Of a stretch of 64,000 bases of DNA, positions 1-64,000 are shown one piece after another. Position 1 is the stretch's first letter, and every line of letters starts with the position of its first letter. This stretch comes from a virus. A program made the position numbers and the translations under genes. The notes below the pieces were generated by a model. It had not been told where the DNA came from. It was given only the letters and a program-made list of their open reading frames with translations, and did no database searches. The stretch spans positions 1 to 64,000 of IMG/VR virus record IMGVR_UViG_3300010413_002950; one strand, given 5' to 3'.

Positions 1-183
1 TCAAACCCTATATTCAACATACCTTCTTAAGCATTTTTGGCACATTTTCTTACTTGGCTCAAGAACATTGCCATCTTCATCTATACACAATTGATCAAAT
101 GTTTGATCTTTATCTTGAATTTCTAAGCAAATATCCAATGATAAAATCAAATCTAATTTGTCTTTATCTACTTTCACAGTCAT
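1..183 (-). CDS. hypothetical protein, 60 aa
   Basis: Small acidic protein ending in a CxxC-containing basic tail (MCQKCLRRYVEYRV). The ATG is preceded by AAGG at a good distance. It is the last gene seen in the minus-strand array, separated by 1 nt from the upstream gene. I recognise no family; the single CxxC pair is too little to call a zinc site. Confidence 0.6.
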   Translation of the reverse strand: MTVKVDKDKLDLILSLDICLEIQDKDQTFDQLCIDEDGNVLEPSKKMCQKCLRRYVEYRV

Positions 184-184
184 T

Positions 185-406
185 TCAAACCTTAATAGCC
201 AAATGTGCTAAAGATACACCGCCAGTTTTGCCAAAAACTGAAACTAAATGGCTTCCAGATGGGGTTTCCCATGCTACAGATCTAGTTTCTGTTACTCCTG
301 GCTCAAAGCTATCATCTGGAGTAAAATCTTCATTGAGAACAGGATAATAATATACTTCTTGTCCAGGCTTGTAAAGCTCATTCCACAATTTAGCTGTTAA
401 TTTCAT
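185..406 (-). CDS. hypothetical phage protein, 73 aa
   Basis: Small protein of unknown role. It starts on an ATG that overlaps the stop of the upstream gene (ATGA), which implies translational coupling. It resembles small accessory proteins seen in many phages (pattern KLWNxLxKPG, then YYPV and GGVxLxHL), but no function is known for them. Cytoplasmic; no signal or membrane segment. Confidence 0.65.
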   Translation of the reverse strand: MKLTAKLWNELYKPGQEVYYYPVLNEDFTPDDSFEPGVTETRSVAWETPSGSHLVSVFGKTGGVSLAHLAIKV

Positions 407-636
407 AACGCTCTTACCAATTCCCTTTCATTTTCTATGGCTATCATCCAATCTCTTACTTGCTCAAAAGCCTTAGCTGCAGCTTTAGGTGGATTGCCAT
501 ATTTTAGCATTTGCCTAATTTCTTCTTCAAGATCTCTCCAAGCTAAAGCATAATCTATGGATTTAGTGGCTATTTGGAAAGAATTCTCACCTTCTGGAGA
601 ATCTAGATCAAATACTAGAATTCCTTGCCTAAACAT
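403..636 (-). CDS. hypothetical phage protein, 77 aa
   Basis: Start supported by GAGGAATA just before the ATG. The protein opens with a beta-strand-like segment (ILVFDLDSPE) followed by two helices with the pattern ALAWRDLEEEIRQMLKYG, a layout common in small phage proteins of unknown function. Overlaps its downstream neighbour by 4 nt, so probably co-translated. Confidence 0.65.
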   Translation of the reverse strand: MFRQGILVFDLDSPEGENSFQIATKSIDYALAWRDLEEEIRQMLKYGNPPKAAAKAFEQVRDWMIAIENERELVRAL

Positions 637-848
637 TATTCCTCAATCTTCCTGGTTGAAAACCTAGTAACTATGTATGCTATAGCCATAAAGCCATTTC
701 CGCAAGCTTCACACTCTAGATAAGCTTTAGAGCCGTCAGCTTGTAGATCTGGCTCATTGTACCAATCTACATAAGAAGCGCCACAGTAAGGGCACCTCGG
801 CTCTTCAGTGTATGATTCTAGGCTAAGCTTCTGATCCGGATTTATCAT
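636..848 (-). CDS. zinc-ribbon protein, about 70 aa
   Basis: Contains CPYC and, about 25 residues later, CEAC, which is a four-cysteine zinc-ribbon arrangement. Two starts are possible: ATG at 866 has no Shine-Dalgarno sequence, while ATG at 848 has TGGA nine bases upstream and shortens the overlap with the upstream gene, so 848 is preferred. Such small ribbon proteins are frequent in phages; partner and role are unknown. Confidence 0.6.
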   Translation of the reverse strand: MINPDQKLSLESYTEEPRCPYCGASYVDWYNEPDLQADGSKAYLECEACGNGFMAIAYIVTRFSTRKIEE

Positions 849-1284
849 CTGGTAAATTCCAATCATATGTTATACTGTAAAGTGGATATGGATTCCTTAG
901 CTTTATTGGTCCTGGATAATATCGGCGTCCACGAATCTTATATTCTTGCGGATACATCGATTTTGACATTTTTTCTATTGTTGCCTTTTTAGCTAAATCT
1001 ACAATTTCCTGTATCCATTCATCATCAATTTTTGGTTGTGGCGAGGAAGATTTGGTTACATAGGTTCCAGCCATTATCCTATTCAATTCTGACTTTTCCT
1101 CTTTTTCCAAATTCTCATGAATTTCTTGCTCTACATCGGCTACAAGCTGCTCATGATCTGAAGATGCCCATTCCTTATCAACAATTAGCTTAATCTCGTG
1201 TCTAAGAGCCTCTTTTGACAAATACTTAATTTCATCGCTATGAGAAACAAGCATTTCATTCGCTATTATCATTGCCACTTTCAT
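823..1284 (-). CDS. hypothetical protein, 153 aa
   Basis: Mostly helical, charged cytoplasmic protein. ATGs at 1323, 1293 and 1284 are in frame; AGAAAGG lies 9 nt before the 1284 ATG (MKVAMIIANE), so this start is chosen. The N-terminal part (SHSDEIKYLSKEALRHEI, then VADVEQEI) resembles the 74-aa product at 2895-3119 (ELSDEELREY, then VDQIILELKDF), so the two may be distant paralogues. No catalytic motif seen. Confidence 0.6.
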   Translation of the reverse strand: MKVAMIIANEMLVSHSDEIKYLSKEALRHEIKLIVDKEWASSDHEQLVADVEQEIHENLEKEEKSELNRIMAGTYVTKSSSPQPKIDDEWIQEIVDLAKKATIEKMSKSMYPQEYKIRGRRYYPGPIKLRNPYPLYSITYDWNLPDDKSGSEA

Positions 1285-1633
1285 CAGCTTCATCCTTTCT
1301 AATGTTATTATTGAGCAATTCAACTATAGATTCAAGTAAATTAATTGTGCGATCTTCATTTTCTTCTTCTGCTTCTTCCTCATTTTCCATTTCTTCTTCT
1401 GCTTCTCTTGCTCTTCTAAATTCCTCAATTCCATATTCTCGATTCATATGCTCACTACAAAATAGATCTTCTCGCATATTGGCTATTTCTGATTTGCTAC
1501 CCGGATCTCCATAGCAACAATCCGCATACCAGAAATATTTCTTCTTGCCAGCTACTTGCTCTACTTGCTTATGCTTACGATCTAGATCCCACCAATAGCA
1601 ATTGCTACATGCTTCTCCAGATGGACCGGGCAT
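1256..1633 (-). CDS. Cys-rich putative metal-binding protein, 125 aa
   Basis: The N-terminal half holds CSNCYWW, a CC pair and FCSEH, consistent with a small zinc-binding domain. The C-terminal half is a very acidic Glu/Asn-rich tail (residues about 78-125). The start MPGPSGEAC follows directly on the phosphoesterase stop. Overlaps the downstream gene by 29 nt. Function unknown; an acidic tail after a metal knuckle suggests a protein-interaction role (inference). Confidence 0.6.
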   Translation of the reverse strand: MPGPSGEACSNCYWWDLDRKHKQVEQVAGKKKYFWYADCCYGDPGSKSEIANMREDLFCSEHMNREYGIEEFRRAREAEEEMENEEEAEEENEDRTINLLESIVELLNNNIRKDEADESGNDNSE

Positions 1634-1634
1634 T

Positions 1635-2627
1635 TTACTTCTTGCCCCTAATGAATGGTTGCTTTATATGCAATAGCGATTTGCCATTAACAATTGCTAT
1701 GTTGGAAGAACTAAACCATTTAGATTTTTTGTCTTCAAATTGCAAATTGTAGCCATGAGTATGATCTGTTGGCTTCTCGTGATTGTAATATTGTTGCAAT
1801 ATACATAAACAGCCAGGACATGAAGCCTTTAAAGCTGAATCTCTAGCAGTTCTAATCGTGTGTGATTGCGCTCTATGGTTATGTCCATGTACAACATTCA
1901 TAGCCAAATCTGTAAGGTGCTTATGGCTAACGTACTTTCCACTTGCATAACCATGTAAAAAGCCACATTTACCAAGGACAATAATACCTGGCTTATGCAA
2001 TCCCATATGACACTTGTTATTCTCAAAATACTCTATACCTCTTTTATCAAGATGAAGTGCATTTCTAACACCAAAAGCATTAACTGCTAATTCTGCTAGA
2101 TACTTCTCATCAAAAGTAGCCACAGCCCATTTGTCAACTCTATATTCGTGGTTTCCCTGAAGATAGTAGATCTTAGCATTTGGCGCTACATTCTGAAGGC
2201 AATCAAGAAAATCGTTACCAGCTGCTATATCGTTCTCAAAATTGTAGCTATACTCACTAACATGAACCCTATGCCATCTGCTAAAAGTGCCAGAGCAATT
2301 GATCATATCGCCCAATAGCACTATCTCATCTGGATTAAGCAATTCAACATCTGATAGAAAGCTATTTCTTGCTTCAATATCCTGATCCACCCCATGTAGA
2401 TCGCCAACAGCTATCCTTGTAAGAAACTTGGTTATGTTTTTGCGCTTCTTGGATACACCAATTGGCTTATAAGAAGAAGACCATAGCTGTCCAGATTTCT
2501 CTAATGCTTTTTCAAGACTTCTAATTAGCTTTTTAGCTTTCGATAAATCTGATTTTGTTCTCTTTAGCTCGTATCCGTATTGCTCATCAAATAGCGAATC
2601 AATTATTGCTTGGTTCTTTTTATTCAT
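1635..2627 (-). CDS. calcineurin-like metallophosphoesterase
   Basis: 330 aa. After a basic, helical N-terminal extension (about 70 residues) the protein shows the ordered two-metal phosphoesterase motifs: GDLHG, GDM, GNHEYR, LHGY and GHNHRAQ. The family hydrolyses phosphomono- or diesters, and in phages such proteins are often annotated as Ser/Thr phosphatases or nucleases. The substrate cannot be read from the sequence. It overlaps the upstream 83-aa gene by 8 nt, suggesting they act together or are at least co-translated. It is distinct from the SbcD-like phosphoesterase at 15886-16956. Confidence 0.85.
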   Translation of the reverse strand: MNKKNQAIIDSLFDEQYGYELKRTKSDLSKAKKLIRSLEKALEKSGQLWSSSYKPIGVSKKRKNITKFLTRIAVGDLHGVDQDIEARNSFLSDVELLNPDEIVLLGDMINCSGTFSRWHRVHVSEYSYNFENDIAAGNDFLDCLQNVAPNAKIYYLQGNHEYRVDKWAVATFDEKYLAELAVNAFGVRNALHLDKRGIEYFENNKCHMGLHKPGIIVLGKCGFLHGYASGKYVSHKHLTDLAMNVVHGHNHRAQSHTIRTARDSALKASCPGCLCILQQYYNHEKPTDHTHGYNLQFEDKKSKWFSSSNIAIVNGKSLLHIKQPFIRGKK

Positions 2628-2871
2628 GAGCCCAGCTTCTTCTCCCCAATTGCTGTACTATCTTCTCCACTTGTGGTCTTGTTATGTTGTATTTTAGCTC
2701 CTTCCTAACGAATTCAACCGTTCTTTTCATAGATACCCTTCTATGTGAACCAGCTGTAAATTCGTCATTGCGCCTTATAATTTCAGATATGGCATCAACA
2801 ATTTCTTGAGGAATTACTTCTTCTGGTTTTACTCTTTCCTCAAACAATAGATCAATTGCGTTTTTGCCCAT
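2620..2871 (-). CDS. small helical, possibly DNA-binding protein, 83 aa
   Basis: Start well supported by AAGGAGTAGAA before the ATG. The C-terminal half (TVEFVRKELKYNITRPQVEKIVQQLGRR) reads like a helix-turn-helix with a basic recognition helix, but this is inference from pattern alone. Precedes and overlaps the phosphoesterase gene. Confidence 0.6.
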   Translation of the reverse strand: MGKNAIDLLFEERVKPEEVIPQEIVDAISEIIRRNDEFTAGSHRRVSMKRTVEFVRKELKYNITRPQVEKIVQQLGRRSWAHE

Positions 2872-2894
2872 TTCTACTCCTTACTGCATAAAGC

Positions 2895-3119
2895 TCAAAA
2901 TGGATATTCGTTTATGCTTGCCATTTTTTCAAAAAAGTCTTTTAGTTCTAAAATTATTTGATCTACAAATTTCTCTCTGTTTTCTGCACTCCAATCTTCT
3001 ATATATTTGACAACATATTCTCTTAGTTCTTCATCAGACAATTCTATCACATCTTCTCTATGCCCAATGGCAATTTCGAGACTTACCTTAACTGCTGCTC
3101 TATTTCCCGTTACTGACAT
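2895..3119 (-). CDS. hypothetical protein, 74 aa
   Basis: Start placed at 3119 because GAGGAAAAAG directly precedes that ATG; the longer in-frame start at 3131 has no such signal. Helical, acidic, with no recognised domain. It shows some similarity in layout to the 153-aa product at 823-1284. Overlaps the upstream DUF5662-like gene by 20 nt. Confidence 0.6.
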   Translation of the reverse strand: MSVTGNRAAVKVSLEIAIGHREDVIELSDEELREYVVKYIEDWSAENREKFVDQIILELKDFFEKMASINEYPF

Positions 3120-3582
3120 CTTTTTCCTCAAATAGGTTTACAGAATTAAGAAAGATAGATACAAGCTGTGGTGTCATATTGAAACGACCAGAATTTATTA
3201 TAATACTTTTGATAAGATCTCCATCATCATGTCTTAGAGTAGCTGCTTTCCAATCGCAAAACATCTCTATAAGATCTACCAAATTCATGCCATCAATACC
3301 ATTAGTAAAATGCTCTGGATGGTGTCTATTATGCTTATAATGATGAATAAGCGTGCTTTCTAGCTTCTTAAGCAATTGCTTATATTCATCGCTACCATAG
3401 GTTGTTGAAGCTAAACAGCTAGTGAAATTTGCAAATCCTTCACTTTCAGGATATTCCAATTTGGTTCTATCATGATAGATAGAACGATCATAAAGTTTTT
3501 TAGCAAATAGTGATAAAAATTCCCCAACTTTACAAATATGCTTAACCGTTTCTCTTATCGCTACAGTTTCTTTACTTGCCAT
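3100..3582 (-). CDS. DUF5662-like (HD-type) protein, copy 1
   Basis: 160 aa from the ATG at 3582, which has AAGGGG seven bases upstream. It contains YHDRTKLEYPE early and then LIHHYKHNRHHPEHF and LVDLIEMFCDWKAA, the spaced His/Asp pattern of the DUF5662 family of phage/bacterial proteins; I judge this from motif memory. The His/Asp set suggests a metal site as in HD-domain hydrolases, but no activity is known to me. A second, diverged copy lies at 28537-29022. Confidence 0.7.
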   Translation of the reverse strand: MASKETVAIRETVKHICKVGEFLSLFAKKLYDRSIYHDRTKLEYPESEGFANFTSCLASTTYGSDEYKQLLKKLESTLIHHYKHNRHHPEHFTNGIDGMNLVDLIEMFCDWKAATLRHDDGDLIKSIIINSGRFNMTPQLVSIFLNSVNLFEEKDVSNGK

Positions 3583-3934
3583 CTTCATACCCCTTGAGAT
3601 CTCTCTCGACAATTGTCTCTATCTCTTTTATAGCCGAAGTTGACAATTTATCAAGGCTATCTGCTATTTTGAATATGAAGAATAATTCATCTTCTGTTTT
3701 TCTTTTTATCTTTATCCATCCCAACTCTCTTATGGCTGCCCTTATAAGCTTTTCAGAATCAGCGTGTAGCATTTCAGCACATTTCTTTACATCGTCGATA
3801 CGAACTAACGTTCTATTACCATTTTCTATATCACAGATATCTATCACTGTCCGGTCAAGTAAGATAGCTACATCCTTAAGCTTCTTACCTGAAGCAATTC
3901 TTGCTTCTCTAAGTAAATGTCCAAAGGATTTCAT
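3572..3934 (-). CDS. XRE-family helix-turn-helix regulator
   Basis: 120 aa from MKSFGHLLREAR. Residues about 5-65 form a Cro/CI-type HTH (LREARIASGKKLKDVAILLD, then DICDIENGNR). The remaining helical part is probably for dimerisation. It is the only clear XRE regulator in the window, lies at the distal end of the early array, and could control phage or host promoters (inference). Overlaps the DUF5662-like gene by 11 nt. Confidence 0.8.
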   Translation of the reverse strand: MKSFGHLLREARIASGKKLKDVAILLDRTVIDICDIENGNRTLVRIDDVKKCAEMLHADSEKLIRAAIRELGWIKIKRKTEDELFFIFKIADSLDKLSTSAIKEIETIVERDLKGYEDGK

Positions 3935-3965
3935 TTCAGCTACCAATTTACACCCATACTGTATT

Positions 3966-4214
3966 TCAATTCTTTCGTTCAGGAATAGGCTTTTTGAGCC
4001 AAGGAACGGAGCGTGGTTTGTGGACGTGTTCTACTATACCTACGCGCTTCGGATTCCGTAGACACCACGAATTGTCTATTTCTAGAGATCTATATGGCAT
4101 CCAGGCATATAGCGGACAGGTTACAATCTCACAATCCACCATCCCATTAGCATAATAGCCCATACACTCATGACACTTTGCTTTTATTGCATTACCTGGA
4201 GTAGCTTTCTTCAT
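3966..4214 (-). CDS. Cys-rich small protein
   Basis: 82 aa starting at MKKATPG, with GGAGAAAAA just upstream. Contains CHEC, then DC, TCPLY and a later WC: a phage-typical pattern (KAKCxECMG, CxxxxCPLYxW) that probably binds zinc. The start ATG overlaps the TGA of the dTMP kinase gene. Function unknown. Confidence 0.65.
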   Translation of the reverse strand: MKKATPGNAIKAKCHECMGYYANGMVDCEIVTCPLYAWMPYRSLEIDNSWCLRNPKRVGIVEHVHKPRSVPWLKKPIPERKN

Positions 4215-4846
4215 TTTTTCTCCAAAAAAATACAAATATGCTGTAAAATTTCAACAGTAACGGATTCAACATTCTGGCTACCATCAATATGAACGATCCT
4301 CTCAGCAGGAAAATACTGTTCAATATTGGCATAGAATTTGCTTAGCTTCTTCTGAAAAACCAAATTCTCGTATACATCCTTTGGTTTTTTTCTACCCATC
4401 ATTCTTTGAGCAGCTACTTCTGGATCAATATCAAGAACAAATGTGATATCTGGCACTATCGAAAAATACCCAACCTCCTTTATCCATGGTATCCAATCAT
4501 ATGATTCAGGAAAATTTATAGATAATGACTGATAAGCTAAAGTTGAATGATAATAGCGATCGCAAATAACATGATAGCCACCAATCAAATTTGGCTCTAT
4601 TTCTGTTTCAAGGTGAACTAGTCGATCTGCAGAAAACAATAGCGTCATTGCCATCCAAGATGGTTTTTCAGTTCCATCGCCTCTAATGATTTCTCTGATC
4701 ATCCTTCCAATTCTACCATCCGTAGGCTCAAATGTCTGAAACACCTTATGATTATCTAATCGCAATTGTTTAGTAACCAATTGAGCTTGGGTTGAAGTTC
4801 CAGCTCCATCTATACCTTCTAATACTATAAATAATCCTCTTTTCAT
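4211..4846 (-). CDS. tmk: thymidylate kinase
   Basis: 211 aa. Phosphorylates dTMP to dTDP with ATP. The P-loop is GIDGAGTST near the N-terminus, followed by FEPTDG (substrate-side Glu/Pro motif), CDRYYHSTLAYQ (the conserved DR motif) and a lid region rich in Arg/Lys (RMMGRKKPKD). Start at 4846 chosen because TGGAGTAAAA precedes that ATG, rather than the longer start at 4861. With dCMP deaminase (18807) and the ThyA-family enzyme (7147) it completes a phage route from dCMP to dTDP. Confidence 0.9.
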   Translation of the reverse strand: MKRGLFIVLEGIDGAGTSTQAQLVTKQLRLDNHKVFQTFEPTDGRIGRMIREIIRGDGTEKPSWMAMTLLFSADRLVHLETEIEPNLIGGYHVICDRYYHSTLAYQSLSINFPESYDWIPWIKEVGYFSIVPDITFVLDIDPEVAAQRMMGRKKPKDVYENLVFQKKLSKFYANIEQYFPAERIVHIDGSQNVESVTVEILQHICIFLEKK

Positions 4847-4848
4847 TT

Positions 4849-5247
4849 TTACTCCAGCCATGATTCAAAATTATTAATCTGATCAACCGTTGGATGCTTT
4901 TTGCCATCAAAACAAATGCAACGATCATCAATAGATACAAAGGCTACAGGCTTAGTAAACGGAAATTCGATCTTCTCAAGCTCTTTCTCTGTCATGCCAT
5001 TAGCTAATAGCCATTGCCTCATAGCTATATGCCCATCCTTGTATTTAGATCTATAGCTATAGATCTTTACTGTTAAATTCTTACTAGCCACTAGCTCTTT
5101 TAGCCAATCGATAGCTCCAGCTACAGCAGGACCAGTTACTTTGTTATGGCCTTGCCATTCATTCTTCGTATAATCATGTAATACTCCATCGAAATCAACA
5201 CACACAACCTTAATACAATCATCTTTCCAATTATAATTACCAACCAC
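4849..5247 (-). CDS. HAD-superfamily phosphatase-like protein
   Basis: 132 aa with HAD motif I (CVDFDGVLHD), a motif II-like Ser (YSYRSK), a Lys before FVSI, and the DDR segment as motif III/IV. Small cap-less HAD proteins in phages are often nucleotide or polynucleotide phosphatases; the substrate is unknown here. The start is GTG at 5247, decided by a strong GGAGG five bases upstream. Neighbours are nucleotide-metabolism genes. Confidence 0.75.
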   Translation of the reverse strand: MVGNYNWKDDCIKVVCVDFDGVLHDYTKNEWQGHNKVTGPAVAGAIDWLKELVASKNLTVKIYSYRSKYKDGHIAMRQWLLANGMTEKELEKIEFPFTKPVAFVSIDDRCICFDGKKHPTVDQINNFESWLE

Positions 5248-5248
5248 A

Positions 5249-5437
5249 CTAACCTCCTAGCTTATTCAAAAAATATGAAGATATAAAAAACAAAATTATC
5301 ATTCCAACTATCAGCTTTATCATGAAGATAGCAAAATTCAACATGATACCGGGTATCAAAAAACAGAGGGCTAAAAATGTTAGTATAGCCATTATAGCTG
5401 TAGCCTTAGCTGTTAAGTTATTTCCGTAGATCTGCAT
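5249..5437 (-). CDS. small membrane protein, two helices
   Basis: 62 aa from MQIYGN (GGGAG and GGA signals upstream). Two hydrophobic stretches (IMAILTFLALCFLIPGIML and FMIKLIVGMIILFFISSYFL) predict two transmembrane helices with a short hairpin. Could be holin-like or an exclusion factor, but it is not next to the endolysin; function unknown. Confidence 0.6.
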   Translation of the reverse strand: MQIYGNNLTAKATAIMAILTFLALCFLIPGIMLNFAIFMIKLIVGMIILFFISSYFLNKLGG

Positions 5438-5714
5438 TTTTCCAATTCTCCCAACATTCATCGCACACTATAGAAGATATCGGTCCCGTGCAACTTGGAT
5501 CATGATATTCAATTGGTGGACAAATCTCATACTCTTTAGCCTCATCGCATACCCATTTTAGCTTATCCATCATAATTTGCAAATTGCCAATTAGCCACCA
5601 TGCTTCATAAGCGCTTAACCGCTGTGGCTCAGGAAAGTCATGAATAGCCTGTGTCTTAAGCTTATGAATGATTTTCTCTAGCGTATTGCTAAAAGTTGGG
5701 GACGATTTTTCCAT
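5418..5714 (-). CDS. hypothetical protein, 98 aa
   Basis: Start supported by AGGAGCAATA before ATG. Five cysteines, including CDEC near the C-terminus and C/C pairs around CPP and PSC, suggest metal binding. Overlaps the membrane-protein gene downstream by 20 nt. No family recognised. Confidence 0.6.
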   Translation of the reverse strand: MEKSSPTFSNTLEKIIHKLKTQAIHDFPEPQRLSAYEAWWLIGNLQIMMDKLKWVCDEAKEYEICPPIEYHDPSCTGPISSIVCDECWENWKNADLRK

Positions 5715-5919
5715 TATTGCTCCTATATCCAGATACTATTTCTCTAATAAGAATCTCATCTCTGCAAACTATAGATTCAACTTCTTCTTCTGTAATACTG
5801 CAATCTTCACAAGTATGTTGCCCCGTTATAACCACGCCACCATAACTTGCTATATAGCTAATACTTATAGGAATTTTTCGCTTATGCTTATTGCTATATA
5901 GCTCAATTGTTTTTCTCAT
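5689..5919 (-). CDS. hypothetical protein, 76 aa
   Basis: Start MRKTIELYSN at 5919 is preceded by AAAGG at 7 nt; upstream in-frame GTG/ATG at 5937/5934 are less well placed. Beta-rich N-terminal half with a CEDC pair. Overlaps the next gene by 26 nt. Function unknown. Confidence 0.55.
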   Translation of the reverse strand: MRKTIELYSNKHKRKIPISISYIASYGGVVITGQHTCEDCSITEEEVESIVCRDEILIREIVSGYRSNNGKIVPNF

Positions 5920-5933
5920 TTCAATACCTTTCA

Positions 5934-6026
5934 TCACTCATGGTTCATTAGCCAATACATTAGATAGAATCCTGCAGATACAGTAAGGACAAAGGCTAAA
6001 TAAGCCCAAAACAAATAGCTAAACAT
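5934..6026 (-). CDS. 30-aa single-helix membrane peptide
   Basis: Tiny ORF preceded by GGAGAGAAA and ATG. Nearly all of it is one hydrophobic helix (FWAYLAFVLTVSAGFYLMYW). It sits in a tight array between two other small genes, and its good ribosome-binding site argues that it is translated. One of several membrane microproteins in this genome. Confidence 0.5.
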   Translation of the reverse strand: MFSYLFWAYLAFVLTVSAGFYLMYWLMNHE

Positions 6027-6037
6027 TTTCTCTCCAA

Positions 6038-6214
6038 TCAATATGATACTCCACCAGATTTCTCTGAAGTTGGTTTCTCTATAGGCTCATCTGTAAAATT
6101 GCTACAGCTATTATTTTTATCAAATGCCACTATTCTTATTCCTCTAAGGCCACATTTCTGATTTGTGCATTTTTCGCAAAGTGTTTTCTTGTAGTATACA
6201 TCATCGTACATCAT
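6038..6214 (-). CDS. 58-aa Cys-containing protein
   Basis: ORF starts with an ATG overlapping the TGA of the upstream gene (ATGA). The N-terminal half contains CEKC and NQKC, and later NSC, a likely zinc knuckle. Stop is 12 nt before the next small gene. Not recognised. Confidence 0.5.
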   Translation of the reverse strand: MMYDDVYYKKTLCEKCTNQKCGLRGIRIVAFDKNNSCSNFTDEPIEKPTSEKSGGVSY

Positions 6215-6588
6215 TTAGCAAATCTACCATTGTCAAAAAGATAGACGGGTTTCTCTAGCTTTTGCATTTCTTCTATCATATTCTTAGTTCCCTTACTTTT
6301 GCCGTCCCAAATTGCTATTAGCACATCAGCATATTCAGCCATTTGCTGATTCCTGATTCGTCCAGCTCTATTGCCAAATAACAGCCAATCTTCATTGGTA
6401 AGATAGAATGGCTTGATCGGCACTCCATAGCTTTTAGCCCATTTCTCACCTAGCTTATCAACGCCGATAGCTCCACCGCTAACAACTTCGGTGATATCTA
6501 CCCTATAGTATTTTATAGCCCTGCCTATCAGCTTCTTTACAAGAAGATAATCATTTATAGTTCTAGATCCGGCTATTATTGTTTTCAT
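6211..6588 (-). CDS. SLOG-domain (YspA/DUF2493-like) protein
   Basis: 125 aa. Begins MKTIIAGSR and has the Rossmann-like SLOG signature VVSGGAIGVDKLGEKWA, then RNQQMAEYADVLIAIWDG, as in the DUF2493/YspA family related to DprA and LOG. The family binds nucleotide-derived ligands; in phages the role is unknown, with proposed links to signalling by nucleotides in defence and counter-defence. Start has AGAGGG seven bases upstream. Confidence 0.8.
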   Translation of the reverse strand: MKTIIAGSRTINDYLLVKKLIGRAIKYYRVDITEVVSGGAIGVDKLGEKWAKSYGVPIKPFYLTNEDWLLFGNRAGRIRNQQMAEYADVLIAIWDGKSKGTKNMIEEMQKLEKPVYLFDNGRFAK

Positions 6589-6953
6589 TTGCCCTCTGTA
6601 AAATGCTCAATTACTTTATCTAGCCTTTTAGTAAATTCTTCAACAGCTTTATCAGCATTTTTAGCCGTAACAAGTTTGGCTCCTTCTTGTATCATGTAAG
6701 CCTTAACTATATCGTCTCTTGTTAGGACTAGAGAACACAATACAGACATAAAAACTGCTACAATTACACAATTCTTAACTAAATTAGCGAGTTTTCTTAC
6801 ATTTGTTCTAAATTCTTCATTTACATCTTTATCGAAAGATATGCAAAATAGTATTACAGCAACAATGCCAAATATAATTGCTGAAGTAATAGCTGAGACA
6901 AACAGGTCACTTATGTTGTCAATTATTGATAACAGATATAATTCTAAATTCAT
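6585..6953 (-). CDS. two-helix membrane protein, 122 aa
   Basis: Two hydrophobic segments (SAIIFGIVAVILFCI near residue 30 and NCVIVAVFMSVLCSLVL near residue 65) separated by a charged loop, then a charged helical tail. Start preceded by AAAGGATTTGCT. First gene after the largest non-coding gap of the early region, with a small GC-rich hairpin just upstream of its ribosome-binding site. Confidence 0.6.
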   Translation of the reverse strand: MNLELYLLSIIDNISDLFVSAITSAIIFGIVAVILFCISFDKDVNEEFRTNVRKLANLVKNCVIVAVFMSVLCSLVLTRDDIVKAYMIQEGAKLVTAKNADKAVEEFTKRLDKVIEHFTEGK

Positions 6954-6968
6954 AGCAAATCCTTTCGG

Positions 6969-6987
6969 AGCCCCGTATCGTGGGGCT
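6969..6987 (-). promoter_or_regulatory. hairpin in the 6954-7146 leader gap
   Basis: AGCCCC and GGGGCT (6969-6974 and 6982-6987) can pair as a 6-bp GC stem with a 7-nt loop. It ends a few bases before the AAAGG ribosome-binding site of the 122-aa gene on the transcribed strand. No U-run follows, so it is not a standard terminator; an mRNA-stability or translation-control hairpin is more likely. The surrounding 193-nt gap has no convincing gene, only a short direct repeat of ATTGCACC near 7118-7132. Confidence 0.35.
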
Positions 6988-7146
6988 GACGGTGATGAAA
7001 AAGCAGTTCGACCAATATATTGTGTTATGTCTAGTGAATATTTAGGCTATCGCTCCTTGCATATGGTAATGAAAAAAAACATAGATCTGAATCATCACGT
7101 TCAGTTCAGCTAACACATTGCACCATTGCACCATGCTAGATGAAAT

Positions 7147-8109
7147 TTATGGCAAATAACCTTTCTCAAAATCATGAAGTAAATACTCTATATCTTCAAC
7201 AATATAATTTGGAAATTTCCATTCTTCAATTTTCTTCTTAGTTAATAGCTCTTCTAGTTGTGGGATAATTAGTAGATCTCTAGCTTGCTCACTAGTTAGC
7301 GATCTCTTCAAGATGGTTTCTTCATCGAAATTATCGAAAAAGCTTTTGATTCCATTTTCTTTATCGCCACCAACTGACACAAAATCCTGGCCGTAGATAT
7401 GCAATGAACCAGAATAATCAGCGTAACTGCCAACACGCCTCTTCTTGCTATCGATGTTGTAAAGCCATTGTGCAATTTTCTTTTGCAAAAAAGTCATAGC
7501 TATTACGTTATCACACCATGCTTTATATAAATCTCTAGATCTCCAGAATGAATTCATATTGAGATACTGCTGATTTCCATCTTCAAGACACCTAAGCTGA
7601 ATTTCCCGTAAGCATGGTATATCTTCTTTAAGATAGCAATCCACATTAGGCATAGCAGTTGTAGCTACAGCTCTTCTAGAATGTGGCGTTTCAGAAATTC
7701 TCTGCATTGCCATAAACATTTGGTTAACACCCGTATTGTTTTTCGGATAGCTAAATAGCCTTTGGTGATAAGTATAGGGCCATTCTCTAGCTGTTAGATC
7801 CTTATCCATTAGCCTTTCTACGGGAACTACAAAATGATCCTTAATTCCTAGCATTTCAGCTATGTAAACACCAATCTCGCAAAATGAAACAGGTGGGAAT
7901 CTAGGCTCATTAAGTGGATCTGTTATCTCTATTAGTACCCTGGCATCCCTACTTGGAGGATCAATATAATTACCATCAGAATCTTTACGATCATACTCTG
8001 TTCTTATCTCTACGCCATTTTCCCAAACGGCTTTCATAGCTCTATAATAAGCTAATGGTATACAATCTGCAACCACATGTAATGTTGGGATTCTAGTATT
8101 ATTTTTCAT
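7147..8109 (-). CDS. thymidylate synthase family enzyme
   Basis: 320 aa. The ThyA-fold signature is visible: catalytic Cys166 in IPCLREIQ, phosphate-binding Arg in FWRSRDLY (about 190-192), Asn201 in WCDNVIAM at the position of the ThyA pyrimidine-selecting Asn, and SGSLHIYGQD near 240. Retention of this Asn suggests a dUMP rather than dCMP substrate (inference). The layout is the diverged archaeal/phage type rather than E. coli-like. It would use dUMP made by the dCMP deaminase (18807) and feed dTMP to the kinase (4211). A dUMP hydroxymethylase cannot be excluded. Good start: AAGGAAGAAAG before ATG. Confidence 0.82.
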   Translation of the reverse strand: MKNNTRIPTLHVVADCIPLAYYRAMKAVWENGVEIRTEYDRKDSDGNYIDPPSRDARVLIEITDPLNEPRFPPVSFCEIGVYIAEMLGIKDHFVVPVERLMDKDLTAREWPYTYHQRLFSYPKNNTGVNQMFMAMQRISETPHSRRAVATTAMPNVDCYLKEDIPCLREIQLRCLEDGNQQYLNMNSFWRSRDLYKAWCDNVIAMTFLQKKIAQWLYNIDSKKRRVGSYADYSGSLHIYGQDFVSVGGDKENGIKSFFDNFDEETILKRSLTSEQARDLLIIPQLEELLTKKKIEEWKFPNYIVEDIEYLLHDFEKGYLP

Positions 8110-8311
8110 CTTTCTTCCTTTTAGCTGGAACTGTTGAAATTGAACATCTATGGATTCTTACTTCTGGCAAATTAGCTTTAGCTGGTGGCACCATGCAAGG
8201 AGTTATTATATCCTCTACTTCGTAAGCTTCATAAACATAATTTGGCAATATCCTTGGAGCATGACATAGTATTTCCCAGATATCCAATTCCTTCATGACA
8301 TATACTAGCAT
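8099..8311 (-). CDS. hypothetical protein, 65-70 aa
   Basis: In-frame ATGs at 8311 and 8296 (MKELDIWEIL); neither has a strong Shine-Dalgarno sequence, so the start is uncertain. Overlaps the thymidylate synthase gene by 11 nt. Short basic C-terminus (PAKRKKDEK). Not recognised. Confidence 0.5.
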   Translation of the reverse strand: MLVYVMKELDIWEILCHAPRILPNYVYEAYEVEDIITPCMVPPAKANLPEVRIHRCSISTVPAKRKKDEK

Positions 8312-8314
8312 ATA

Positions 8315-8590
8315 CTACACTGGATCTTCAAGCTGTTTTTGCAACAATTTTTCACTTTCTTTTCTTCTCTTAGCTGGCTGCATACCTTTATGCAAATAGC
8401 AATACTTTCTATTAGATCCAGAAACAAGTGTTTCATTACAGCCATCAACACCACATTTAATAGTTTTAGCTTTTTGTTCTAATCGTTTCTTCTTTCTTCT
8501 GCAATCTTTACAAGTCGGAAATCTAGCTTTACTTTTCTCTATCCAAGTATTACAAACTATACAAACATGCATCTCCTTATCTTCTATCAT
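8315..8590 (-). CDS. double zinc-finger-like protein, 91 aa
   Basis: Two Cys clusters: CIVC with CKDC (residues about 9-33) and CGVDGC with YCYLH (about 46-67). Each fits a small zinc-binding module, with a basic linker (RRKKKRLEQKAK). Nucleic-acid binding is plausible. The start ATG overlaps the stop of the upstream gene, with AGGAATG as ribosome-binding site. Confidence 0.6.
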   Translation of the reverse strand: MIEDKEMHVCIVCNTWIEKSKARFPTCKDCRRKKKRLEQKAKTIKCGVDGCNETLVSGSNRKYCYLHKGMQPAKRRKESEKLLQKQLEDPV

Positions 8591-8865
8591 TTCACATTCC
8601 TATAGATTTTTCTGCCCTTATATGATTTCCGCTTCTTTCTTCCTGGCATTGACCAATCTAGCATTAGCTTACCGCTACCAGCTCTTCTTTTTATATTGGC
8701 TGGAATTTTATAGCCAGATTGCATTTTCTTCTTAAAAGCGTATCTATCTTTAGCATTCAGCGATACCCAATAGCGCTTTAGCCATTTGTAAACAGCTTTC
8801 ATAGAATGATCTGGTATGAACTTATCTACGTACTTCTTAATCACTTTTGCATTTGTTGTGTTCAT
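8587..8865 (-). CDS. basic protein, 92 aa
   Basis: Very basic (many Lys/Arg, C-terminus GRKKRKSYKGRKIYRNVK), which suggests nucleic-acid contact. GAGGGAAGT precedes the ATG. Lies between the methyltransferase and the zinc-finger-like gene with 4-nt overlaps on both sides. No family recognised. Confidence 0.6.
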   Translation of the reverse strand: MNTTNAKVIKKYVDKFIPDHSMKAVYKWLKRYWVSLNAKDRYAFKKKMQSGYKIPANIKRRAGSGKLMLDWSMPGRKKRKSYKGRKIYRNVK

Positions 8866-9434
8866 ACTTCCCTCAATACATCTCTAATATCTCTACCATC
8901 AATCTCATAGCCCACAGCATCCCAGCCATCAGCAACTTCTCTTGCAAATAGCTCTAGCTTATCCTGAGAAGGAAACATATTAGTAATTCTATCTCTAATT
9001 TCTACTGGCTTAGCTGAATGCTCTCCCCTCAATTCTGAATAGAACTGTCTCTCATTTCTAGAACCACGTGGCGTAGGAATCTTTCCGCGTTTTGCTACAT
9101 AGCAGGTTTCGATCTGTGATAGCGTATAATATCCAGGATTCGTTCTCTGCTTATCCCACTGGAAAGCATCACGCTTATACTCAAAGCCCCAAGCTTTTAT
9201 CACATCTAGCCCATCTAACAATATAGGACCAGGTATCCAGATAAACAGCAAAGCATTCTCCTTGCTAATTTGCTGTATTGGCAAATCAGCTATTTCTTTT
9301 TTGGTCATTGTTAGATAATGCTTAATTGCTCCACCAGTATCTACACCTACATCTCCAGCAAATCCAAATTGCTTTCTCCCTCGGTAAAACCAAGGAGGAT
9401 CTGCGTAGATAATATCATATTTTTTCAAATCCAT
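8862..9434 (-). CDS. MT-A70 family adenine methyltransferase
   Basis: 190 aa. The catalytic DPPW tetrad is at residues 12-15 (IIYADPPWFYRG), followed by FIWIPGP, AWGFEYKRDAFQW and the HSAKP and LELFARE segments typical of the MT-A70/IME4-like N6-adenine methyltransferases found in phages. It probably methylates phage DNA (protection from restriction or regulation); target sequence unknown. No partner restriction enzyme is seen nearby. Confidence 0.88.
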   Translation of the reverse strand: MDLKKYDIIYADPPWFYRGRKQFGFAGDVGVDTGGAIKHYLTMTKKEIADLPIQQISKENALLFIWIPGPILLDGLDVIKAWGFEYKRDAFQWDKQRTNPGYYTLSQIETCYVAKRGKIPTPRGSRNERQFYSELRGEHSAKPVEIRDRITNMFPSQDKLELFAREVADGWDAVGYEIDGRDIRDVLREV

Positions 9435-9637
9435 CCGTTTGTCCTAGCTAACCAAGAAGTAACTATCAAAGTACCAGTATGCCCAATTCCAAAAACTTCA
9501 GAATCATCATCAATTTGCGACACTGGAATCCAAATTGGCTCATCAAAAATATCTGCTTCTACAAGAATTGCTTTCTGTGTTTCTTGCAACACTTCACAAT
9601 TCTCTATCTCAAATGTTTTATCGTAATCGTCTGACAT
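9425..9637 (-). CDS. hypothetical protein, 70 aa
   Basis: Beta-strand-rich small protein (CEVLQETQKAILVEAD, IWIPVSQI, GTLIVTSWLA) with the character of a small SH3/OB-like barrel often found in phages. Overlaps the methyltransferase by 10 nt. Function unknown. Confidence 0.6.
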   Translation of the reverse strand: MSDDYDKTFEIENCEVLQETQKAILVEADIFDEPIWIPVSQIDDDSEVFGIGHTGTLIVTSWLARTNGWI

Positions 9638-9640
9638 ATA

Positions 9641-9862
9641 CTACTCACTGGGCCAAATTTGTTTACCATCGAAATCCTTAAGGTGTACACCAAATTCATT
9701 AAATATGTCAACTATTTTAGGATTATTCAAGCTAGCTAAAGAAGCTATAACAGCTAACATAGCTGGACTTGTACCAGGTTGCCAAGATATTACGTGTTCC
9801 TTACCATCGATTTCTATATTTGCAGTACTTACCGGTATCTTTTTATAATGCTGTTTTCTCAT
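9641..9862 (-). CDS. hypothetical protein, 73 aa
   Basis: GAGGTAAAA precedes the ATG. Contains VISWQPGTSPAMLAVIASLA and NEFGVHLKDFDGKQIWP; no recognised family. Small soluble protein, overlapping the upstream gene by 20 nt. Confidence 0.6.
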   Translation of the reverse strand: MRKQHYKKIPVSTANIEIDGKEHVISWQPGTSPAMLAVIASLASLNNPKIVDIFNEFGVHLKDFDGKQIWPSE

Positions 9863-10193
9863 TTTTACCTCTAAAAATTCTTCTGAAAAATCGCTTTACA
9901 GATCTCCAAAATGTATCTTCAGTATAAACCATATTACTGGGATTCTCACACTCTTCAGCTGCCACAACCCACTGTCCATCTTTCTCAATAGCTATAAGCA
10001 AATAGAAGGGAATCTGATCTCCATCTTTTACAACCTTAAAGCATTTAGATATAGCTAAATATTCTATTGTTCTTTTGCAATAATCTCTTTTCACATCTAG
10101 CACTATGCAATTACCAAAATACCTGTAAAGAGCTTCTTCATGCTCATTGATCATGTCCATTGTAAGCATGAATCTACCAAGCCTTTTAACCAT
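9843..10193 (-). CDS. hypothetical protein, up to 116 aa
   Basis: Alpha/beta protein with a basic C-terminal tail (SVKRFFRRIFRGKNEK). The ATG at 10193 overlaps the stop region of the upstream gene; downstream Met codons (10169 and 10160) are possible starts. No recognised motif. Confidence 0.55.
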   Translation of the reverse strand: MVKRLGRFMLTMDMINEHEEALYRYFGNCIVLDVKRDYCKRTIEYLAISKCFKVVKDGDQIPFYLLIAIEKDGQWVVAAEECENPSNMVYTEDTFWRSVKRFFRRIFRGKNEKTAL

Positions 10194-10500
10194 TGGTTTC
10201 TTCTTTCTTGAATTCTTTTTTCAGCAATTCGCTATAATACTTAACAGCTTCTTCTTCAGATTGATTGTATCTACCGCAAGGAACATTCTCTGCTATTTCA
10301 TCCAATTCAGCTTCAACTAAAGCATTAACTAGAGCTACCTTGGGAGCTTTATGTGGCGATCTATAATCATGAAATTCAAACTTCATAATTCTGACAACTA
10401 AATCGTATACATCATCAAGCTTTCTAACCCTCATGATATCTTGCAATAAGTTGTCTGTGCCCTCATCAAAACCAGATTTTAAAGTATCTTCAGCTTTCAT
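10186..10500 (-). CDS. hypothetical protein, 104 aa
   Basis: Helical acidic protein (MRVRKLDDVYDLVVRIMKFEF, VNALVEAELDEIAENVPCG). The start has AGAGAAGTAG upstream and overlaps the stop of the 51-aa membrane peptide gene (ATGA). No known domain. Confidence 0.6.
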   Translation of the reverse strand: MKAEDTLKSGFDEGTDNLLQDIMRVRKLDDVYDLVVRIMKFEFHDYRSPHKAPKVALVNALVEAELDEIAENVPCGRYNQSEEEAVKYYSELLKKEFKKEETNG

Positions 10501-10652
10501 CTACTTCTCTTTCTGTTTATTTTTTTAAGCAACCATTCTCTATCCATTTTCCCATCTTTATAACCCTTAGCATACATAAAGTCGGCTAAAACAAAACCGC
10601 TTATTTGCAAAAAAAGAAGAAATAAACAAATCGCTTTAACGCTAATACACAT
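10497..10652 (-). CDS. 51-aa exported or membrane peptide
   Basis: Preceded by GAGGTTTGAAG. Begins MCISVKAICLFLLFLQISGFVLA, a signal-peptide or single-anchor segment with a possible cleavage site at VLA, followed by a basic soluble tail (YAKGYKDGKMDREWLLKKIN). The stop overlaps the next start. Short, but well supported by spacing and start signal. Confidence 0.5.
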   Translation of the reverse strand: MCISVKAICLFLLFLQISGFVLADFMYAKGYKDGKMDREWLLKKINRKRSR

Positions 10653-10654
10653 CT

Positions 10655-11050
10655 TCAAACCTCATACGGTACTAAGCTATGGGAAACATCTGTATAGCTT
10701 AATTTTTTAGGCTTGTAAAAGCATTCTATCACTTCAATTATTTTAGTTATTTCAAAATCCCTACATGAAAACATATTGATGATCGCATACCCTCTATGCG
10801 GCCATGTATCTATAGCTGCATGAGACGTAGATAAAACAGCTATACCAGAAATACCTTCTGGTTCATCTTTATCAGGAGCAACCAGTCTAGCCTCCAATTC
10901 TTTTCTTATATTGTATACATGCAACCCAAGAATTCGCATACCAGCTGCTCCCACAGACTCTTTAAGAAAATTAGAAGCTATAACTTCATCCTTGAGCAAT
11001 TCAAACTTCACACCATAAATCTGAATTATGACATGCTTACCGTATTCCAT
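10655..11050 (-). CDS. SpeD-like pyruvoyl decarboxylase homologue
   Basis: 131 aa, the length of a class 1 S-adenosylmethionine decarboxylase. The signature LSTSHAAIDTWPHRGYAIIN (73-92) with FSC (94-96) aligns with the family pattern LSESHxxIHTWPExGYAAxD and FTC. By alignment Ser76 would become the pyruvoyl group after self-cleavage and Cys96 matches the conserved acid/base Cys. The His needed for self-processing in classical enzymes is Asp81 here, and the residue before Ser76 is Thr rather than Glu. The enzyme could decarboxylate AdoMet (spermidine synthesis) or another amino-acid substrate, or be unprocessed. No speE-like partner is present. Confidence 0.75.
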   Translation of the reverse strand: MEYGKHVIIQIYGVKFELLKDEVIASNFLKESVGAAGMRILGLHVYNIRKELEARLVAPDKDEPEGISGIAVLSTSHAAIDTWPHRGYAIINMFSCRDFEITKIIEVIECFYKPKKLSYTDVSHSLVPYEV

Positions 11051-11754
11051 TAGCTTATTAATTCCTTAAAATCAATTATCTTCAATCCACGGTGCAGTTT
11101 TTGCTGATATAGATAAGTCTGATCAAATTGGATAATGCCATCAGCCACAGCGTAGAAGCCCCTGTACTCTTTCCATCCAGAAAGCCTTTCTCTTTCAACT
11201 TGTAAATCTATTCCCTGCAAAAATCTAATTCCTGCTTCTCTATAGGATTGAAGCAATTGGTTATTTTCATTGCCACCTGGCAAATATACTATCTCTTCAG
11301 GAACAAAGCAACCGAAGATCTCACCAACTGGAATTCTGCCTTTGCCACCACAAGTTCTACATGGGCTAATAGCTCCTATCTTATGTTCTTCTTTCCAGAA
11401 TTTGTGCCAGCTTTGCCTTCTAAGCTTTATGTATTTGCAATAATCCCATCTCACCCCATCTACAACAGCCCAACCACCAGTAGCTTTCTCGACCGTTCCT
11501 AGCCCCTTGCATTTGGCACATACTTCATACCGTCCTTTACAAAAAGAGCACTCCTGAGCCACGCTACAGGCAAAGCAATGGCTAAAATGTCCGTTATTAT
11601 GAACTAAATAGATACAGCTATCTTCCTTAGCTAATTTTGCAGCCATTCTAAAATTGATAATTCGCTTTGAAACCCCCATCTCCTTAGCTTCAGCTATAAA
11701 GCTACCTATTGTTGGATAATGAAAAGTTGAAACCCATTGCAAATACTCTTTCAT
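11050..11754 (-). CDS. DnaJ-type zinc-finger protein
   Basis: 234 aa. The middle carries CFAC, CSFCKG, CAKCKGLG and, after about 50 residues, CRTCGGKG: CxxCxGxG-like repeats as in the DnaJ cysteine-rich domain. The N-terminal region (YPTIGSFIAEAKEMGVSKRI) matches a phage protein type with an N-terminal helical domain. No J-domain, so it is not a full DnaJ. The role could be protein folding or nucleic-acid binding. Shares a boundary with the SpeD-like gene. Confidence 0.65.
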   Translation of the reverse strand: MKEYLQWVSTFHYPTIGSFIAEAKEMGVSKRIINFRMAAKLAKEDSCIYLVHNNGHFSHCFACSVAQECSFCKGRYEVCAKCKGLGTVEKATGGWAVVDGVRWDYCKYIKLRRQSWHKFWKEEHKIGAISPCRTCGGKGRIPVGEIFGCFVPEEIVYLPGGNENNQLLQSYREAGIRFLQGIDLQVERERLSGWKEYRGFYAVADGIIQFDQTYLYQQKLHRGLKIIDFKELIS

Positions 11755-11981
11755 CTATTTACATTCCTTATGCTAGCTATGTCTGCTACTTCTACAGATC
11801 CACATATCTTTTCACCATAGTAGACTATAGCCGGTAGATCTTCGATCCAGCCAACATCATCCATCCTGATCTTTACTTCTTGAGATTTCACGCCAGTAAT
11901 TTTGTCTATTACCCTATCGCCATTGGTTTTTCTAATTTCGCACACTTCCCCTATGAAGTGCTCTAGTGTATCAAGTAGCAT
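11751..11981 (-). CDS. small beta-rich (Sm-like?) protein, 76 aa
   Basis: Reads as five short beta strands (VCEIRKTNGDRVIDKITGVK, EVKIRM, AIVYYGEKICGSVEVADIASI), a pattern that could fold as an Sm/SH3-like barrel. AGAGGAATAAC precedes ATG. Function unknown; the fold assignment is inference only. Confidence 0.55.
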   Translation of the reverse strand: MLLDTLEHFIGEVCEIRKTNGDRVIDKITGVKSQEVKIRMDDVGWIEDLPAIVYYGEKICGSVEVADIASIRNVNR

Positions 11982-11982
11982 G

Positions 11983-12294
11983 TTATTCCTCTATTAATTT
12001 CACCAAATCTTCCAATGAAACAAACCTATCAACACAAAGTGGCTTATTTTGCAATTTGTAGCCATTAGAAATATAATATGGGTTATTATGATCAGAGTAT
12101 TTGTCCCAACACAGATAGAATTTACCACATTCTATTTTGCTATAATCAGAATCATGACAATTCCACTTTAGCTTTCTTGCTATTTGTTGATTCTTTAAAT
12201 TCCACTCTTCTGGGACTCCATAAAGCTCATCTTCAATTTTGTCTATTACTTCTTGACGATCTTCTTCACAGTCAAATGCGCCATCTTTACTCAT
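11983..12294 (-). CDS. hypothetical protein, 103 aa
   Basis: Preceded by GAGGAATGAGTAA. Acidic N-terminus (DGAFDCEEDRQEVIDKIEDELYG) and aromatic middle (CHDSDYSKIECGKFYLCWDKYS). Soluble, not recognised. Almost adjacent (no gap) to the glycosylase gene upstream. Confidence 0.6.
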   Translation of the reverse strand: MSKDGAFDCEEDRQEVIDKIEDELYGVPEEWNLKNQQIARKLKWNCHDSDYSKIECGKFYLCWDKYSDHNNPYYISNGYKLQNKPLCVDRFVSLEDLVKLIEE

Positions 12295-12909
12295 TTACTC
12301 ATTCCTCTCTATATAGCTAGCATCCTGGCTTATTTCCATAACCTTCCTTATATCAGATATTACCAATTGTTCAAGCTCTGGCTTTCGGTTTCTTAGCAAG
12401 AATGCTGGATGGAAAGTTGGAATAGCATGATACTGCTGTAGCTTATTCTTCCATTTAAATTCAACATTTAGAATTTTTCCACGATCTTTAGCTATTCCTT
12501 CTTTTCTACCTTTTACAAGATAGCTAAGAGCTATACCGCCTAATAGTAATAAGGCTTTAGGTTTCACAATTGATATCATAGCATATAATCTACTTTTGCA
12601 AGACCAGAATTCTTCTAAAGATGGATTTCTGTTATTTGGTGGCCTGCAGCCAACAACATTAGCTATAAAGATCTTGCTACTTTTCAATCCAGCTAATTTG
12701 CGCAATTTGTTAAATAGCTTTCCAGATTGATATACAAATTGTTCACAGTTTTCATTTATACCTGCATCTGGAACATCGCTTATAACCATAACCCTAGCAT
12801 CTAGGCTACCGCGATAAAAAACAACATTTGAGCGTTCTTCACACAATTCACATTTAGTGCAATCTTTCCATTTAGCTCTTAGCTTGTTGATCTTTTGCTG
12901 TTTATTCAT
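12295..12909 (-). CDS. family-4-like uracil-DNA glycosylase, divergent
   Basis: 204 aa. Four Cys in the family-4 iron-sulfur arrangement are present: Cys17, Cys20, Cys88 (NVVGCRPPNNRNP) and Cys104 (WSCKSR). HPAFLLR at 167-173 matches the family motif HPAYLLR. The usual GEAPG motif is replaced by SDVPD (44-48), and the following GxPFVG by CEQFVYQSG, so specificity or activity may differ. A uracil glycosylase encoded beside dUMP-generating enzymes could limit uracil in phage DNA or attack host DNA; the substrate is not certain. Confidence 0.75.
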   Translation of the reverse strand: MNKQQKINKLRAKWKDCTKCELCEERSNVVFYRGSLDARVMVISDVPDAGINENCEQFVYQSGKLFNKLRKLAGLKSSKIFIANVVGCRPPNNRNPSLEEFWSCKSRLYAMISIVKPKALLLLGGIALSYLVKGRKEGIAKDRGKILNVEFKWKNKLQQYHAIPTFHPAFLLRNRKPELEQLVISDIRKVMEISQDASYIERNE

Positions 12910-12912
12910 TAG

Positions 12913-13164
12913 CTAATACTCACCAGAACCAAAATCGCCTAAATATACGGGTTGGGGTTTTGGCTTATCTGGAAGTTGACGCAACGATTGATAATATCTT
13001 TTACCATCTGCAGTTTGGCAATAACAATCTAATGCATTATGGGAAAACACAAAAGCACCAAGCATATAACATTCTGATTTACACCTCTCACACCAATAAT
13101 TTTCTTCACCACTACAATTAATTGTAAAACATAAAACAACCAATATTGCTAAAATAATCTTCAT
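12913..13164 (-). CDS. secreted Cys-rich small protein
   Basis: 83 aa. N-terminal signal peptide (MKIILAILVVLCFTINC) followed by CERCKSEC and CYC, likely disulfide- or metal-bound. NC is not a good lipobox, so soluble periplasmic export is more likely than lipidation. AAAGGTGAAAA precedes ATG. Role unknown; exported phage microproteins often act in exclusion or lysis. Confidence 0.6.
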   Translation of the reverse strand: MKIILAILVVLCFTINCSGEENYWCERCKSECYMLGAFVFSHNALDCYCQTADGKRYYQSLRQLPDKPKPQPVYLGDFGSGEY

Positions 13165-13177
13165 TTTTCACCTTTAT

Positions 13178-13516
13178 TCATTGGTTAACCGCCTTCCACC
13201 ATTCTCTTACCATGTCGAAGAAATCTTCCAACCGCATAGCTACAAAAGCTTCAGCTCGATCATCTCGGATAATAGCTATAGGTATCTTACCTTTAGGTGC
13301 AGATTCAATAGCTTGTTTCAAAGCAGCTCTAGGATTAGGCTTTTTGCCACGCTTCAGCTCAGGCCAGAAGATAGGGCAATCTACGTCAGGAACTTCTTGC
13401 CCACTTCGATACTGAATACCTCTCTTGATTTCAGCTCCAGGCATAACTTCTCGAAAGCGATGAACCAATTCTCTTTCATAATTATGGCCCTTACGCCTTG
13501 AACCCTTGCCATTCAT
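13178..13516 (-). CDS. PD-(D/E)xK nuclease, Holliday-junction-resolvase-like
   Basis: 112 aa, basic N-terminus ([17 protein letters not shown]) with a motif-I Glu, then [19 protein letters not shown] giving the PD and E-L-K catalytic elements. This is the Hjc-like layout used by phage junction resolvases. It would process recombination or replication intermediates made by RecA and SbcCD. Overlaps the next upstream gene by 4 nt. Confidence 0.75.
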
Positions 13517-13995
13517 TTCTTCAAAAGCCTTTTAGCTATTCCATTAAAACCGCGCATTAATGTGTCCATATGTTTTTCTACGGTTTCAATCCTATTGCTT
13601 AATTCTTTTACTTTATCAAACATCTGTTTAGCATCATCTTCATCAAAAATTGTCATAGTGGTAGAGCATTTGCAACCATGCTTTTCTTGCTGCGGCTGAA
13701 TATCCTTCTTCTTTTCAGACTTAATTAGGTTCACCATGTCTTCAGCTGTTACGCCTTTTAGCTCTTCAATTTCAGCTCTCTGCTTATGCACATAGCCAAG
13801 TAGCTGATCATGGTTCATTGCCGGCAATTCTTCTAATGACTTATCTGTTCTTGATTTCTCTACAGATAGAGCCTGAGTTAATTGAAATGGCTCACTTCGA
13901 TACATTGGATGAAACCAAAATTCGCCTTTTTGCTGCCAACCGCCACCAGTAAGGATATTTTCTATTTCTTCAGCTGTTTTCTTTATTACTGTCAT
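13513..13995 (-). CDS. coiled-coil protein, 160 aa
   Basis: Start at 13995 chosen because AGGTGAAAGA directly precedes that ATG. The N-terminal third ([23 protein letters not shown]) resembles a small alpha/beta module; a CKC pair lies near residue 115, and the C-terminus is coiled coil ([22 protein letters not shown]). It sits between the resolvase and SbcC-like genes, so a recombination role is possible but unproven. Confidence 0.6.
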
Positions 13996-14003
13996 TCTTT
14001 CAC

Positions 14004-15893
14004 CTACGCAGAACACCCAACAGTAGATGCTCCATCTTCCTTGGTTATAGTTATTACTTTATCAAAAAATGCTTCAGTTAGTCCTGCTTCATGGGTTATT
14101 ACTAAAATACTAGATCTCTCTTGCCGTAATTCAGATAGCAAATCTATTACTCTGTTTACTCCCTCTGCGTCAAGTCCATCTAGCACCTCATCCATAAGCA
14201 AAATATCCAGATCGCTATCTTCTCTGGTAGCTACCAGATCCATAAGAGCCAAATCAGAAGCTATGTCTAATTTCTTTTTCTGTCCTGAGCTTGGAGTAGC
14301 TCCAGGTATACCTTCTATCACGAGAGCTATGTTAATTTCATCTCTCAAATCCTTTTTGCTTTTTAGCTCTTTCTGTGTGGTTATATCTACTACTATATCT
14401 CCATCTGTAAGCTTTCGCAAATAATGGTTCATCTGCTGTGTCAAATAAGCCATTACAGAGTCGAGCAAAAGCGAAGGTAGTCCTTGACCTCCAAAGCCAC
14501 TTACCCAAAAATTTAGTAGATTTGACTCATGTCTAGCGGCTTTAAACGCCTGTTTGGAGTTGGCTATCAATTGTTCAAATTCCTTTTGCTTATTTTTAGC
14601 ATTTTTGAGCTGATCTATGTATGGATTTGTAGCTTTCTGTAATCTTTTTGCCTTATCCAAATAGCCCCTTGCTTTCTCCTTCAACACGGCTACTTGCTTC
14701 TCGGCTTCAGCTGCTAGACTATCAAGCTGTCGTTCTAATGAGTTTTTAGTATTTGTGTTATTTTGCAGTTCTGTTGAAACATGTCTCAATTCATTAAGCT
14801 GTTTCTCAATAGATCTAACCCTATTCTCTTGAGCTGATAGCTTCTTCGATAGCTTTTGCTTTTTAGCTATTAGCTGTTTCTTAGTGGCTTCTTGTTGTTG
14901 CTTATATTCAAGACCAGCTCCAGCATTCAAGGGCGATTTACATACAAAGCATTCATCGCCTTCTAGATTCTCTAGGATATCATCTACGGCATAGATATCA
15001 CGGTTAATAGCTTTACTATCAGCTAATAGCTCTGGATATCCTCTTGACTCTACTTCTTTCTCTTCTTCCAGATTCTTCTTCTTTTCTAGCAATTTCTTTT
15101 GTTCTTCAATTTCTTTATCTATAGATGTAATCCGATCTTCTAGTTGTTGTCTTTTATTATCATCTACGGCTACAGACTTAGATTCTTCTATAAGCCTTTT
15201 AGCTTCAGCTACAGCTTCTTCAATATCTGCTTTATTGCCTTCTAGCCAGGTATCTTTTAGCTCTTTCAATTTGTCGATTCCCAAATCGCCAATTCGCTGT
15301 GTAGCTATAGCCATATCATTTTCTAGATTCTCAAGTTGCTTTTCTTTTTCAGAATGCAATCTTCTAGCTTCTTTTTCGGCTTTACGGTAGATCTCCGTTC
15401 TAAGGATACGATGCAACATCTCTTTCCGCTGTGTATCTGTAGCTGAAAAGAAACGACTAATGTTACTGCCTTGACCATACAGAATAGAATTGCAAAAGCC
15501 ATTGAAATCAAGACCTAATAGATCTATAACCTTCTGCTGTGGCTCATCTTGCCATTCTACATCATTCTTTAGAAGGGTGAACAGTGGCTTCTTTTTCAGT
15601 CTTTCTCTCTTTACCTTCCAAGTGTTTTTGCCATCTTCTATGTGCAATTCAACATATGCACTTTTAGCCCCATATCTAATAACCTCATCATATTTGTCTT
15701 TATCAAGAGTATCATGGTAGAGGCACCAGGTAATAGCTTTAAAAATTGTAGTTTTGCCAGAGCCATTTGATATAGCTGCATCTGAATCCCTGTTCTGCCC
15801 TACTATCTGAACAAGGCCAATATCCTTTAGATTTAGATCAAGCTCCTTAATACAGCAAAAGTCTTTAGCTATCAATCTTGTAAGACTAGGCAT
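14004..15893 (-). CDS. SbcC/Rad50-like ATPase (T4 gp46-like)
   Basis: 629 aa. Walker A (NGSGKTTIFKA) near residue 44, long coiled coil with a zinc-hook CFVC near 314, ABC signature TPSSGQKKKLDIA near 530, Walker B LLMDEVLDGLD near 570 and a final VITH. With the SbcD-like subunit encoded immediately upstream (8-nt overlap) it should form a DNA-end resection complex as T4 gp46/gp47 does, making 3' tails for RecA. Short for bacterial SbcC but typical of phage versions. Confidence 0.92.
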   Translation of the reverse strand: MPSLTRLIAKDFCCIKELDLNLKDIGLVQIVGQNRDSDAAISNGSGKTTIFKAITWCLYHDTLDKDKYDEVIRYGAKSAYVELHIEDGKNTWKVKRERLKKKPLFTLLKNDVEWQDEPQQKVIDLLGLDFNGFCNSILYGQGSNISRFFSATDTQRKEMLHRILRTEIYRKAEKEARRLHSEKEKQLENLENDMAIATQRIGDLGIDKLKELKDTWLEGNKADIEEAVAEAKRLIEESKSVAVDDNKRQQLEDRITSIDKEIEEQKKLLEKKKNLEEEKEVESRGYPELLADSKAINRDIYAVDDILENLEGDECFVCKSPLNAGAGLEYKQQQEATKKQLIAKKQKLSKKLSAQENRVRSIEKQLNELRHVSTELQNNTNTKNSLERQLDSLAAEAEKQVAVLKEKARGYLDKAKRLQKATNPYIDQLKNAKNKQKEFEQLIANSKQAFKAARHESNLLNFWVSGFGGQGLPSLLLDSVMAYLTQQMNHYLRKLTDGDIVVDITTQKELKSKKDLRDEINIALVIEGIPGATPSSGQKKKLDIASDLALMDLVATREDSDLDILLMDEVLDGLDAEGVNRVIDLLSELRQERSSILVITHEAGLTEAFFDKVITITKEDGASTVGCSA

Positions 15894-16956
15894 TTTTCAC
15901 ACTTTCTAATAGCTGTTTGCCAACTTTAGCTAATTGCTTTTTATCCAATTCTGTATTTGAGATATTGATGTATTCTTTCATAGCTTGCAAATAATCTATT
16001 GGCCCATTTGTTTTTAGCCTTACAGAGTGATCGCTTACAGGTATATGTTGATAGAAGAGGTGAATACCGTCTTTCTGAAATGGCTCGTAGAATTTCTTAG
16101 CTTCTTCAAGTTTTGTCTTGTAAGCAGAATGAGTACACTCCAACTTTATTCTAACATAATCGTTTTTAATTGGCTTATTGTTATGTCCATTGATCCCATC
16201 AAATTGAAAAAATTCTGGAGCCACGATTGATTTATCTTCAAATTCTACCTTGCTATCATCAAACCTACCAATAACCACTCGCCTTTCTTCTCCAGCATCT
16301 CCAAAATCTTTTTGCATTGGAGCACCTATATACATGCCATGGTTAAATTCTTGTGGGCTATGGAAGTGACCAGCTAAATAGATATGATCTCCAAATTTGC
16401 TAGGGTCAATTCCTTCATCGGCTACCCAAGAGCTATTTAGCCTACAGCCTATAACCGATTGATGAAGCAAAACTACATTTTTATTACTAGGATCAAATTG
16501 AATTTGGCTAAGAGCTTCATTAGTTTTATCTATTGGCATCCAAGGAATAGGATGAAAAGTTACATTTTTTGCAACTATTATTGAGCTATGATCATTACCA
16601 AGAACAGTAATATCAGATTTATCTTCTAATCTTGAAAAGAAATCAACAGCATAATGCTGAGCCTTAGAATTCTTAGCATCATGGTTGCCAGGCAAAATGT
16701 AAACAGTAGTTGCTTCTGCCAATTGCATAATAGCAGCTAAAGCATATTGCAAGGTGATAGCGTCCAATATGCTTTTATCAAACATATCGCCTAATATGAA
16801 TATAGCATCTACTTCTTTAGCTTCAGCTATATTGCCGATTTGCTCAATCATGTTTAGCTGATCCTTGAAGCGATCTGTTATGCCGTTTTCATCTGGCACC
16901 GCATAAGGCCATGAATTGCTTAGATGCCAGTCTGCTGTAAATAAAGCTTTATACAT
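15886..16956 (-). CDS. SbcD/Mre11-like nuclease (T4 gp47-like)
   Basis: 356 aa. Metallophosphoesterase motifs in order: ADWHLSN (8-14), GDMFDKS (about 56), GNHDAKN (about 92), LLHQS and AGHFHSPQ (about 200). This is the nuclease subunit partner of the downstream SbcC-like ATPase, with which it overlaps by 8 nt. GGATTGTGTA precedes the ATG. Acts on DNA ends in recombination-dependent replication. Confidence 0.9.
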   Translation of the reverse strand: MYKALFTADWHLSNSWPYAVPDENGITDRFKDQLNMIEQIGNIAEAKEVDAIFILGDMFDKSILDAITLQYALAAIMQLAEATTVYILPGNHDAKNSKAQHYAVDFFSRLEDKSDITVLGNDHSSIIVAKNVTFHPIPWMPIDKTNEALSQIQFDPSNKNVVLLHQSVIGCRLNSSWVADEGIDPSKFGDHIYLAGHFHSPQEFNHGMYIGAPMQKDFGDAGEERRVVIGRFDDSKVEFEDKSIVAPEFFQFDGINGHNNKPIKNDYVRIKLECTHSAYKTKLEEAKKFYEPFQKDGIHLFYQHIPVSDHSVRLKTNGPIDYLQAMKEYINISNTELDKKQLAKVGKQLLESVKNA

Positions 16957-17669
16957 TACACAATCCTTGGCTTTTCCTTGAATATTTCAAACATTTTACA
17001 TAATTTTACATATTCTTCAACTATTTCATCACAGATTTCAGATAAATCTCTATAAGATGTGTCTATAACTATAGCATCTTTGGGACATTTCAATGGAGCT
17101 ACTTTTCTATGGCTATCGTTCCAATCTCTTTTACCAATATCTATTAGCACATCTTCATAATTAACTTCTTGTCCCATCTGCTTTAGCTCTCTGGTTCTAA
17201 CTGCAGCTCTGAATTCTATGGTAGCATCTATATAGAATTTGAGATCAGCTTCTGGGGCTATTACTGTTCCAGTATCTCTACCTTCAAGAACTACATTGCC
17301 AGCTTCAACATATCTTTTCTGAATGCCAAATAGAAATTCTCTTACTTCTGGAATTGCCGATAGATCAGAAGCTATACGTGAAACTACATTATTATCCAAT
17401 TCATGTGTTCTATCCCTATCATTTACAAAAAATTTATTACAACCATCAACAGAAACAGTTTTAATTTCTACATGTTTCAATTCGTTTATAATCTCGCATT
17501 TAGTAACTTCATCTGTATACATATGGTTACTTCTAAAGTATACCGCCAAAGCTCGATACAGCTTACCTGTTTCAAGCAATAGCATTCCAAGCCTTTCAGC
17601 TAGCATCCTGGCAAGTGTTGTCTTTCCAGCCCCAGAAGGACCATCTAATGTTATTACTATATTTTTCAT
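16956..17669 (-). CDS. cmk: cytidylate (CMP/dCMP) kinase
   Basis: 237 aa, close to bacterial Cmk length. P-loop LDGPSGAGKTTLAR, then LETGKLYRAL (TGxxYRA motif of cytidylate kinases), LEGRDTGTVIAPEADLKFY and a DWNDSHR-KVAPL lid equivalent (family RDxxDSxRxxxPL). Phosphorylates CMP and dCMP, supporting dCTP supply. Overlaps the radical-SAM gene upstream by 4 nt. Less common in phages than thymidylate kinase. Confidence 0.9.
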   Translation of the reverse strand: MKNIVITLDGPSGAGKTTLARMLAERLGMLLLETGKLYRALAVYFRSNHMYTDEVTKCEIINELKHVEIKTVSVDGCNKFFVNDRDRTHELDNNVVSRIASDLSAIPEVREFLFGIQKRYVEAGNVVLEGRDTGTVIAPEADLKFYIDATIEFRAAVRTRELKQMGQEVNYEDVLIDIGKRDWNDSHRKVAPLKCPKDAIVIDTSYRDLSEICDEIVEEYVKLCKMFEIFKEKPRIV

Positions 17670-18382
17670 GCTCTGATCCTTTCAAGCGTTGCATAATATT
17701 CTCTAAGGCAATTGCCACAGAATTTACAAGCGTGGGTATCAGCATCTCTACCACAAGTATAGACATATGGATTATGCTTGTATCTACTGTAAACTTCGTC
17801 CCAACCTTCTTGGGTTATAACCCAGTAGCTATTTAACGTTCTTTTTCTATAGCTATAATACTGCTTATGCTCTTTGGGTATGGTTTCTGTGTAGTAAGCC
17901 ATAAAAGTTAAAACTACTGTGACATCTTTAGCCGTATAATGCGCAACTGCATCATTGATAACCCTTATGTTCCAGCAATTAGCTCTAACCCTTACAAACA
18001 TTAAATTCTCTGGAATTGGATCCAGCAAATGAGCAGTACAATCAGTCATTTTGCCAGGGTTAACTGTAAGAACCACAGGATCTTTAAAATGTTTTAGGTT
18101 TTTCGATATAGATGTATTGTAAAATACATTTGCGTAATCTTCTGTGGCTTCACGAACAAGAAATGGTTCATTATTGCTATCGTTACCATCATTAACACGA
18201 ACAATCCTATTAACCGTATCTTCCAGCTCTGGCATGTTTGGTAAATTTTCTTCAAGTGGTTCAAGATATGATCTACCACTTTGAAAGAAGCAATCATCAC
18301 AACCTACAGGGCATTTTCCAGTTTGCGGAATACAGCAAATTATCCCACTGCCCTTAGTTTTTGGATTTTCTATATAACTCAT
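17666..18382 (-). CDS. radical-SAM-like iron-sulfur protein
   Basis: 238 aa. Cys24, Cys28 and Cys31 (KCPVGCDDCFF) form the CxxxCxxC motif that binds the 4Fe-4S cluster used for S-adenosylmethionine cleavage. A second cluster of cysteines (Cys210, 219, 222, 225, as CKFCGNC) at the C-terminus could hold an auxiliary cluster. The middle is alpha/beta (VVLTVNPGKMTDCT, LMFVRVRANCW, VTVVLTFMAYY), consistent with a partial TIM barrel. Substrate unknown. A small conserved phage protein is encoded just upstream. Confidence 0.75.
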   Translation of the reverse strand: MSYIENPKTKGSGIICCIPQTGKCPVGCDDCFFQSGRSYLEPLEENLPNMPELEDTVNRIVRVNDGNDSNNEPFLVREATEDYANVFYNTSISKNLKHFKDPVVLTVNPGKMTDCTAHLLDPIPENLMFVRVRANCWNIRVINDAVAHYTAKDVTVVLTFMAYYTETIPKEHKQYYSYRKRTLNSYWVITQEGWDEVYSRYKHNPYVYTCGRDADTHACKFCGNCLREYYATLERIRA

Positions 18383-18582
18383 TCTGAACCATACCTAAAT
18401 GAATAGAAGCATTCTTCATCTTCATCAGCTTCAATACCCAATTCTTCTAATCTGGTTCTATCCTCTGTAGATACAACACAAGGATCATAGCAAAACCTGA
18501 TAATATCATGCTCACACCACGTAGGCCATTCTAGATCACCATACTTTAGAAGTATATTCAATGCTTCAATTAAATCGCTCAT
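18379..18582 (-). CDS. hypothetical conserved phage protein, 67 aa
   Basis: Contains WCEHDIIRF near residue 22 and ends YSFRYGSE. I recognise the pattern (CEHD near the start and S-F-R-F-GS at the end) as a small family found in many phages without known function. Its His/Asp/Cys could bind metal. Overlaps the radical-SAM gene by 4 nt. Confidence 0.65.
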   Translation of the reverse strand: MSDLIEALNILLKYGDLEWPTWCEHDIIRFCYDPCVVSTEDRTRLEELGIEADEDEECFYSFRYGSE

Positions 18583-18701
18583 TCTTCATCCCTCATTACT
18601 TCTTCAATTCTTTCCTTAGATTTTTTTGTTTCTCTAAAAAACAGCACAACAGTAACAGCTGTCATAGTTACAGCTCCAGCTATAAAGCCTAAAATAAACA
18701 T
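18579..18701 (-). CDS. 40-aa single-helix membrane peptide
   Basis: Preceded by GAGGTAGTT. One hydrophobic helix (FILGFIAGAVTMTAVTVVLFF) followed by a charged tail (RETKKSKERIEEVMRDEE). Stop overlaps the next start. Tightly packed, so translation is likely. Function unknown. Confidence 0.5.
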   Translation of the reverse strand: MFILGFIAGAVTMTAVTVVLFFRETKKSKERIEEVMRDEE

Positions 18702-18703
18702 AA

Positions 18704-18799
18704 CTACCTCGCAATCGGCCTAAACCAAACAACAAAAACAACTATGCAAATACCCACACCAACAAACATTCCTGTAACAAATGTAGCAAATTCAGCCAT
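18704..18799 (-). CDS. 31-aa single-helix membrane peptide
   Basis: Preceded by TTGAGGTAGCT. The peptide is one hydrophobic helix (MFVGVGICIVVFVVWF) with a basic end (RPIAR). It lies directly upstream of the other 40-aa membrane peptide, forming a pair of membrane microproteins. Function unknown. Confidence 0.45.
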   Translation of the reverse strand: MAEFATFVTGMFVGVGICIVVFVVWFRPIAR

Positions 18800-18806
18800 A
18801 GCTACC

Positions 18807-19316
18807 TCAATACTTGTAAGCGCCTTCAAACATGCACACAAATTCTATACCTGCATCTGCAAACATCTGCTTTGATTCAGCTCCAGCATGATAATCATAT
18901 TCTGCTACAACCTTAAGGATACCACATTGGATAATAGCCATAGCGCAATCTCTACAAGGAACCATAGAACAATACAGAGTGGCTCCAGCTATAGCCACAC
19001 CATTCATAGCCGCTTGCAAGATAGCATTAATTTCACTATGGATGGTTCGCCGGCAATGCTCTTTAATGCTACCATCACCCTGAACTACTTTCTTCATAAG
19101 GTGGCCCACTTCATCACAGTGAGAAAATCCTCTAGGAGCCCCTACATAACCGGTTGTAAGGATACGGTTATCTCTTGTAATGACACAGCCAGATTTGCCA
19201 CGATCACAAGTAGCTCTTTCGCCTATATCATTCATGATCTTTATAAAGTATTGATCCCAACTTGGCCTTTTTGCATATTCTTCTATTGTGTAATTTATGT
19301 CAACTTTGACATCCAT
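18807..19316 (-). CDS. dCMP deaminase
   Basis: 169 aa. Zinc-dependent deaminase motifs HSEINAI (catalytic Glu with His ligand) and MVPCRDCAMAI (two Cys ligands), together with GYVGAPRGFSHC near residue 55, identify deoxycytidylate deaminase (T4 cd/ComEB family). Converts dCMP to dUMP, the substrate for the ThyA-family enzyme at 7147. The CDRGKSGCVITRDNRIL segment is the usual N-terminal strand region of the family. Confidence 0.92.
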   Translation of the reverse strand: MDVKVDINYTIEEYAKRPSWDQYFIKIMNDIGERATCDRGKSGCVITRDNRILTTGYVGAPRGFSHCDEVGHLMKKVVQGDGSIKEHCRRTIHSEINAILQAAMNGVAIAGATLYCSMVPCRDCAMAIIQCGILKVVAEYDYHAGAESKQMFADAGIEFVCMFEGAYKY

Positions 19317-19318
19317 AG

Positions 19319-19507
19319 CTATACCTCAATTGGAAAAGCATGTAGTTTAGTGGCAAATCGCTCCATCGGCAAATTCACAACTACTACATCTTTTGGTCCA
19401 AATTCTAAAATTACCTGACCTGCTGTTTTGCCAGGCTTAATTTGTCTTACTAATGATGTATTGATAATTCTCTTCAAACCGTCTTCTGCTGTAACTAGTA
19501 TATGCAT
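19319..19507 (-). CDS. hypothetical protein, 62 aa
   Basis: Small beta-rich protein ([38 protein letters not shown]). Its start overlaps the recA stop region, so it is co-translated with recA. No recognised domain. Confidence 0.6.
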   Translation of the reverse strand: MHILVTAEDGLKRIINTSLVRQIKPGKTAGQVILEFGPKDVVVVNLPMERFATKLHAFPIEV

Positions 19508-20580
19508 TATTTCTTCTTCCTTAACTTCTTCTTAATCTGCTCTTCAGCTGCTTTCTGATCAAACTTCTTATTGGTTTCAGCTACCTTGGTATCTTCCTTA
19601 GCTAATAGCTTTTGAGCTATTTCATGTAGCACTTCATGATTATCATCTAAATACCTTTTGGCTTTCTCTCTACCTTGCCCTAGCTTTTCTTCATTATAAA
19701 GATAGTAAGAACCAGCCTTCTCTACTATCTCATTTTCTACAGCTAAATCCAAAACATCTGCTGATCTGCTTATACCAGTTCCAAATAGAATATCAAATTC
19801 ACAGCTTTTGAATGGAGCAGCTACTTTGTTCTTTACAACTCTAACTCTAGTTCTATTGCCTATAGAATTGTCATCTATCTTAATAGTTCCTACCCTACGG
19901 ATATCCAAACGCACACTAGAATAGAATTTTAAAGCGTTACCACCAGATGTAGTTTCTGGATTTCCAAACATGACACCAATCTTAGTTCTGATCTGGTTGA
20001 TAAAGAAAATAGCCGTATTAGTTGTTTTGGCATTTCCATTTAGCTTTCTTAGCGCTTGACTCATTAGTCTAGCTTGAAGGCCAACGTGAGAATCGCCCAT
20101 TTCTCCATCAATTTCGGCTTTAGGAACTAATGCTGCTACTGAATCAATAACGATAAGGCTTACTTCTCCAGATCTAACTAGCGTATCAGCTATTTCTAAA
20201 GCCTGTTCGCCATAGTCTGGTTGAGAGATAAGCAATTCCTCAGTATTAACCCCTAGCTTTCTGGCATAGGTTACATCAAGAGCATGTTCTGCATCTATGA
20301 AAGCAGCTATACCGCCATTTAGTTGACACTGCTGAATTGCATGTAAAGCTAAAGTTGTTTTGCCACTAGATTCAGGACCATATACCTCTATAATTCTACC
20401 CCTTGGATAGCCACCAATTCCAAGACATAGATCTAATGAGATCGAACCAGTAGGAATTACATCTACCTGAACGATCTCATTAGAATCCAGCTTCATGATG
20501 GAGCCCTTGCCATACTGCTTTTCTATCAAAGCAATAGCTGATTGCAGATCTAGATTTTGCTTTTTCTTTTTAGCCTTCAT
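19507..20580 (-). CDS. recA: RecA recombinase
   Basis: 357 aa, near the length of bacterial RecA (about 350). N-terminal [11 protein letters not shown], Walker [10 protein letters not shown] near 69-77, [10 protein letters not shown] (Walker B), loop L1 region [20 protein letters not shown], loop L2 [20 protein letters not shown], and a Lys-rich C-terminus instead of the usual acidic tail. Binds ssDNA and catalyses strand exchange. It is a full bacterial-type RecA rather than a UvsX-type protein. Directly downstream of the SSB gene with 4-nt overlap. Confidence 0.97.
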
Positions 20581-21725
20581 GCTACTTTCTTTTTGCCCTT
20601 AGCTTTACCTGGTTTTCTGCCACGCTTCTTAGGCTTTTCAGCTACTTCTTCAAGCTCCTTATCAAGAGCTTCTATGCTTTCATCGATAACCTTATCAACT
20701 TCTTCCTCTGTCTCTTCAACTTCATCTTCAGAATCGCTATCTTCATCCGAATCATCATCCTCATCATCGTATTCTTCGCCATCCTCATCATCAGGATCAG
20801 CTTCTTCTTCCTCAACATCATCATCTTCATCTGTATCATCAGAGGAATTATTATCAACCGTATCATATGCCTTGATACAATCATCACGAAGATCGCACTC
20901 TTCACAATCGTCTTCAAATTCATCATAGTCAACACCAAAGCAATCTGGCTTTTCTTCAGAATCAGAATCATCATCAGCTACAGCTGATTTAAGATCTGCT
21001 TCAGACATAAGGTAATTAGCTATAATCCTAAAGAGATCACATTCTCCTCCTGGCTTCATAGCGTCTTTAACTCGCTTACGTAGCTTCTTAGGTAATCCCT
21101 GATTCGTATAAATCTCACAATCATAGTCAACCTTAAAGCCACTCTTGCCCTTTGGTGTTTTTGTAAGACAAAGCAAACAGGCATTATCTGGATCTGTGAT
21201 ATCTTTATCAAGTGCTTCAACGCCATAGCACATTTTTGACGTAAATTTATCAAAAACAGTAAAGCAAACTAATGCTACCATTGGCTCTCCATCCAAACTA
21301 CTCCATTCATCTGTCGAGCTTCTTCTATGCTTTATAGGAGTAGTACCAAATAGATATCTTGTATTTGCCTCTGAGCTTTCGCCTAAATCGCCCCTAGCTA
21401 TAGCTTCACAAACAGGACATTTGGTCTTCTTGGTTACAGTAAATGGCGTATTACGCTTTTTCAAAAATGCCTGAACCTTTGGATGAAGCAGAACCGGATT
21501 ATTAGCTACATCCAAACAGATCCTACCGCCATTAATATCAGGTATGTCATAGTGCATAGCCAATGGTACAAAGTTGAAGCCCTCGGTTTCAGGAAATGTG
21601 TCATTGTCATAATTCTGAGCGTGAAGATACAACAAGGTATCTCCCTTCTCAATTTTCCAGAAGCCTCCACCGCTATTAGAACTATCTTTTCTTTTCTGCG
21701 CAATTCGCTTATAGTTTAGTGCCAT
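20577..21725 (-). CDS. gp32-like ssDNA-binding protein with acidic tail
   Basis: 382 aa. The N-terminal 230 residues are globular with many aromatics and a CPVC pair, as in phage gp32-type SSBs. A Cys motif ([22 protein letters not shown]) lies near 260-283, followed by about 60 almost purely acidic residues. The last 18 residues are strongly basic ([18 protein letters not shown]). An acidic tail is the standard SSB partner-binding element; ending in a basic tail is unusual. Position next to recA and the UvsY-like gene supports the role. Confidence 0.7.
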
Positions 21726-22222
21726 TATACACCCTTTCTTTTCTTCAATTCTCTGAGTCTTTTCATTTTCTCAGTAGCTTTATCATTTGTTGTATATTTT
21801 GTATTCATGCCGGTACTTTCAAATTCAGATCTAAGGTTAGCACCTTTGCTACGTAGATTCTGAGATTTTTCTCTAAGAGCATGAACCATATTCTCTAGCA
21901 GCTTTACGTTTTTTTCGCAAGCAGCAATTCCATTTTTATACGCCATGAATAGATCGTCTGATTCTATTTTAGATTTTAGCTTCCATTCACTTTTAGCATG
22001 TTCTGATTTATTCTTCACAAGTTCAATTGTGTATTTAGCTCTCCATGTTCTATACTTGGAATCAGCTATTACTCTTTCTTCATAAGCCAGCCCTAGCAAT
22101 TCGCCATAGTAGGCTATTTTGGCAGAAACAGTATCCATCTCTTCAGATAGATCGGGCTGGATCTCTGTTTCTCTATCCCTATCATATTCTATTTCTTTAT
22201 TGCCTATTGTTAATTTAGTCAT
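21725..22222 (-). CDS. coiled-coil protein, possible UvsY-like mediator
   Basis: 165 aa, almost entirely helical and charged (EEMDTVSAKIAYYGELLGLAYEERVIADSKYRTWRAKY, KNVKLLENMVHALREKSQNLR). The helix pattern, size and position beside SSB and RecA resemble the T4 UvsY recombination mediator family. Sequence identity is too low to be sure, so this is an inference. Overlaps the SSB gene by 1 nt. Confidence 0.5.
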   Translation of the reverse strand: MTKLTIGNKEIEYDRDRETEIQPDLSEEMDTVSAKIAYYGELLGLAYEERVIADSKYRTWRAKYTIELVKNKSEHAKSEWKLKSKIESDDLFMAYKNGIAACEKNVKLLENMVHALREKSQNLRSKGANLRSEFESTGMNTKYTTNDKATEKMKRLRELKKRKGV

Positions 22223-22374
22223 TCTTCTTCCTTCGTTATTTCATCAAACCCTCTTAATTCAATATACAAACATTCTGTACATTTTGCTGGAGTTGCGTAA
22301 CATGCTCCACTTTTAGCAAAAGGGCAAGAAAGAAATAATTGCAATATATCTGCAACCTGCTCTTCAGTATACAT
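22219..22374 (-). CDS. 51-aa Cys-containing protein
   Basis: ORF whose ATG overlaps the HU-like gene stop (TAATG) and whose stop overlaps the next start (ATGA). Four Cys (LSCPF, GACYA, KCTEC) could bind one metal ion. Preceded by a GAAGAATA purine stretch. Small helical acidic protein, not recognised. Confidence 0.5.
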   Translation of the reverse strand: MYTEEQVADILQLFLSCPFAKSGACYATPAKCTECLYIELRGFDEITKEEE

Positions 22375-22676
22375 TATTCTTCTTCACCCCTAATAAATTT
22401 CTTAGCTTTACCTGCAGTTCCAAAAGTCATATATCTTTTAGGCTTGGTTACCATCTTTACTCGCTTATTGGAATAAACATTGCCTTGAAAGCAATTAACT
22501 TCTCTAGATGTTGTCATACGGCTTTTGAATTTGCCAAAGCCAGGAACCAGAACTGAGCTTCCATCTCTTATTCGTTCTAGAATTCTCCTAAAAACTTCAT
22601 CTACAACTTCTCTTAGATCTAATTTCTCACTACAATTTGGGCATCTAGCACCCAAGCTATTTAGTATTTTGCGCAT
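22374..22676 (-). CDS. HU/IHF-like DNA-binding protein
   Basis: 100 aa. Helical N-terminus with CPNC, then EVVDEVFRRILERIRDGSSVLVPGFGKFKSR, which is the HU/IHF dimerisation helix and the conserved PGFGxF turn; the remaining arm is basic (KRVKMVTKPKRYMTF). Likely bends or coats phage DNA. The Cys pair at the start is not part of standard HU. Overlaps the nuclease gene upstream by 20 nt. Confidence 0.75.
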   Translation of the reverse strand: MRKILNSLGARCPNCSEKLDLREVVDEVFRRILERIRDGSSVLVPGFGKFKSRMTTSREVNCFQGNVYSNKRVKMVTKPKRYMTFGTAGKAKKFIRGEEE

Positions 22677-23217
22677 TCTGCATACCTCTCCAATCTTGCA
22701 ATTTTTTCTTCAAGAAATTTGATTCTAGCTTTATCTGTTGCCAATCATGCCAACCTTTTCCACCAACTTCAAACATATGTTCTCTACGTGCAAGGGTTAT
22801 CAGCATTTTTCTTTCTTGTAAAGCAGATCTTGATATCCCATCCCAAGGTTTTCTATGCGGTGCTTGCTTAATCATCTTGATGTAATGCCCTCTAGGATGT
22901 TTACTCAATCTCAATTCAAGTAAGCCATAACCAGGATATAGATCTTCAAGCTTAATAATTCCTTTTGGAACCAAAAAATACCTATAACTACCTACGCTAT
23001 ATCCACCCCGCTCAAAGCATTTATTCTTATTAGATAGATAGTCTGACCTAGAAGCTTTACACTCAATTACGGTACAAGTTCCCCTTACAGACCAACCAAT
23101 AACATCTGGTTGCTCAGATACGGATCCAACCACTAGCTCACAGAAAACAAGCTCTACTTTTTTCTTAAGCCAGGCAGCTCCAGCATTAACTAGATATGAA
23201 TGGGTTATGTCTATCAT
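22657..23217 (-). CDS. PD-(D/E)xK nuclease, MmcB-like
   Basis: 186 aa. The core SEQPDVIGWSVRGTCTVIECKASRSDYLSNKNK gives PD...E-C-K, the PD-(D/E)xK catalytic signature, followed by Asp/Lys, and RYFLVPKG and YGLLEL as in MmcB-type DNA repair nucleases. Probably a DNA endonuclease in repair or host-DNA processing. Lies between the HU-like gene and a frameshifted small gene. Confidence 0.7.
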   Translation of the reverse strand: MIDITHSYLVNAGAAWLKKKVELVFCELVVGSVSEQPDVIGWSVRGTCTVIECKASRSDYLSNKNKCFERGGYSVGSYRYFLVPKGIIKLEDLYPGYGLLELRLSKHPRGHYIKMIKQAPHRKPWDGISRSALQERKMLITLARREHMFEVGGKGWHDWQQIKLESNFLKKKLQDWRGMQNAQNTK

Positions 23218-23484
23218 TCTTCTTCTTTTGGTCCTATATGCTGTTCACAGCCGCAACCACAATCCTCATTGTAAAGGCCATCATAGCCATTAGCTATTAA
23301 GTATTGTTTTTACTATGTCAAGAATTGTTATATCTGTTTTTTCAAATGACTCAATAATTTCTCTAATTGGACATTCAGAACAAATTTTTGCTTCTTTTCT
23401 TCTCTGTGTTTTACAATTTCGATACCACCAAGAATTTTCTTTTATCTTTTGCTTAATTCTAATTTCTACACCTGTTATTTTCAC
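23214..23484 (-). pseudogene. frameshifted small Cys-rich phage gene
   Basis: Frame 0 from 23484 encodes 59 residues ending DIVK, then runs to a stop at 23290. In the +1 frame, directly after a run of five A (T-run at 23307-23311), the sequence continues QYLIANGYDGLYNEDCGCGC and ends EEE at 23214. Joined, this gives DIVK-QYLIANGYDGL, which matches a phage small-protein family (xxxYLxxNGYDGLxNxxCxC). The +1 part has no usable start codon. So either one A is extra (sequencing or real mutation) or ribosomes slip +1 here. Full product would be about 90 aa. Confidence 0.6.
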
Positions 23485-26400
23485 AGCAACTCCATAACGC
23501 CATTTTTAGCTTCAAGCAAGAATTCTTTACCATCTAGCTTTTTCAGATTTAGCTTCACAAAAGAGCCATAGCAAAGTTTATCTCTAAATTGTTCCCATGA
23601 AGAAGCAAAAGATAAAACTGAAATATTGCCATTTGCTCCAGCTAAATTGAAACGAGCCATTAGCCCATCATTCCTATCAAAAAATTCATGTAAATACGTA
23701 ACAACTCCAACTACCGTAAATCTTCCAGACTTCTTTATAGCCAATTTTTCCAAGTTGCGCAAGGCATTTGATCGCTCTTTTTTGTCTTTCCACTCATAAA
23801 TTTTAGCTGGATGCTTAACGGCTAATTGCTGCCAGATGCTTAAGTCAATTTTGTTTTCAATTCTATTGGATAATTCCTTTATATCTATAATGTAATGAGC
23901 ATTAAGCATCTGATACTTTTGGGTATAATCGCCAACTACCAAAACAGCTTTATCTTTCTCTACTGTATCTTTCCAGTGTGATAATAAATCCCATTTAAGC
24001 TTTACATTAATGTTCTTATCTAGTCCATCTAAAGCTATCTTATACCATTGCTTCCCCCAGCCCATAATAGCTTTCTTATCAGATGACATATTGCTATCGG
24101 CTGAATCTCCAACCGTTCTTTCTTCCCATGAGATTATAGATCCAACTACAGCATTAATACCATCAGCTGATAGCAATTCATCTGTAACCGTAGAAAATGG
24201 TATAGCTATATGCTTATGAAGGAAGCTTTCCCAAATGATGTAAGCGTGTTGCGGTAAAGCTAATGGGTTAACAGCTGAAGAAATTAGCAATCGCTTATTC
24301 TTATTCCACCTCAATTTGGTTTTAGAAGTTTCTAATTCTTCATTTATTGCATCCCAATCTTTCTTTTTAGCTAATTCCCATAGCTGTTGGATATTCTTTC
24401 TAGTATATCTAGGATTTGGCAATAGTGAATCTAAAGCTCCAGATTCTATAAGGCTATACATTGTTCTTACCGTTACAGCTCTACCTTTAACTTTCTTAAG
24501 GAAGTCTACAAAACTTGTATATGGCTTATCGCCCTCAACTATAGCTTTTACTGCAGCTGGCCCTAGCCCCTTGATATCTCCTAATGAAGCTCTTATAGAA
24601 TTTGCTTTTCTATCAATTGCTATATCGTACCCAGAGATATTGACATCTGGAAATGCTGTTTCTATGCCCTTCCTTTTAGCATCTCTAGCATATCTATGTA
24701 TAGCTGTTTGATCTGTTGAATTCTTCATAAGAGCCCAATAGAATTCTATTGGATAATGCTTCTTAAGATACATTGTCCAATAAGCTAATAGCCCATAGCA
24801 AATAGCATGAGATCTATTGAAGCTATACCGTCCAGCCTTAGTTATTTGCTCAAATAAAGCTTCAGCTGTTTCTTTAGGCATGTCAGGGGTATGCTTTTCG
24901 CAACCTTCAAGAAACTTATCGCCTAAAGACTTTAGCAATTCCATCTTCTTCTTACCAACGGCTTTTCTCAACACATCAGCTTCAGCTGCAGAGAAGCCAG
25001 CTATCTCAATAGCTATCTTGATAAGATGCTCCTGAAATACCATCAACCCTTCTGCGTCTTTTGTTATCTCTGTAATCTTCTCATGGTATATGTGCTTCTT
25101 AGTTAATTCTTCATTGGCCCTACGCTTCTTGAATTCTTCAGCAAAAGCTATAGCACCCGGCCTATTAATAGCCGTGATAACTGCTAAATCATCAAACCAT
25201 TTGAACTTTAGCCCTTTACAAACAGCATAAGATGAAGAAGAGTCATATTGAAAGATTCCCACAAAGTCTAATTCCGTAAAGCCATCAATTGTTTCTTGAT
25301 CGTCTAATGGTATATCTTCAAGTATTAGCTCATTGCCGTTTTCCTTAATAGCTTTAACTGCATCTGCTATTACAGTTACTGTTTTTAGGCCAAGGATATC
25401 AATCTTGAGTAACCCCACCCCTTCTACACCCTTGAGATCAAAAGCTACACACTTAATTGCTTTACCAGCTGGCCTTCTAACCTCTACAGGAACTATGTCT
25501 GTAAGTGGCTTAGGCGACACTACTATTCCTGCAGCATGAAGGCCAACGCTTTTCATTAGCCCTTCTGTCTTCTTAGCAAATTCAATTACTTCGGGATACT
25601 TTTCATTGAATTCTTTCATCCTATCGTTTTCATCAAGTGCTTTCTGAATTGCATCTTCTTCTTTAGAATCAATAGCCATAGATAAACTATTAGCTACAGA
25701 AAATGGGACATCATAGGTTCTAGCTACATCCTTGAAAGCCAACTTAGCTGCCATTGTTCCATGAGTAGAGATCTGAGCTACCTTATCTTCTCCATAGGTT
25801 TTTATGATGTAATCAAATATTTCTTCGCGTCTAGTGAAGTCGAAGTCACAATCGCAATCTGGCATATCTTGCCGGCCGGGGGAAATAAAGCGTTCAAACA
25901 TAAGATTATGTTGAATAGGATCTACATGGGTTATACCAACAAGATAATAGATTAAACTTCCGCTACTGCTGCCTCTTCCTGGACCAAATGGTATACCAGC
26001 TCTTATTGCAAAATCATATATGTCTCTTATCATTAATGTATATCTAACAAAACCAGATTTCAAAAGCACGCCCAATTCATGCTTCATTCGCTTACGGTAA
26101 ATAGCTACAGCTTCATCTTCGGCTATTCCAATCTGTCTGCTATAAGCTACAGCTCTTTTAGGTATCTGCCTATTTCTGTAGCCTTCTTTCACAAGATGAA
26201 GAAAATACTGATTCTCATTCTCAAATTCTTTAGGGATATGGACATTAGGCAATAGGCATTTTAGCGGATCAATTTCTATTTTAGCTTCACATCTATCAGC
26301 AAATTCTATGGTGTTATTCAGAGAGTCAATTATGTATTTCTTGTCTATGCCATGGCTATTAAAGCTTTCCTTCATTTCCTTTCGTGTTTTATACCAATAG

Positions 26401-27200
26401 CTATCTCCCTCAAACTTGAAGCGATCTTCATCACTAAGCTTTGATTGCGTATTCATAGCTAGCATGACTTCGTGAAACCGGATATCATCTTCGGAGCAAT
26501 AATGAGAATCTTGTGTAGCTATTAACTTATTTCCATACTTTTTATGAATTCTAACTATTTCATTATTTGTAAATATTTGCCTTTCAAACTCATGTGGCAT
26601 GATCTCAAGATATAGCCGATCGCCAAATATGCCACATAACCTGTCTAGAAGACTCTCTGTTCTAAGTATTTGCTTATTATGTATTGCATCATTAAGAATT
26701 GAGCCGATACAGCCAGAGCCTAATAGAATTCCGCTATTGTATTTCTCTAGCAAATCTAGATCGATCCGTGGCTTATAGTAATAGCCTTCATCCCAGCCTA
26801 TGCTACTTAGCCTATAGAGATTTCTTAGACCTTCATTATTCATAGCCCATGCTGTTATGTGGTATCGCTTATTTACTCCTAGCTTTTCTTCTAGCTCTTT
26901 TCTTGCTTTCTTTTGTTCTGCTTTTCCATCTATTCCAGCTATGTCTAATTTTTCTTCTTCTGTTAATCCTTTTCTACTTATATCATCACAAATGTAAAAT
27001 TCAATGCCATGTAGCGCCTTGATACCGGACTTATTGCATTCTTCTTGAAGCTTGTAGCTACCTCGCATAGTGCCATGATCGGTAATAGCTACAGCTCGAT
27101 AGCCTCTTTCAGCTGCAGCTGTAACATAAGCTTCAACCGTAGCACAACCATCAAGTTGTGAGTAGTCGCTGTGACAATGAAGATGTACTAAATCTTGCAT
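23481..27200 (-). CDS. dnaE: DNA polymerase III alpha subunit (DnaE type)
   Basis: 1239 aa. The PHP domain is at the start (HLHCHSDYS), then GPGRGSSSGSL near 405, PDCDCDFDF near 446 (catalytic Asp pair), KIDILGLKT near 600 (third Asp), helix-hairpin-helix GLGPAAVKAIVEG near 880, and an OB-fold-like C-terminus (about 1155-1239). This is a C-family replicase that would make the bulk of phage DNA, in place of the A- or B-family polymerases of most large phages. PHP metal ligands appear largely retained, so proofreading in the PHP domain is possible. No separate dnaQ is visible here. Confidence 0.96.
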   Translation of the reverse strand: MQDLVHLHCHSDYSQLDGCATVEAYVTAAAERGYRAVAITDHGTMRGSYKLQEECNKSGIKALHGIEFYICDDISRKGLTEEEKLDIAGIDGKAEQKKARKELEEKLGVNKRYHITAWAMNNEGLRNLYRLSSIGWDEGYYYKPRIDLDLLEKYNSGILLGSGCIGSILNDAIHNKQILRTESLLDRLCGIFGDRLYLEIMPHEFERQIFTNNEIVRIHKKYGNKLIATQDSHYCSEDDIRFHEVMLAMNTQSKLSDEDRFKFEGDSYWYKTRKEMKESFNSHGIDKKYIIDSLNNTIEFADRCEAKIEIDPLKCLLPNVHIPKEFENENQYFLHLVKEGYRNRQIPKRAVAYSRQIGIAEDEAVAIYRKRMKHELGVLLKSGFVRYTLMIRDIYDFAIRAGIPFGPGRGSSSGSLIYYLVGITHVDPIQHNLMFERFISPGRQDMPDCDCDFDFTRREEIFDYIIKTYGEDKVAQISTHGTMAAKLAFKDVARTYDVPFSVANSLSMAIDSKEEDAIQKALDENDRMKEFNEKYPEVIEFAKKTEGLMKSVGLHAAGIVVSPKPLTDIVPVEVRRPAGKAIKCVAFDLKGVEGVGLLKIDILGLKTVTVIADAVKAIKENGNELILEDIPLDDQETIDGFTELDFVGIFQYDSSSSYAVCKGLKFKWFDDLAVITAINRPGAIAFAEEFKKRRANEELTKKHIYHEKITEITKDAEGLMVFQEHLIKIAIEIAGFSAAEADVLRKAVGKKKMELLKSLGDKFLEGCEKHTPDMPKETAEALFEQITKAGRYSFNRSHAICYGLLAYWTMYLKKHYPIEFYWALMKNSTDQTAIHRYARDAKRKGIETAFPDVNISGYDIAIDRKANSIRASLGDIKGLGPAAVKAIVEGDKPYTSFVDFLKKVKGRAVTVRTMYSLIESGALDSLLPNPRYTRKNIQQLWELAKKKDWDAINEELETSKTKLRWNKNKRLLISSAVNPLALPQHAYIIWESFLHKHIAIPFSTVTDELLSADGINAVVGSIISWEERTVGDSADSNMSSDKKAIMGWGKQWYKIALDGLDKNINVKLKWDLLSHWKDTVEKDKAVLVVGDYTQKYQMLNAHYIIDIKELSNRIENKIDLSIWQQLAVKHPAKIYEWKDKKERSNALRNLEKLAIKKSGRFTVVGVVTYLHEFFDRNDGLMARFNLAGANGNISVLSFASSWEQFRDKLCYGSFVKLNLKKLDGKEFLLEAKNGVMELL

Positions 27201-27206
27201 TAGCTA

Positions 27207-27503
27207 TCAGCCGCGAGCTATAAATCTTTTTTGGCAATACAAACAATTTTCATCAGTGCATTCATCATACATGTTCAAAGCAGGAGGGCAATTATCAAGT
27301 ACAATTGCATACGCTCTTTTCAAACAGGCTATAAGCTTGGAATTTTGTGAACGCAATTGTTCAATCTCATCACACTGTTTACGGATCTTTTTTATTGCAA
27401 GTGCAGTACCTTCAGTCTTCATATGTATTACCCTTTGTGCTGCCATACATCCTTCACAGTCTGGATTTAGCTCTGCTACTCTTACTACGGGCGCATTAGT
27501 CAT
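27207..27503 (-). CDS. Cys-rich coiled-coil protein, 98 aa
   Basis: N-terminal CEGC, central helix with LRSQNSKLIACLKRAY (coiled coil) and C-terminal CTDENCLYC. Cys arrangement suggests a bipartite zinc site closing the helical hairpin. Immediately upstream of dnaE, so probably co-transcribed with it. Not recognised. Confidence 0.55.
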   Translation of the reverse strand: MTNAPVVRVAELNPDCEGCMAAQRVIHMKTEGTALAIKKIRKQCDEIEQLRSQNSKLIACLKRAYAIVLDNCPPALNMYDECTDENCLYCQKRFIARG

Positions 27504-27510
27504 TTTTTAT

Positions 27511-28203
27511 CTACCTCTCAGGAATCTGCAAAATTCCCTGCTTAGCTAAAGCTGATAGCAACTCAACCAATATAGCTACTTCTTCAAAGCCACAGCGTAA
27601 AACCTTAGATCTAAATTGGCCTTCGTGAAATTTTCTGATATCTAGCTTATTGAAATCAGCTTCTTTCAAAATATCCTTTACCATTCTTCTTGATACCGGC
27701 AATTCGGCTGTTAGCTTAGCAAGATTTGTTTTGAAGTGCAATGAGATAAGGGCAAGATCCTTAACTCTATTGGTTTTACAGTACCAGCTGATATATCCAG
27801 TAGTTCTTAACTTATCTACAGAATAGATTGTTCCAGCCTTTATTACTATCAACTTCTTCTCACCAGTAGCAATCTTGTTTACCACTCTTCTTGGAAATGC
27901 CTGAGATAACAGCTTTTCAAAATGTTCGTACAAATGCCATAATTCATCAGGATAATCTACTCTAGCACCTTTCTTACCCCTTCTTCTAATTGCTGGCTTC
28001 TTCAGAAATGGTACTATCAATTCTTCAACTTCTTCAAGACTCATATCCTGAATTATATCATCTACATCAACAGAATTAGCTTTGCAGTATTTCTTTAGAG
28101 CTTTACAGCCATTTCTCCAGCCACAAGGTTTTTCTTTAGCTTGACCGTCACAGCTCGGATCACCTAGCTCATATCTACCAGCACATTCAGATAGTTTGGT
28201 CAT
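27511..28203 (-). CDS. hypothetical protein with N-terminal Cys motif, 230 aa
   Basis: Residues 7-40 (CAGRYELGDPSCDGQ, then PCGWRNGCKALKKYC) resemble the Cys motif seen in the SSB and in other phage DNA-metabolism proteins. The rest is alpha/beta with a middle region KKLIVIKAGTIYSVDKL and LPVSRRMVKDILKEADF that looks like a helix-turn-helix (AT-hook/wHTH-like). Function unknown, possibly DNA-binding. Confidence 0.6.
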   Translation of the reverse strand: MTKLSECAGRYELGDPSCDGQAKEKPCGWRNGCKALKKYCKANSVDVDDIIQDMSLEEVEELIVPFLKKPAIRRRGKKGARVDYPDELWHLYEHFEKLLSQAFPRRVVNKIATGEKKLIVIKAGTIYSVDKLRTTGYISWYCKTNRVKDLALISLHFKTNLAKLTAELPVSRRMVKDILKEADFNKLDIRKFHEGQFRSKVLRCGFEEVAILVELLSALAKQGILQIPER

Positions 28204-28513
28204 GCTTAATTCTCTTAGCTAATATACCAATATAATCACAGATATCTAAGCACTTATTAATTTCTTCTACTGGAAACCCATTTGGTAAAATCAGTAATTC
28301 TTGATCTGCAGCTACATCTTGAAGGCCAAATTTAGAATACAGTTTTACCATATTTGAAAAGTACTTTTCTACTTTTTCTGGTTCTCCGTGCTTTATCAAA
28401 ACAGAATGTTTAGCATCATAGCAAAATGCAACTTGCTCATATAAAGCTACAATCTCATTTAGATCTTCATCAAATAAGTTATACTTTCCATCTTCATATT
28501 TATAATGATACAT
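28187..28513 (-). CDS. hypothetical protein, 108 aa
   Basis: Start MYHYKYEDGKYN at 28513 chosen because GGGTAG lies just upstream and because it removes most of the overlap with the upstream gene. Alpha/beta soluble protein without recognised motif. Overlaps the next gene by 17 nt. Confidence 0.55.
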   Translation of the reverse strand: MYHYKYEDGKYNLFDEDLNEIVALYEQVAFCYDAKHSVLIKHGEPEKVEKYFSNMVKLYSKFGLQDVAADQELLILPNGFPVEEINKCLDICDYIGILAKRIKHDQTI

Positions 28514-28536
28514 TATTCTACCCAGCAATCTCTCAT

Positions 28537-29022
28537 CTAACCATCTCCCAAAAATTCCCACAAACAATTCTCAATTAATAATCTACTATTCTCATGCAAT
28601 ATTAGCTTATCTTTATTGGCCCTATACCAGCTAACCGGCTCACTAAATCCTTGAGCCCTACCAGCTCCAGCCCAATCGCAAACCATCTCAAGACAATACT
28701 TAAATGGTATCTCCATACACTTCAATTCGCCATTATCTTTTGGCTGTATCCAATATTGCCAATGATGTTTATTGCATTTCTGATGCCAGAACCAAGCTTT
28801 AGCAAATTCTTCATTGGCAGTTGGATCATAATAGCCTGTTTTGTCTCTCACAACTTCTTTAGAGCCATAGAATCTTTCGACATATGGAAACCACTCACGA
28901 GGCAAAAACTTGCTCATATCATGAGATATTCCTTGCCAATACAGCCCATGCTTCCAGCATTCAACAAGTACATACCATTTATGCCTAAGAACATAGCTCA
29001 AATATTTTAGGTGTTTATTCAT
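28537..29022 (-). CDS. DUF5662-like (HD-type) protein, copy 2
   Basis: 161 aa with ISHDMSKFLPREWFPYVERFYG, then WFWHQKCNKHHWQYWI and LEMVCDWAGAG. The spaced His-Asp, Ser-Lys and His-His elements match the DUF5662 pattern of the gene at 3100-3582. GGAATGTGAGAAT precedes the ATG. Metal binding and hydrolase-like chemistry are plausible; no activity known. Confidence 0.7.
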   Translation of the reverse strand: MNKHLKYLSYVLRHKWYVLVECWKHGLYWQGISHDMSKFLPREWFPYVERFYGSKEVVRDKTGYYDPTANEEFAKAWFWHQKCNKHHWQYWIQPKDNGELKCMEIPFKYCLEMVCDWAGAGRAQGFSEPVSWYRANKDKLILHENSRLLIENCLWEFLGDG

Positions 29023-29981
29023 ATTCTCACATTCCTACCAGCTTCAAAAACTACAGCATTACGGTAATAGCTATGAGCTTGAAACACATTTAGATCTCCA
29101 GGATCTGTATTCGCTGGCAATCTTGCTACTCTAAGGTCATCGCAAATTGCGACCAGCTTATTGCAAATGGCTATAGCTGAATAGGGTATTTGCAAATCAA
29201 CTTCAGAATCATTATCCATCATAACTACTATTGTCTTTAGATTGAGCTTTAATAATAGCGCTTTCTGAGGATCGTGCAATTCTTTTCCGAATAAGCCTAA
29301 AGCATTAATTCCAAATGTTGCTAATTTCAAGACATCCATTGGCCCTTCTACAAGAGCTACTTCTCCATTAGTAATCTCGCTATAGATCTGGCTCCAGCCA
29401 TATAGCATTCTTGCAAATTTAGTACCCTTGGGATGAAAATACTTTGGCTCACGATCATCTACAGCTCTAGAAGTAAATGCAAATCCATTTGGACAAGAGA
29501 AAGGGAATATTATTCTATTTCTGTAATCGCCCTTATTGCAAAAGCCTAAGTAATACCTAAGAGCTATTTCTCTTTCAATGCCACGATCTACAAGGTATTT
29601 AGGCATTTGCCATTTCTTGCCATCAAATACAGAAATAAATTCATCTGGCGGTAATATCTCAATCATTTCTTTCTCTTTAGCTCTCAGGATATTCTTGTAT
29701 CTATCCCAATCTTCATCTTGATGGTTATTTTGCCAACGGAATTTTACAACCTCTCTAAATCTTTTTAGCTTTATAGCTTTGTAGCTTTCGCCTGTAACTT
29801 CAGCTACTAGCCAAATGATATCACGATTTCTTTTATCACACTTGAAGCAAGTCCAATAACCTTCTTTCTGATGAATGTAAAGATGTTCAGCCTTACCGCA
29901 AAATGGACAATCGCAAATTAGTGATGGACCAGCTCCTCTGCCATTTAGTTCAGCTTTAGCCCATTCTAAGAAGCTATTCAC
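29019..29981 (-). CDS. DNA primase (DnaG-type, short)
   Basis: 320 aa. Zinc-binding Cys25/28 and Cys45/48 (CPFC, CFKC) at the N-terminus, central region, and a Toprim domain with VALVEGPMD near 207 and MMDNDSE near 251. Start is GTG at 29981, decided by GAGG six bases upstream. Shorter than bacterial DnaG and without an obvious helicase-binding domain, as in other phages. Encoded directly after the DnaB helicase with an 8-nt overlap, so they probably act together at the fork. Confidence 0.9.
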   Translation of the reverse strand: MNSFLEWAKAELNGRGAGPSLICDCPFCGKAEHLYIHQKEGYWTCFKCDKRNRDIIWLVAEVTGESYKAIKLKRFREVVKFRWQNNHQDEDWDRYKNILRAKEKEMIEILPPDEFISVFDGKKWQMPKYLVDRGIEREIALRYYLGFCNKGDYRNRIIFPFSCPNGFAFTSRAVDDREPKYFHPKGTKFARMLYGWSQIYSEITNGEVALVEGPMDVLKLATFGINALGLFGKELHDPQKALLLKLNLKTIVVMMDNDSEVDLQIPYSAIAICNKLVAICDDLRVARLPANTDPGDLNVFQAHSYYRNAVVFEAGRNVRI

Positions 29982-31317
29982 CTTCAGCCTCGGTTATAAT
30001 CATCCTGGAAAGATCTGCATCCAAAGGAATATAGAATTTGTCTTCTTCTTCTCTCAACTTCTCAACAAAAATCTCAAAACCGCCTTTAGCTTCTTCCTCA
30101 ACTGGCTCATCAGCCATAACATTCACACCATATCTCTTTCTCTCATTCAAAGTCAACATCACATCAACCAGTTTCTCTTTATCATAACTCTCTGAAGCTG
30201 ATCCGCCTTTAGCTACTTTGTTCTCATACTCTTTACCGGCATGAGCTGTAGTCCAGCCAATTAGCTCCTGGCTTTCTAGCAAATCCTTGACATCTGTATA
30301 AACTTCTTTTTGCGATAGCCTGAAGCTTTCAGTTCGTCTAATTGGCTGCATATGATCAACAGAATCTATTATTACCATATCAATATCGCTACCAATTTCG
30401 TCTCTTACATCATCCAAAGCATTCTTGATAACATCTATATTGCAACTTCTTAACGGTATACTAATGATCCTGAGCTTCTTGTCAAACTTCTTTCTAGCTT
30501 CAGCTATCATTTCTTCATATTTTTTCAGCTCTGTTGGATTAAATTCATAGTGCTTGAATTTTCTATAGCGAATACCTGAAAATCTAGAATCATACCTTTG
30601 AGCTACTCGCTTAACCGCCATTTCTGTAGAAAATTGTACAACCGTATAGCCACAGCTAATAGCATGATAGCCAAGCTGAATAGCAAAGGAAGTTTTGCCA
30701 CGGCCTTTAGTTCCGACTATCATGCCAAATTCGCCCTCGCACATACCTACTATTTTCTTATCAAGAGAATAGATACCTGTAGGAATTGTCTTAAAGCGAT
30801 TAGGGTAGATCTTGCGGATTCTTCGCTCTTCCTGTCTCTCTAAAGCTTCTTCTGACCATCTTGATATCTGATAGCTTCTTTCCCTTAGCTCACCTCTCAT
30901 CAAATCCTTGATAGGTTCCCAAGCCTCATCATACCTACCTTGCTGTAGCTGATCAGCTGTAGCTCTGATAGCCATTTCAAGATCTGCTGTTCGGATAAAG
31001 CGCCTTAGCTCATCTAGTGATGCTTTTGATGAAGAAGTATCAGTTTGATAAAGCTGTCTAACCACATGCAAATTAGCTTTACGGATATCTTCGTCAGCAA
31101 ACTTTCTACCAGCATATTCTATAAAGTGCTGAGCTTTAGGCCGTTCAGCAAATTCACGCCAGATTTTCTTTATTACCGTCCAGACCCAACTATGCTCTTT
31201 AACAAGAAAGTGTGTGCGATCCAAAACTTCTGCAGCTTTCCGCATATACTTCTGATCTGTTAGGCATTGAGCTAATACTTCTCGCTCAAATTCTACATTG
31301 TGCTTTATGTCATTCAC
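29974..31317 (-). CDS. dnaB: replicative DNA helicase, DnaB family
   Basis: 447 aa. N-terminal helical domain (FEREVLAQCLTD, then KEHSWVWTVIKKIW), linker and RecA-like C-terminal domain with Walker A GTKGRGKTSFA near 206, VVQFSTEMAVKRVAQR, IDMVIIDSVDHM (Walker B), and GWTTAHAGKEYENK. Hexameric 5'-3' unwinding at the fork; it should be loaded by the DnaC-like protein at 34513. Confidence 0.93.
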   Translation of the reverse strand: MNDIKHNVEFEREVLAQCLTDQKYMRKAAEVLDRTHFLVKEHSWVWTVIKKIWREFAERPKAQHFIEYAGRKFADEDIRKANLHVVRQLYQTDTSSSKASLDELRRFIRTADLEMAIRATADQLQQGRYDEAWEPIKDLMRGELRERSYQISRWSEEALERQEERRIRKIYPNRFKTIPTGIYSLDKKIVGMCEGEFGMIVGTKGRGKTSFAIQLGYHAISCGYTVVQFSTEMAVKRVAQRYDSRFSGIRYRKFKHYEFNPTELKKYEEMIAEARKKFDKKLRIISIPLRSCNIDVIKNALDDVRDEIGSDIDMVIIDSVDHMQPIRRTESFRLSQKEVYTDVKDLLESQELIGWTTAHAGKEYENKVAKGGSASESYDKEKLVDVMLTLNERKRYGVNVMADEPVEEEAKGGFEIFVEKLREEEDKFYIPLDADLSRMIITEAEGE

Positions 31318-31544
31318 TTATCGATATCTGGAAGAAGCCAACCTTCTGGCAATTGCTCTGGTTCAAAAAAATCTACATTTTCTATATTTACTATACCATG
31401 ATCAGCTTCATCTACTAACACCTTGCCAAGGAACACTCCTTTTCTGCCATCTTCAAGTGTAATTAGTATTCGCTGACACCAGCTTCCATCATATTTTTTC
31501 TCCGACACTTTGCCATCCTCCAGAGATATTGCTCTTAATTTCAT
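31314..31544 (-). CDS. hypothetical protein, 76 aa
   Basis: Start at 31544 fits GAGGTGTGTG just before ATG (the longer in-frame start at 31556 has no clear signal). Beta-rich small protein (WCQRILITLEDGRKGVFLGKVLVDEAD). Overlaps dnaB by 4 nt and the upstream gene by 56 nt. Confidence 0.55.
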   Translation of the reverse strand: MKLRAISLEDGKVSEKKYDGSWCQRILITLEDGRKGVFLGKVLVDEADHGIVNIENVDFFEPEQLPEGWLLPDIDK

Positions 31545-31986
31545 CACACACCTCAAGTATTATTTGCTCATAATATTTCTTAGCTATTCTGCTAGCATAC
31601 CAATTGTCACAATTCTTGTGAATGTCTAAAAGAATTAGTAAAATTGGTTTTGTATTTAGATCATGCTTATAATGTATATAAATATTATAGCTACCACGCT
31701 CTTTGAATTTTTTTCGTATTACTTCTTTAGCTATTTTCTTATTATGCTGATCGCCACCAAACCGCTTCTTAAATTTCTTCTGAATCTTATTGAAATTCTC
31801 ATTCCCCAAAAATTCTCTCAACCTATCATCCAATTTCCAATCAACCTTATCTACAATCTTATTAACTGTAAAATTATATCGAATAGCTTTTCTGTCATCA
31901 AGCATATCATCAACTCGATACCCAATAGTTGACACTCTTCTTTCATCAATTGGATCTTTCAGATAGACAAATTTGAGATCGCACAT
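31489..31986 (-). CDS. hypothetical protein, 165 aa
   Basis: Charged alpha/beta protein (basic centre KKFKKRFGGDQHNKKIAKEV). AGGAGTAACT precedes ATG. No family recognised. Its end overlaps the 76-aa gene by 56 nt, unusually long for this genome, so one of the two may use a different start. Confidence 0.55.
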   Translation of the reverse strand: MCDLKFVYLKDPIDERRVSTIGYRVDDMLDDRKAIRYNFTVNKIVDKVDWKLDDRLREFLGNENFNKIQKKFKKRFGGDQHNKKIAKEVIRKKFKERGSYNIYIHYKHDLNTKPILLILLDIHKNCDNWYASRIAKKYYEQIILEVCDEIKSNISGGWQSVGEKI

Positions 31987-31994
31987 AGTTACTC

Positions 31995-32078
31995 CTAAGA
32001 ATTAATCCATGCAAAAATACCAAACAAAATTATAATGCTTACATCAATAAGCATACCTATTATGTCATCATCCTTCAT
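31995..32078 (-). CDS. 27-aa membrane peptide
   Basis: Short ORF ending just upstream of the AGGAG of the next gene. Sequence MKDDDIIGMLIDVSIIILFG then IFAWINS: charged start and a single hydrophobic helix. Upstream of it another membrane peptide ends 2 nt before its ATG. Too short for certainty. Confidence 0.35.
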   Translation of the reverse strand: MKDDDIIGMLIDVSIIILFGIFAWINS

Positions 32079-32080
32079 AG

Positions 32081-32257
32081 CTATTTTGCCGATAGCTTTG
32101 TAACCGTAGATCCACCTAGAAGACCAACTATTAATGTAATCACTGGCATTCCAACATCGCTACCTATCTTGTCAGCATACATTAGAAATGTAACTGCTCC
32201 TATAACCACTAGGCTTATAACACCATTCTTAATCATTGTTGCGTATTTTTCATTCAT
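32081..32257 (-). CDS. 58-aa two-helix membrane protein
   Basis: Preceded by GGAGTAGGCA. Two hydrophobic segments (NGVISLVVIGAVTFLMY and PVITLIVGLLGGSTV) with a short polar loop (ADKIGSDVG) suggest a small holin-like or inner-membrane protein. Not next to the endolysin, so a role in lysis is only one option. Confidence 0.5.
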   Translation of the reverse strand: MNEKYATMIKNGVISLVVIGAVTFLMYADKIGSDVGMPVITLIVGLLGGSTVTKLSAK

Positions 32258-32260
32258 TGC

Positions 32261-32431
32261 CTACTCCTTTGAAACAAATTTCACATCATAATTCTTAGAT
32301 GCAAAATAGCGAAATACATACTTTGAAGTTTTGCCAATAGCCCATTTTAGTATTGGTGCTGCTTCAGCTACATAGCCATTTCTGATTACTAACCCAGCGC
32401 AATAGTATGGCGATGTTATTTGATATAGCAT
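32261..32431 (-). CDS. 56-aa hypothetical protein
   Basis: ATG overlaps the stop of the upstream gene (TAATG). Sequence begins MLYQITSPYYCAGLVIRNGY and has an alpha-helical middle with a basic C-terminus. This compact type (opening YYCAGL) is a recurrent small phage protein pattern. Tightly packed between neighbours. Confidence 0.5.
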   Translation of the reverse strand: MLYQITSPYYCAGLVIRNGYVAEAAPILKWAIGKTSKYVFRYFASKNYDVKFVSKE

Positions 32432-32682
32432 TATTTGCTTATCTCAACTAGCTTCAGCTCTCCATCAATTTCTTTTTCTTCAAGTATTGGCTTTTGAGTA
32501 GCTTTTATCATATAATTCAAATTATTCTTTAATTCTAAAAAACTTTCTCCGTATGGAGCAATCTCATCAGTCCAGCCATCTATTTGATCATTGTCATCAT
32601 ACCAAACTTCATGAATACCATACATATAGTCATCTGACCGTTCTATTTTCTTACGAATAACCCTATAGTTCCATCCCGACAT
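32431..32682 (-). CDS. hypothetical protein, 83 aa
   Basis: Start at MSGWNYRVIRK (32682) with TGGAGTAGCT upstream. Strand-rich protein with IHEVWYDDNDQIDGWTDE, resembling a small family of phage/bacterial proteins (WNYRVI...YxIHEVYYD). No function known to me. Confidence 0.6.
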   Translation of the reverse strand: MSGWNYRVIRKKIERSDDYMYGIHEVWYDDNDQIDGWTDEIAPYGESFLELKNNLNYMIKATQKPILEEKEIDGELKLVEISK

Positions 32683-32684
32683 AG

Positions 32685-32990
32685 CTACTCCAGAAAGCAT
32701 TCATCAGCTTTTTCACAGCTACTAGCTACAGCTACACATTTAGGATGCAAGGAAATACCAGTGCCGCTAGTTTCTAGCTCAATACAGACATCGCTACAGC
32801 TAACATCATCAGCAGTTCCATATTCGTCATCTTCTCCAGCTGATCCTTCCCAACCAGGGCAATCCAGCTTCAGCATATTGCTACAAGCTAAAGCACATAG
32901 CTCAACTACATCACCTGTTGGCTCTGGAACTACCGGATCAGGGTTAAATGTACAAGCCGATAGTAAAATCAAAATACCTAAATGTTTCAT
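32685..32990 (-). CDS. Cys-rich lipoprotein
   Basis: 101 aa. Signal peptide MKHLGILILLSAC has a good lipobox (LSAC), so Cys13 would be lipidated. The mature part is acidic with seven further Cys (CALAC, LDC, SCSDVC, KC, SSC, DEC). Likely anchored in a membrane, disulfide-stabilised. Candidates: superinfection exclusion or lysis lipoprotein; no direct evidence. Confidence 0.7.
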   Translation of the reverse strand: MKHLGILILLSACTFNPDPVVPEPTGDVVELCALACSNMLKLDCPGWEGSAGEDDEYGTADDVSCSDVCIELETSGTGISLHPKCVAVASSCEKADECFLE

Positions 32991-33181
32991 ACTTCAATTA
33001 CCTTTAGAAAGTCAGAATAGAGTACCCAACGAAAACTGACATTTTGATACCAATTATCTGGATAATATCCTACTTTGCTATAGATATATTCATTTTGACC
33101 GTATTTGTTTTTATCCCACACCTCAAATATTAATAATTCATTCTCAGGCGGTTCGCCAGTTTGCCATTTTAGTTTATTCAT
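32987..33181 (-). CDS. hypothetical protein, 64 aa
   Basis: Aromatic-rich, beta-type small protein (LLIFEVWDKNK, YIYSKVGYYPDNWY, FRWVLYSDFL). Similar short phage proteins of this build have no known role. Overlaps the papain-like peptidase gene by 4 nt. Confidence 0.6.
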   Translation of the reverse strand: MNKLKWQTGEPPENELLIFEVWDKNKYGQNEYIYSKVGYYPDNWYQNVSFRWVLYSDFLKVIEV

Positions 33182-33975
33182 GCTTCAACCCTCCTTAGCT
33201 TCTTCCAGCCATAAACAATGTTGAAATCGCTTGAATATTTCCACTTAATCACATCTTCTGTAACCTCAACAAAACCGCCATCACGCCAAAATTCAGACCA
33301 TGAATTTACTTGCTTGAAAATCACAATTCCGTTGTGCTCTCGATAGCCAACTAGCGTTTGCATATGACCACCAACTAAAGGATCATTAGCTGAAGGCACA
33401 TCAACAATGCTAGGGCCATCATCCTCAAGATATGACTTAGAAACCTGGCTACCATAGATCACAGGATACTCAGCATCTATAGCGGCTTGTACAGCCTTTA
33501 CACGCTGATCGCCTACATCAAATATCTGCACGTACTTGCCATCTTTTCTGGAATGCCCTTTCATGTAAGCGTTCCAAGGAGGTTGCCTATTGATCTTAAA
33601 TCGGCTATCAGAAAACGGCCAATACTTTTCAGATGGAACTCCAAACTTTCTTAGCATTTCCAGAGCGCTTCTTGGATAAGTTCCAGAATCAGTTATTCTA
33701 CCGCCATCATATTTTCTTGGATTCCAATATGCAAATAGCCTAGAAATTGGATCATATTCTAATCCAACTACTGACTCTAAAATCATAATAGCATAAGCTA
33801 TAGCCTGAGCTACACAGGAGCTACTGCCACCCTGATTAAGGATTTTTACTATATGCTGCTCTAGACTTTTAGCTTCAGATAAGCCGTATAGCGATAGCCC
33901 TAGTTTATCTATATCGTGATCTCTAATGTCAAATTCGTTAGGTATCCAACCTAGCTTTTTCTTTCTTCTACCCAT
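33178..33975 (-). CDS. papain-like (C1A) cysteine peptidase
   Basis: 265 aa. QGGSSSCVAQA at 48-58 supplies the oxyanion Gln and nucleophile Cys54, GGHMQTLVGY near 200 the catalytic His, and NSWSEFWRDGGF near 225 the Asn. This is the order and spacing of C1A papain-type peptidases. No signal peptide is visible, so it acts in the host cytoplasm or is packaged. Such a peptidase is rare in phages; it could cut host proteins or mature a phage protein. Starts a few bases after the lipoprotein gene. Confidence 0.85.
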   Translation of the reverse strand: MGRRKKKLGWIPNEFDIRDHDIDKLGLSLYGLSEAKSLEQHIVKILNQGGSSSCVAQAIAYAIMILESVVGLEYDPISRLFAYWNPRKYDGGRITDSGTYPRSALEMLRKFGVPSEKYWPFSDSRFKINRQPPWNAYMKGHSRKDGKYVQIFDVGDQRVKAVQAAIDAEYPVIYGSQVSKSYLEDDGPSIVDVPSANDPLVGGHMQTLVGYREHNGIVIFKQVNSWSEFWRDGGFVEVTEDVIKWKYSSDFNIVYGWKKLRRVEA

Positions 33976-34244
33976 TATTTACTCAATCCTGTTTTCTTAG
34001 CTGCAGCTTTCTGAGCCGATAACACTTCATCCAGAAATGGCTGTAGGTTATCATGAATTGCGCACCACTGCTGTGGGCTTAAGCCTTGTAGCTCTTCTGG
34101 TTTCTCTGCAGCTACTAGCTCACACAGAATAGCAGCTGCGTCATTAGCCGTTCTACCTACATCCTTTAGCAACCCACAGCTAGCAACTATTACCAAAGTT
34201 GAAATTATTAGTAATTGTCCGATTATTAGAGTTATAGCTTTCAT
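33975..34244 (-). CDS. lipoprotein, 89 aa
   Basis: Hydrophobic signal (LIIGQLLIISTLVIVASC) with lipobox VASC, then GLLKDVGRTANDAAAILC and an Ala/Glu-rich soluble tail. No Pro-rich Rz1-like stretch, so not a typical o-spanin. Stop abuts the peptidase start. Confidence 0.65.
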   Translation of the reverse strand: MKAITLIIGQLLIISTLVIVASCGLLKDVGRTANDAAAILCELVAAEKPEELQGLSPQQWCAIHDNLQPFLDEVLSAQKAAAKKTGLSK

Positions 34245-34522
34245 TTATTTACCTCATATTTTATTGTTTTTTGAAACCAATACTCGTTCATTTTATCCAA
34301 GAAATCAGCCGTAATAGGATACCCAGATTTTGAACCTATAACAGAATCAATTCCACAAAATGGACACATAGCCGTTTGTTCAATATCAATCCACCCCATA
34401 ATCTTTGATGGAGCAAAAATTTCCCCACAGTAGAAACAGCCACATTGCTCACTGGCTAATATCTCATCTCTATGATAACTAGATCTATCATGAGCAGCTA
34501 TATGGTCTTTATTTATTTCCAT
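34241..34522 (-). CDS. zinc-binding small protein, 93 aa
   Basis: CGCFYCGEIF at about 28-37 and CPFC near 58 make a four-Cys zinc site. This type (Cx4-5, then RWxD..TA.CPYCG) is a known small phage family: here GWIDIEQTAMCPFCGIDS. Function unknown. Confidence 0.65.
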   Translation of the reverse strand: MEINKDHIAAHDRSSYHRDEILASEQCGCFYCGEIFAPSKIMGWIDIEQTAMCPFCGIDSVIGSKSGYPITADFLDKMNEYWFQKTIKYEVNK

Positions 34523-35160
34523 CCCATATCCTCTTGCATTTTCTTTCTTAGCTGTGGCCTATAATCTCCTGGTTCCATAACAACTTTCTCAAAGCAACCA
34601 GAGATCAAGCTTGTTAGTGTTGCCCCATAGTCTTTATTTGTTATATCCTTGTTACTTGCCAATAGCGTAGGCAATAGGTTATCATTCCTATTCTTCAATA
34701 TTCTTTCTACCTGAGTTCTCATCCAAGAATCAGCTTCTTTATATTTCTCTTTTAGCAATTCATCAATACAGAGAAAATCGCTCTGTATCATCAGCTCTAG
34801 CCGATCAGCCCACTTGTTATCTGAGAAACCACGCTTCAGATCGTATTCAAGCTGTGACACAGTTGTGTAATAAGCAAAGTAGCCTCTTTCCAAAGCTTTG
34901 CATAAAATGAAAGAAGCTAGCATTGTTTTGCTAGAGCCGTTATCTCCTATCAGACACAGCCCATAGCCATTAGCTCTAGCTGCTTTTAGATTCTGACAAT
35001 ATGGTATAATATATTTTAGAAATTGTCTTTTTGATGTTTCTATATCTTCTATCTTTACATTCCAAAAGCGCATAGGAATACAAGCTTCAAACTTAGCAAG
35101 TTGGCCCTTGCCAGTCTGGTTTCTGTATTTGAATTCGTCTACGTGGCTTTCAGTGCGCAT
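34513..35160 (-). CDS. DnaC/IstB-like AAA+ helicase loader
   Basis: 215 aa. Walker A at 72-79 reads GDNGSSKT, with Ser where the usual Gly precedes Lys; Walker B is FLCIDEL (Asp132, Glu133). The rest (NDNLLPTLLASNKD) matches sensor I. Likely loads the phage DnaB helicase at the origin, by analogy with lambda P/DnaC. Next to the initiator-like gene, as expected for such a pair. Confidence 0.8.
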   Translation of the reverse strand: MRTESHVDEFKYRNQTGKGQLAKFEACIPMRFWNVKIEDIETSKRQFLKYIIPYCQNLKAARANGYGLCLIGDNGSSKTMLASFILCKALERGYFAYYTTVSQLEYDLKRGFSDNKWADRLELMIQSDFLCIDELLKEKYKEADSWMRTQVERILKNRNDNLLPTLLASNKDITNKDYGATLTSLISGCFEKVVMEPGDYRPQLRKKMQEDMGWK

Positions 35161-35163
35161 TGG

Positions 35164-35367
35164 TTATCTCTTATATTCAATATTCTCTTCTAAGCAACGT
35201 AACCTATAACGAACTTCTTCACATATTCCAAGTAAATTTAAACCCTTATTTTCACCAATCTTTTCTCTTCGCAATTTTCTAATACCATTTGGAAATTCGT
35301 AATAATCAACATTAGCAAACCAGCCATACTTTGATTTATTGTAAGTTACTTGATACTTGGATTCCAT
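35164..35367 (-). CDS. hypothetical protein, 67 aa
   Basis: Small basic protein (SKYQVTYNKSKYGWFANVDYYEF, then RKLRREKIGENKGLN). No motif recognised. Placed between loader and initiator genes. Confidence 0.55.
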   Translation of the reverse strand: MESKYQVTYNKSKYGWFANVDYYEFPNGIRKLRREKIGENKGLNLLGICEEVRYRLRCLEENIEYKR

Positions 35368-35369
35368 TG

Positions 35370-35654
35370 CTATTTCTCTTCTTCAGAAATAAGAACCGGG
35401 CCAACTGGCTCAACCAACATATGCTTTTCTCCGATATGAGCAATTTCAAAAGTATAGTTATTGATAACTATCTTTTCACCAACTTGAAACACAGACCAAT
35501 GCTTTGGAACAGGAGAACCATCAGGACGAATCAAATTGCCAATATTCGTTTCGTATTGCTTTACCAATTTCTCATGTTGTTTCATGTACTCAATCAAATC
35601 TTCTTTGGTTGTGCAATTAATCAAATACTCAAATTTGTTTGTCTCTGGATTCAT
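35370..35654 (-). CDS. hypothetical protein, 94 aa
   Basis: Beta-rich C-terminus (GEKIVINNYTFEIAHIGEKHMLVEPVGP) after a helical start (KEDLIEYMKQHEKLVKQYE). This layout (helix, then a strand pair with EKIxINNYTFxIAHI) recurs in small phage proteins of unknown role. Confidence 0.6.
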   Translation of the reverse strand: MNPETNKFEYLINCTTKEDLIEYMKQHEKLVKQYETNIGNLIRPDGSPVPKHWSVFQVGEKIVINNYTFEIAHIGEKHMLVEPVGPVLISEEEK

Positions 35655-35660
35655 ATTTCC

Positions 35661-37091
35661 TCAGTTATAAAAATTCTCCACAAGGTAATCAACAATCTCT
35701 TTCATGCTATCACTCATACCTAAATCGCCCGGTTGCTCTTTCTCATGTCTAGCTGCTACCTGGTAAGTCATTAGCTCACGATCTGTCATCTTCAACGCTT
35801 TATCAAAACCTCCTGATCTTAGCGCATCTCTAAAGCCCCTGTCAAGTTCTCCGATAAAAGAATGTCCATATTCTTCATTTTGCTTTTTTCCATTCTTTCT
35901 ACTTTTTCCATTAGTTTTAGAAAATGCAATATTTGCAGCTTCTATCTGCTTGTCTCCAGACAAGAATGTCATGGTAGGAAAATCCAAGTTTGTAAAATTG
36001 TTTTCAACCCAATAGCCAATATATTTTTCTGGCCTGATATTTTGCTCAAGGCAATATATTGCAAGTTTGATACACGCTGGTTGAATATGTTTTCCATCTG
36101 GCGGTAGCCCATTTCCGGTTTCTCGATATTTCTCAGCACAGTATACACGCAAAAATTCTTCATGCAAGTCAGCTTCAAGCTTTTTCTTCTTTTGCGTAAA
36201 AGCTTTTTTCTTAGAGTCAAGAATTGTAAGCATGGTATTTCTATTAGCTTCATCCGTAGCAAATAGCTCATCCTTGCTCTGGCTAAGGTCTGGAGTGGGT
36301 AGCGAATTGTTTTTCAATCTGCTTTTAGCTTTTTCCTTAGCTTCAGCCAATCGCTTTTTCTTTTTCTCAAGAGATGGGTTTCGTTTTTTTGGTTTTGAAG
36401 GAGGTTGAGAATTAGATTTAGGATCGTCCTCCTTGGAGGCATCACAACTCGTTGTGATAACGTTTTCCATATCTTTAGATATAGCTTTAAGCTTTAATTC
36501 TTTTTCTTCTTTAACTTTAATGTTAATTTTAAGGCTTGAATTCGGTTTAACTTGCTCGCAAGTTGCGCGCAAGTTGTCAGCCATATTAAAATAGCTTTTC
36601 CCAAAGCATAATAAGAAGGCTTCAATTGTTTCTAAAATCTCTATTTTTAAAGCACAATTTGGTATATCGTTCCAAGCATAAATCCACGTTCTAACTGTAT
36701 TCAAATTGTGGGGTGGATTATCGAATAAAGACATGGGAACAAATATCAATCCAACGTCCCAATCTGCTTTTGAAAGATAAGAAATCTTTAAATTTTTTGA
36801 AAAATCTTTAAAATTCTTAAAATTTAAAATCGGTTTAACTTGCGCGCAACTTGCTCGCAACTCGTCAAAGTGTTTTTCAAGAGTCGGAATATCCCACCCC
36901 AATCTTGATGCTAACCCACCCTTTGTAATATTAATTATTCCTGGTATCATGCCATTTTCAGAACAGGTTAATAGGTATAGAAATAAGGTTTGAGCATCTC
37001 CCTTAGATCTGCTTAAATTTCTAAAATTCTCGTCTGTCCAGATGGTAGGATATATCTTTTTATATCTTCTTTTAGTTTGTTTTTGCTTCAT
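35661..37091 (-). CDS. replication-initiator-like protein (O-like)
   Basis: 476 aa. The N-terminal 75 residues (IYPTIWTDENFRNLSRSKGDAQTLFLYLLT, then ITKGGLASRLGWDIPTLEKHFDELR) look like a winged-helix DNA-binding domain of phage replication proteins. A Lys-rich linker follows (about 215-265), then a helical C-terminal domain that could contact helicase or loader. The gene contains two copies of an in-frame repeat that codes for LRA(S/T)C(A/E)QVKP. GGAGAAAAA precedes ATG. The loader gene downstream supports the assignment; no sequence identity with lambda O is claimed. Confidence 0.65.
   Translation of the reverse strand: MKQKQTKRRYKKIYPTIWTDENFRNLSRSKGDAQTLFLYLLTCSENGMIPGIINITKGGLASRLGWDIPTLEKHFDELRASCAQVKPILNFKNFKDFSKNLKISYLSKADWDVGLIFVPMSLFDNPPHNLNTVRTWIYAWNDIPNCALKIEILETIEAFLLCFGKSYFNMADNLRATCEQVKPNSSLKINIKVKEEKELKLKAISKDMENVITTSCDASKEDDPKSNSQPPSKPKKRNPSLEKKKKRLAEAKEKAKSRLKNNSLPTPDLSQSKDELFATDEANRNTMLTILDSKKKAFTQKKKKLEADLHEEFLRVYCAEKYRETGNGLPPDGKHIQPACIKLAIYCLEQNIRPEKYIGYWVENNFTNLDFPTMTFLSGDKQIEAANIAFSKTNGKSRKNGKKQNEEYGHSFIGELDRGFRDALRSGGFDKALKMTDRELMTYQVAARHEKEQPGDLGMSDSMKEIVDYLVENFYN
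36543..36580 (-). repeat. iteron-like repeat unit 1
   Basis: Contains two 10-bp sites TTGC(T/G)CGCAA at 36552-36561 and 36563-36572, spaced one helical turn (11 bp). The flank CGGTTTAAC and a GTCA after the second site match unit 2. The 10-mer is a perfect palindrome except at one position. Lies in the initiator gene. Confidence 0.65.
36831..36866 (-). repeat. iteron-like repeat unit 2
   Basis: Sites TTGCGCGCAA (36840-36849) and TTGCTCGCAA (36851-36860), preceded by CGGTTTAAC and followed by CTCGTCA, copy unit 1 with the two variants swapped. A strongly AT-rich block (36781-36830) adjoins it and could serve as unwinding element. The two units are 288 bp (96 codons) apart, in the same frame. 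Confidence 0.65.
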
Positions 37092-37102
37092 TTTTTCTCC
37101 AT

Positions 37103-37417
37103 TTACAAGTTAATGAACCTATTAAAGCCACTTAGTAAACACCTATACTGTAATTTTACAATACTAGGCTGATATGGCTTTTCAAATTCTATATCTATAT
37201 AGCCCTTTCTTTTAAGCTCTTTCAATACATCATATAACCCCCTATAGGTATAACCTAGATCTTCGGCTAATTTGCTCATACCTCTAGCTAATTCCTTATC
37301 AGAATAGAGGTGTAGCCGGATCCAAACAGCAAAAGCTGAAGATTTTAGCTCCTTATAGGCTACCTCTATAGTCTTGTGATTGCTTTTAGGGCTGTATTTA
37401 TATTTTACTCTAAGCAT
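37103..37417 (-). CDS. winged-helix protein, 104 aa
   Basis: Contains ELARGMSKLAEDLGYTYRGLYDVLKELKRKGYIDIEF, a MarR/GntR-like winged-helix pattern: recognition helix YRGLYDVLKELKRK and wing GYIDIEF. Probably a DNA-binding regulator or accessory replication factor beside the initiator gene. Overlaps the helicase stop by 8 nt. Confidence 0.65.
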   Translation of the reverse strand: MLRVKYKYSPKSNHKTIEVAYKELKSSAFAVWIRLHLYSDKELARGMSKLAEDLGYTYRGLYDVLKELKRKGYIDIEFEKPYQPSIVKLQYRCLLSGFNRFINL

Positions 37418-39752
37418 AATTATCCAGTATTTCTATATCGAATTCTTTCTCAGATCGATAAACTGATAGTCTATCTCTAGAGTGCTGAGCAAAATATTTA
37501 TGTGTCATATCTGCAAAATCAACAAACACTGCATCTTTTTTACCTTTACAAAGTGTAAGACATCGTAGCCTCTGGTACGTGGTTTTTATGTTTTTGCCAC
37601 CTTCTGCGTTGATCACACAATCAATTTCTGGGATATCTACGCCCTCAGATAAAACAGTGCCGATAAGCGCAGAGATATGGCCTTTTCTAAAGCTCTCTAT
37701 AATCTCTGCTCTTTTAGGTGCTGGGGTAGCTCCAACAATTCGCTCACAGGAAATAGACGAATTCATCATTTTAAAAAGCGTATCTACTTGCTCCAACCTA
37801 TTGGATACAATTACCACTTTTCTATTTTCAGTCTTGATTAACTTTTCCGTTATATCTGCAATTATCCTATTGCGAATTGGATTGCCCCAGATAGCAGCTT
37901 TAGGCAATTGCTGACTCCACCATTCATCAGATAGATCTGGCTCTCTAATTGGTATGATTAGAAATTTAGGCTTTACAAGATACCCGAGCTGAATTAGCTC
38001 GCTAACTGAAATATCTATAAGGATATCCCCAGCGCAAGCTCTAAGCCAAATAACCCCCAATTCTTCTTCATTAGAATTTTCCAGAAATACTGTAGCAGAA
38101 AGGCCGATTTTGTAAGGAGCTGGACAGTCAAGAAGGATATTTCTCCATGCATCTCCAGAACTAAAATGATGGCAATTATGAACCAGTATTTTATTTGCAA
38201 AATATGTATGTGTGTTTTCTACTTCTAAATTATAGACATAACCGTCTGGACACAATTGTTTAAATTTGTCAGAACTTCTTGATTTGAGAATCTCAACACT
38301 TTCCACCCTTGACCAATTAAGAAATTGTCTTTCCTTCGATCCGCAGCTTTTACCCTTAAAGTATTGTGACTTGAACCGTCTACCTCTATCGCAATTTTTA
38401 ATATTGGGTTCGCAATGTCTATCTTGTAATGACTCGGTAATCCACCCTTTACACCACATTTCGTTGGAAGAATAAATTCCATTTCCCACCCAAGTGTTGT
38501 TGCCAATAGTAGTTGGGGCAGCGTTGGCCCTCTCCCATTTCCACCTTGAATTGGCGGCTTCCATCCATTTATTCTGTGTATTGTAGAAACCTTTGCTCGT
38601 ATTTCTGGTCTTTTCATTGGATTGTTTTTTTTCATTCTTTCTGATGCATATTTCTTGTTTGTTTTTGCCATTGTTTCTGAAGAACGTTTGCTTCGATATG
38701 CTTTTGAACATTCTTTTGAACAATAGGCGTGACCATATCTTCTTAATTGATCTAATTTGCATCCACTTACAAATATTTCTTTTTTGCACCAAAAACAATT
38801 TGTTTTTATTTCTTTTTTCATATGTGGTGTATAGCACCATATCACTGGTTGTCAAATCAATAGCGTTTTTCCAACCTGTTTGTGTAAAAATTGGATGTGT
38901 TGGTGTACAGGTTAGAACTTTATTATCTGTTTTGATTATTACCAATTGTTTGCATTTATTGCGAAAGATGTTGATTACCTTTTGTTTTTCTATTTTTTTT
39001 GTGTTTTCATTATAAGATGTTACATATTCACCAACCTTAATTGATTCTATTGGCCTTTCATCAATTATTGTTCCAGCTGGAAAACATTCATCAACAAGCA
39101 TAAGATCAACATTGTTTATAACATTGTGATATTCTGGCGTATTGCGTTTTGCTAATAGCGTCTGAGCTGTAGAAACGGTTATATCAGATGGTTCCCATAC
39201 TCCATCACCCAATATACCTATTTCTATTTCTAGGGCCTTAGACAATGCTTTCTGGCTTTGGTAGAGTAGCAATTGAGAAGGTACGATGAATAGCGTTCTA
39301 ACCCCTAGCTTTGCAACAATGGCAGAAGCAACCAACGTCTTCCCCCCTCTGGGCGGGATCTTGATAATTCCCCTACCAACAGACTTGCTATACCCATACG
39401 GCTCAGTAGCTAATTCTAGAGCTTCTTGCTGATAAGGCCGTAAGCCAGTAACTTGCTTCAATTCTAGTGTACGTTTAGGATAAACTCGTAGATCCGTCAA
39501 TTGCCATTCAGCTCCATTTTTTTCTATTATGCTAATAATGTTTTCAGCTAATCCAGCTGGAGATTTGAATAGTTTTTCAGATTTGCTATAGGTAATGAGA
39601 TACTTCTTTCCATCCCATCTACCTTCTTGATAAGCTGTTGTATGCTGATAGCCACTTACATAATAGCTGGTTTTTTCTCGCATTTGCCCAAATATAGGAC
39701 CAGGAACATTTCGGATATAAACATAATTGTTGTCTAGCGTTATAGATATCAT
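37410..39752 (-). CDS. UvsW-like SF2 helicase interrupted by an intein
   Basis: 780 aa precursor. Exteins (residues 1-222 and 527-780, 476 aa joined) form a complete SF2 helicase of UvsW/XPB type: PPRGGKTLVA (motif I), LMLVDE | CHHF (motif II, DECHH), LSAT (III), VIVSNR (IV), GTVLSEGVDIPEID (V), QRLRCLTL (VI region). The intein splits motif II after DE, a favoured spot in a conserved site. T4 UvsW remodels replication and recombination intermediates; this would pair with RecA and SbcCD. The start has no clear ribosome-binding site. Confidence 0.88.
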   Translation of the reverse strand: MISITLDNNYVYIRNVPGPIFGQMREKTSYYVSGYQHTTAYQEGRWDGKKYLITYSKSEKLFKSPAGLAENIISIIEKNGAEWQLTDLRVYPKRTLELKQVTGLRPYQQEALELATEPYGYSKSVGRGIIKIPPRGGKTLVASAIVAKLGVRTLFIVPSQLLLYQSQKALSKALEIEIGILGDGVWEPSDITVSTAQTLLAKRNTPEYHNVINNVDLMLVDECFPAGTIIDERPIESIKVGEYVTSYNENTKKIEKQKVINIFRNKCKQLVIIKTDNKVLTCTPTHPIFTQTGWKNAIDLTTSDMVLYTTYEKRNKNKLFLVQKRNICKWMQIRSIKKIWSRLLFKRMFKSISKQTFFRNNGKNKQEICIRKNEKKQSNEKTRNTSKGFYNTQNKWMEAANSRWKWERANAAPTTIGNNTWVGNGIYSSNEMWCKGWITESLQDRHCEPNIKNCDRGRRFKSQYFKGKSCGSKERQFLNWSRVESVEILKSRSSDKFKQLCPDGYVYNLEVENTHTYFANKILVHNCHHFSSGDAWRNILLDCPAPYKIGLSATVFLENSNEEELGVIWLRACAGDILIDISVSELIQLGYLVKPKFLIIPIREPDLSDEWWSQQLPKAAIWGNPIRNRIIADITEKLIKTENRKVVIVSNRLEQVDTLFKMMNSSISCERIVGATPAPKRAEIIESFRKGHISALIGTVLSEGVDIPEIDCVINAEGGKNIKTTYQRLRCLTLCKGKKDAVFVDFADMTHKYFAQHSRDRLSVYRSEKEFDIEILDNYA
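38175..39086 (-). mobile_element. intein in helicase motif II
   Basis: 304 aa, residues 223-526. First residue Cys (CFPAGTIIDERPIESIKVGE, splicing block A), KVLTCTPTHPIFT (block B with TxxH), DGYVYNLEVENTHTYFANKILVHN at the end (blocks F and G with terminal His-Asn), and +1 extein Cys. All class 1 splicing residues are present. No in-frame homing endonuclease: the about 185 residues between are low-complexity-like Asn/Lys/Arg/Ser/Trp-rich, and are the shifted-frame reading of a complete endonuclease gene. Confidence 0.88.
38225..38821 (-). CDS. EDxHD (Vsr-like) homing endonuclease, nested out of frame in the intein
   Basis: 198 aa from the ATG at 38821 (a GTG at 38845 would add 8). Zinc-finger-like CFWC (9-12) and CSKEC (34-38), NUMOD3-like NNPMKRPEIRAKV (66-78), then KIDIANPILKIAIEVDGSSH (133-152), DRRKDNFL and GWKVLRFSNQEV: the Vsr/EDxHD nuclease fold of homing endonucleases such as I-Bth0305I. 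It is read +1 relative to the intein and ends inside intein block F. No Shine-Dalgarno sequence precedes either start, so translation could be by reinitiation or weak initiation. Confidence 0.82.
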   Translation of the reverse strand: MKKEIKTNCFWCKKEIFVSGCKLDQLRRYGHAYCSKECSKAYRSKRSSETMAKTNKKYASERMKKNNPMKRPEIRAKVSTIHRINGWKPPIQGGNGRGPTLPQLLLATTLGWEMEFILPTKCGVKGGLPSHYKIDIANPILKIAIEVDGSSHNTLRVKAADRRKDNFLIGQGWKVLRFSNQEVLTNLNNCVQTVMSII

Positions 39753-39757
39753 GCCAT

Positions 39758-39786
39758 ATAATAAAGCAATTAATATACAATATCAA
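39758..39786 (-). promoter_or_regulatory. sigma70-like promoter before the helicase
   Basis: On the transcribed strand TTGATA (39781-39786) and TATTAT (39758-39763) are separated by exactly 17 bp. The helicase ATG (39752) is 5 nt after the -10, so a transcript would be nearly leaderless, or the real start is further downstream. It lies in the 81-nt gap that separates late structural genes from the replication block. Confidence 0.4.
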
Positions 39787-39809
39787 CTACTATTTCTAGT
39801 ATAATAGAT

Positions 39810-39823
39810 TTGTAAATTTACAA
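39810..39823. promoter_or_regulatory. perfect 14-bp palindrome, candidate operator
   Basis: TTGTAAATTTACAA is a perfect inverted repeat with no spacer. It sits between the endolysin-block end and the promoter-like sequence above, with TATTATACT about 10 bp away on the transcribed strand. Could be a repressor site controlling the early block, for example for the XRE protein. Function not proven. Confidence 0.35.
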
Positions 39824-39833
39824 TTATATGAAA

Positions 39834-40289
39834 TTAGTTAGCGCAGTTGATTGTTGCGCAAAGCTCTTTTTTATCTCTAAGTCGATTCTTATTTATTCGT
39901 CTGATACGGTCACGGGCTAAATCTTTTTTACGTTCACACCCCTTATCCCATTTCTTACATTCTATTTCTTCTACAAGCCTTCTAGCTTCTCTAGATGCTA
40001 TATCTTCATGCTGTCTCTCTTGAACGTCTTGAACAACGATTAATACTTTGCCTATGGTTTCTGTGTTGTTATCAACGTTTTTTGAAAGAGATTCATATTT
40101 AGTATCAGATTCTTTTTGAGCTTTTGAGATCATTTCTTCAGCTTCAGCATAAGAGACTAGCCTAAAGCCAGCATAGCCACCAGTTCCACCAATTAGAATC
40201 ATAAGAAATGTGATTACTACTTTCCAATTCGTTGTTACATGATTTCCGTTTAGCTCAAATATTTTTATTGTCGGTGGAATACTTGCCAT
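39834..40289 (-). CDS. membrane-anchored coiled-coil protein, i-spanin-like
   Basis: 151 aa. One N-terminal transmembrane helix (NWKVVITFLMILIGGTGGYAGF) followed by a long charged coiled coil (SYAEAEEMISKAQKESDTKYESL) and basic Cys-containing end. This type II topology directly after the endolysin is like the inner-membrane spanin Rz; no clear outer-membrane partner is next to it. Start overlaps nothing and is 2 nt from the endolysin stop. Confidence 0.5.
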   Translation of the reverse strand: MASIPPTIKIFELNGNHVTTNWKVVITFLMILIGGTGGYAGFRLVSYAEAEEMISKAQKESDTKYESLSKNVDNNTETIGKVLIVVQDVQERQHEDIASREARRLVEEIECKKWDKGCERKKDLARDRIRRINKNRLRDKKELCATINCAN

Positions 40290-40291
40290 AG

Positions 40292-40963
40292 TTACCTCTC
40301 ATAATATTCAAAATGCATTGGATCTTTAGTTTTCCATCTTCCTCCCCAGCTAAATCCATGTTTCTCAAAAGCGTTGATAATATCTGGATGCATATTGCCA
40401 TTTGTGCCATATCTATTTTGAGACCAGTTGATATCACAAGCTATACCCCAAGAATGAAGTGATAGTGGTCTATGAATGTTGTGTGACATATGCCTTGGAG
40501 ACCATGTTCCAAATTGATAAATCTTGTTGGCTAATCCGTGTTCTTCTATTAGGTTAAGAGCATCTGTAAAAGCATTAATCAATTTCTTATGTATCCATTT
40601 CTTTCGCACTATTGGTAAATCAATTTTTACTATATTGTCTTTTGCCCAATCATTGGTAATTTTAATATTACCATTGGTTAAATCTCTATATTCTATCTTG
40701 CCAAATGTCTTAATTACATCTTGTGAGCTTTTAGGTATCGGCGTATCTATAGCTATTTTGTCATGTTCGTTTTGAATGACTATGTAGGTAATATTGTTTA
40801 TACAACCTGTTACTAAATGGTCTTCTTGGAAATGGACTATAGCTTTTTGGGTTATAGGCCCGAAATCTCCATCTACCTTTCCCCCATAATAGCCAAGTCT
40901 TTTTAGTTTTAGCTGAATTTCTTCAACTTCTTTGCCTTTATCGCCTATAGATAAAATTTTCAT
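40292..40963 (-). CDS. endolysin: peptidoglycan-binding + M15 peptidase
   Basis: 223 aa from MKILSIGDKG (ATG 4 nt after the upstream stop; the 40 nt-longer in-frame ORF overlaps the fibre gene). Residues 1-65 are a PG_binding_1 domain (VEEIQLKLKRLGYYGGKVDGDFGPIT). The C-terminal 120 residues hold SLHSWGIACDINW, then HPDIINAFEKHGFSWGGRW and DPMHFEY: His-Asp-His zinc ligands of the VanY/M15 family, an L-alanyl-D-glutamate or D-Ala-D-Ala peptidase type. No signal peptide, so it needs a holin. Confidence 0.9.
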   Translation of the reverse strand: MKILSIGDKGKEVEEIQLKLKRLGYYGGKVDGDFGPITQKAIVHFQEDHLVTGCINNITYIVIQNEHDKIAIDTPIPKSSQDVIKTFGKIEYRDLTNGNIKITNDWAKDNIVKIDLPIVRKKWIHKKLINAFTDALNLIEEHGLANKIYQFGTWSPRHMSHNIHRPLSLHSWGIACDINWSQNRYGTNGNMHPDIINAFEKHGFSWGGRWKTKDPMHFEYYER

Positions 40964-40967
40964 AGTC

Positions 40968-42848
40968 TTATTTTTTAGTTCTAATAGAACTCCACATGGC
41001 ACCTTCATTATAGTCTTGTGGAAATCCAACTGCAACCCATTTACTATGCTCATATGTTATACCATAAGCATGTATACGATATGAATTTGCTGCAACTGCA
41101 TTGTCTATACCGGTTATATCATGCCATGTTAATGCATTATCCGTTGAATATATTAATTTTCCCTGTGTTGAATTTATAACTGTTGCAATTAACACCCCGT
41201 TGTTGTTGCTTGCAACCCTATATATATCCATACTTGAGCCACCAATGTTTACCAATGACCAACTAATTCCATCTGACGAATATTGAATATCGCCATTGTC
41301 TCCAACGGCAACAAACACTGAACCATTCCAGCAAACACCCAAAACACGATTTGATGAAGCTGATGTTCTGCTTGTCCAAGTTATACCATCAGGACTAGTA
41401 ACAATTAATGGAGATGTTCCATTATATCCAACTGCGACAAATAACCCATTACCATAACATATATCTATAAGATCTCCCGTTATAGCTGCAGAACTACCGC
41501 GATTTGTCCATGTTGTAACAGAAGAGCTGGTAAATATTACTGCATAACCAGAAGCATCATTGGTTCCAACCGCAACAAATACTGAACCATTTGAAGCAAT
41601 ACCCACAAGAGACGGTGTTCCAGACGGTGCATTACACGTTCTTAACGTCCAAGTTCCACCAGGACCATTTGTATCTGTATAATTACAGGTTACAACTGTC
41701 ATGGCAGTTCCAGTTCTATATTGTCCAACTGCAACCCATTTACCACTATCTATATTTTTATCAAAAGTTACAGCATATAGATCATATACGCCACTTCCAG
41801 AGGCTATTTCCTGCCAGTATTTACCCTCTCTACTTATCCATAATTCTGCATCACCAGTCGGATAGTCACCAACAGCCACAAACCATTCATAATCACCTTC
41901 GGCATTATATTGAAAACCGCCACAAACAGCTTCTATAAGAGCTGCTTTGCCTGTTTCAAAAGGCCACCAATTATGTATTGCCATTACATCAAATTTTTGA
42001 TCGCTTATATATCCCTCTAATAAATCTGACAAGCTATATGATGCTAATCGCTGATCATCAACAGACGTACCGGGAATTGTTGGTGGATCGCCCACACCAG
42101 CTCCAGTAAGTGTGCCTATGTACCAGTAATCATCTAATGGCTCAAAATCAACATTGGCAACCCTAGCTACAGATGGACCAAGCATTAATACAGTATAATC
42201 TGCAGCTGTAGTGCTAACTGTAGCTTGCCCCATTACTCCAGAAGTGCTTGTGTCTATTAGGTTGTTACCACCAGAATAATAGACTGTGCAAATTTCCATA
42301 GCCAAAGCTTCAGATGTAGCACCTAAAGCTGGGGTGTTTTTCCAAACAAGACATTTTCTTCCAGCATGACTTTCAGAGCTATCTGGACATACAGAATTAA
42401 CATTAAATGTGATATATGTAGTATTATCTACAACGGATGTAGGATCAGCTGATTCACCATAAAATTCAACCCATCTATCAAATTCTGGATAACCAGTTCT
42501 TGGGTTAGTCACTATTCCTTCTGGCTTTATAGCATATTTTAGAGCAACATTATACAAGATAGTATTTGAATTTTCAAATTGGACATTAGCACAATAGGTA
42601 CTATCTGTAATAAGCAAGTGTCCAGATCCATCTGTGCCTTTTTTATCGGCAGTAAGATCAAATTCATCGTTGCCAGAAGCGCTAATTATTACTTTAGAAG
42701 TTGGATCTATTGTTGCATCTTTATTGTATACCGCTGCAATAAATTCTTGCATATTGTTATTTAGATAATCTAGAAAATAATCTTTAAATGAAGATGATCC
42801 TAATAGCCGCGTAGGTAATATGTTTATATACTTATCGTCGGTAGCCAT
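40968..42848 (-). CDS. tail fibre / receptor-binding protein with beta-propeller repeats
   Basis: 626 aa. The N-terminal ~300 residues are structural and non-repetitive; the C-terminal half contains 5-6 repeats with the pattern WVAVG, xxSxDGxxW, G (for example GLFVAVGYNGTSPLIVTSPD), like BNR/Ycf48-type propellers. Propellers on phage fibres commonly bind glycans or receptor. It lies at the end of the tail module before lysis genes, where fibres are usual. Host-range role is inference. Confidence 0.7.
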   Translation of the reverse strand: MATDDKYINILPTRLLGSSSFKDYFLDYLNNNMQEFIAAVYNKDATIDPTSKVIISASGNDEFDLTADKKGTDGSGHLLITDSTYCANVQFENSNTILYNVALKYAIKPEGIVTNPRTGYPEFDRWVEFYGESADPTSVVDNTTYITFNVNSVCPDSSESHAGRKCLVWKNTPALGATSEALAMEICTVYYSGGNNLIDTSTSGVMGQATVSTTAADYTVLMLGPSVARVANVDFEPLDDYWYIGTLTGAGVGDPPTIPGTSVDDQRLASYSLSDLLEGYISDQKFDVMAIHNWWPFETGKAALIEAVCGGFQYNAEGDYEWFVAVGDYPTGDAELWISREGKYWQEIASGSGVYDLYAVTFDKNIDSGKWVAVGQYRTGTAMTVVTCNYTDTNGPGGTWTLRTCNAPSGTPSLVGIASNGSVFVAVGTNDASGYAVIFTSSSVTTWTNRGSSAAITGDLIDICYGNGLFVAVGYNGTSPLIVTSPDGITWTSRTSASSNRVLGVCWNGSVFVAVGDNGDIQYSSDGISWSLVNIGGSSMDIYRVASNNNGVLIATVINSTQGKLIYSTDNALTWHDITGIDNAVAANSYRIHAYGITYEHSKWVAVGFPQDYNEGAMWSSIRTKK

Positions 42849-42860
42849 AGCAACCTCTTT

Positions 42861-43223
42861 CTAGTACTGTTTTGGCAATTTCTTTACAGACAAACTCATA
42901 TACAGTGCTGTAGGAGGTGTAGCCGATGTAAAATCAAACTTAATTTTATAATACTTGTTTGGAGTATCTAGCTCTTGCTCCCCAGTTGCTGCAGTTCCAG
43001 CTGGATTAGTATCAAAGGTAGCAGCTGTTTCCCACCAGCCAATTGGATCGCCAGCTGGATCTTCATCGTTTGTAGTCCAAACTTCAAAATCTCCAGTTAG
43101 ATTATCTAACCAATTATAGATTACACTAATGCTATTTACCGTTCTACAATCTATAACGGGGCTTTCAAGATCGCCAGTTGGATTTTTTAGTTCAAAAAGA
43201 TAGCCATTTGTTATTCCGTACAT
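42861..43223 (-). CDS. small virion domain protein, 120 aa
   Basis: Beta-sandwich-like (GYLFELKNPTGDLESPVIDC, SVIYNWLDNLTGDFEVWTTNDE, KYYKIKFDF). It closely matches residues 1-115 of the neighbouring fibre protein (43793-45292), so they are paralogues from a local duplication. Possibly a carbohydrate-binding or fibre-attachment domain. Confidence 0.7.
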   Translation of the reverse strand: MYGITNGYLFELKNPTGDLESPVIDCRTVNSISVIYNWLDNLTGDFEVWTTNDEDPAGDPIGWWETAATFDTNPAGTAATGEQELDTPNKYYKIKFDFTSATPPTALYMSLSVKKLPKQY

Positions 43224-43253
43224 TTTTTGCTCCCTATTTCTAAAATTTAATTT

Positions 43254-43793
43254 TTATTTCGTAATCTCCACGACTGATACAGTTGGATTTTTGGATATCA
43301 CATTAGGCATGTCAACCCCGCCTATCGTGCCCTCTATTGACGGCTCGGCGCTCGTTACGGTTAGGTCACCTAGTACCCATGGTGTTGCTACAGACGGCAA
43401 CTTTGCCGGTACAGTGCCCACAGCAAAAGTGTATACCAGATCGGTAAACGGTTTTGGTTGGCCTGATGTCGGATCTAGTCGAGTCCCAGATAGCCGATAC
43501 GTGAGACACGCTGTTCCAAGATCCGATAGCTTTACCCCTGCATTAGTTGGATCAAGTTCTGCCAGCTTCGCGTCTTCAGAGCATACTAGATATCGGCCGT
43601 CAGCAAGCTGTTTGCAAAATGCCACCACTTGATTCGGGCCTCGCATCCATTTGGTGTTTACGCCGGGCACAAAGTCTCCGTATGCTGTGATATAACCATC
43701 TGCTTTCTCAACATCTAACGCGCCGGGTATCACAGGCACAGTCTGCCCAGCCTGATTTGATGTTTCCGGTAGTGTGAGTATCTTGTAGTTCAT
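43254..43793 (-). CDS. tail-fibre accessory protein (foreign composition), 179 aa
   Basis: Start at MNYKILTLPETS (43793), whose ATG overlaps the upstream TGA (TGATG). The sequence is beta-rich and similar in style to phage structural or fibre-chaperone proteins. Its DNA is visibly richer in G+C than the neighbouring genes (34 of 60 bases in the line at 43321), so it was probably acquired with the adjoining fibre part. Confidence 0.6.
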   Translation of the reverse strand: MNYKILTLPETSNQAGQTVPVIPGALDVEKADGYITAYGDFVPGVNTKWMRGPNQVVAFCKQLADGRYLVCSEDAKLAELDPTNAGVKLSDLGTACLTYRLSGTRLDPTSGQPKPFTDLVYTFAVGTVPAKLPSVATPWVLGDLTVTSAEPSIEGTIGGVDMPNVISKNPTVSVVEITK

Positions 43794-44940
43794 CAGTACG
43801 GCTCGCTTCCCAATCCTCCCCATTGCTGAGTATTGGATTCTGTTTGCAAATGATATACATTGCCGGCGCTAGTTGACCATGCTGTCCCTGTGGTTGTTCC
43901 ATTACCCGTTGTAAAACCAGACAGTATCACCTGGCCTGCCGATGGCTTTAATTGCACAGTAACCTTTTGTCCTCGTGATGCCGTAACAGCACCGGTGGTT
44001 ACCAGATTGGATACACCGGTTTCATCGTCAACATATATCTTACCATCACTTGCCTTAAGATACACATGGATATTAGGGCTTGCGCCAGATTCATCAAACT
44101 CGATTATTGTCCCGTCACCTCCACTCATCCCAGCTGCAATAGCGCGATTGCATATTAGATCTATTTTGATATCCCTTCGCAATGCACTTGGAACATCAGC
44201 AGATGCCCAGTATAGTTGATCGGCATTACGGGTAACAGATGATGACGATGGAGTGTGAATCGGAGATGATGGATATGTGCCAATTTCCAGCTGTGGATTC
44301 CATACATACAACCCTGATGTACCGTTCCCTTGATACGATAATGTGTTATCCGCGCTGCACATGTAAAGCCCAAAAGTCGTGGTTGCTGCCGCATTGGACG
44401 CCTTAGAGTGATAGATCCTATACCAACCATTACCTGCTGACTCTATACCATACGCCAAAGGAGTTCCTGATACAGTGCCTACAGCTCCCGTGGATGTATT
44501 AAAATTGGTTATAACATTAACTCCGAATCCTTCAGAGGTATACACAAGAGCCATCCAAATTCGTTCTTTTGGTTTTATGTATGCGCTAAAACAATACCGC
44601 GAACTACCATCTGGAGTGTATGCATGAGTTATACGGTGGTTGCCATTGTTTCCGTTTTCAATTATAGTGTCCGCCGTTACTGTCCCATCTGGAGCCATGA
44701 TACTATTTACCCCAAACGAACCAATACCCACTTGGGATTTTTGATCCGTTTGCTGTGAGTACGTCCAGTAGTTTGTTCTTGAGATCTCGATCTGAGCGAA
44801 CAATCTCCCACTAATACGCCGTGTAGCCAACACGCCACCGGCGAATGCTTCAATACTCGGCCATTTGTTATTATACCCAAGATAGCGCGGGGACGTGTTC
44901 GTGAAGCTTGCGTCGGCAAAGCGGACTATCGGCTTAGAGA
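43254..44940 (-). other. GC-rich foreign cassette in fibre region
   Basis: Sampled 60-base lines hold about 34, 25 and 29 G+C (43321, 44041, 44821), against an AT-rich genome elsewhere. The left edge falls at the stop of the 179-aa gene, and the right edge inside the 499-aa gene near residue 115. No terminal repeats, so probably transferred by homologous or illegitimate recombination rather than as an element. Confidence 0.65.
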
Positions 44941-45292
44941 TAAGCGATCTATCAAATCTTGTTGCTAAACTCATATATAAATTACCAGCTGTTGCAACAG
45001 TATGATCAAACTTAATCATATAGTATTTATTTGGCGAATCTATTTCCTGCTCTGCTATACCTGGAGTACCAGCTGGATTTGTATCAAAAGTGATATTAGT
45101 TTCAAAAAAGCCAATTCCCATTCCTCCAAAATCATCATTACTTGCCCAAACTTCAAAATCCCCAGCTAAATTGCCAGTCCACTTATAAACTACGCTAATT
45201 TTGTTAGCTCTGGTAGCATCAATAATAACACTTTCACGATCTCCACTTACGTTTTTTTCGTTGAAGATATAGCCGTCTGTTTGTCCGTACAT
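43793..45292 (-). CDS. tail fibre/adhesin, chimeric, 499 aa
   Basis: The first ~115 residues (from 45292 to about 44945) are AT-rich and paralogous to the 120-aa protein at 42861. From about residue 118 the coding DNA turns GC-rich, and the protein becomes a LamG-like adhesin (SYCFSAYIKPKE-type, QLYWASADVP, LICNRAIAAG) seen on many phage fibres. So a native attachment domain is fused to an imported receptor-binding part. Likely a virion surface protein. Confidence 0.7.
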   Translation of the reverse strand: MYGQTDGYIFNEKNVSGDRESVIIDATRANKISVVYKWTGNLAGDFEVWASNDDFGGMGIGFFETNITFDTNPAGTPGIAEQEIDSPNKYYMIKFDHTVATAGNLYMSLATRFDRSLISKPIVRFADASFTNTSPRYLGYNNKWPSIEAFAGGVLATRRISGRLFAQIEISRTNYWTYSQQTDQKSQVGIGSFGVNSIMAPDGTVTADTIIENGNNGNHRITHAYTPDGSSRYCFSAYIKPKERIWMALVYTSEGFGVNVITNFNTSTGAVGTVSGTPLAYGIESAGNGWYRIYHSKASNAAATTTFGLYMCSADNTLSYQGNGTSGLYVWNPQLEIGTYPSSPIHTPSSSSVTRNADQLYWASADVPSALRRDIKIDLICNRAIAAGMSGGDGTIIEFDESGASPNIHVYLKASDGKIYVDDETGVSNLVTTGAVTASRGQKVTVQLKPSAGQVILSGFTTGNGTTTGTAWSTSAGNVYHLQTESNTQQWGGLGSEPY

Positions 45293-45301
45293 TTTTCTCT
45301 C

Positions 45302-47626
45302 CTACTCTGTAGGATAAATTTCTGATACATTACCATTTAGGTAAGTTGCTAAATTGTAATCGTATTCATGACCCAAGAATAAAGTCATCAATGGTGTAAA
45401 ATATTGCTTCCAAGATCCTACCAATGATGAAGCTCCGCCAGTAGTAGCTCCTTCAACTTCAATTGTTCCATCTATTGGATTTAAGTTGATGATTTTAGCT
45501 GAAGATTGAGGAAATGTTATAGCTGTGGTATTAGCTAATAGATCAGTGCCATTTCTTTTAACACATACATATTTATTAGTATAATCCCATAATACAGTAA
45601 TTCTTTCTGAAACTGATAAATATAGATCGTAAATAATAGAATCATCTGTAAGAATATCGTCTGTTCCCCAATGTGGAGCCCAAATAATAGAATGTTTTTT
45701 TGAAGCTATTACAGAAGAATAATTTCCAGGTAGCCAATAACATTTGCTCTCTCTTCTTTCCATAGAAGTAGAAACATTAGACATCGGAGATGTTAGAAAT
45801 GTAGCTTCATTAGCTCCATATCCTTCTTGTAAGCTAGATAGCCAAAAATATAATGCACTAGTTCCATCACTAGCAAATGTTTCAGAGGTGTCGCTACTAG
45901 CTCCAAAGTAAAACGGAACTTCTGTATCTGTGGTGTTGCAAAGTCCAGTAATAGCTATATGAAACCAGTCTTTTTGTAATCGCCTTATTGTATTTTTAGT
46001 ATTTGTGGCTATTACTACTTCATCTTCCAAATCAAATCTAGCATAAGCTGCTCCAGCTGATTCAGTACCATCAAAATGAGAAGCTGGAAGAAATAGATTT
46101 ACATATCTAGATCCATCATTTCTTACACAAATACTAAGATTATAGTATTTACCAGAAGTAACAGAATTAGCATTACGGTATAGCTGATGTAACGAATTAT
46201 CAGTACTTGGTGTAAATTTTTCAGCAGTATTTGAACCAAAGTATGTAGTAGGATCCTGAATAGCATTAGATGTTATAACATCGTTTGTTTGTGTTTTAAG
46301 ATATAGGTTGATGTTTTCGCTAAATTCTGCATAATCGGTTATTCTACTTTCTATAGCTACACAAATTCTGTTTAGTATTCTGCGTAGTGGCTTTTCATCT
46401 GTATCATAATTGCCACCCCATATTCCACCAGAACCAATTGAGAATCTGTCATTTGTACTAGCATTTTCATAATTCATGTCTATGAAATTAGCATATGGTT
46501 CAGACATATAGTTTGGATACATTGTTTCAACTTCGCTACATTCTAAGTACGAATTAATTAAATTGAATGCTGGGTATCCAGTTTCTAATGAAGTGGATTT
46601 ACTTATAGCTGTATATTCCAAATTGCCATCTATGTAGATTTTTAAAATTACAGATCCTTCAAAGTGTGACAAATCAAATCTTAGACCGTACCAAATTCCT
46701 TCATAAAAATTAAACGTAAATGACCCAATTAATCCATCAAATGAATAAACGTTTACATTTCCACTAAAATCATATGATATTGCATATCCAGATAAAAACG
46801 GATATGCGTATTTTCCATACGGACTAATTGTAGCCGTATCAGATCCACCATTACTCCAAAATCTAACCCTAAAATAGGTTACTTGGTTAATCCAATTGGT
46901 TTCTAATTCTGTAGTCCATGCAAATTCAACCGTAGAAAGAGAATCTCCAACTTTTAAAACGCTATCTTCTACTGTTAAATTATAAGTTATTGGATCTTGC
47001 CATTGAGTAAGATCTCCCTCTATTAAAAATTGATCAAGAAATTTCAAATAGGTTATTTCTATGGTTTCATTAACTGCCCTCATTAATTCTATAATTCCTT
47101 CAAGAGCAATTTTTGATTCAGGTTCAACAACTCGAAGATTAGAAACGTTTTCAGCTCCAGAAATATCAGGATCTGGTAATTCTATCAACCATGGATCTAG
47201 ACCTTGATGATCCTCTCCAAATTGTGTTTCATCTAATACCCATCGAAAATCAAACCAATTCCATATCCTATTTCTAGAATTGAATGCAAAGTAAATAATA
47301 TCATTTATAGTATCTTCTGGTCCCTTATTTTTCCAAAGATTAACAGATACGGATATTAACCTTCTAAGAGAATCGTAATCTAATTCGTTCGTTATGTAGT
47401 CAAGTTCAGGTGTCCAACCAACTATGTTTTTCAGATATTGTAATATTCTGTCTGGACATTCAGTTATTGACCAAATTGTCGGAATAGATTGAAGTATTTC
47501 TGAATTAATTTCCCATATTGTCTGTGGACCCACAAGATATCTTTCTAAAAATTGATATCCTTCTTGCTGATCTAGCTTCCTAATTTCTTCTATAAGAAAA
47601 TTGTATATTTGTGTAGGTACAGTCAT
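45302..47626 (-). CDS. tail protein I-like baseplate protein with C-terminal lectin-like region
   Basis: 774 aa. Residues 1-140 match the phage tail protein I (P2 gpI-like) pattern: SIPTIWSITECPDRILQYLKNIVGW then LRRLISVSVNLWKNKGPEDTINDI, which attaches fibres to the baseplate. The long C-terminal part is beta-rich with LamG-like segments. It follows the gpJ-like gene as in P2. Confidence 0.75.
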   Translation of the reverse strand: MTVPTQIYNFLIEEIRKLDQQEGYQFLERYLVGPQTIWEINSEILQSIPTIWSITECPDRILQYLKNIVGWTPELDYITNELDYDSLRRLISVSVNLWKNKGPEDTINDIIYFAFNSRNRIWNWFDFRWVLDETQFGEDHQGLDPWLIELPDPDISGAENVSNLRVVEPESKIALEGIIELMRAVNETIEITYLKFLDQFLIEGDLTQWQDPITYNLTVEDSVLKVGDSLSTVEFAWTTELETNWINQVTYFRVRFWSNGGSDTATISPYGKYAYPFLSGYAISYDFSGNVNVYSFDGLIGSFTFNFYEGIWYGLRFDLSHFEGSVILKIYIDGNLEYTAISKSTSLETGYPAFNLINSYLECSEVETMYPNYMSEPYANFIDMNYENASTNDRFSIGSGGIWGGNYDTDEKPLRRILNRICVAIESRITDYAEFSENINLYLKTQTNDVITSNAIQDPTTYFGSNTAEKFTPSTDNSLHQLYRNANSVTSGKYYNLSICVRNDGSRYVNLFLPASHFDGTESAGAAYARFDLEDEVVIATNTKNTIRRLQKDWFHIAITGLCNTTDTEVPFYFGASSDTSETFASDGTSALYFWLSSLQEGYGANEATFLTSPMSNVSTSMERRESKCYWLPGNYSSVIASKKHSIIWAPHWGTDDILTDDSIIYDLYLSVSERITVLWDYTNKYVCVKRNGTDLLANTTAITFPQSSAKIINLNPIDGTIEVEGATTGGASSLVGSWKQYFTPLMTLFLGHEYDYNLATYLNGNVSEIYPTE

Positions 47627-47627
47627 A

Positions 47628-49811
47628 TTAACCAGCGGTAATAATTATATTTCCAGCTAATGGCAATTGTCTAGTTTCTAGTATTAAATCGGATGCAACA
47701 CCATTAATAAGTAAATTTTCAACATTAACGATATTAGAATCTGTAAGATGTATTTTATGTGTCATATCTGATAAATAGATAGTATCTCCAAATTCCCACT
47801 CAAATGTTACTCCATCTTCGGTTTTAGCTTCTGGGTTTAATAATGCCGTTAGCGCATCTTCTACAGCATCAACACTGGTTGCACCATATACTGTGGCTGA
47901 TATGTTGACAGTTTTTGGCTCATAATTTGTGGCTACCACTTCCTGATTTGCCACTAGCCTTTTAGGGGCTGGAGGTAAAGCATATTTGTCACCATTGAAA
48001 TACAATTCTAGAGCTTCTAATTGCTCTGTAGATGCTGGACTACCACCCGAAGCTACAACTATTATCTCTGTTGTTTTTGGACCAAATGCCCCTTCATTAG
48101 CAAAAGCTCTAGCGAAAATTCTAGAACCTGTAATTGGATCTATATATGCTTCGGTAAGTGTTTCTATATCTCCTGGACCTAAAGCTACAGAGCTTACTCT
48201 TAAAGAAGCTGGACCAAGAATTTTAGCCAATTCAAGGCTTTCTTCACTAGCACTTTGTGATTCTTGCCAACCAAAAGATGGCCTTGGATTCCACAGTGAA
48301 GCTATATTGATAAGACCAGATTTGTCAACTGTTATAGAATTTTCACCAACTGTTCCATTTATATCCACACCATATCTATATGTTGCAGCTATTGTTTGTC
48401 CACTACCAGGAATCAATCCTCTAATTCCATCTCCAAATTTAATAACCCCTCTATCATTTTCTCCAAGCTTGAACGTATAGTGCAACGATGTAGCGGTACT
48501 TTGAAGAAAGTTATCAACCTTTTGCCACACAATACTATTAACTGTTACTGTTTCAGAATTATCTATTACTCCTTCTCTAACTGTTTGAAATTCTTGATTA
48601 GCGGTTCCATCTGAAATTCCTAAGGATGATTCCTGTTGTAATTTACCTTGAATAGCTAAAGCTTTAACATATTGATCTCCAATATCTATTCGCAATTGAT
48701 CTATAATAGGAGCTGTAGGTGTACTTACAGAAATAATTCTGTAGCGTAACCAATAATTATTTTCATTATTTACTTCGCCTTTAACCCATTCTAGTGTCAA
48801 ATTCTCTGGTAGTATATAGTCTACATCTCCAGCTGCAGCTAAATTGATAGCAGTTCCAGAAACGGATAACTCTTTCCAATTTCTACCAGCTGTATAATGC
48901 TCTGGGTTATTATCCCAATCGCTAACTTGTTGACCTAGCAAGGTAGATGTAGTGATATAGTTTTTATTACCGCTTCCATAATCAGCCCATTCAGAAACTA
49001 TATTTTCTTCTGCAGATCCAGTTTGATCTAGCTGAATTCTAACTAGTGTTCCAGATCTATCGCTAGTACCTAATAAATTATTAATCTCAAATCGCAATGT
49101 AGATCCAACTATAGCTACAGAATTTGGATGATCATCGAGAACATTACCATCATAGAATTCCCAGATACCTGTTAATCCAGATCCAACTGTATCAAAAGCC
49201 ACATTTAGCTTATTCCACAAAATGCCACTATGTCCTATATACAAACAATCCCTAGCTGCAGGACTAGCCCATGGTGTAAAGTCATCTCCAGGAGCGCTAT
49301 TAGCTTTGGCTGTATAATCTGTGTAAGTATCTAAGCTATAGTCATAGGCAAATACTTTGGTTATATCACCTTCGCTACTTGCAGCTACAGTAAGAGCTTC
49401 TAAAACCTCAAATGTAATTACTTCTCCTGTAACTTGAGATCTAGTAGCAACCTGAGCATATTGGTTAATAACTTGGGTAGCTACAGTTAATGGTTGTGTA
49501 AGCTTAAAAACAATATCAACTTTAGCTGGAGAAGCAGAAGCTAATTCATAATCTATAAGCCTAAGCATATTGCGAATAGTTTCAGCAAGTCTAGCTGTAG
49601 GTAACGTGTTCTCATTGGCTAGCATATCAGCATTAGTATTATTGAGGTGACCAACCAAAGCAAAAGCTCTAAGCAATTGAATTAATGGCTCATGTACAGA
49701 TTCATCTGTTAATTCTGGTACATTGATACGCTTAAATTGAATTAACTGCTCTAATATTTGAGGATAATAAAAGGCAGACCAATCAAAACTAGGAATTTCA
49801 ATATTTGCCAT
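47628..49811 (-). CDS. baseplate J-like (Mu gp47/P2 gpJ) protein
   Basis: 727 aa from MANIEIPSF, with AGGAG six bases before the ATG (the longer ORF from 49859 is a run-through). The N-terminal half has the typical RLAETIRNMLRLIDYELASASPAKV region, and later EGAFGPKTTEIIVVASGGSP and LVANQEVVATNYEPKTVNISATV, the gpJ-core layout. Forms the wedge that connects to the spike hub. Confidence 0.85.
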   Translation of the reverse strand: MANIEIPSFDWSAFYYPQILEQLIQFKRINVPELTDESVHEPLIQLLRAFALVGHLNNTNADMLANENTLPTARLAETIRNMLRLIDYELASASPAKVDIVFKLTQPLTVATQVINQYAQVATRSQVTGEVITFEVLEALTVAASSEGDITKVFAYDYSLDTYTDYTAKANSAPGDDFTPWASPAARDCLYIGHSGILWNKLNVAFDTVGSGLTGIWEFYDGNVLDDHPNSVAIVGSTLRFEINNLLGTSDRSGTLVRIQLDQTGSAEENIVSEWADYGSGNKNYITTSTLLGQQVSDWDNNPEHYTAGRNWKELSVSGTAINLAAAGDVDYILPENLTLEWVKGEVNNENNYWLRYRIISVSTPTAPIIDQLRIDIGDQYVKALAIQGKLQQESSLGISDGTANQEFQTVREGVIDNSETVTVNSIVWQKVDNFLQSTATSLHYTFKLGENDRGVIKFGDGIRGLIPGSGQTIAATYRYGVDINGTVGENSITVDKSGLINIASLWNPRPSFGWQESQSASEESLELAKILGPASLRVSSVALGPGDIETLTEAYIDPITGSRIFARAFANEGAFGPKTTEIIVVASGGSPASTEQLEALELYFNGDKYALPPAPKRLVANQEVVATNYEPKTVNISATVYGATSVDAVEDALTALLNPEAKTEDGVTFEWEFGDTIYLSDMTHKIHLTDSNIVNVENLLINGVASDLILETRQLPLAGNIIITAG

Positions 49812-49812
49812 C

Positions 49813-50193
49813 TTATGCTCCTGTTCTGAAAGCGTGCCTAAACACCGTTGGAGTATCACTTTCCAAATTGATAAACTGAAATTCTAATATAAGCTCCTGT
49901 CTTGAAACATCTCTAGACCACTTAATTGTATTACGTGCAAGCTTATATAGCAAATCATCTTCAAATTCTTTAAATATTTTATACAATCTACGGGTTATAT
50001 CTGCTCTAAGTTGATCTGTATTTGATCCAAATATCATAGACTCACCTAAAGATACATCTTGTTGATAAGCATTATCATTATAGCCAGATCCAAGAGCTGT
50101 TTTTATAATCTTAATAGCTTGCTCGTCTCCTTCTATAATTTTAGAGCCGCCAAAATTATTTACACCTACTGGAATTTTTAAGCCTTTTGCCAT
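49813..50193 (-). CDS. gp25-like baseplate wedge protein
   Basis: 126 aa from MAKGLKIPVG (ATG 1 nt after the upstream stop). GDEQAIKIIKTALGSG, then IFGSNTDQLRADITRRLYKIFKEFEDDL and LEFQFINL follow the T4 gp25/P2 gpW layout. Baseplate wedge component; upstream of gpJ-like gene as usual. Confidence 0.75.
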   Translation of the reverse strand: MAKGLKIPVGVNNFGGSKIIEGDEQAIKIIKTALGSGYNDNAYQQDVSLGESMIFGSNTDQLRADITRRLYKIFKEFEDDLLYKLARNTIKWSRDVSRQELILEFQFINLESDTPTVFRHAFRTGA

Positions 50194-50194
50194 A

Positions 50195-50635
50195 TTATGA
50201 CCAATTAATTGGGCTACCTCCACCACTAGGAGTAGCCGTTCCTGTTCTTATCCAATTGTCAATTGCTGTAGCAAATCGCTGTGCTCCTTCAGCCCACGTG
50301 TCAGGAAACATCATGGTAAATAAATTGTAAAACCCTACAGATCCAGGGGGTGGCGTACCAACATAAGCTGGTAACATTCCGATAGCTATAGCATTAGCAA
50401 AATTAGCAAAGGCCAATTCCATTTCAGCTGAAGCTTCAACCTCTAATATAAATATAGCCATTAATTCTGTTTCCAAGCTAGAAGCAGCACTATCAACAGT
50501 TGTTGAAGAAGGAATAATATTAGAGGAGTAAAGTCTCATAGCCTCCTTCCATTTATATGCTGCATCTTCAGCACAATCGCTACAATCTTCTGCTAAATCG
50601 CACAAATCTTCTCTTAGCTGTATTGGATCTAACAT
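50195..50635 (-). CDS. hypothetical baseplate-cluster protein, 146 aa
   Basis: Helical N-terminus with paired Cys (LCDLAEDCSDCAEDAAY), Ala-rich middle and a Gly/Pro-rich tail (ATPSGGGSPINWS). Placed between spike and wedge genes, so a virion or assembly protein is likely. Not recognised by motif. Confidence 0.6.
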   Translation of the reverse strand: MLDPIQLREDLCDLAEDCSDCAEDAAYKWKEAMRLYSSNIIPSSTTVDSAASSLETELMAIFILEVEASAEMELAFANFANAIAIGMLPAYVGTPPPGSVGFYNLFTMMFPDTWAEGAQRFATAIDNWIRTGTATPSGGGSPINWS

Positions 50636-51237
50636 TATTTACTAAATACCTCTGTTGATAATGTATTAGCTGGCAATGGAACAATTGGTACACCAGTTGG
50701 TCCCATAGCAGAAGAATGAGTATGAGTATCATAAGCTGTCTTAAATGAAGTACCTAAAACAACTGGCTCTACAGCGCCTTCACCCAACTGTATAATTCCA
50801 TTCTGTAGATCTATCCTAATATCACCATTTTTTAGTGATATAGAAATCTTTTCTTGTCCAGTGCTATCATCAAATATAACAATGTTTCCAGCTGGAGAAG
50901 CAAAACCACGCCTTTTCCCATAGTTCGTTTTGAATTCATCATTAATAGGCGTATCTTGATTATATTCTCTTTTGCCTTCCCAGTGGATATCAGGAGCTTG
51001 GATAAAGCCTTGACCATATGATCTATCTTTATCGTTACTACTAACTACAACAATTTCTACTTCTTCGCCGATATCAGGAACATAGAACCAACCCCAGTCA
51101 AATCTAGGATCGATCCATCTATTGTATTTAATTTCATCTGAGCCAAGTAGCCCTATGCAAGAAACCTGTATCCTTCCTCTAGTTTCTGGATCCTGGTTGT
51201 CTACTACTGTAGCAGGAAATTTCTCTTCTGTATTCAT
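50635..51237 (-). CDS. baseplate spike protein (gpV-like)
   Basis: 200 aa. N-terminal OB-fold (FPATVVDNQDPETRGRIQVSCIGLLG, then WFYVPDIGEEVEIVVVSSND) is the phage baseplate assembly V/gp5 OB type; the C-terminal is a short beta-helix-like repeat (ISISLKNGDIRIDLQNGIIQL) and an HTHSSAMGPTG end. Forms the membrane-piercing tip. Follows the gpD-like hub gene. Confidence 0.82.
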   Translation of the reverse strand: MNTEEKFPATVVDNQDPETRGRIQVSCIGLLGSDEIKYNRWIDPRFDWGWFYVPDIGEEVEIVVVSSNDKDRSYGQGFIQAPDIHWEGKREYNQDTPINDEFKTNYGKRRGFASPAGNIVIFDDSTGQEKISISLKNGDIRIDLQNGIIQLGEGAVEPVVLGTSFKTAYDTHTHSSAMGPTGVPIVPLPANTLSTEVFSK

Positions 51238-52431
51238 CTATATAACTTTCCTTGCTGTGAAGTCTATGAGATATCCACTAGTTGGATTGAATACATGTCT
51301 CACTCTAGTAAAATAATAATCACCACTAAGCCCCACATCTGGAAGCTTTATCTCATGAATCTGTCTAGCAAAAACATCTGGTACACCAATTGTTGTACCC
51401 CTCCCCACAATGAAATTCTCTCTTCTTTTATTCCACCACATTTGAGCCCACAGCTTAGCCTCAATAGGTGTTTTAAATTTTATATCGCTAACTACATCTA
51501 TAGCATAATTGCCAAAAAATAGTTTTAGAACTGCACCACCAGTGGTATGAGATTCTCCAATTGTTTCACTTGCATTTCCAGTGTATCTAACATCAGGTAC
51601 TGATTCCGTATCATCAAATTCTTCAAGTACGGTTTGTGGTCCTGACTCATCTGTCCCAGGAATTCTGCCTTGAACCTGAAGCTTAGTAATTGCTCCTTGC
51701 AAGGCCATTTCTGGAACAAAATCTAATAGTGTTCCCTTATTTCCAGCATAATATTGAAATGTATGTTTGCTTACTTCTTGCTCAAGAGCTAAATTAGCTG
51801 GATCTTTAAAATGAAGTGTCCATCCACCATCGTAGTCAACCCAAAAGCTATAGCCCATGATATTAGCTAGGGCGTCAACAAATTCATAGTCGCTCATATC
51901 GGCTTTTTGAGGCGAAGAATATCTGCCTGGAGTTTCATCTATATCAAGATTTGAAAATGAATAAGCGTCTCTATTGGCTACATTCTCTACAGCTTCATGG
52001 ATTAATGTACTTTCTTCTATAATTCTATCTTTAGATCTATCTATTGGCGGTCTATGTTGCATCATAAGAAAATCAGCAGTATTAGCTACTACATTAATTG
52101 TCGGAAAGCTATCTCCAGATGGATAATTGATTTTTACATTAGTAATAATAGCTCTACCAACTTCACTCACAGAAGGCCCATAACCAAAATAGAGCCCTAG
52201 CTCATTTCCTGGTTGCCATAGCTTGGAATCACTAAGCATAAAATCAGGATTAATTAATGTTAATCTAGCCTCATCAGCTATTCCATCAGCGCTTTCGTAT
52301 TCTAATTCTTGTACAAATTTGCTTATATTGACACCTATCTCAACACCTTCAACCGTAATGTCAAAATTAGGAGCTGAAAAATCTGTTTTTTCTCCTAGTA
52401 ATGAACTAGCTATGTCTCCTAATGCTACCAT
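51238..52431 (-). CDS. baseplate hub protein (gpD-like)
   Basis: 397 aa. The opening (NFDITVEGVEIGVNISKFVQ, then ELGLYFGYGPSVSEVGRAIITNVKINYPSG) and ADFLMMQHRPPIDRS match the late-control D/gp27 family, which sits on the spike and links to the tube. Encoded directly before the spike gene. No extended insertion seen. Confidence 0.8.
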   Translation of the reverse strand: MVALGDIASSLLGEKTDFSAPNFDITVEGVEIGVNISKFVQELEYESADGIADEARLTLINPDFMLSDSKLWQPGNELGLYFGYGPSVSEVGRAIITNVKINYPSGDSFPTINVVANTADFLMMQHRPPIDRSKDRIIEESTLIHEAVENVANRDAYSFSNLDIDETPGRYSSPQKADMSDYEFVDALANIMGYSFWVDYDGGWTLHFKDPANLALEQEVSKHTFQYYAGNKGTLLDFVPEMALQGAITKLQVQGRIPGTDESGPQTVLEEFDDTESVPDVRYTGNASETIGESHTTGGAVLKLFFGNYAIDVVSDIKFKTPIEAKLWAQMWWNKRRENFIVGRGTTIGVPDVFARQIHEIKLPDVGLSGDYYFTRVRHVFNPTSGYLIDFTARKVI

Positions 52432-53339
52432 TATAACCCTATAGGAACTAACACAGAAAAATAAGGCTGATTAGTTCTTTCAAAAGTTTCATTTCGTAGA
52501 TCTCGCTGTGGTGTTTCTTTAGTGCCAAAGCTATTTTTGAAAGTAGTTGACTTAGGTGTTATAACTTCTCGCTTAATAGCTCCGGCTGAAGGAAGCTTTA
52601 TGATATCGCCTTCAGCTATAACCTGCTTATCGGGATGTAACCTTCTAATTACATCTCCCAATTTAGGCTCTCCATATTCTCTATAAGCAAGTAATTCGTA
52701 ATAATCACCTTCTTGAGCCCTATGATATCGAGTCAAAGGAAATGGCTTTGGCTCTAAACTAAATTCTTCTACAGCTCTTATTGTAATTGAGCATTGTACG
52801 CCACGGATACCGCCATTTTTCTTAGGAAATCTGAAATATCTAATTTCGCCTAAGCTCATTCTGCCACGAGCTAAATTAATGTTGCCATCTCCATATTCAA
52901 ATGATACATATGGCGGTCTTCCCAAGGAATCATCTTTCTTAGTCCATTCCTTGAGCTTAGCTATCTTATCTCCAGGAGCTGTATCATCAGAGGCCACAAA
53001 GCTCTCAACAGAGAAAGTAGCTGCGGCTGCTATGCCACTAATTACATCTGTGGGTGGCCCTTCATGATTTGCGAAAAAGAAAGCTCCAAAGGTTATAGTA
53101 TCTGGTGTGCCACGCAAGTATTGTGTTATCGGATTAGTACGGTTAAGGGATGTGTGTTCTATCCATTCAGATCCAACATTTTCGGTAAGATCTATTGGGC
53201 CAAATTGTCCAGTAACTGGCTCTTCATCGGTATCTACATTCTTAATAGTCCATACGATAGGCTCATCAGCCAATAGCTTATTTATAGCTGATGCTATTGG
53301 CCCAGCTGCTACTTGACCTATTGCTCTACCTATTGCCAT
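52431..53339 (-). CDS. LysM-containing baseplate/tube-initiator protein
   Basis: 302 aa. Tube-like N-terminal part (IVWTIKNVDTDEEPVTGQFGP, then FGAFFFANHEG), central strands and near residue 225 a LysM-type segment (AYREYGEPKLGDVIRRLHPD, then GDIIKLPSAG). Encoded between tape measure and hub, as the tube-initiator or gp53/gpU-like proteins are. A basic C-terminus follows. Confidence 0.68.
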   Translation of the reverse strand: MAIGRAIGQVAAGPIASAINKLLADEPIVWTIKNVDTDEEPVTGQFGPIDLTENVGSEWIEHTSLNRTNPITQYLRGTPDTITFGAFFFANHEGPPTDVISGIAAAATFSVESFVASDDTAPGDKIAKLKEWTKKDDSLGRPPYVSFEYGDGNINLARGRMSLGEIRYFRFPKKNGGIRGVQCSITIRAVEEFSLEPKPFPLTRYHRAQEGDYYELLAYREYGEPKLGDVIRRLHPDKQVIAEGDIIKLPSAGAIKREVITPKSTTFKNSFGTKETPQRDLRNETFERTNQPYFSVLVPIGL

Positions 53340-53341
53340 AA

Positions 53342-55762
53342 TTACCTACTTATTGGCATTGCGCCATGATATGCTACTATTCCTGGTTGCCAAGGTTTCT
53401 CTTTTCCTCCCCTACGTTGTATCTCTCTTTCTGCCCTGCTATTGGCTTTAGCTACCTCTCTACCATCAATATTTATGCTAGTGCATTTGTCCTTGCTAAC
53501 GCTATCAGCCGCCTGCTGAGCGGCATTTCGTGTCTCTCCAGCTACTTCTGCTAGATTCTCAGAAGTTACCGTTAATTGTTTAGCAAAATCTTGCATGAAT
53601 TTAGCGTTTCCAGACTCTGATTCAGCAATGTATTTCTGGATCATTTCTTGATCCATTTGCATACCTTTCTTTTGGATTGCAGCTATTTGTGGTGCCCTTT
53701 TGGCTTTAGCTTCTTCGGGACCAAGCAAACCAGCTGCTTCTCTTTCTTCCATGGAAACAGCTTTTCTAACAATTATCGGTTTAGCTAATTCTTCTGACCA
53801 CTTTTTCCAGGATTCAGGAGCTTGAATTCCGGCAAATTCTAAACCTTTAACAACCCAGCCTACAGTACTTTTAGCTAAATTGATAATGCCGTTAAACAGA
53901 GTTTCAAAAGCTGTAGCTATATGGCCTATAATTTCTTGATAGAAATTCAAAAAGCTTTGTCCTGGTCTTTTAAGCGCTAAAACTGCTATTCCAATAGCAG
54001 CTAAAGCTCCTAATAGAACCAAAACAGGACCAGAAACTAATCCCAACATAGCTATTCCTACAGCCTTTATTGAAGCACCAAAGGCTAATAATTTTTGAAA
54101 TGCAAGAATACCAAGTAATTGACCTAATAACCATAGATCCTTAATAACTGTAATCAAATTTGCAGAGAATGCTACTTGTAAAATTGGCCCTAACCCTAAA
54201 AGAATTCTACCAAAAACAGATAACATTGGAAGCAAACCAGATACTGTCCACCATAGCCCCTTAAATAACATAGACACACCTTTAAGAGCCACTCCAAAAA
54301 TTGGCATCATTGCCCCAAAGCCCATAAAGGTAAATGCAAATTCGCTTATTTTCCTTTTAGCACCTGGACCAAAAGCTTCATCTCCAGCTACACCCCACTG
54401 GAATAGAATCTTATGAATTGCTTTGAATGAATTGGATATATTGTTCATAGCATCATCAAAACCTTGAGCTATGGCTACCATATCCCAGCCAAATTTATCT
54501 CCAGCTTCTCTAAGCTTATCAAAATCTGCTCCACTTTTTCTAATTTCTCGAATAGCCTTAACTGCATATAAGAAATTATTAAGTGATTCAGTTACAGTTT
54601 GAAAAGCTTTTTTACCAGCTCCTTGAAATGGCAAGAATATCTCAATAGCTAAACTCTCCATTGAAGACATAAACAAAGTAAAAGCACCAGCTAAATTGTC
54701 TAATCTTGTTTTAGCTGCTTCAGATGCAGCTCCCATGCTATCAACTAAAGCGTTTTTCAATGTATTGGTTGATTCAACTCCAGCATCAGCTAAAGCAGCA
54801 AAAGCTCTAGAAGCACGCTGTGGGAAGATAACAGATTCAATTTCTGCTCTTTTAGCAAGATCTGGAATTCTATCTAATGCTTTTCTATAATCTGCAACCA
54901 CTTCAATAAGCGGCCTAAAGCCTTTCCCATCGGCTCTTATAAGGCTAACGCCTAACTTCTCCATAGCCTTAGCTGCTTGTTTAGAAGGAGATACTAGAGC
55001 ATTAACTAGGTTCATCATTAACATACCACCGGTGGAACCCTTATGCATTCGATTAGCCAATTGGCCCAAAACAGCTGTAGTTTCTTCAAGTGTCATCCCC
55101 CATTTTTGAGCACTAGATGCACCATAGCTCATAGCTTCAGCCATTTCAGGAAGCGTAGTAGCCGATTTCTGTCCAGCTACGGTTAATACATCTGAAACCC
55201 TAGCCGCATCTTTCATCTCTAGCCCCATAGCTCTAGTTACGCCACCAACATATTGAGCTGCTTCTCCTAACCCAATACCAGCAACTGCAGCTGCATCCAT
55301 GGTAGGACCAATAGCTTCCATGATTTCATTGGCATTGAAGCCTAAAACACCCAATTCTTTTATAGCCTGAGCTGATTGGGTAGCAGAAAATACAGATTCA
55401 ATACCTAGCTGTCTAGTTTTATCAACTAGCATTTTATATTCTTCTTGGCTAATTCCTCTCATTACAGCTTTGATATTAGAAAGCTCTTTTTCATATTCTA
55501 CAGACTTCATTATACCAAAGCCCATAGCTGCAGTTAATGGCAACATTGCTTTAGATATTTCTGTAAGCCCCTTAGCTGTAGTTTGAGCACCCCTACCTAT
55601 ACTACTAAAGGCTTTAGACATATTAGATTCCATGCCAGATCCAGCATTTCTGGTTGATTGCTCAAGGCTAGAAATTGCACGTTTACCTCTACTCGCTCCA
55701 GCTTCCATTTGAGTTGGATTGAGTGTAAGTAGCGCTCCTAAACCCATGGATTCTAATGCCAT
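53342..55762 (-). CDS. tail tape measure protein (TP901 type)
   Basis: 806 aa. The TP901 core is visible in residues 90-300 (YEKELSNIKAVMRGISQEEY, then LGFNANEIMEAIG, AAAVAGIGLGEAAQYVGG, ALVSPSKQAAKAMEKLG). Later hydrophobic stretches (about 480-620) are membrane-active segments, and the C-terminus is basic and helical. At about 1.5 angstrom per residue this implies a tail near 120 nm (family rule of thumb). Preceded by the frameshifted chaperone pair, as usual. Confidence 0.93.
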   Translation of the reverse strand: MALESMGLGALLTLNPTQMEAGASRGKRAISSLEQSTRNAGSGMESNMSKAFSSIGRGAQTTAKGLTEISKAMLPLTAAMGFGIMKSVEYEKELSNIKAVMRGISQEEYKMLVDKTRQLGIESVFSATQSAQAIKELGVLGFNANEIMEAIGPTMDAAAVAGIGLGEAAQYVGGVTRAMGLEMKDAARVSDVLTVAGQKSATTLPEMAEAMSYGASSAQKWGMTLEETTAVLGQLANRMHKGSTGGMLMMNLVNALVSPSKQAAKAMEKLGVSLIRADGKGFRPLIEVVADYRKALDRIPDLAKRAEIESVIFPQRASRAFAALADAGVESTNTLKNALVDSMGAASEAAKTRLDNLAGAFTLFMSSMESLAIEIFLPFQGAGKKAFQTVTESLNNFLYAVKAIREIRKSGADFDKLREAGDKFGWDMVAIAQGFDDAMNNISNSFKAIHKILFQWGVAGDEAFGPGAKRKISEFAFTFMGFGAMMPIFGVALKGVSMLFKGLWWTVSGLLPMLSVFGRILLGLGPILQVAFSANLITVIKDLWLLGQLLGILAFQKLLAFGASIKAVGIAMLGLVSGPVLVLLGALAAIGIAVLALKRPGQSFLNFYQEIIGHIATAFETLFNGIINLAKSTVGWVVKGLEFAGIQAPESWKKWSEELAKPIIVRKAVSMEEREAAGLLGPEEAKAKRAPQIAAIQKKGMQMDQEMIQKYIAESESGNAKFMQDFAKQLTVTSENLAEVAGETRNAAQQAADSVSKDKCTSINIDGREVAKANSRAEREIQRRGGKEKPWQPGIVAYHGAMPISR

Positions 55763-55947
55763 TACTTTATCTCTTCAGCTTTCTTTTTTGCTTCAAAATA
55801 TTTAATCATTCTATCAATATATTCTTCCATATATTTAAATTCCATCTCCATAGCTTGATCAAGATTAACTCCGCCACGCGAATGAAATGTTATAGTAAAT
55901 AAGCTATCGTAAACCTCCTTATCCCCGATTAATGGGAAGTAACTGAG
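55762..55947 (-). CDS. frameshift extension of the tail assembly chaperone (T part)
   Basis: 61 codons in the -1 frame following the slippery site: LSYFPLIGDKEVYDSLFTIT, then SRGGVNLDQAMEMEF and an ending KKAEEIK. No own start codon with a ribosome-binding site is evident. Stop overlaps the tape measure start (TAATG). Fused to the upstream gene the product is 325 aa, the G-T arrangement of tail chaperones. Confidence 0.75.
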   Translation of the reverse strand, partial: LSYFPLIGDKEVYDSLFTITFHSRGGVNLDQAMEMEFKYMEEYIDRMIKYFEAKKKAEEIK

Positions 55948-56738
55948 AAAAAATTATCATATGTCCAATCTATAGGCACTTTCCATTGATTATTGCAAAT
56001 TAGCCTATCACAAACTGCATCTATACTCATATCTGGCCCTAAAGAATTATCATTTACCAATTTTAGAATTGTTTCAAAGTCTCTTTTGCCTATTTCATTT
56101 AATTCTCCATCAACAAGAGCCATATCTTTACCATTGACAGATTTGATAGATCCTAACACTATAGTTGATTCCATTTTTTCTAGATTTGCTGTATCTATAT
56201 TTTTCATCGAAAACCATCTATTTTGTGTAAAGAGAATGGTTTCAGCCATTTCTCCCCTAATTTCAAATGGTTCTCTAAGCTTATATTCAAATTCAATATC
56301 TTCAATTTTATCAGCCGATCGAATAGGCAATGTGTTTAAATCTCCGCAAAATGAAGTTTTCCACCCACATCTTGGACAATTAAGGTTAACATCTATTTCT
56401 TCACCCATAGTCTCATAGCGAAGTAGTACATAAGCTTGTAAAACATCTCCATGATACATATGATAAATTGCAGCTAGCCTATCATTTTCTTCCATCTGTG
56501 TGAAATCATGTGGCCCAATTCTAGTACACATCTCTGATAGCACCACAGCCACATACTGAAAGAACGTAAGAGCCCCTTTGCCCTTTTGCCGCTGCTTACG
56601 CTTTAGCTCTTCGTTCATCTTTAGATTCCAACGTCTAAAAGCAAGATCTTTATGATAATATCCTGCTTTATCTGGAATGCCAAGAGCTAATTTTATACCA
56701 TAATCTTTTAGATCTATTGTCTTAAATTTTTCTATCAC
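55929..56738 (-). CDS. tail assembly chaperone (G-like), short form
   Basis: 269 aa ending FFSVTSH. Position between tube and tape measure genes, and the slippery T TTT TTC near its end, define it as the tail assembly chaperone short form. It has an apparent zinc site (CPRCGWKTSFC near residue 122), and the fold may be of the gp26-like baseplate family, so a hub protein is the alternative. The long form is made by -1 frameshifting into the 55762-55947 extension. Confidence 0.75.
   Translation of the reverse strand: MIEKFKTIDLKDYGIKLALGIPDKAGYYHKDLAFRRWNLKMNEELKRKQRQKGKGALTFFQYVAVVLSEMCTRIGPHDFTQMEENDRLAAIYHMYHGDVLQAYVLLRYETMGEEIDVNLNCPRCGWKTSFCGDLNTLPIRSADKIEDIEFEYKLREPFEIRGEMAETILFTQNRWFSMKNIDTANLEKMESTIVLGSIKSVNGKDMALVDGELNEIGKRDFETILKLVNDNSLGPDMSIDAVCDRLICNNQWKVPIDWTYDNFFSVTSH
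55947..55953 (-). promoter_or_regulatory. -1 frameshift slippery site (T TTT TTC)
   Basis: In the gene frame the codons AAT TTT TTC contain the heptamer T TTTTTC. Slipping back by one base reads on through CTC AGT TAC into the conserved-looking -1 ORF. This matches the XXXYYYZ rule and the position used by most long-tailed phages. Confidence 0.75.
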
Positions 56739-56788
56739 AGCACACCTCCAATCGGATTATCCTTGATAGGCCCTGCTGTATGGGCGTT

Positions 56789-56818
56789 ATTATACCGGGT
56801 TAACCTCATCAGCTTCAA
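56789..56818 (-). promoter_or_regulatory. weak promoter candidate before the chaperone gene
   Basis: TATAAT (56789-56794) and TTGAAG (56813-56818) with an 18-bp spacer on the transcribed strand, overlapping the end of the tube gene. Could give extra expression of the chaperone and tape measure. Weak, the -35 is 4 of 6 matches. Confidence 0.25.
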
Positions 56819-57230
56819 AAAAGTATGTAAACATTGCTGGTTCACCTTCATTTTCCATATCGCCACCAGGAACGGTCCTTCCAGAGATCCATAGATTTAC
56901 TAGCGAAAACGTTCTAGGCGTTCTATCTAGTCGATAGAAAACCATAGATCCGGCTTTTCTATGAGCTGGATCAACTGGAGCTTGACACTGTTTATACCAT
57001 GCTTCTAATGATGCAACTTCTACATCATGATGCATAAATATAGTACCAGTAAATGACACTGGCATTTTCTCTCCAGAAGTTCTTTTAGTTCTATCTGGCA
57101 TTTCTATAACATTTAATCTCTCTTCAATGTCATCAGAAGTTTTTAGTGTCAATGGCACTACTCCTGGAACTACCAATTCAAAACTATGAAGAGGTATATG
57201 ATTCTCTTTAATCTTACCTTTTAAACCCAT
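56790..57230 (-). CDS. tail tube protein
   Basis: 146 aa. Beta-rich (FELVVPGVVPLTLKTSDDIEE, PVSFTGTIFMHHDVEVASLEAWY, FSLVNLWISGRTVPGGD) in the pattern of contractile-tail tube proteins such as T4 gp19. Immediately downstream of the sheath gene. Forms the inner tube for DNA delivery. Confidence 0.85.
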   Translation of the reverse strand: MGLKGKIKENHIPLHSFELVVPGVVPLTLKTSDDIEERLNVIEMPDRTKRTSGEKMPVSFTGTIFMHHDVEVASLEAWYKQCQAPVDPAHRKAGSMVFYRLDRTPRTFSLVNLWISGRTVPGGDMENEGEPAMFTYFFEADEVNPV

Positions 57231-57271
57231 GTTTTCCTCCTAGCTAGTTCACTCTATTACAGTGTCTATCA

Positions 57272-59602
57272 CTATACAGCTGCTTCAAAAATGCCAGCTT
57301 TGCCCATGCGAATAACAAATCTTTCTACTGTGTTGACGAACCTAAGCTGAACTTCAGCTATCAGATCGCCATTCTCTTTTGTTAATGGTGTATTAAGCTC
57401 ATCATCAAGCTTAATGATAACGGCTTCATCAAATGGATATGCATCATCAAAAGCTTTATTGTTATATTCTACTTGAAAGAATCCACGCAATGAAGCCAAA
57501 GCTAATTGCTGTGTTCTAACATTGTTGAGAGCGAATATGATCCAATCATAACTCTCTTGCAGAACATGCTCATAGTAGCTCATAGCTTCACGCTGATGCT
57601 TCCATCTCCAAGTAGGATCAGTAGCAGGTAGACGATCTCCCCAGATAACAAAGTTACCTTGTTTCTTGATAATAACAGGAATTCCCTTTGGATTAAGAAG
57701 TTCCTGATCAAGAATAGCGTCTCCAGTTGGTAGCTTCAGGATAGCTGGCAACGTTGCATCGATACCAGCTTCAGCTTTATGATAACCAAAGTTGTCTACA
57801 GCAATTCTAGCTTCTCTACCATGAACCATTCCCGTAACAGGAACTAGTTTTAGCTTACCTTCTCCATTACCTTGTGGATCTGCCATGTAAGCGTAACTTG
57901 GGAAGATTGTAGCTGAATAATTACTTCTTCCAATTGTATCATTGATATAGTCAATTGCTGCATCTTCAGTAGTAATATTGCTCGGAATTTCAACTCTATA
58001 TTGATGGTTTTTAGCATCTGCATAAGCTATACCAGCTTTTTGTACTGCTGTAGAATTTACACCTGGAGTAGCCAATTTCAATAGCCCCATATTAAGTCCA
58101 AGAACTCTATTGAATGGACTAGAATCTACATCCCATAGTTGTTGATTATAGCTAGCATCTACAACATCTGCATTACCATCTCTACCGCCTTCAAGCTCTA
58201 GAGTTGCTTCAACTCGAAAGTCATCTGCAGTAGTAGCTACAGCTGTCATGTCAGATCCATCAGCTACAGTGATAATCTGATGGGTGTTATCTACAATCCG
58301 AAACTTTTTGTTTCTATCAGCAGAATTGGTTTGATCTGGAAACAGATAGCCACCGATCAAGGAATCAGCTATAAATGGCTTGTAGTTAATAATCAATGTA
58401 TCTGTAGCAACCAACGGAGTAGCTCCAGCTGTAACCGTAAACGGTGGAGCCCACCAGATATCAGGTGTAAATAGAGATCCTAGCGTAATAGATCCAAGAT
58501 CACCAAACTTATCACTAACTGCATCTCCAGCTGTAGGTGATGTCATGGTAACAGTAATCTTCTGAGCTACCATCAAATCAGAAGTAGTTCCCAATGCAAA
58601 GGTTGGATTTCCACCAGTAGGAGAGTTGATAGTAAAATCTGCTATTTCAGCTGTCAAAGTCAAAGCTGTTACTGCAGAATTCTTGCCATAGATATTAGCT
58701 GGTCGAATAGCGCTAGTAATAGATCCAACCCAAACATTAGTGGCTTCGATCTCATAATTGGCAGAATCGTTATTTATAATATCTACCCAATACCTTGAGG
58801 ATGCAGGATCCATAGAGAGGTTTGGATAGCTAGTGATCAAATCTCCATCAACATATACATCTAATGCAAATTCAGTATCTGGATTTTCTTCACCATTCCT
58901 GATTTTGATGCTAATAGCTTTACTTTCGTTTTCACGAGTAATATAAACCTGAAGATCTGTTGGTGAACCCCCAAGATCAGTAGCCATAGTTAGATCTGGC
59001 TCAACTGTGAAATCCCATTCACTGGTTCCTGAGTTCCAGACATTACCAAGGATCTTATACTGTGTGGTTCCAACTTCACCAAACTGAATGTATCCACCCT
59101 TATATTCATCAGTCTCAAAAGAGCTTTCAACAACTGTAGGCACCTCTGAAGCACCTAATGAAAGAACAGTCTCAGTTACTTGACCTACAGCACTTAAGAG
59201 AGTTGTATATCTCTTTAACTTACCGCCCCAGCGTCCGCCATTATGAGCTTTGATAGTACCTACATGTGTTAGAACAGAAGACATGCGAGCATATAGCTTC
59301 ATTTCAGCTTGTAGCTCATTGCCATCAGTAACTCGCACAAGAACCAAGCCTCCAGCTCCATTAGCATTTTTGTAATACTCATAGATTGCATCTGGGCATA
59401 GGCTATCATCCAAATAGCTTCCAACCCTACGCTGTGCCAACTTGCTAGTACCAGCAAAAATCAATTCACCAACTGGCCCTTTTTCAAGGATACCGCCATA
59501 ACCTGCCCATCCAAGAGCCCCTGGAGAAATTTGCTTTTCTCCTTCAAGTTCTTGAATCTGAGTTCCCGCTCCAAAAATAGGCCCATAAACCTTATTTGCC
59601 AT
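57272..59602 (-). CDS. tail sheath protein
   Basis: 776 aa. Ends with the conserved region DGDRLPATDPTWRWKH-like (IIKKQGNFVIWGDRLPATDP), then INDTIGRS and NVRTQQLALASLRGFFQVEY as seen in contractile sheath proteins; the N-terminus opens with a signature GPVGELIFAGT. Long relative to minimal sheaths (~400-500 aa), so extra surface domains (about 150-450). Upstream of the tube gene. Confidence 0.93.
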   Translation of the reverse strand: MANKVYGPIFGAGTQIQELEGEKQISPGALGWAGYGGILEKGPVGELIFAGTSKLAQRRVGSYLDDSLCPDAIYEYYKNANGAGGLVLVRVTDGNELQAEMKLYARMSSVLTHVGTIKAHNGGRWGGKLKRYTTLLSAVGQVTETVLSLGASEVPTVVESSFETDEYKGGYIQFGEVGTTQYKILGNVWNSGTSEWDFTVEPDLTMATDLGGSPTDLQVYITRENESKAISIKIRNGEENPDTEFALDVYVDGDLITSYPNLSMDPASSRYWVDIINNDSANYEIEATNVWVGSITSAIRPANIYGKNSAVTALTLTAEIADFTINSPTGGNPTFALGTTSDLMVAQKITVTMTSPTAGDAVSDKFGDLGSITLGSLFTPDIWWAPPFTVTAGATPLVATDTLIINYKPFIADSLIGGYLFPDQTNSADRNKKFRIVDNTHQIITVADGSDMTAVATTADDFRVEATLELEGGRDGNADVVDASYNQQLWDVDSSPFNRVLGLNMGLLKLATPGVNSTAVQKAGIAYADAKNHQYRVEIPSNITTEDAAIDYINDTIGRSNYSATIFPSYAYMADPQGNGEGKLKLVPVTGMVHGREARIAVDNFGYHKAEAGIDATLPAILKLPTGDAILDQELLNPKGIPVIIKKQGNFVIWGDRLPATDPTWRWKHQREAMSYYEHVLQESYDWIIFALNNVRTQQLALASLRGFFQVEYNNKAFDDAYPFDEAVIIKLDDELNTPLTKENGDLIAEVQLRFVNTVERFVIRMGKAGIFEAAV

Positions 59603-59611
59603 AATTCCTCC

Positions 59612-60853
59612 TTATTGGACTTCTACGTCTAAATCGCCTCCAATATCAAACTGAGCCACAAGATTTCCATCATAAGCATCTTTTGCCCATACACAGAAAT
59701 TAGGGATTCGGAACGTTGCGACCCAAGAATGCAAATCTTTTTCTTCCTCGGAATTTGATTGCTCGTATTCCTCTACTAACCATAGCCTATAACGTTCATC
59801 TAATCCTGTCGATACAATGATAAAATTATTCGCGAAATACCGCTTAACAGCAGATGTGAGGCGAAGGTGATCTACTTGTTTATCGGTTATACCTCGAATA
59901 GTAAAATTTAGATTCCCCTGTATGGGACCTGGCAAAACTTTAGCTGTTCCGTCTGATTTTTTACCTACATAGTCTTCTGTGTACCACTGTACTGCATCTG
60001 TAAAACTAACATCTTCTAGTATCAACGATGGAATTTTTTCTACTTCATACCAATCTCTGCTAGTAGAAATAGCCACTATTGGCTCATACTTGAACCTAAT
60101 CCACATTAGCTGACCAGCTACAACTGAAGCTGAAAGCGTTAGCTGTTTGGTAACTGGATTATAGCTACTAAATATGTCGTTATTATGATCCGGATCTGTA
60201 GTATGGTTGAATACAGAGTCAATATCAACTATGTTATAATCTGTATCAATTTCTATATCCATATCAACATAGGTTCCAGAATTTTGCTGTACCAAATTGA
60301 TTCTAGCTATCGGTCTGATATTTGTCTTCAATTTTCTGACAATAGTTCTGAGAATCATATCCTCTTCTTCAGAATCAAGAAGAGCACCATAAGCTACACG
60401 AATCTCTATCAATTCTGGAGTCACAGTTGAATCTGATGTTCTGAGATTAACTATTACCTGTAGCTTTCTTTCTGTAGCTGGAAAGGAAACTATGTTCTCA
60501 GCTATTTCATCTTCTGTATTCCAGTTGTTTGTGGTTACAGCCCATGCGGATCCATTCCAGTAATATTCGTTTGTTCCATCTCCAAGTCTAAAATATGCCG
60601 AAGTTACTTGCTCGCCATTAATCTTTTTATGTAGAATTTCTGCGTCAAAGCCTTGCCATTCTCTTACTGCGTCTGGATTAGCTATCCATGATTTTACATA
60701 AAGATCTGTAGCTGTAGGATAAACATTTGAGCCATAAGTTCCTAGCTGTGCTCTATGTGTTTTTGGATCAATTCTGGTATTTGGACCTAATTCTACCCTA
60801 GCCCTATCGGCTTCTTCAAATGTAAAATGCTTTATGTAAGTTCTTAAATCCAT
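59612..60853 (-). CDS. virion structural protein, 413 aa
   Basis: Two beta-rich regions (EWQGFDAEILHKKINGEQ, then SVVAGQLMWIRFKYEP) and a final domain with FRIPNFCVWAKDAYDG. Immediately upstream of the sheath gene, where neck and tail-completion genes lie. Family not recognised; virion location inferred from context. Confidence 0.65.
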   Translation of the reverse strand: MDLRTYIKHFTFEEADRARVELGPNTRIDPKTHRAQLGTYGSNVYPTATDLYVKSWIANPDAVREWQGFDAEILHKKINGEQVTSAYFRLGDGTNEYYWNGSAWAVTTNNWNTEDEIAENIVSFPATERKLQVIVNLRTSDSTVTPELIEIRVAYGALLDSEEEDMILRTIVRKLKTNIRPIARINLVQQNSGTYVDMDIEIDTDYNIVDIDSVFNHTTDPDHNNDIFSSYNPVTKQLTLSASVVAGQLMWIRFKYEPIVAISTSRDWYEVEKIPSLILEDVSFTDAVQWYTEDYVGKKSDGTAKVLPGPIQGNLNFTIRGITDKQVDHLRLTSAVKRYFANNFIIVSTGLDERYRLWLVEEYEQSNSEEEKDLHSWVATFRIPNFCVWAKDAYDGNLVAQFDIGGDLDVEVQ

Positions 60854-61500
60854 TATCTTGTTTTCTTCTTACCACGCTCAGCTAATTCTTTAAACCCATC
60901 ACCAATTGACTTTAGCCAATTTGCTTCAGCTATTTTCTTAAGGCTAGGATCTTGCATTGCATATCGTATAAATGGCCTTTTAGGAATAACTATTGCTTTA
61001 GTTGAAGCTTTTAGGGGATAGAATTTTTTGGTTTTTGACATTTCCCAAATAGCTTTAGCCCTACCGCTTAATTTTGAAATAGGAATATTACCATTTGAGG
61101 CTTGCCATAAGTACCAAAACATAGCTCTCATTTTTTTAGTAACCTTAATGGTAACTCCATTATGTACGGCTTTACCCACATTGTAATTCTTGTCTGTTCT
61201 AAGAAGCCCTATAAAAGCTATATTCCAAGCTGGAACAGAATAAGTAATAGCATTAAACATATCAGCTCCAGCTGTTCCAACTATTGGCTTATTACCACCC
61301 TTAATAGCCCTTGTAAGTTCTGCGTTTCTAGGTGGTACACCTGTCTTTATCTCTTGCCTTATCTGTCTCCTAATGGCTATAGCGTTTTTTGTAGTGCCTT
61401 TTTTGATATGCTTCTGCATTCCTATCATTAGAGTTTTTGGAGAAAGTCCATTAATTAGCACTCTCCAATTTCCATCTAATTGTATTGATACACTAGCCAT
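60853..61500 (-). CDS. tail completion protein, gpS-like
   Basis: 215 aa from MASVSIQLDG (61500); longer start 61524 lacks a better signal. Basic helical protein with IPKRPFIRYAMQDP near 187-200, the motif (IPxRPF) of the Mu/P2 gpS-type phage virion morphogenesis family. Would complete the tail-head joint. Overlaps the connector gene by 8 nt. Confidence 0.7.
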   Translation of the reverse strand: MASVSIQLDGNWRVLINGLSPKTLMIGMQKHIKKGTTKNAIAIRRQIRQEIKTGVPPRNAELTRAIKGGNKPIVGTAGADMFNAITYSVPAWNIAFIGLLRTDKNYNVGKAVHNGVTIKVTKKMRAMFWYLWQASNGNIPISKLSGRAKAIWEMSKTKKFYPLKASTKAIVIPKRPFIRYAMQDPSLKKIAEANWLKSIGDGFKELAERGKKKTR

Positions 61501-61891
61501 GTTTTGCTGGTTGCCGATCTGCAAAATAGCATTTTAGTAGAGTGTGACCAAAGGCTGAATAATGCCCCATTGGCTCTATGCGAGAAATATAAGAATCATG
61601 AGATATATTGCCTATTTGTATAATTCTGTCATTAACATTTATTGTAATACTAGCGCTATCCAAATCTCTCTGTCTAAAAAGCACATAGCCTCTTTCATTT
61701 TCCTGAACTCCACCAGTATGGTAAGATTGCTCCTTGCTAGAGCCATACTTCACTTGACCAGGAATTGTTACTGTAGAATTTCTAGCAGCTTGTTGAATTG
61801 GCTCTCTAGCATCTTCATCATAGATTGTTTCACTATAATTAATTTGCTCAATCTGCACATTTACCGGATGTAGCAATCTAGGATAAGGCAT
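61493..61891 (-). CDS. head-tail connector-like protein, 132 aa
   Basis: Start MPYPRLLHP at 61891 with GGAGATACTACTA before ATG. Beta-rich (ITINVNDRIIQIGNISHDSYI, LLKCYFADR), with the size of neck stopper/connector proteins. Placed between adaptor and tail-completion genes. Confidence 0.6.
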   Translation of the reverse strand: MPYPRLLHPVNVQIEQINYSETIYDEDAREPIQQAARNSTVTIPGQVKYGSSKEQSYHTGGVQENERGYVLFRQRDLDSASITINVNDRIIQIGNISHDSYISRIEPMGHYSAFGHTLLKCYFADRQPAKHG

Positions 61892-62991
61892 TAGTAGTAT
61901 CTCCAATGGCTAGGAGTGGCTATTCCGATTGGAGCTTTATAAAGCTTTACGATATCAAGAATTTCTTGATCCTGAGTTATACCCGTAAGTCCTACTCTTC
62001 TATCTACAAAATCTGCATCTCCATATTTGATAGAATGCCCATCTGTTTTTTCTTCAATTACTACTCCAGCTATAATCGTAGGGGGTGGAGCTGGAGCTGG
62101 ATCTCCAAGAGCTATATAAACCGGATTTGTAAGCTTTTCAATTACAAGCTTTAGCAGTGCTCTCTGAATAAGCAACGGTGTTGTTCCATCTGGTTCTGTA
62201 AAACCAAATGTGCCACTAACTACATGGTTCTGATAACCTTTTTCAAAAACTATTGGGTATCTGCTATATGGAGATACGAATAAGCTTCTTCTAGTATCTG
62301 TACTTCTTCTAAGCTTAATTCTTGGATTTCTTCTATCATCAGGATAGGTGCGAGAATTATAAACTCTATATAGCGATGTATCTAAATTATCAGGAGAATT
62401 GTTAATTCTTAGATAGTCACAGGTTATAATTGGAACTCCAAGATGAATGGTATCCGTATTATCTCCATCAAAATTTATCGTTAACGCTCTAGAATTAAAC
62501 CATTGCCTACACATTCGATCTAAAGCTTGTTGCCAAGTTATAATTGCCGTTTCTATTTGGTAATCTGGAAAATCATCAGATGCAGATCCTAAAGCTGCCT
62601 TAACATCTTCAACAGTTATATAGGTATCTGTTGGTACTCCATCTACAGCTATTAGCTCAAAATCTTCAGCGCCATATTGAAATGAAGATGTAGATTGATA
62701 TTTCCATCTCCAGAATATCCTATGTGTTCCAACCCAAGCATCAGCTTCTGGCGTCCAGCCTTGGGAATTAGCATTGTCGTAAGCATAGTAAGATCCTGTA
62801 TCAAATTTACCAGGAGCTGCAGAAACATCTTCCCAACCGGACAATGGAAAGATCTGTGTGCCTGGTAGTCCATCTTCAATTCTAAAGATCTGAAATTCAA
62901 CTGAATACATATCGGTTTTTACACTATTTAGCGTAGTAAACCAATTGATGTTAGTAGTTGTATTTTCTTCTTCTCTAGCTATTCTTGGCAT
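61891..62991 (-). CDS. head-tail adaptor-like protein, 366 aa
   Basis: The N-terminal half is a beta domain (about 1-120), then ITVEDVKAALGSASDDFPDYQIETAIITWQQALDRMCRQWF, the typical helical adaptor domain of the gp6-like family. Basic middle (RNPRIKLRRSTDTRRSLF). The added beta domain is not usual. Overlaps next gene by 1 nt. Confidence 0.65.
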   Translation of the reverse strand: MPRIAREEENTTTNINWFTTLNSVKTDMYSVEFQIFRIEDGLPGTQIFPLSGWEDVSAAPGKFDTGSYYAYDNANSQGWTPEADAWVGTHRIFWRWKYQSTSSFQYGAEDFELIAVDGVPTDTYITVEDVKAALGSASDDFPDYQIETAIITWQQALDRMCRQWFNSRALTINFDGDNTDTIHLGVPIITCDYLRINNSPDNLDTSLYRVYNSRTYPDDRRNPRIKLRRSTDTRRSLFVSPYSRYPIVFEKGYQNHVVSGTFGFTEPDGTTPLLIQRALLKLVIEKLTNPVYIALGDPAPAPPPTIIAGVVIEEKTDGHSIKYGDADFVDRRVGLTGITQDQEILDIVKLYKAPIGIATPSHWRYY

Positions 62992-62998
62992 AATTTAC

Positions 62999-63268
62999 CT
63001 ACGGAATTGCTCCATCTGGATCAAATGGTGAACCTTCTGCGTCTTTTTCTACATAAAACCCTTGAACTACATCTCCAGCCAAAGGTGCTGTAGTCATAGT
63101 AACTTGGGTTTCGCTATTTTCCACACAGCCAAAGCGATCATCATCTTGCTCATAGCTAGTTCCATTAATAACTGGCCTAAAGCTACCAGCAAGAAATGCT
63201 TCAGGCGTAGTAAATACTGTATTTACTCCATTTACCGTTCCAGTTAATTCTACGATTACGCTTGCCAT
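62999..63268 (-). CDS. virion accessory domain, 89 aa
   Basis: Matches the phage pattern GTVNGVNTVFTTPEAFLAGSFRPVINGTSY, a compact beta module with a T-x-N-G-x-N-x-x-F-T turn, found alone or in fibres. Probably a decoration or fibre subunit. Downstream start is tight. Confidence 0.6.
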   Translation of the reverse strand: MASVIVELTGTVNGVNTVFTTPEAFLAGSFRPVINGTSYEQDDDRFGCVENSETQVTMTTAPLAGDVVQGFYVEKDAEGSPFDPDGAIP

Positions 63269-63274
63269 GATAAC

Positions 63275-63712
63275 CTACTGATAATCTTGATCAAATGTTC
63301 CTAGCCAATTCGTACCGTCAAAAATAAACTTAATTAGATCTACGGCGCTAGAACCTACAGATATTGTTGGAGCCGTTCCACCAGGCCAAAGTATTTTTGC
63401 TGGATAATTTGTAATATTGTAAGGGGTTGTAGCATCTTGAATTACCTTTAGATAAAGCTTAGCTGATCCAGCTGGATCTGTAAATGCTGGGGCTGTAACA
63501 TTTTCTGTGAGCGTAATAACTAGAAAATTGCTATCGCTAAAATCAAAAGTAGCAGCTCCAGAAACAGAGGAAACAGTTGGTATAGCCTTATGAGATACAG
63601 CTCCAGCTTTTTCTATATTAACCTGAGTGGTTGAACCCTTGCCAATTTCGACTACATCTGAATCGCCATCGATAGTGATTTTTGTGTTTTCTACACCAAT
63701 TCTACCAACCAT
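63275..63712 (-). CDS. virion or fibre beta protein, 145 aa
   Basis: Strand-rich sequence ending WPGGTAPTISVGSSAVDLIKF then FDGTNWLGTFDQDYQ, a motif common at the end of phage fibre/appendage domains (WxGGxxPxxS, DxxxFxxDGxxWxG). Function by analogy only. Confidence 0.6.
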   Translation of the reverse strand: MVGRIGVENTKITIDGDSDVVEIGKGSTTQVNIEKAGAVSHKAIPTVSSVSGAATFDFSDSNFLVITLTENVTAPAFTDPAGSAKLYLKVIQDATTPYNITNYPAKILWPGGTAPTISVGSSAVDLIKFIFDGTNWLGTFDQDYQ

Positions 63713-63714
63713 GA

Positions 63715-64000
63715 TTAATTTCTCCTTATGGAGCCATGAATAAAATCGTTAAAAAAGCTTCCACTTACCAATTCAGATATTGATCTTGTTATTAATCCGT
63801 TATTTTCTGAAAAGTCTCCACCACCTGTAGACATTATCGGTGTTTCTAACGACACAAGTACCTTACCACCTTCTCTAACATTGATCCCTATTCCAATCGT
63901 TGTTTCAATTTCTATTCCTCCAGTTACACTAGATAACATCGCGTCTCCGTCGCCAATAACATTTATTGCGTTTCCAGAGCTTTTAATTACTATTTTTTTA
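63715..64000 (-). CDS. partial virion protein (5' end beyond window)
   Basis: The reading frame is open to the window end (visible part: ...SGNAINVIGDGDAMLSSVTG...), so its start is outside. Gly/Ser/Thr-rich with beta repeats (IGIGINVREGGKVLVSLE), as in fibre or decoration proteins. No call on function. Confidence 0.5.
   Translation of the reverse strand, partial: KKIVIKSSGNAINVIGDGDAMLSSVTGGIEIETTIGIGINVREGGKVLVSLETPIMSTGGGDFSENNGLITRSISELVSGSFFNDFIHGSIRRN

Follow-up and report, generated by a model that had tools for sequence, protein, structure and literature searches.

The question raised by this locus is whether a phage-encoded SpeD-like protein, in which the histidine of the self-processing site is occupied by aspartate, may act on a changed substrate, as an initial annotation of the sequence had suggested, or has lost its activity. 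The DNA analysed (the window) comprises the first 64,000 bases of the 90,087-base virus record IMGVR_UViG_3300010413_002950, and the features discussed below are listed in Table 1.

The phage SpeD-like gene and its neighbours

The SpeD-like ORF begins with ATG and runs without interruption, and its ATG overlaps the stop codon of the upstream gene by one base. The product matched the Pfam superfamily profile AdoMet_dc (PF02675) at 75.7 bits (E 4e-21; cut-off, 25) and NCBIfam TIGR03330, the equivalog for Bacillus-type SpeD, at 73.6 bits, just below the cut-off of 75.65. The closest solved structures were the SpeD enzymes of T. maritima and Aquifex. An AlphaFold2 model (input, 20 sequences; pLDDT, 95.2) superposed on T. 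maritima SpeD at 1.7 Å rmsd with TM scores of 0.75-0.85, consistent with the SpeD fold. The protein is thus a phage-encoded class-1b SpeD (AdoMet_dc) homologue with the SpeD fold. The loop ahead of its processing strand, to which the initial annotation did not refer, is about 13-14 residues longer in the alignments than that of canonical SpeD, and is so throughout the clade described below.

Table 1. Coordinates in the window of the SpeD-like gene, its codons of interest, and the adjacent genes
Feature	Position	Strand	Basis
SpeD-like ORF, 131 aa, AdoMet_dc fold, STSH clade	10655..11050	(-)	ORF list, Pfam, alignment, model
Protein of 234 aa containing four CxxC pairs; lies immediately upstream of the SpeD-like gene	11050..11754	(-)	ORF list, gene order
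76-aa protein; a comparable small gene occupies this position in L087 and L132	11751..11981	(-)	ORF lists, by eye
Extra loop, approx. residues 48-60, clade-wide	10871..10909	(-)	Alignments
Ser76 codon TCT, predicted pyruvoyl-forming serine; preceded by Thr75 (ACG)	10823..10825	(-)	Sequence, alignments
Asp81 codon GAT, at a position otherwise invariably His; differs from CAT by one base (C to G)	10808..10810	(-)	Sequence, alignments
Asn92 codon AAT, replacing a nearly invariant Asp	10775..10777	(-)	Sequence, clade columns
Cys96 codon TGT, conserved catalytic cysteine	10763..10765	(-)	Sequence, family alignment

The CxxC protein had no match in Pfam, and its structure prediction was not dependable (one good model of five). 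Homologues of it immediately precede the SpeD-like gene in the contigs L132 (4176-4856) and L087 (5143-5892; the contig carrying the SpeD-like protein L007), and another lies at a non-adjacent position in L142 (1136-2020). The gene order around the SpeD-like gene, including the CxxC gene and other phage genes, is common to the window, L087, and L132, which indicates related phages, with G+C contents from 37% to 70%.

Elsewhere in the window, a weakly thymidylate-synthase-like protein is encoded at 7147-8109 (-) (Pfam, 28 bits), and the phage also carries genes for thymidylate kinase, cytidylate kinase, dCMP deaminase, a UDG-family protein, and an MT-A70 methylase. From this set of nucleotide genes, the phage perhaps has altered DNA bases; the idea that the thymidylate-synthase-like gene points to DNA hypermodification was examined and rejected, since none of the genes was recognisable as a base-modifying kinase or transferase. 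A helicase with an internal intein-splicing domain is encoded at 37410-39752 (-).

Processing-site residues and the STSH clade

On alignment with Thermotoga SpeD, STSHAAIDTWPHRGYAIINMFSC of the phage protein formed the aligned core, and Ser76 corresponded to S63 of the T. maritima enzyme, Thr75 to E62, Asp81 to H68, His85 to E72, and Cys96 to C83 (numbering of S63, H68, and C83 from PMC10407285; E62 and E72 derived from the alignment). The residue states given in the initial annotation were confirmed throughout: the STSH signature with Ser76 is intact, Asp81 stands at the position of the processing His, Thr75 at that of a Glu, and His85 at that of the Glu of WPE (the phage protein having WPH), a ribose-binding position by analogy (PMC1282579). 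In the self-processing triad S63/H68/C83, Ser and Cys are therefore present and His is Asp. A further replacement, absent from that annotation, is at Asn92, where the [AVI]D[VLI][FY][ST]C strand nearly always has Asp. The strands of the model span residues 77-83 and 88-95, from which residues 81 and 92 are expected to face the same side of the hairpin, and the exchange of His/Asp for Asp/Asn would avoid two adjacent carboxylates.

Relatives were sought in viral contigs with the phage protein as a single sequence, which gave no close ones, and then with an alignment, which retrieved L007 (about 53-54% identity; 91.7-kb contig). Searches with L007 and with a clade alignment retrieved L132 (48% identity to the phage protein; 91.6-kb contig), L088, L089, L134, L136-L138, L140-L142, and others. 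No near-identical phage was found in these searches, and megablast of positions 1-20000 of the window against the phage collection gave no relatives. The STSH clade so assembled, with its longer loop, consists of about a dozen phage contigs and one myxococcal chromosome (the Myxococcales MAG contig L095, where the neighbouring genes are SpoVR, DUF444, and an enoyl-reductase-type gene). Among 284 genomes of its phylum, the STSH form occurred in this MAG only, the best other matches inspected being canonical (ESH), and the genome also encodes another SpeD, of canonical type (132 bits). The whole clade has Thr ahead of the pyruvoyl Ser, and WPH is common to the phage protein and its two nearest relatives, L007 and L132, the residue after WP in the other members being L, A, Q, or E. 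In trees, the clade was placed outside the canonical SpeD clade (support, 100/99), and its joining with the pelagiphage ADC group lay at the edge of rejection (AU p, 0.0505). The end branch of the phage protein (0.63) was longer than those of L132 (0.56) and L007 (0.36), though not extreme.

Within the clade, the SpeD-like ORF of L138 (5001-5486) has about 35 additional residues, inserted in frame immediately ahead of the STSH motif. Genes for 7-deazaguanine lie near the SpeD-like gene in L134 (3035-4978; GTP cyclohydrolase I, QueC, and a radical-SAM QueE-like gene) and in L088 (84-1734; QueC and a PTPS/QueD-type gene). Close to its end, the phage record L098 encodes two long proteins of ADLxx pentapeptide repeats (2418-3218 and 9241-9948), and the strands opposite these genes likewise yield long repetitive ORFs.

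When SpeD-family sequences were aligned to the family profile, His occupied the processing position in 237 of 239 distinct sequences, many of the loci having been fetched through His-containing patterns; Asp was found in the phage protein only, and the one gap belonged to an insertion-bearing fragment. His was present in all 31 loci from myxococcal genomes (a subset not chosen by a His pattern), in 19 of the 19 rows with the region aligned in the clade-search set (fetched partly through the Cys strand), and in all clade members whose alignment covers the region. DNA patterns that placed Asp, or any codon with a first base other than C, at the His position gave no match in 2.9 million viral contigs, and the His-bearing pattern in the same context gave at least 120 matches in viral contigs; a looser pattern gave 24 matches, with SpeD at one locus only (L296), which bears His. 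Of the 16 columns without variation among 11 clade relatives, the phage protein breaks two, by H81D and D92N, and no further one, and each of the 11 relatives breaks at most one invariant column, never that of H81 or D92 (the 'D92N' of L141 is its own residue 92, in a different column from Asn92 of the phage protein). Judged from the sequences collected, the His-to-Asp replacement is particular to this phage, and Thr75 and WPH are not. With H81D and D92N alone broken and overall divergence moderately raised, the losses are located at the active site and not spread over the protein.

Consequences for processing and substrate

During AdoMetDC processing, the catalytic Ser is believed to give up its alpha-proton to the His (PMC1282579); S63, H68, and C83 were named essential for self-processing in T. 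maritima SpeD, and were expected by Li et al. to be conserved across SpeD, SpeDA, and SpeDC (PMC10407285). In the human enzyme, the H243A mutant (PDB 1jl0) gives a self-processing ester intermediate, according to a reference title in PMC12467396; the same entry was among the fold matches of the model. From these residues, Asp81 more likely signals an impaired self-cleavage, either blocked or slow, and the phage protein is probably inactive or re-purposed as an enzyme, rather than adapted to a new substrate. The preferred reading, held with about even confidence, is that of a recently disabled pseudoenzyme with a preserved fold, derived from the phage SpeD-like (STSH) clade. The fold, the clade, the residue states, and the breaking of these two clade-invariant positions alone are shown by the data, and the following course is proposed from them. 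The ancestral STSH-type protein was most likely a self-cleaving, pyruvoyl-dependent decarboxylase, and the base completing self-cleavage would have been lost in this phage lineage by H81D, together with the neighbouring D92N. Without the His, the Ser76 ester intermediate would not be efficiently beta-eliminated, little or no pyruvoyl group would be formed, and the protein would remain an uncleaved or ester-stalled proenzyme devoid of decarboxylase activity.

Against a pseudoenzyme stand the intact Ser76, Cys96, and remainder of the strand, which a dead enzyme need not keep, the ability of Asp to act as a base, and the possibility that D92N is a compensation tuning a working site. The alternative of a still-active pyruvoyl decarboxylase, in which Asp81 (with Asn92) abstracts the proton and the clade acts on an amino acid or other substrate instead of AdoMet, was retained because the Asp/Asn pair would avoid two carboxylates and leave an adjusted active site; a double change from His/Asp to Asp/Asn resembles adjustment more than decay, and both Ser76 and Cys96 are intact. 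SpeD homologues have become ornithine or arginine decarboxylases, those of phages included (PMC9992855, PMC10407285), a precedent rightly named in the initial annotation. Thr at P1 and a non-Gly residue after the catalytic Cys co-occur in non-canonical sequences, including pelagiphage ADCs such as the proven HTVC201P, and a second, canonical SpeD in the same genome, as seen with L095, is a criterion for neofunctionalised SpeDs in PMC10407285. On the other hand, the proven ADC HTVC201P carries ETSHIAFHSWDE, with His present, and every other family sequence examined that covers the position has His; since His is kept in HTVC201P and in all close relatives, its loss is not how SpeD proteins changed substrate. 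SpeDA is marked by loss of an AdoMetDC-conserved proline (PMC10407285), whereas the phage protein and its clade keep the proline of WP, if this is that of the published logo, and of the SpeDC-diagnostic Gln, Thr, Phe, and Tyr (PMC10407285), Thr is present and the other three are apparently absent in the columns taken to correspond. The link of the STSH clade to the ADC/ODC branch is weak, as given by the AU value above. Moreover, phiN3, with its odd motif, is a proven AdoMetDC (PMC9992855) and yet falls in the ADC/ODC-like branch of the tree, so that motif reading alone cannot decide the substrate. A still-active decarboxylase of this kind is accordingly regarded as possible but doubtful. Of the changed substrate originally suggested, the part that stands is that Thr75 and the lost WPE Glu fit a changed pocket; both are features of the clade or of near relatives, and the His-to-Asp replacement lends it no support.

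Spermidine synthase (SpeE) and the arginase/agmatinase families were not recognisable in the 90-kb phage record; whatever the protein produced would need to feed into pathways of the host. Class-1b SpeD functions as a dimer, which favours a prozyme-like subunit, remaining uncleaved and pairing with a host or other SpeD, whose activity it would increase or block while the infection runs. The kept fold with lost catalytic residues, the missing SpeE and arginase-family genes, and the prozyme-containing entries among the fold matches of the model agree with such a role, as does the precedent of trypanosomes, in which a catalytically dead AdoMetDC paralogue, kept for its fold (PMC5201418), activates its partner (PMC5201418, PMC6221367). 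It is nevertheless unlikely, the partner being hypothetical and the full catalytic set being kept in the relatives. Either retention of activity on some substrate by an Asp/Asn pair replacing His/Asp, or a phage prozyme controlling a host polyamine decarboxylase, is entertained tentatively. It is most improbable that the protein is an ordinary AdoMetDC that tolerates His-to-Asp and, like the enzymes of many cyanophages, provides decarboxylated AdoMet for spermidine: the fold and family match, the abundance of phage AdoMetDCs (PMC9992855), and the bona fide activity of phiN3 despite its divergent motif agree with it, but the His is named essential, the WPE Glu is missing, and the protein lies outside the canonical clade at the support given above. 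It is very unlikely that the true phage has His like L007 and that an error of sequencing or assembly produced the Asp; both changes are of a single base (CAT to GAT; GAT to AAT) in a single metagenomic record, but there are two separate ones, and both keep the frame of an intact ORF. The observation of the initial annotation was confirmed and sharpened, and the meaning proposed for it was partly supported.

Two further arrangements of SpeD genes were observed. In the Microcystis phage MaAM05 (L093, 483-2309), a canonical SpeD, a divergent SpeD homologue, and SpeE follow in a row, the divergent copy being a candidate arginine or ornithine decarboxylase. In the faecal contig MT839461 (L006, 304-1971), which may be bacterial rather than phage, one 555-aa ORF joins a branched polyamine synthase domain of BpsA type with a complete AdoMet_dc domain.

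Significance and comparison with known systems

Because His is invariant in all other collected SpeD-family sequences covering the position, the natural Asp variant provides a ready test of whether self-processing can be completed by another base. The STSH clade, mostly phage-borne and apparently uncharacterised, deserves assays more than the single Asp-bearing protein; it represents a further branch beside the published phage ODC and ADC enzymes, with catalytic residues intact in the relatives and the substrate unsettled.

The phage protein resembles T. maritima SpeD (TM0655; class 1b, PDB 1tlu/1vr7) in fold, pyruvoyl Ser, catalytic Cys, and the TWP motif, and differs from it in His to Asp, E62 to Thr, E72 to His, Asp to Asn, and the longer loop. 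L007 and L132 share its motif and loop, and their contigs its gene order, whereas these and the other STSH-type homologues, L095 included, all keep the His and the conserved Asp. SpeDA and SpeDC (HTVC201P, a Lake Baikal phage, and others) are likewise phage-encoded with a non-Gly residue after the catalytic Cys, and HTVC201P also has Thr before the pyruvoyl Ser; those examined keep His, whereas the phage protein has Asp, keeps WP, lacks the QxIxTS glutamine of HTVC201P, and forms a separate branch in the trees. By analogy only, the Trypanosoma brucei prozyme is similar in combining the AdoMetDC fold with lost catalytic residues, but it is a eukaryotic duplicated form whose partner has been shown experimentally.
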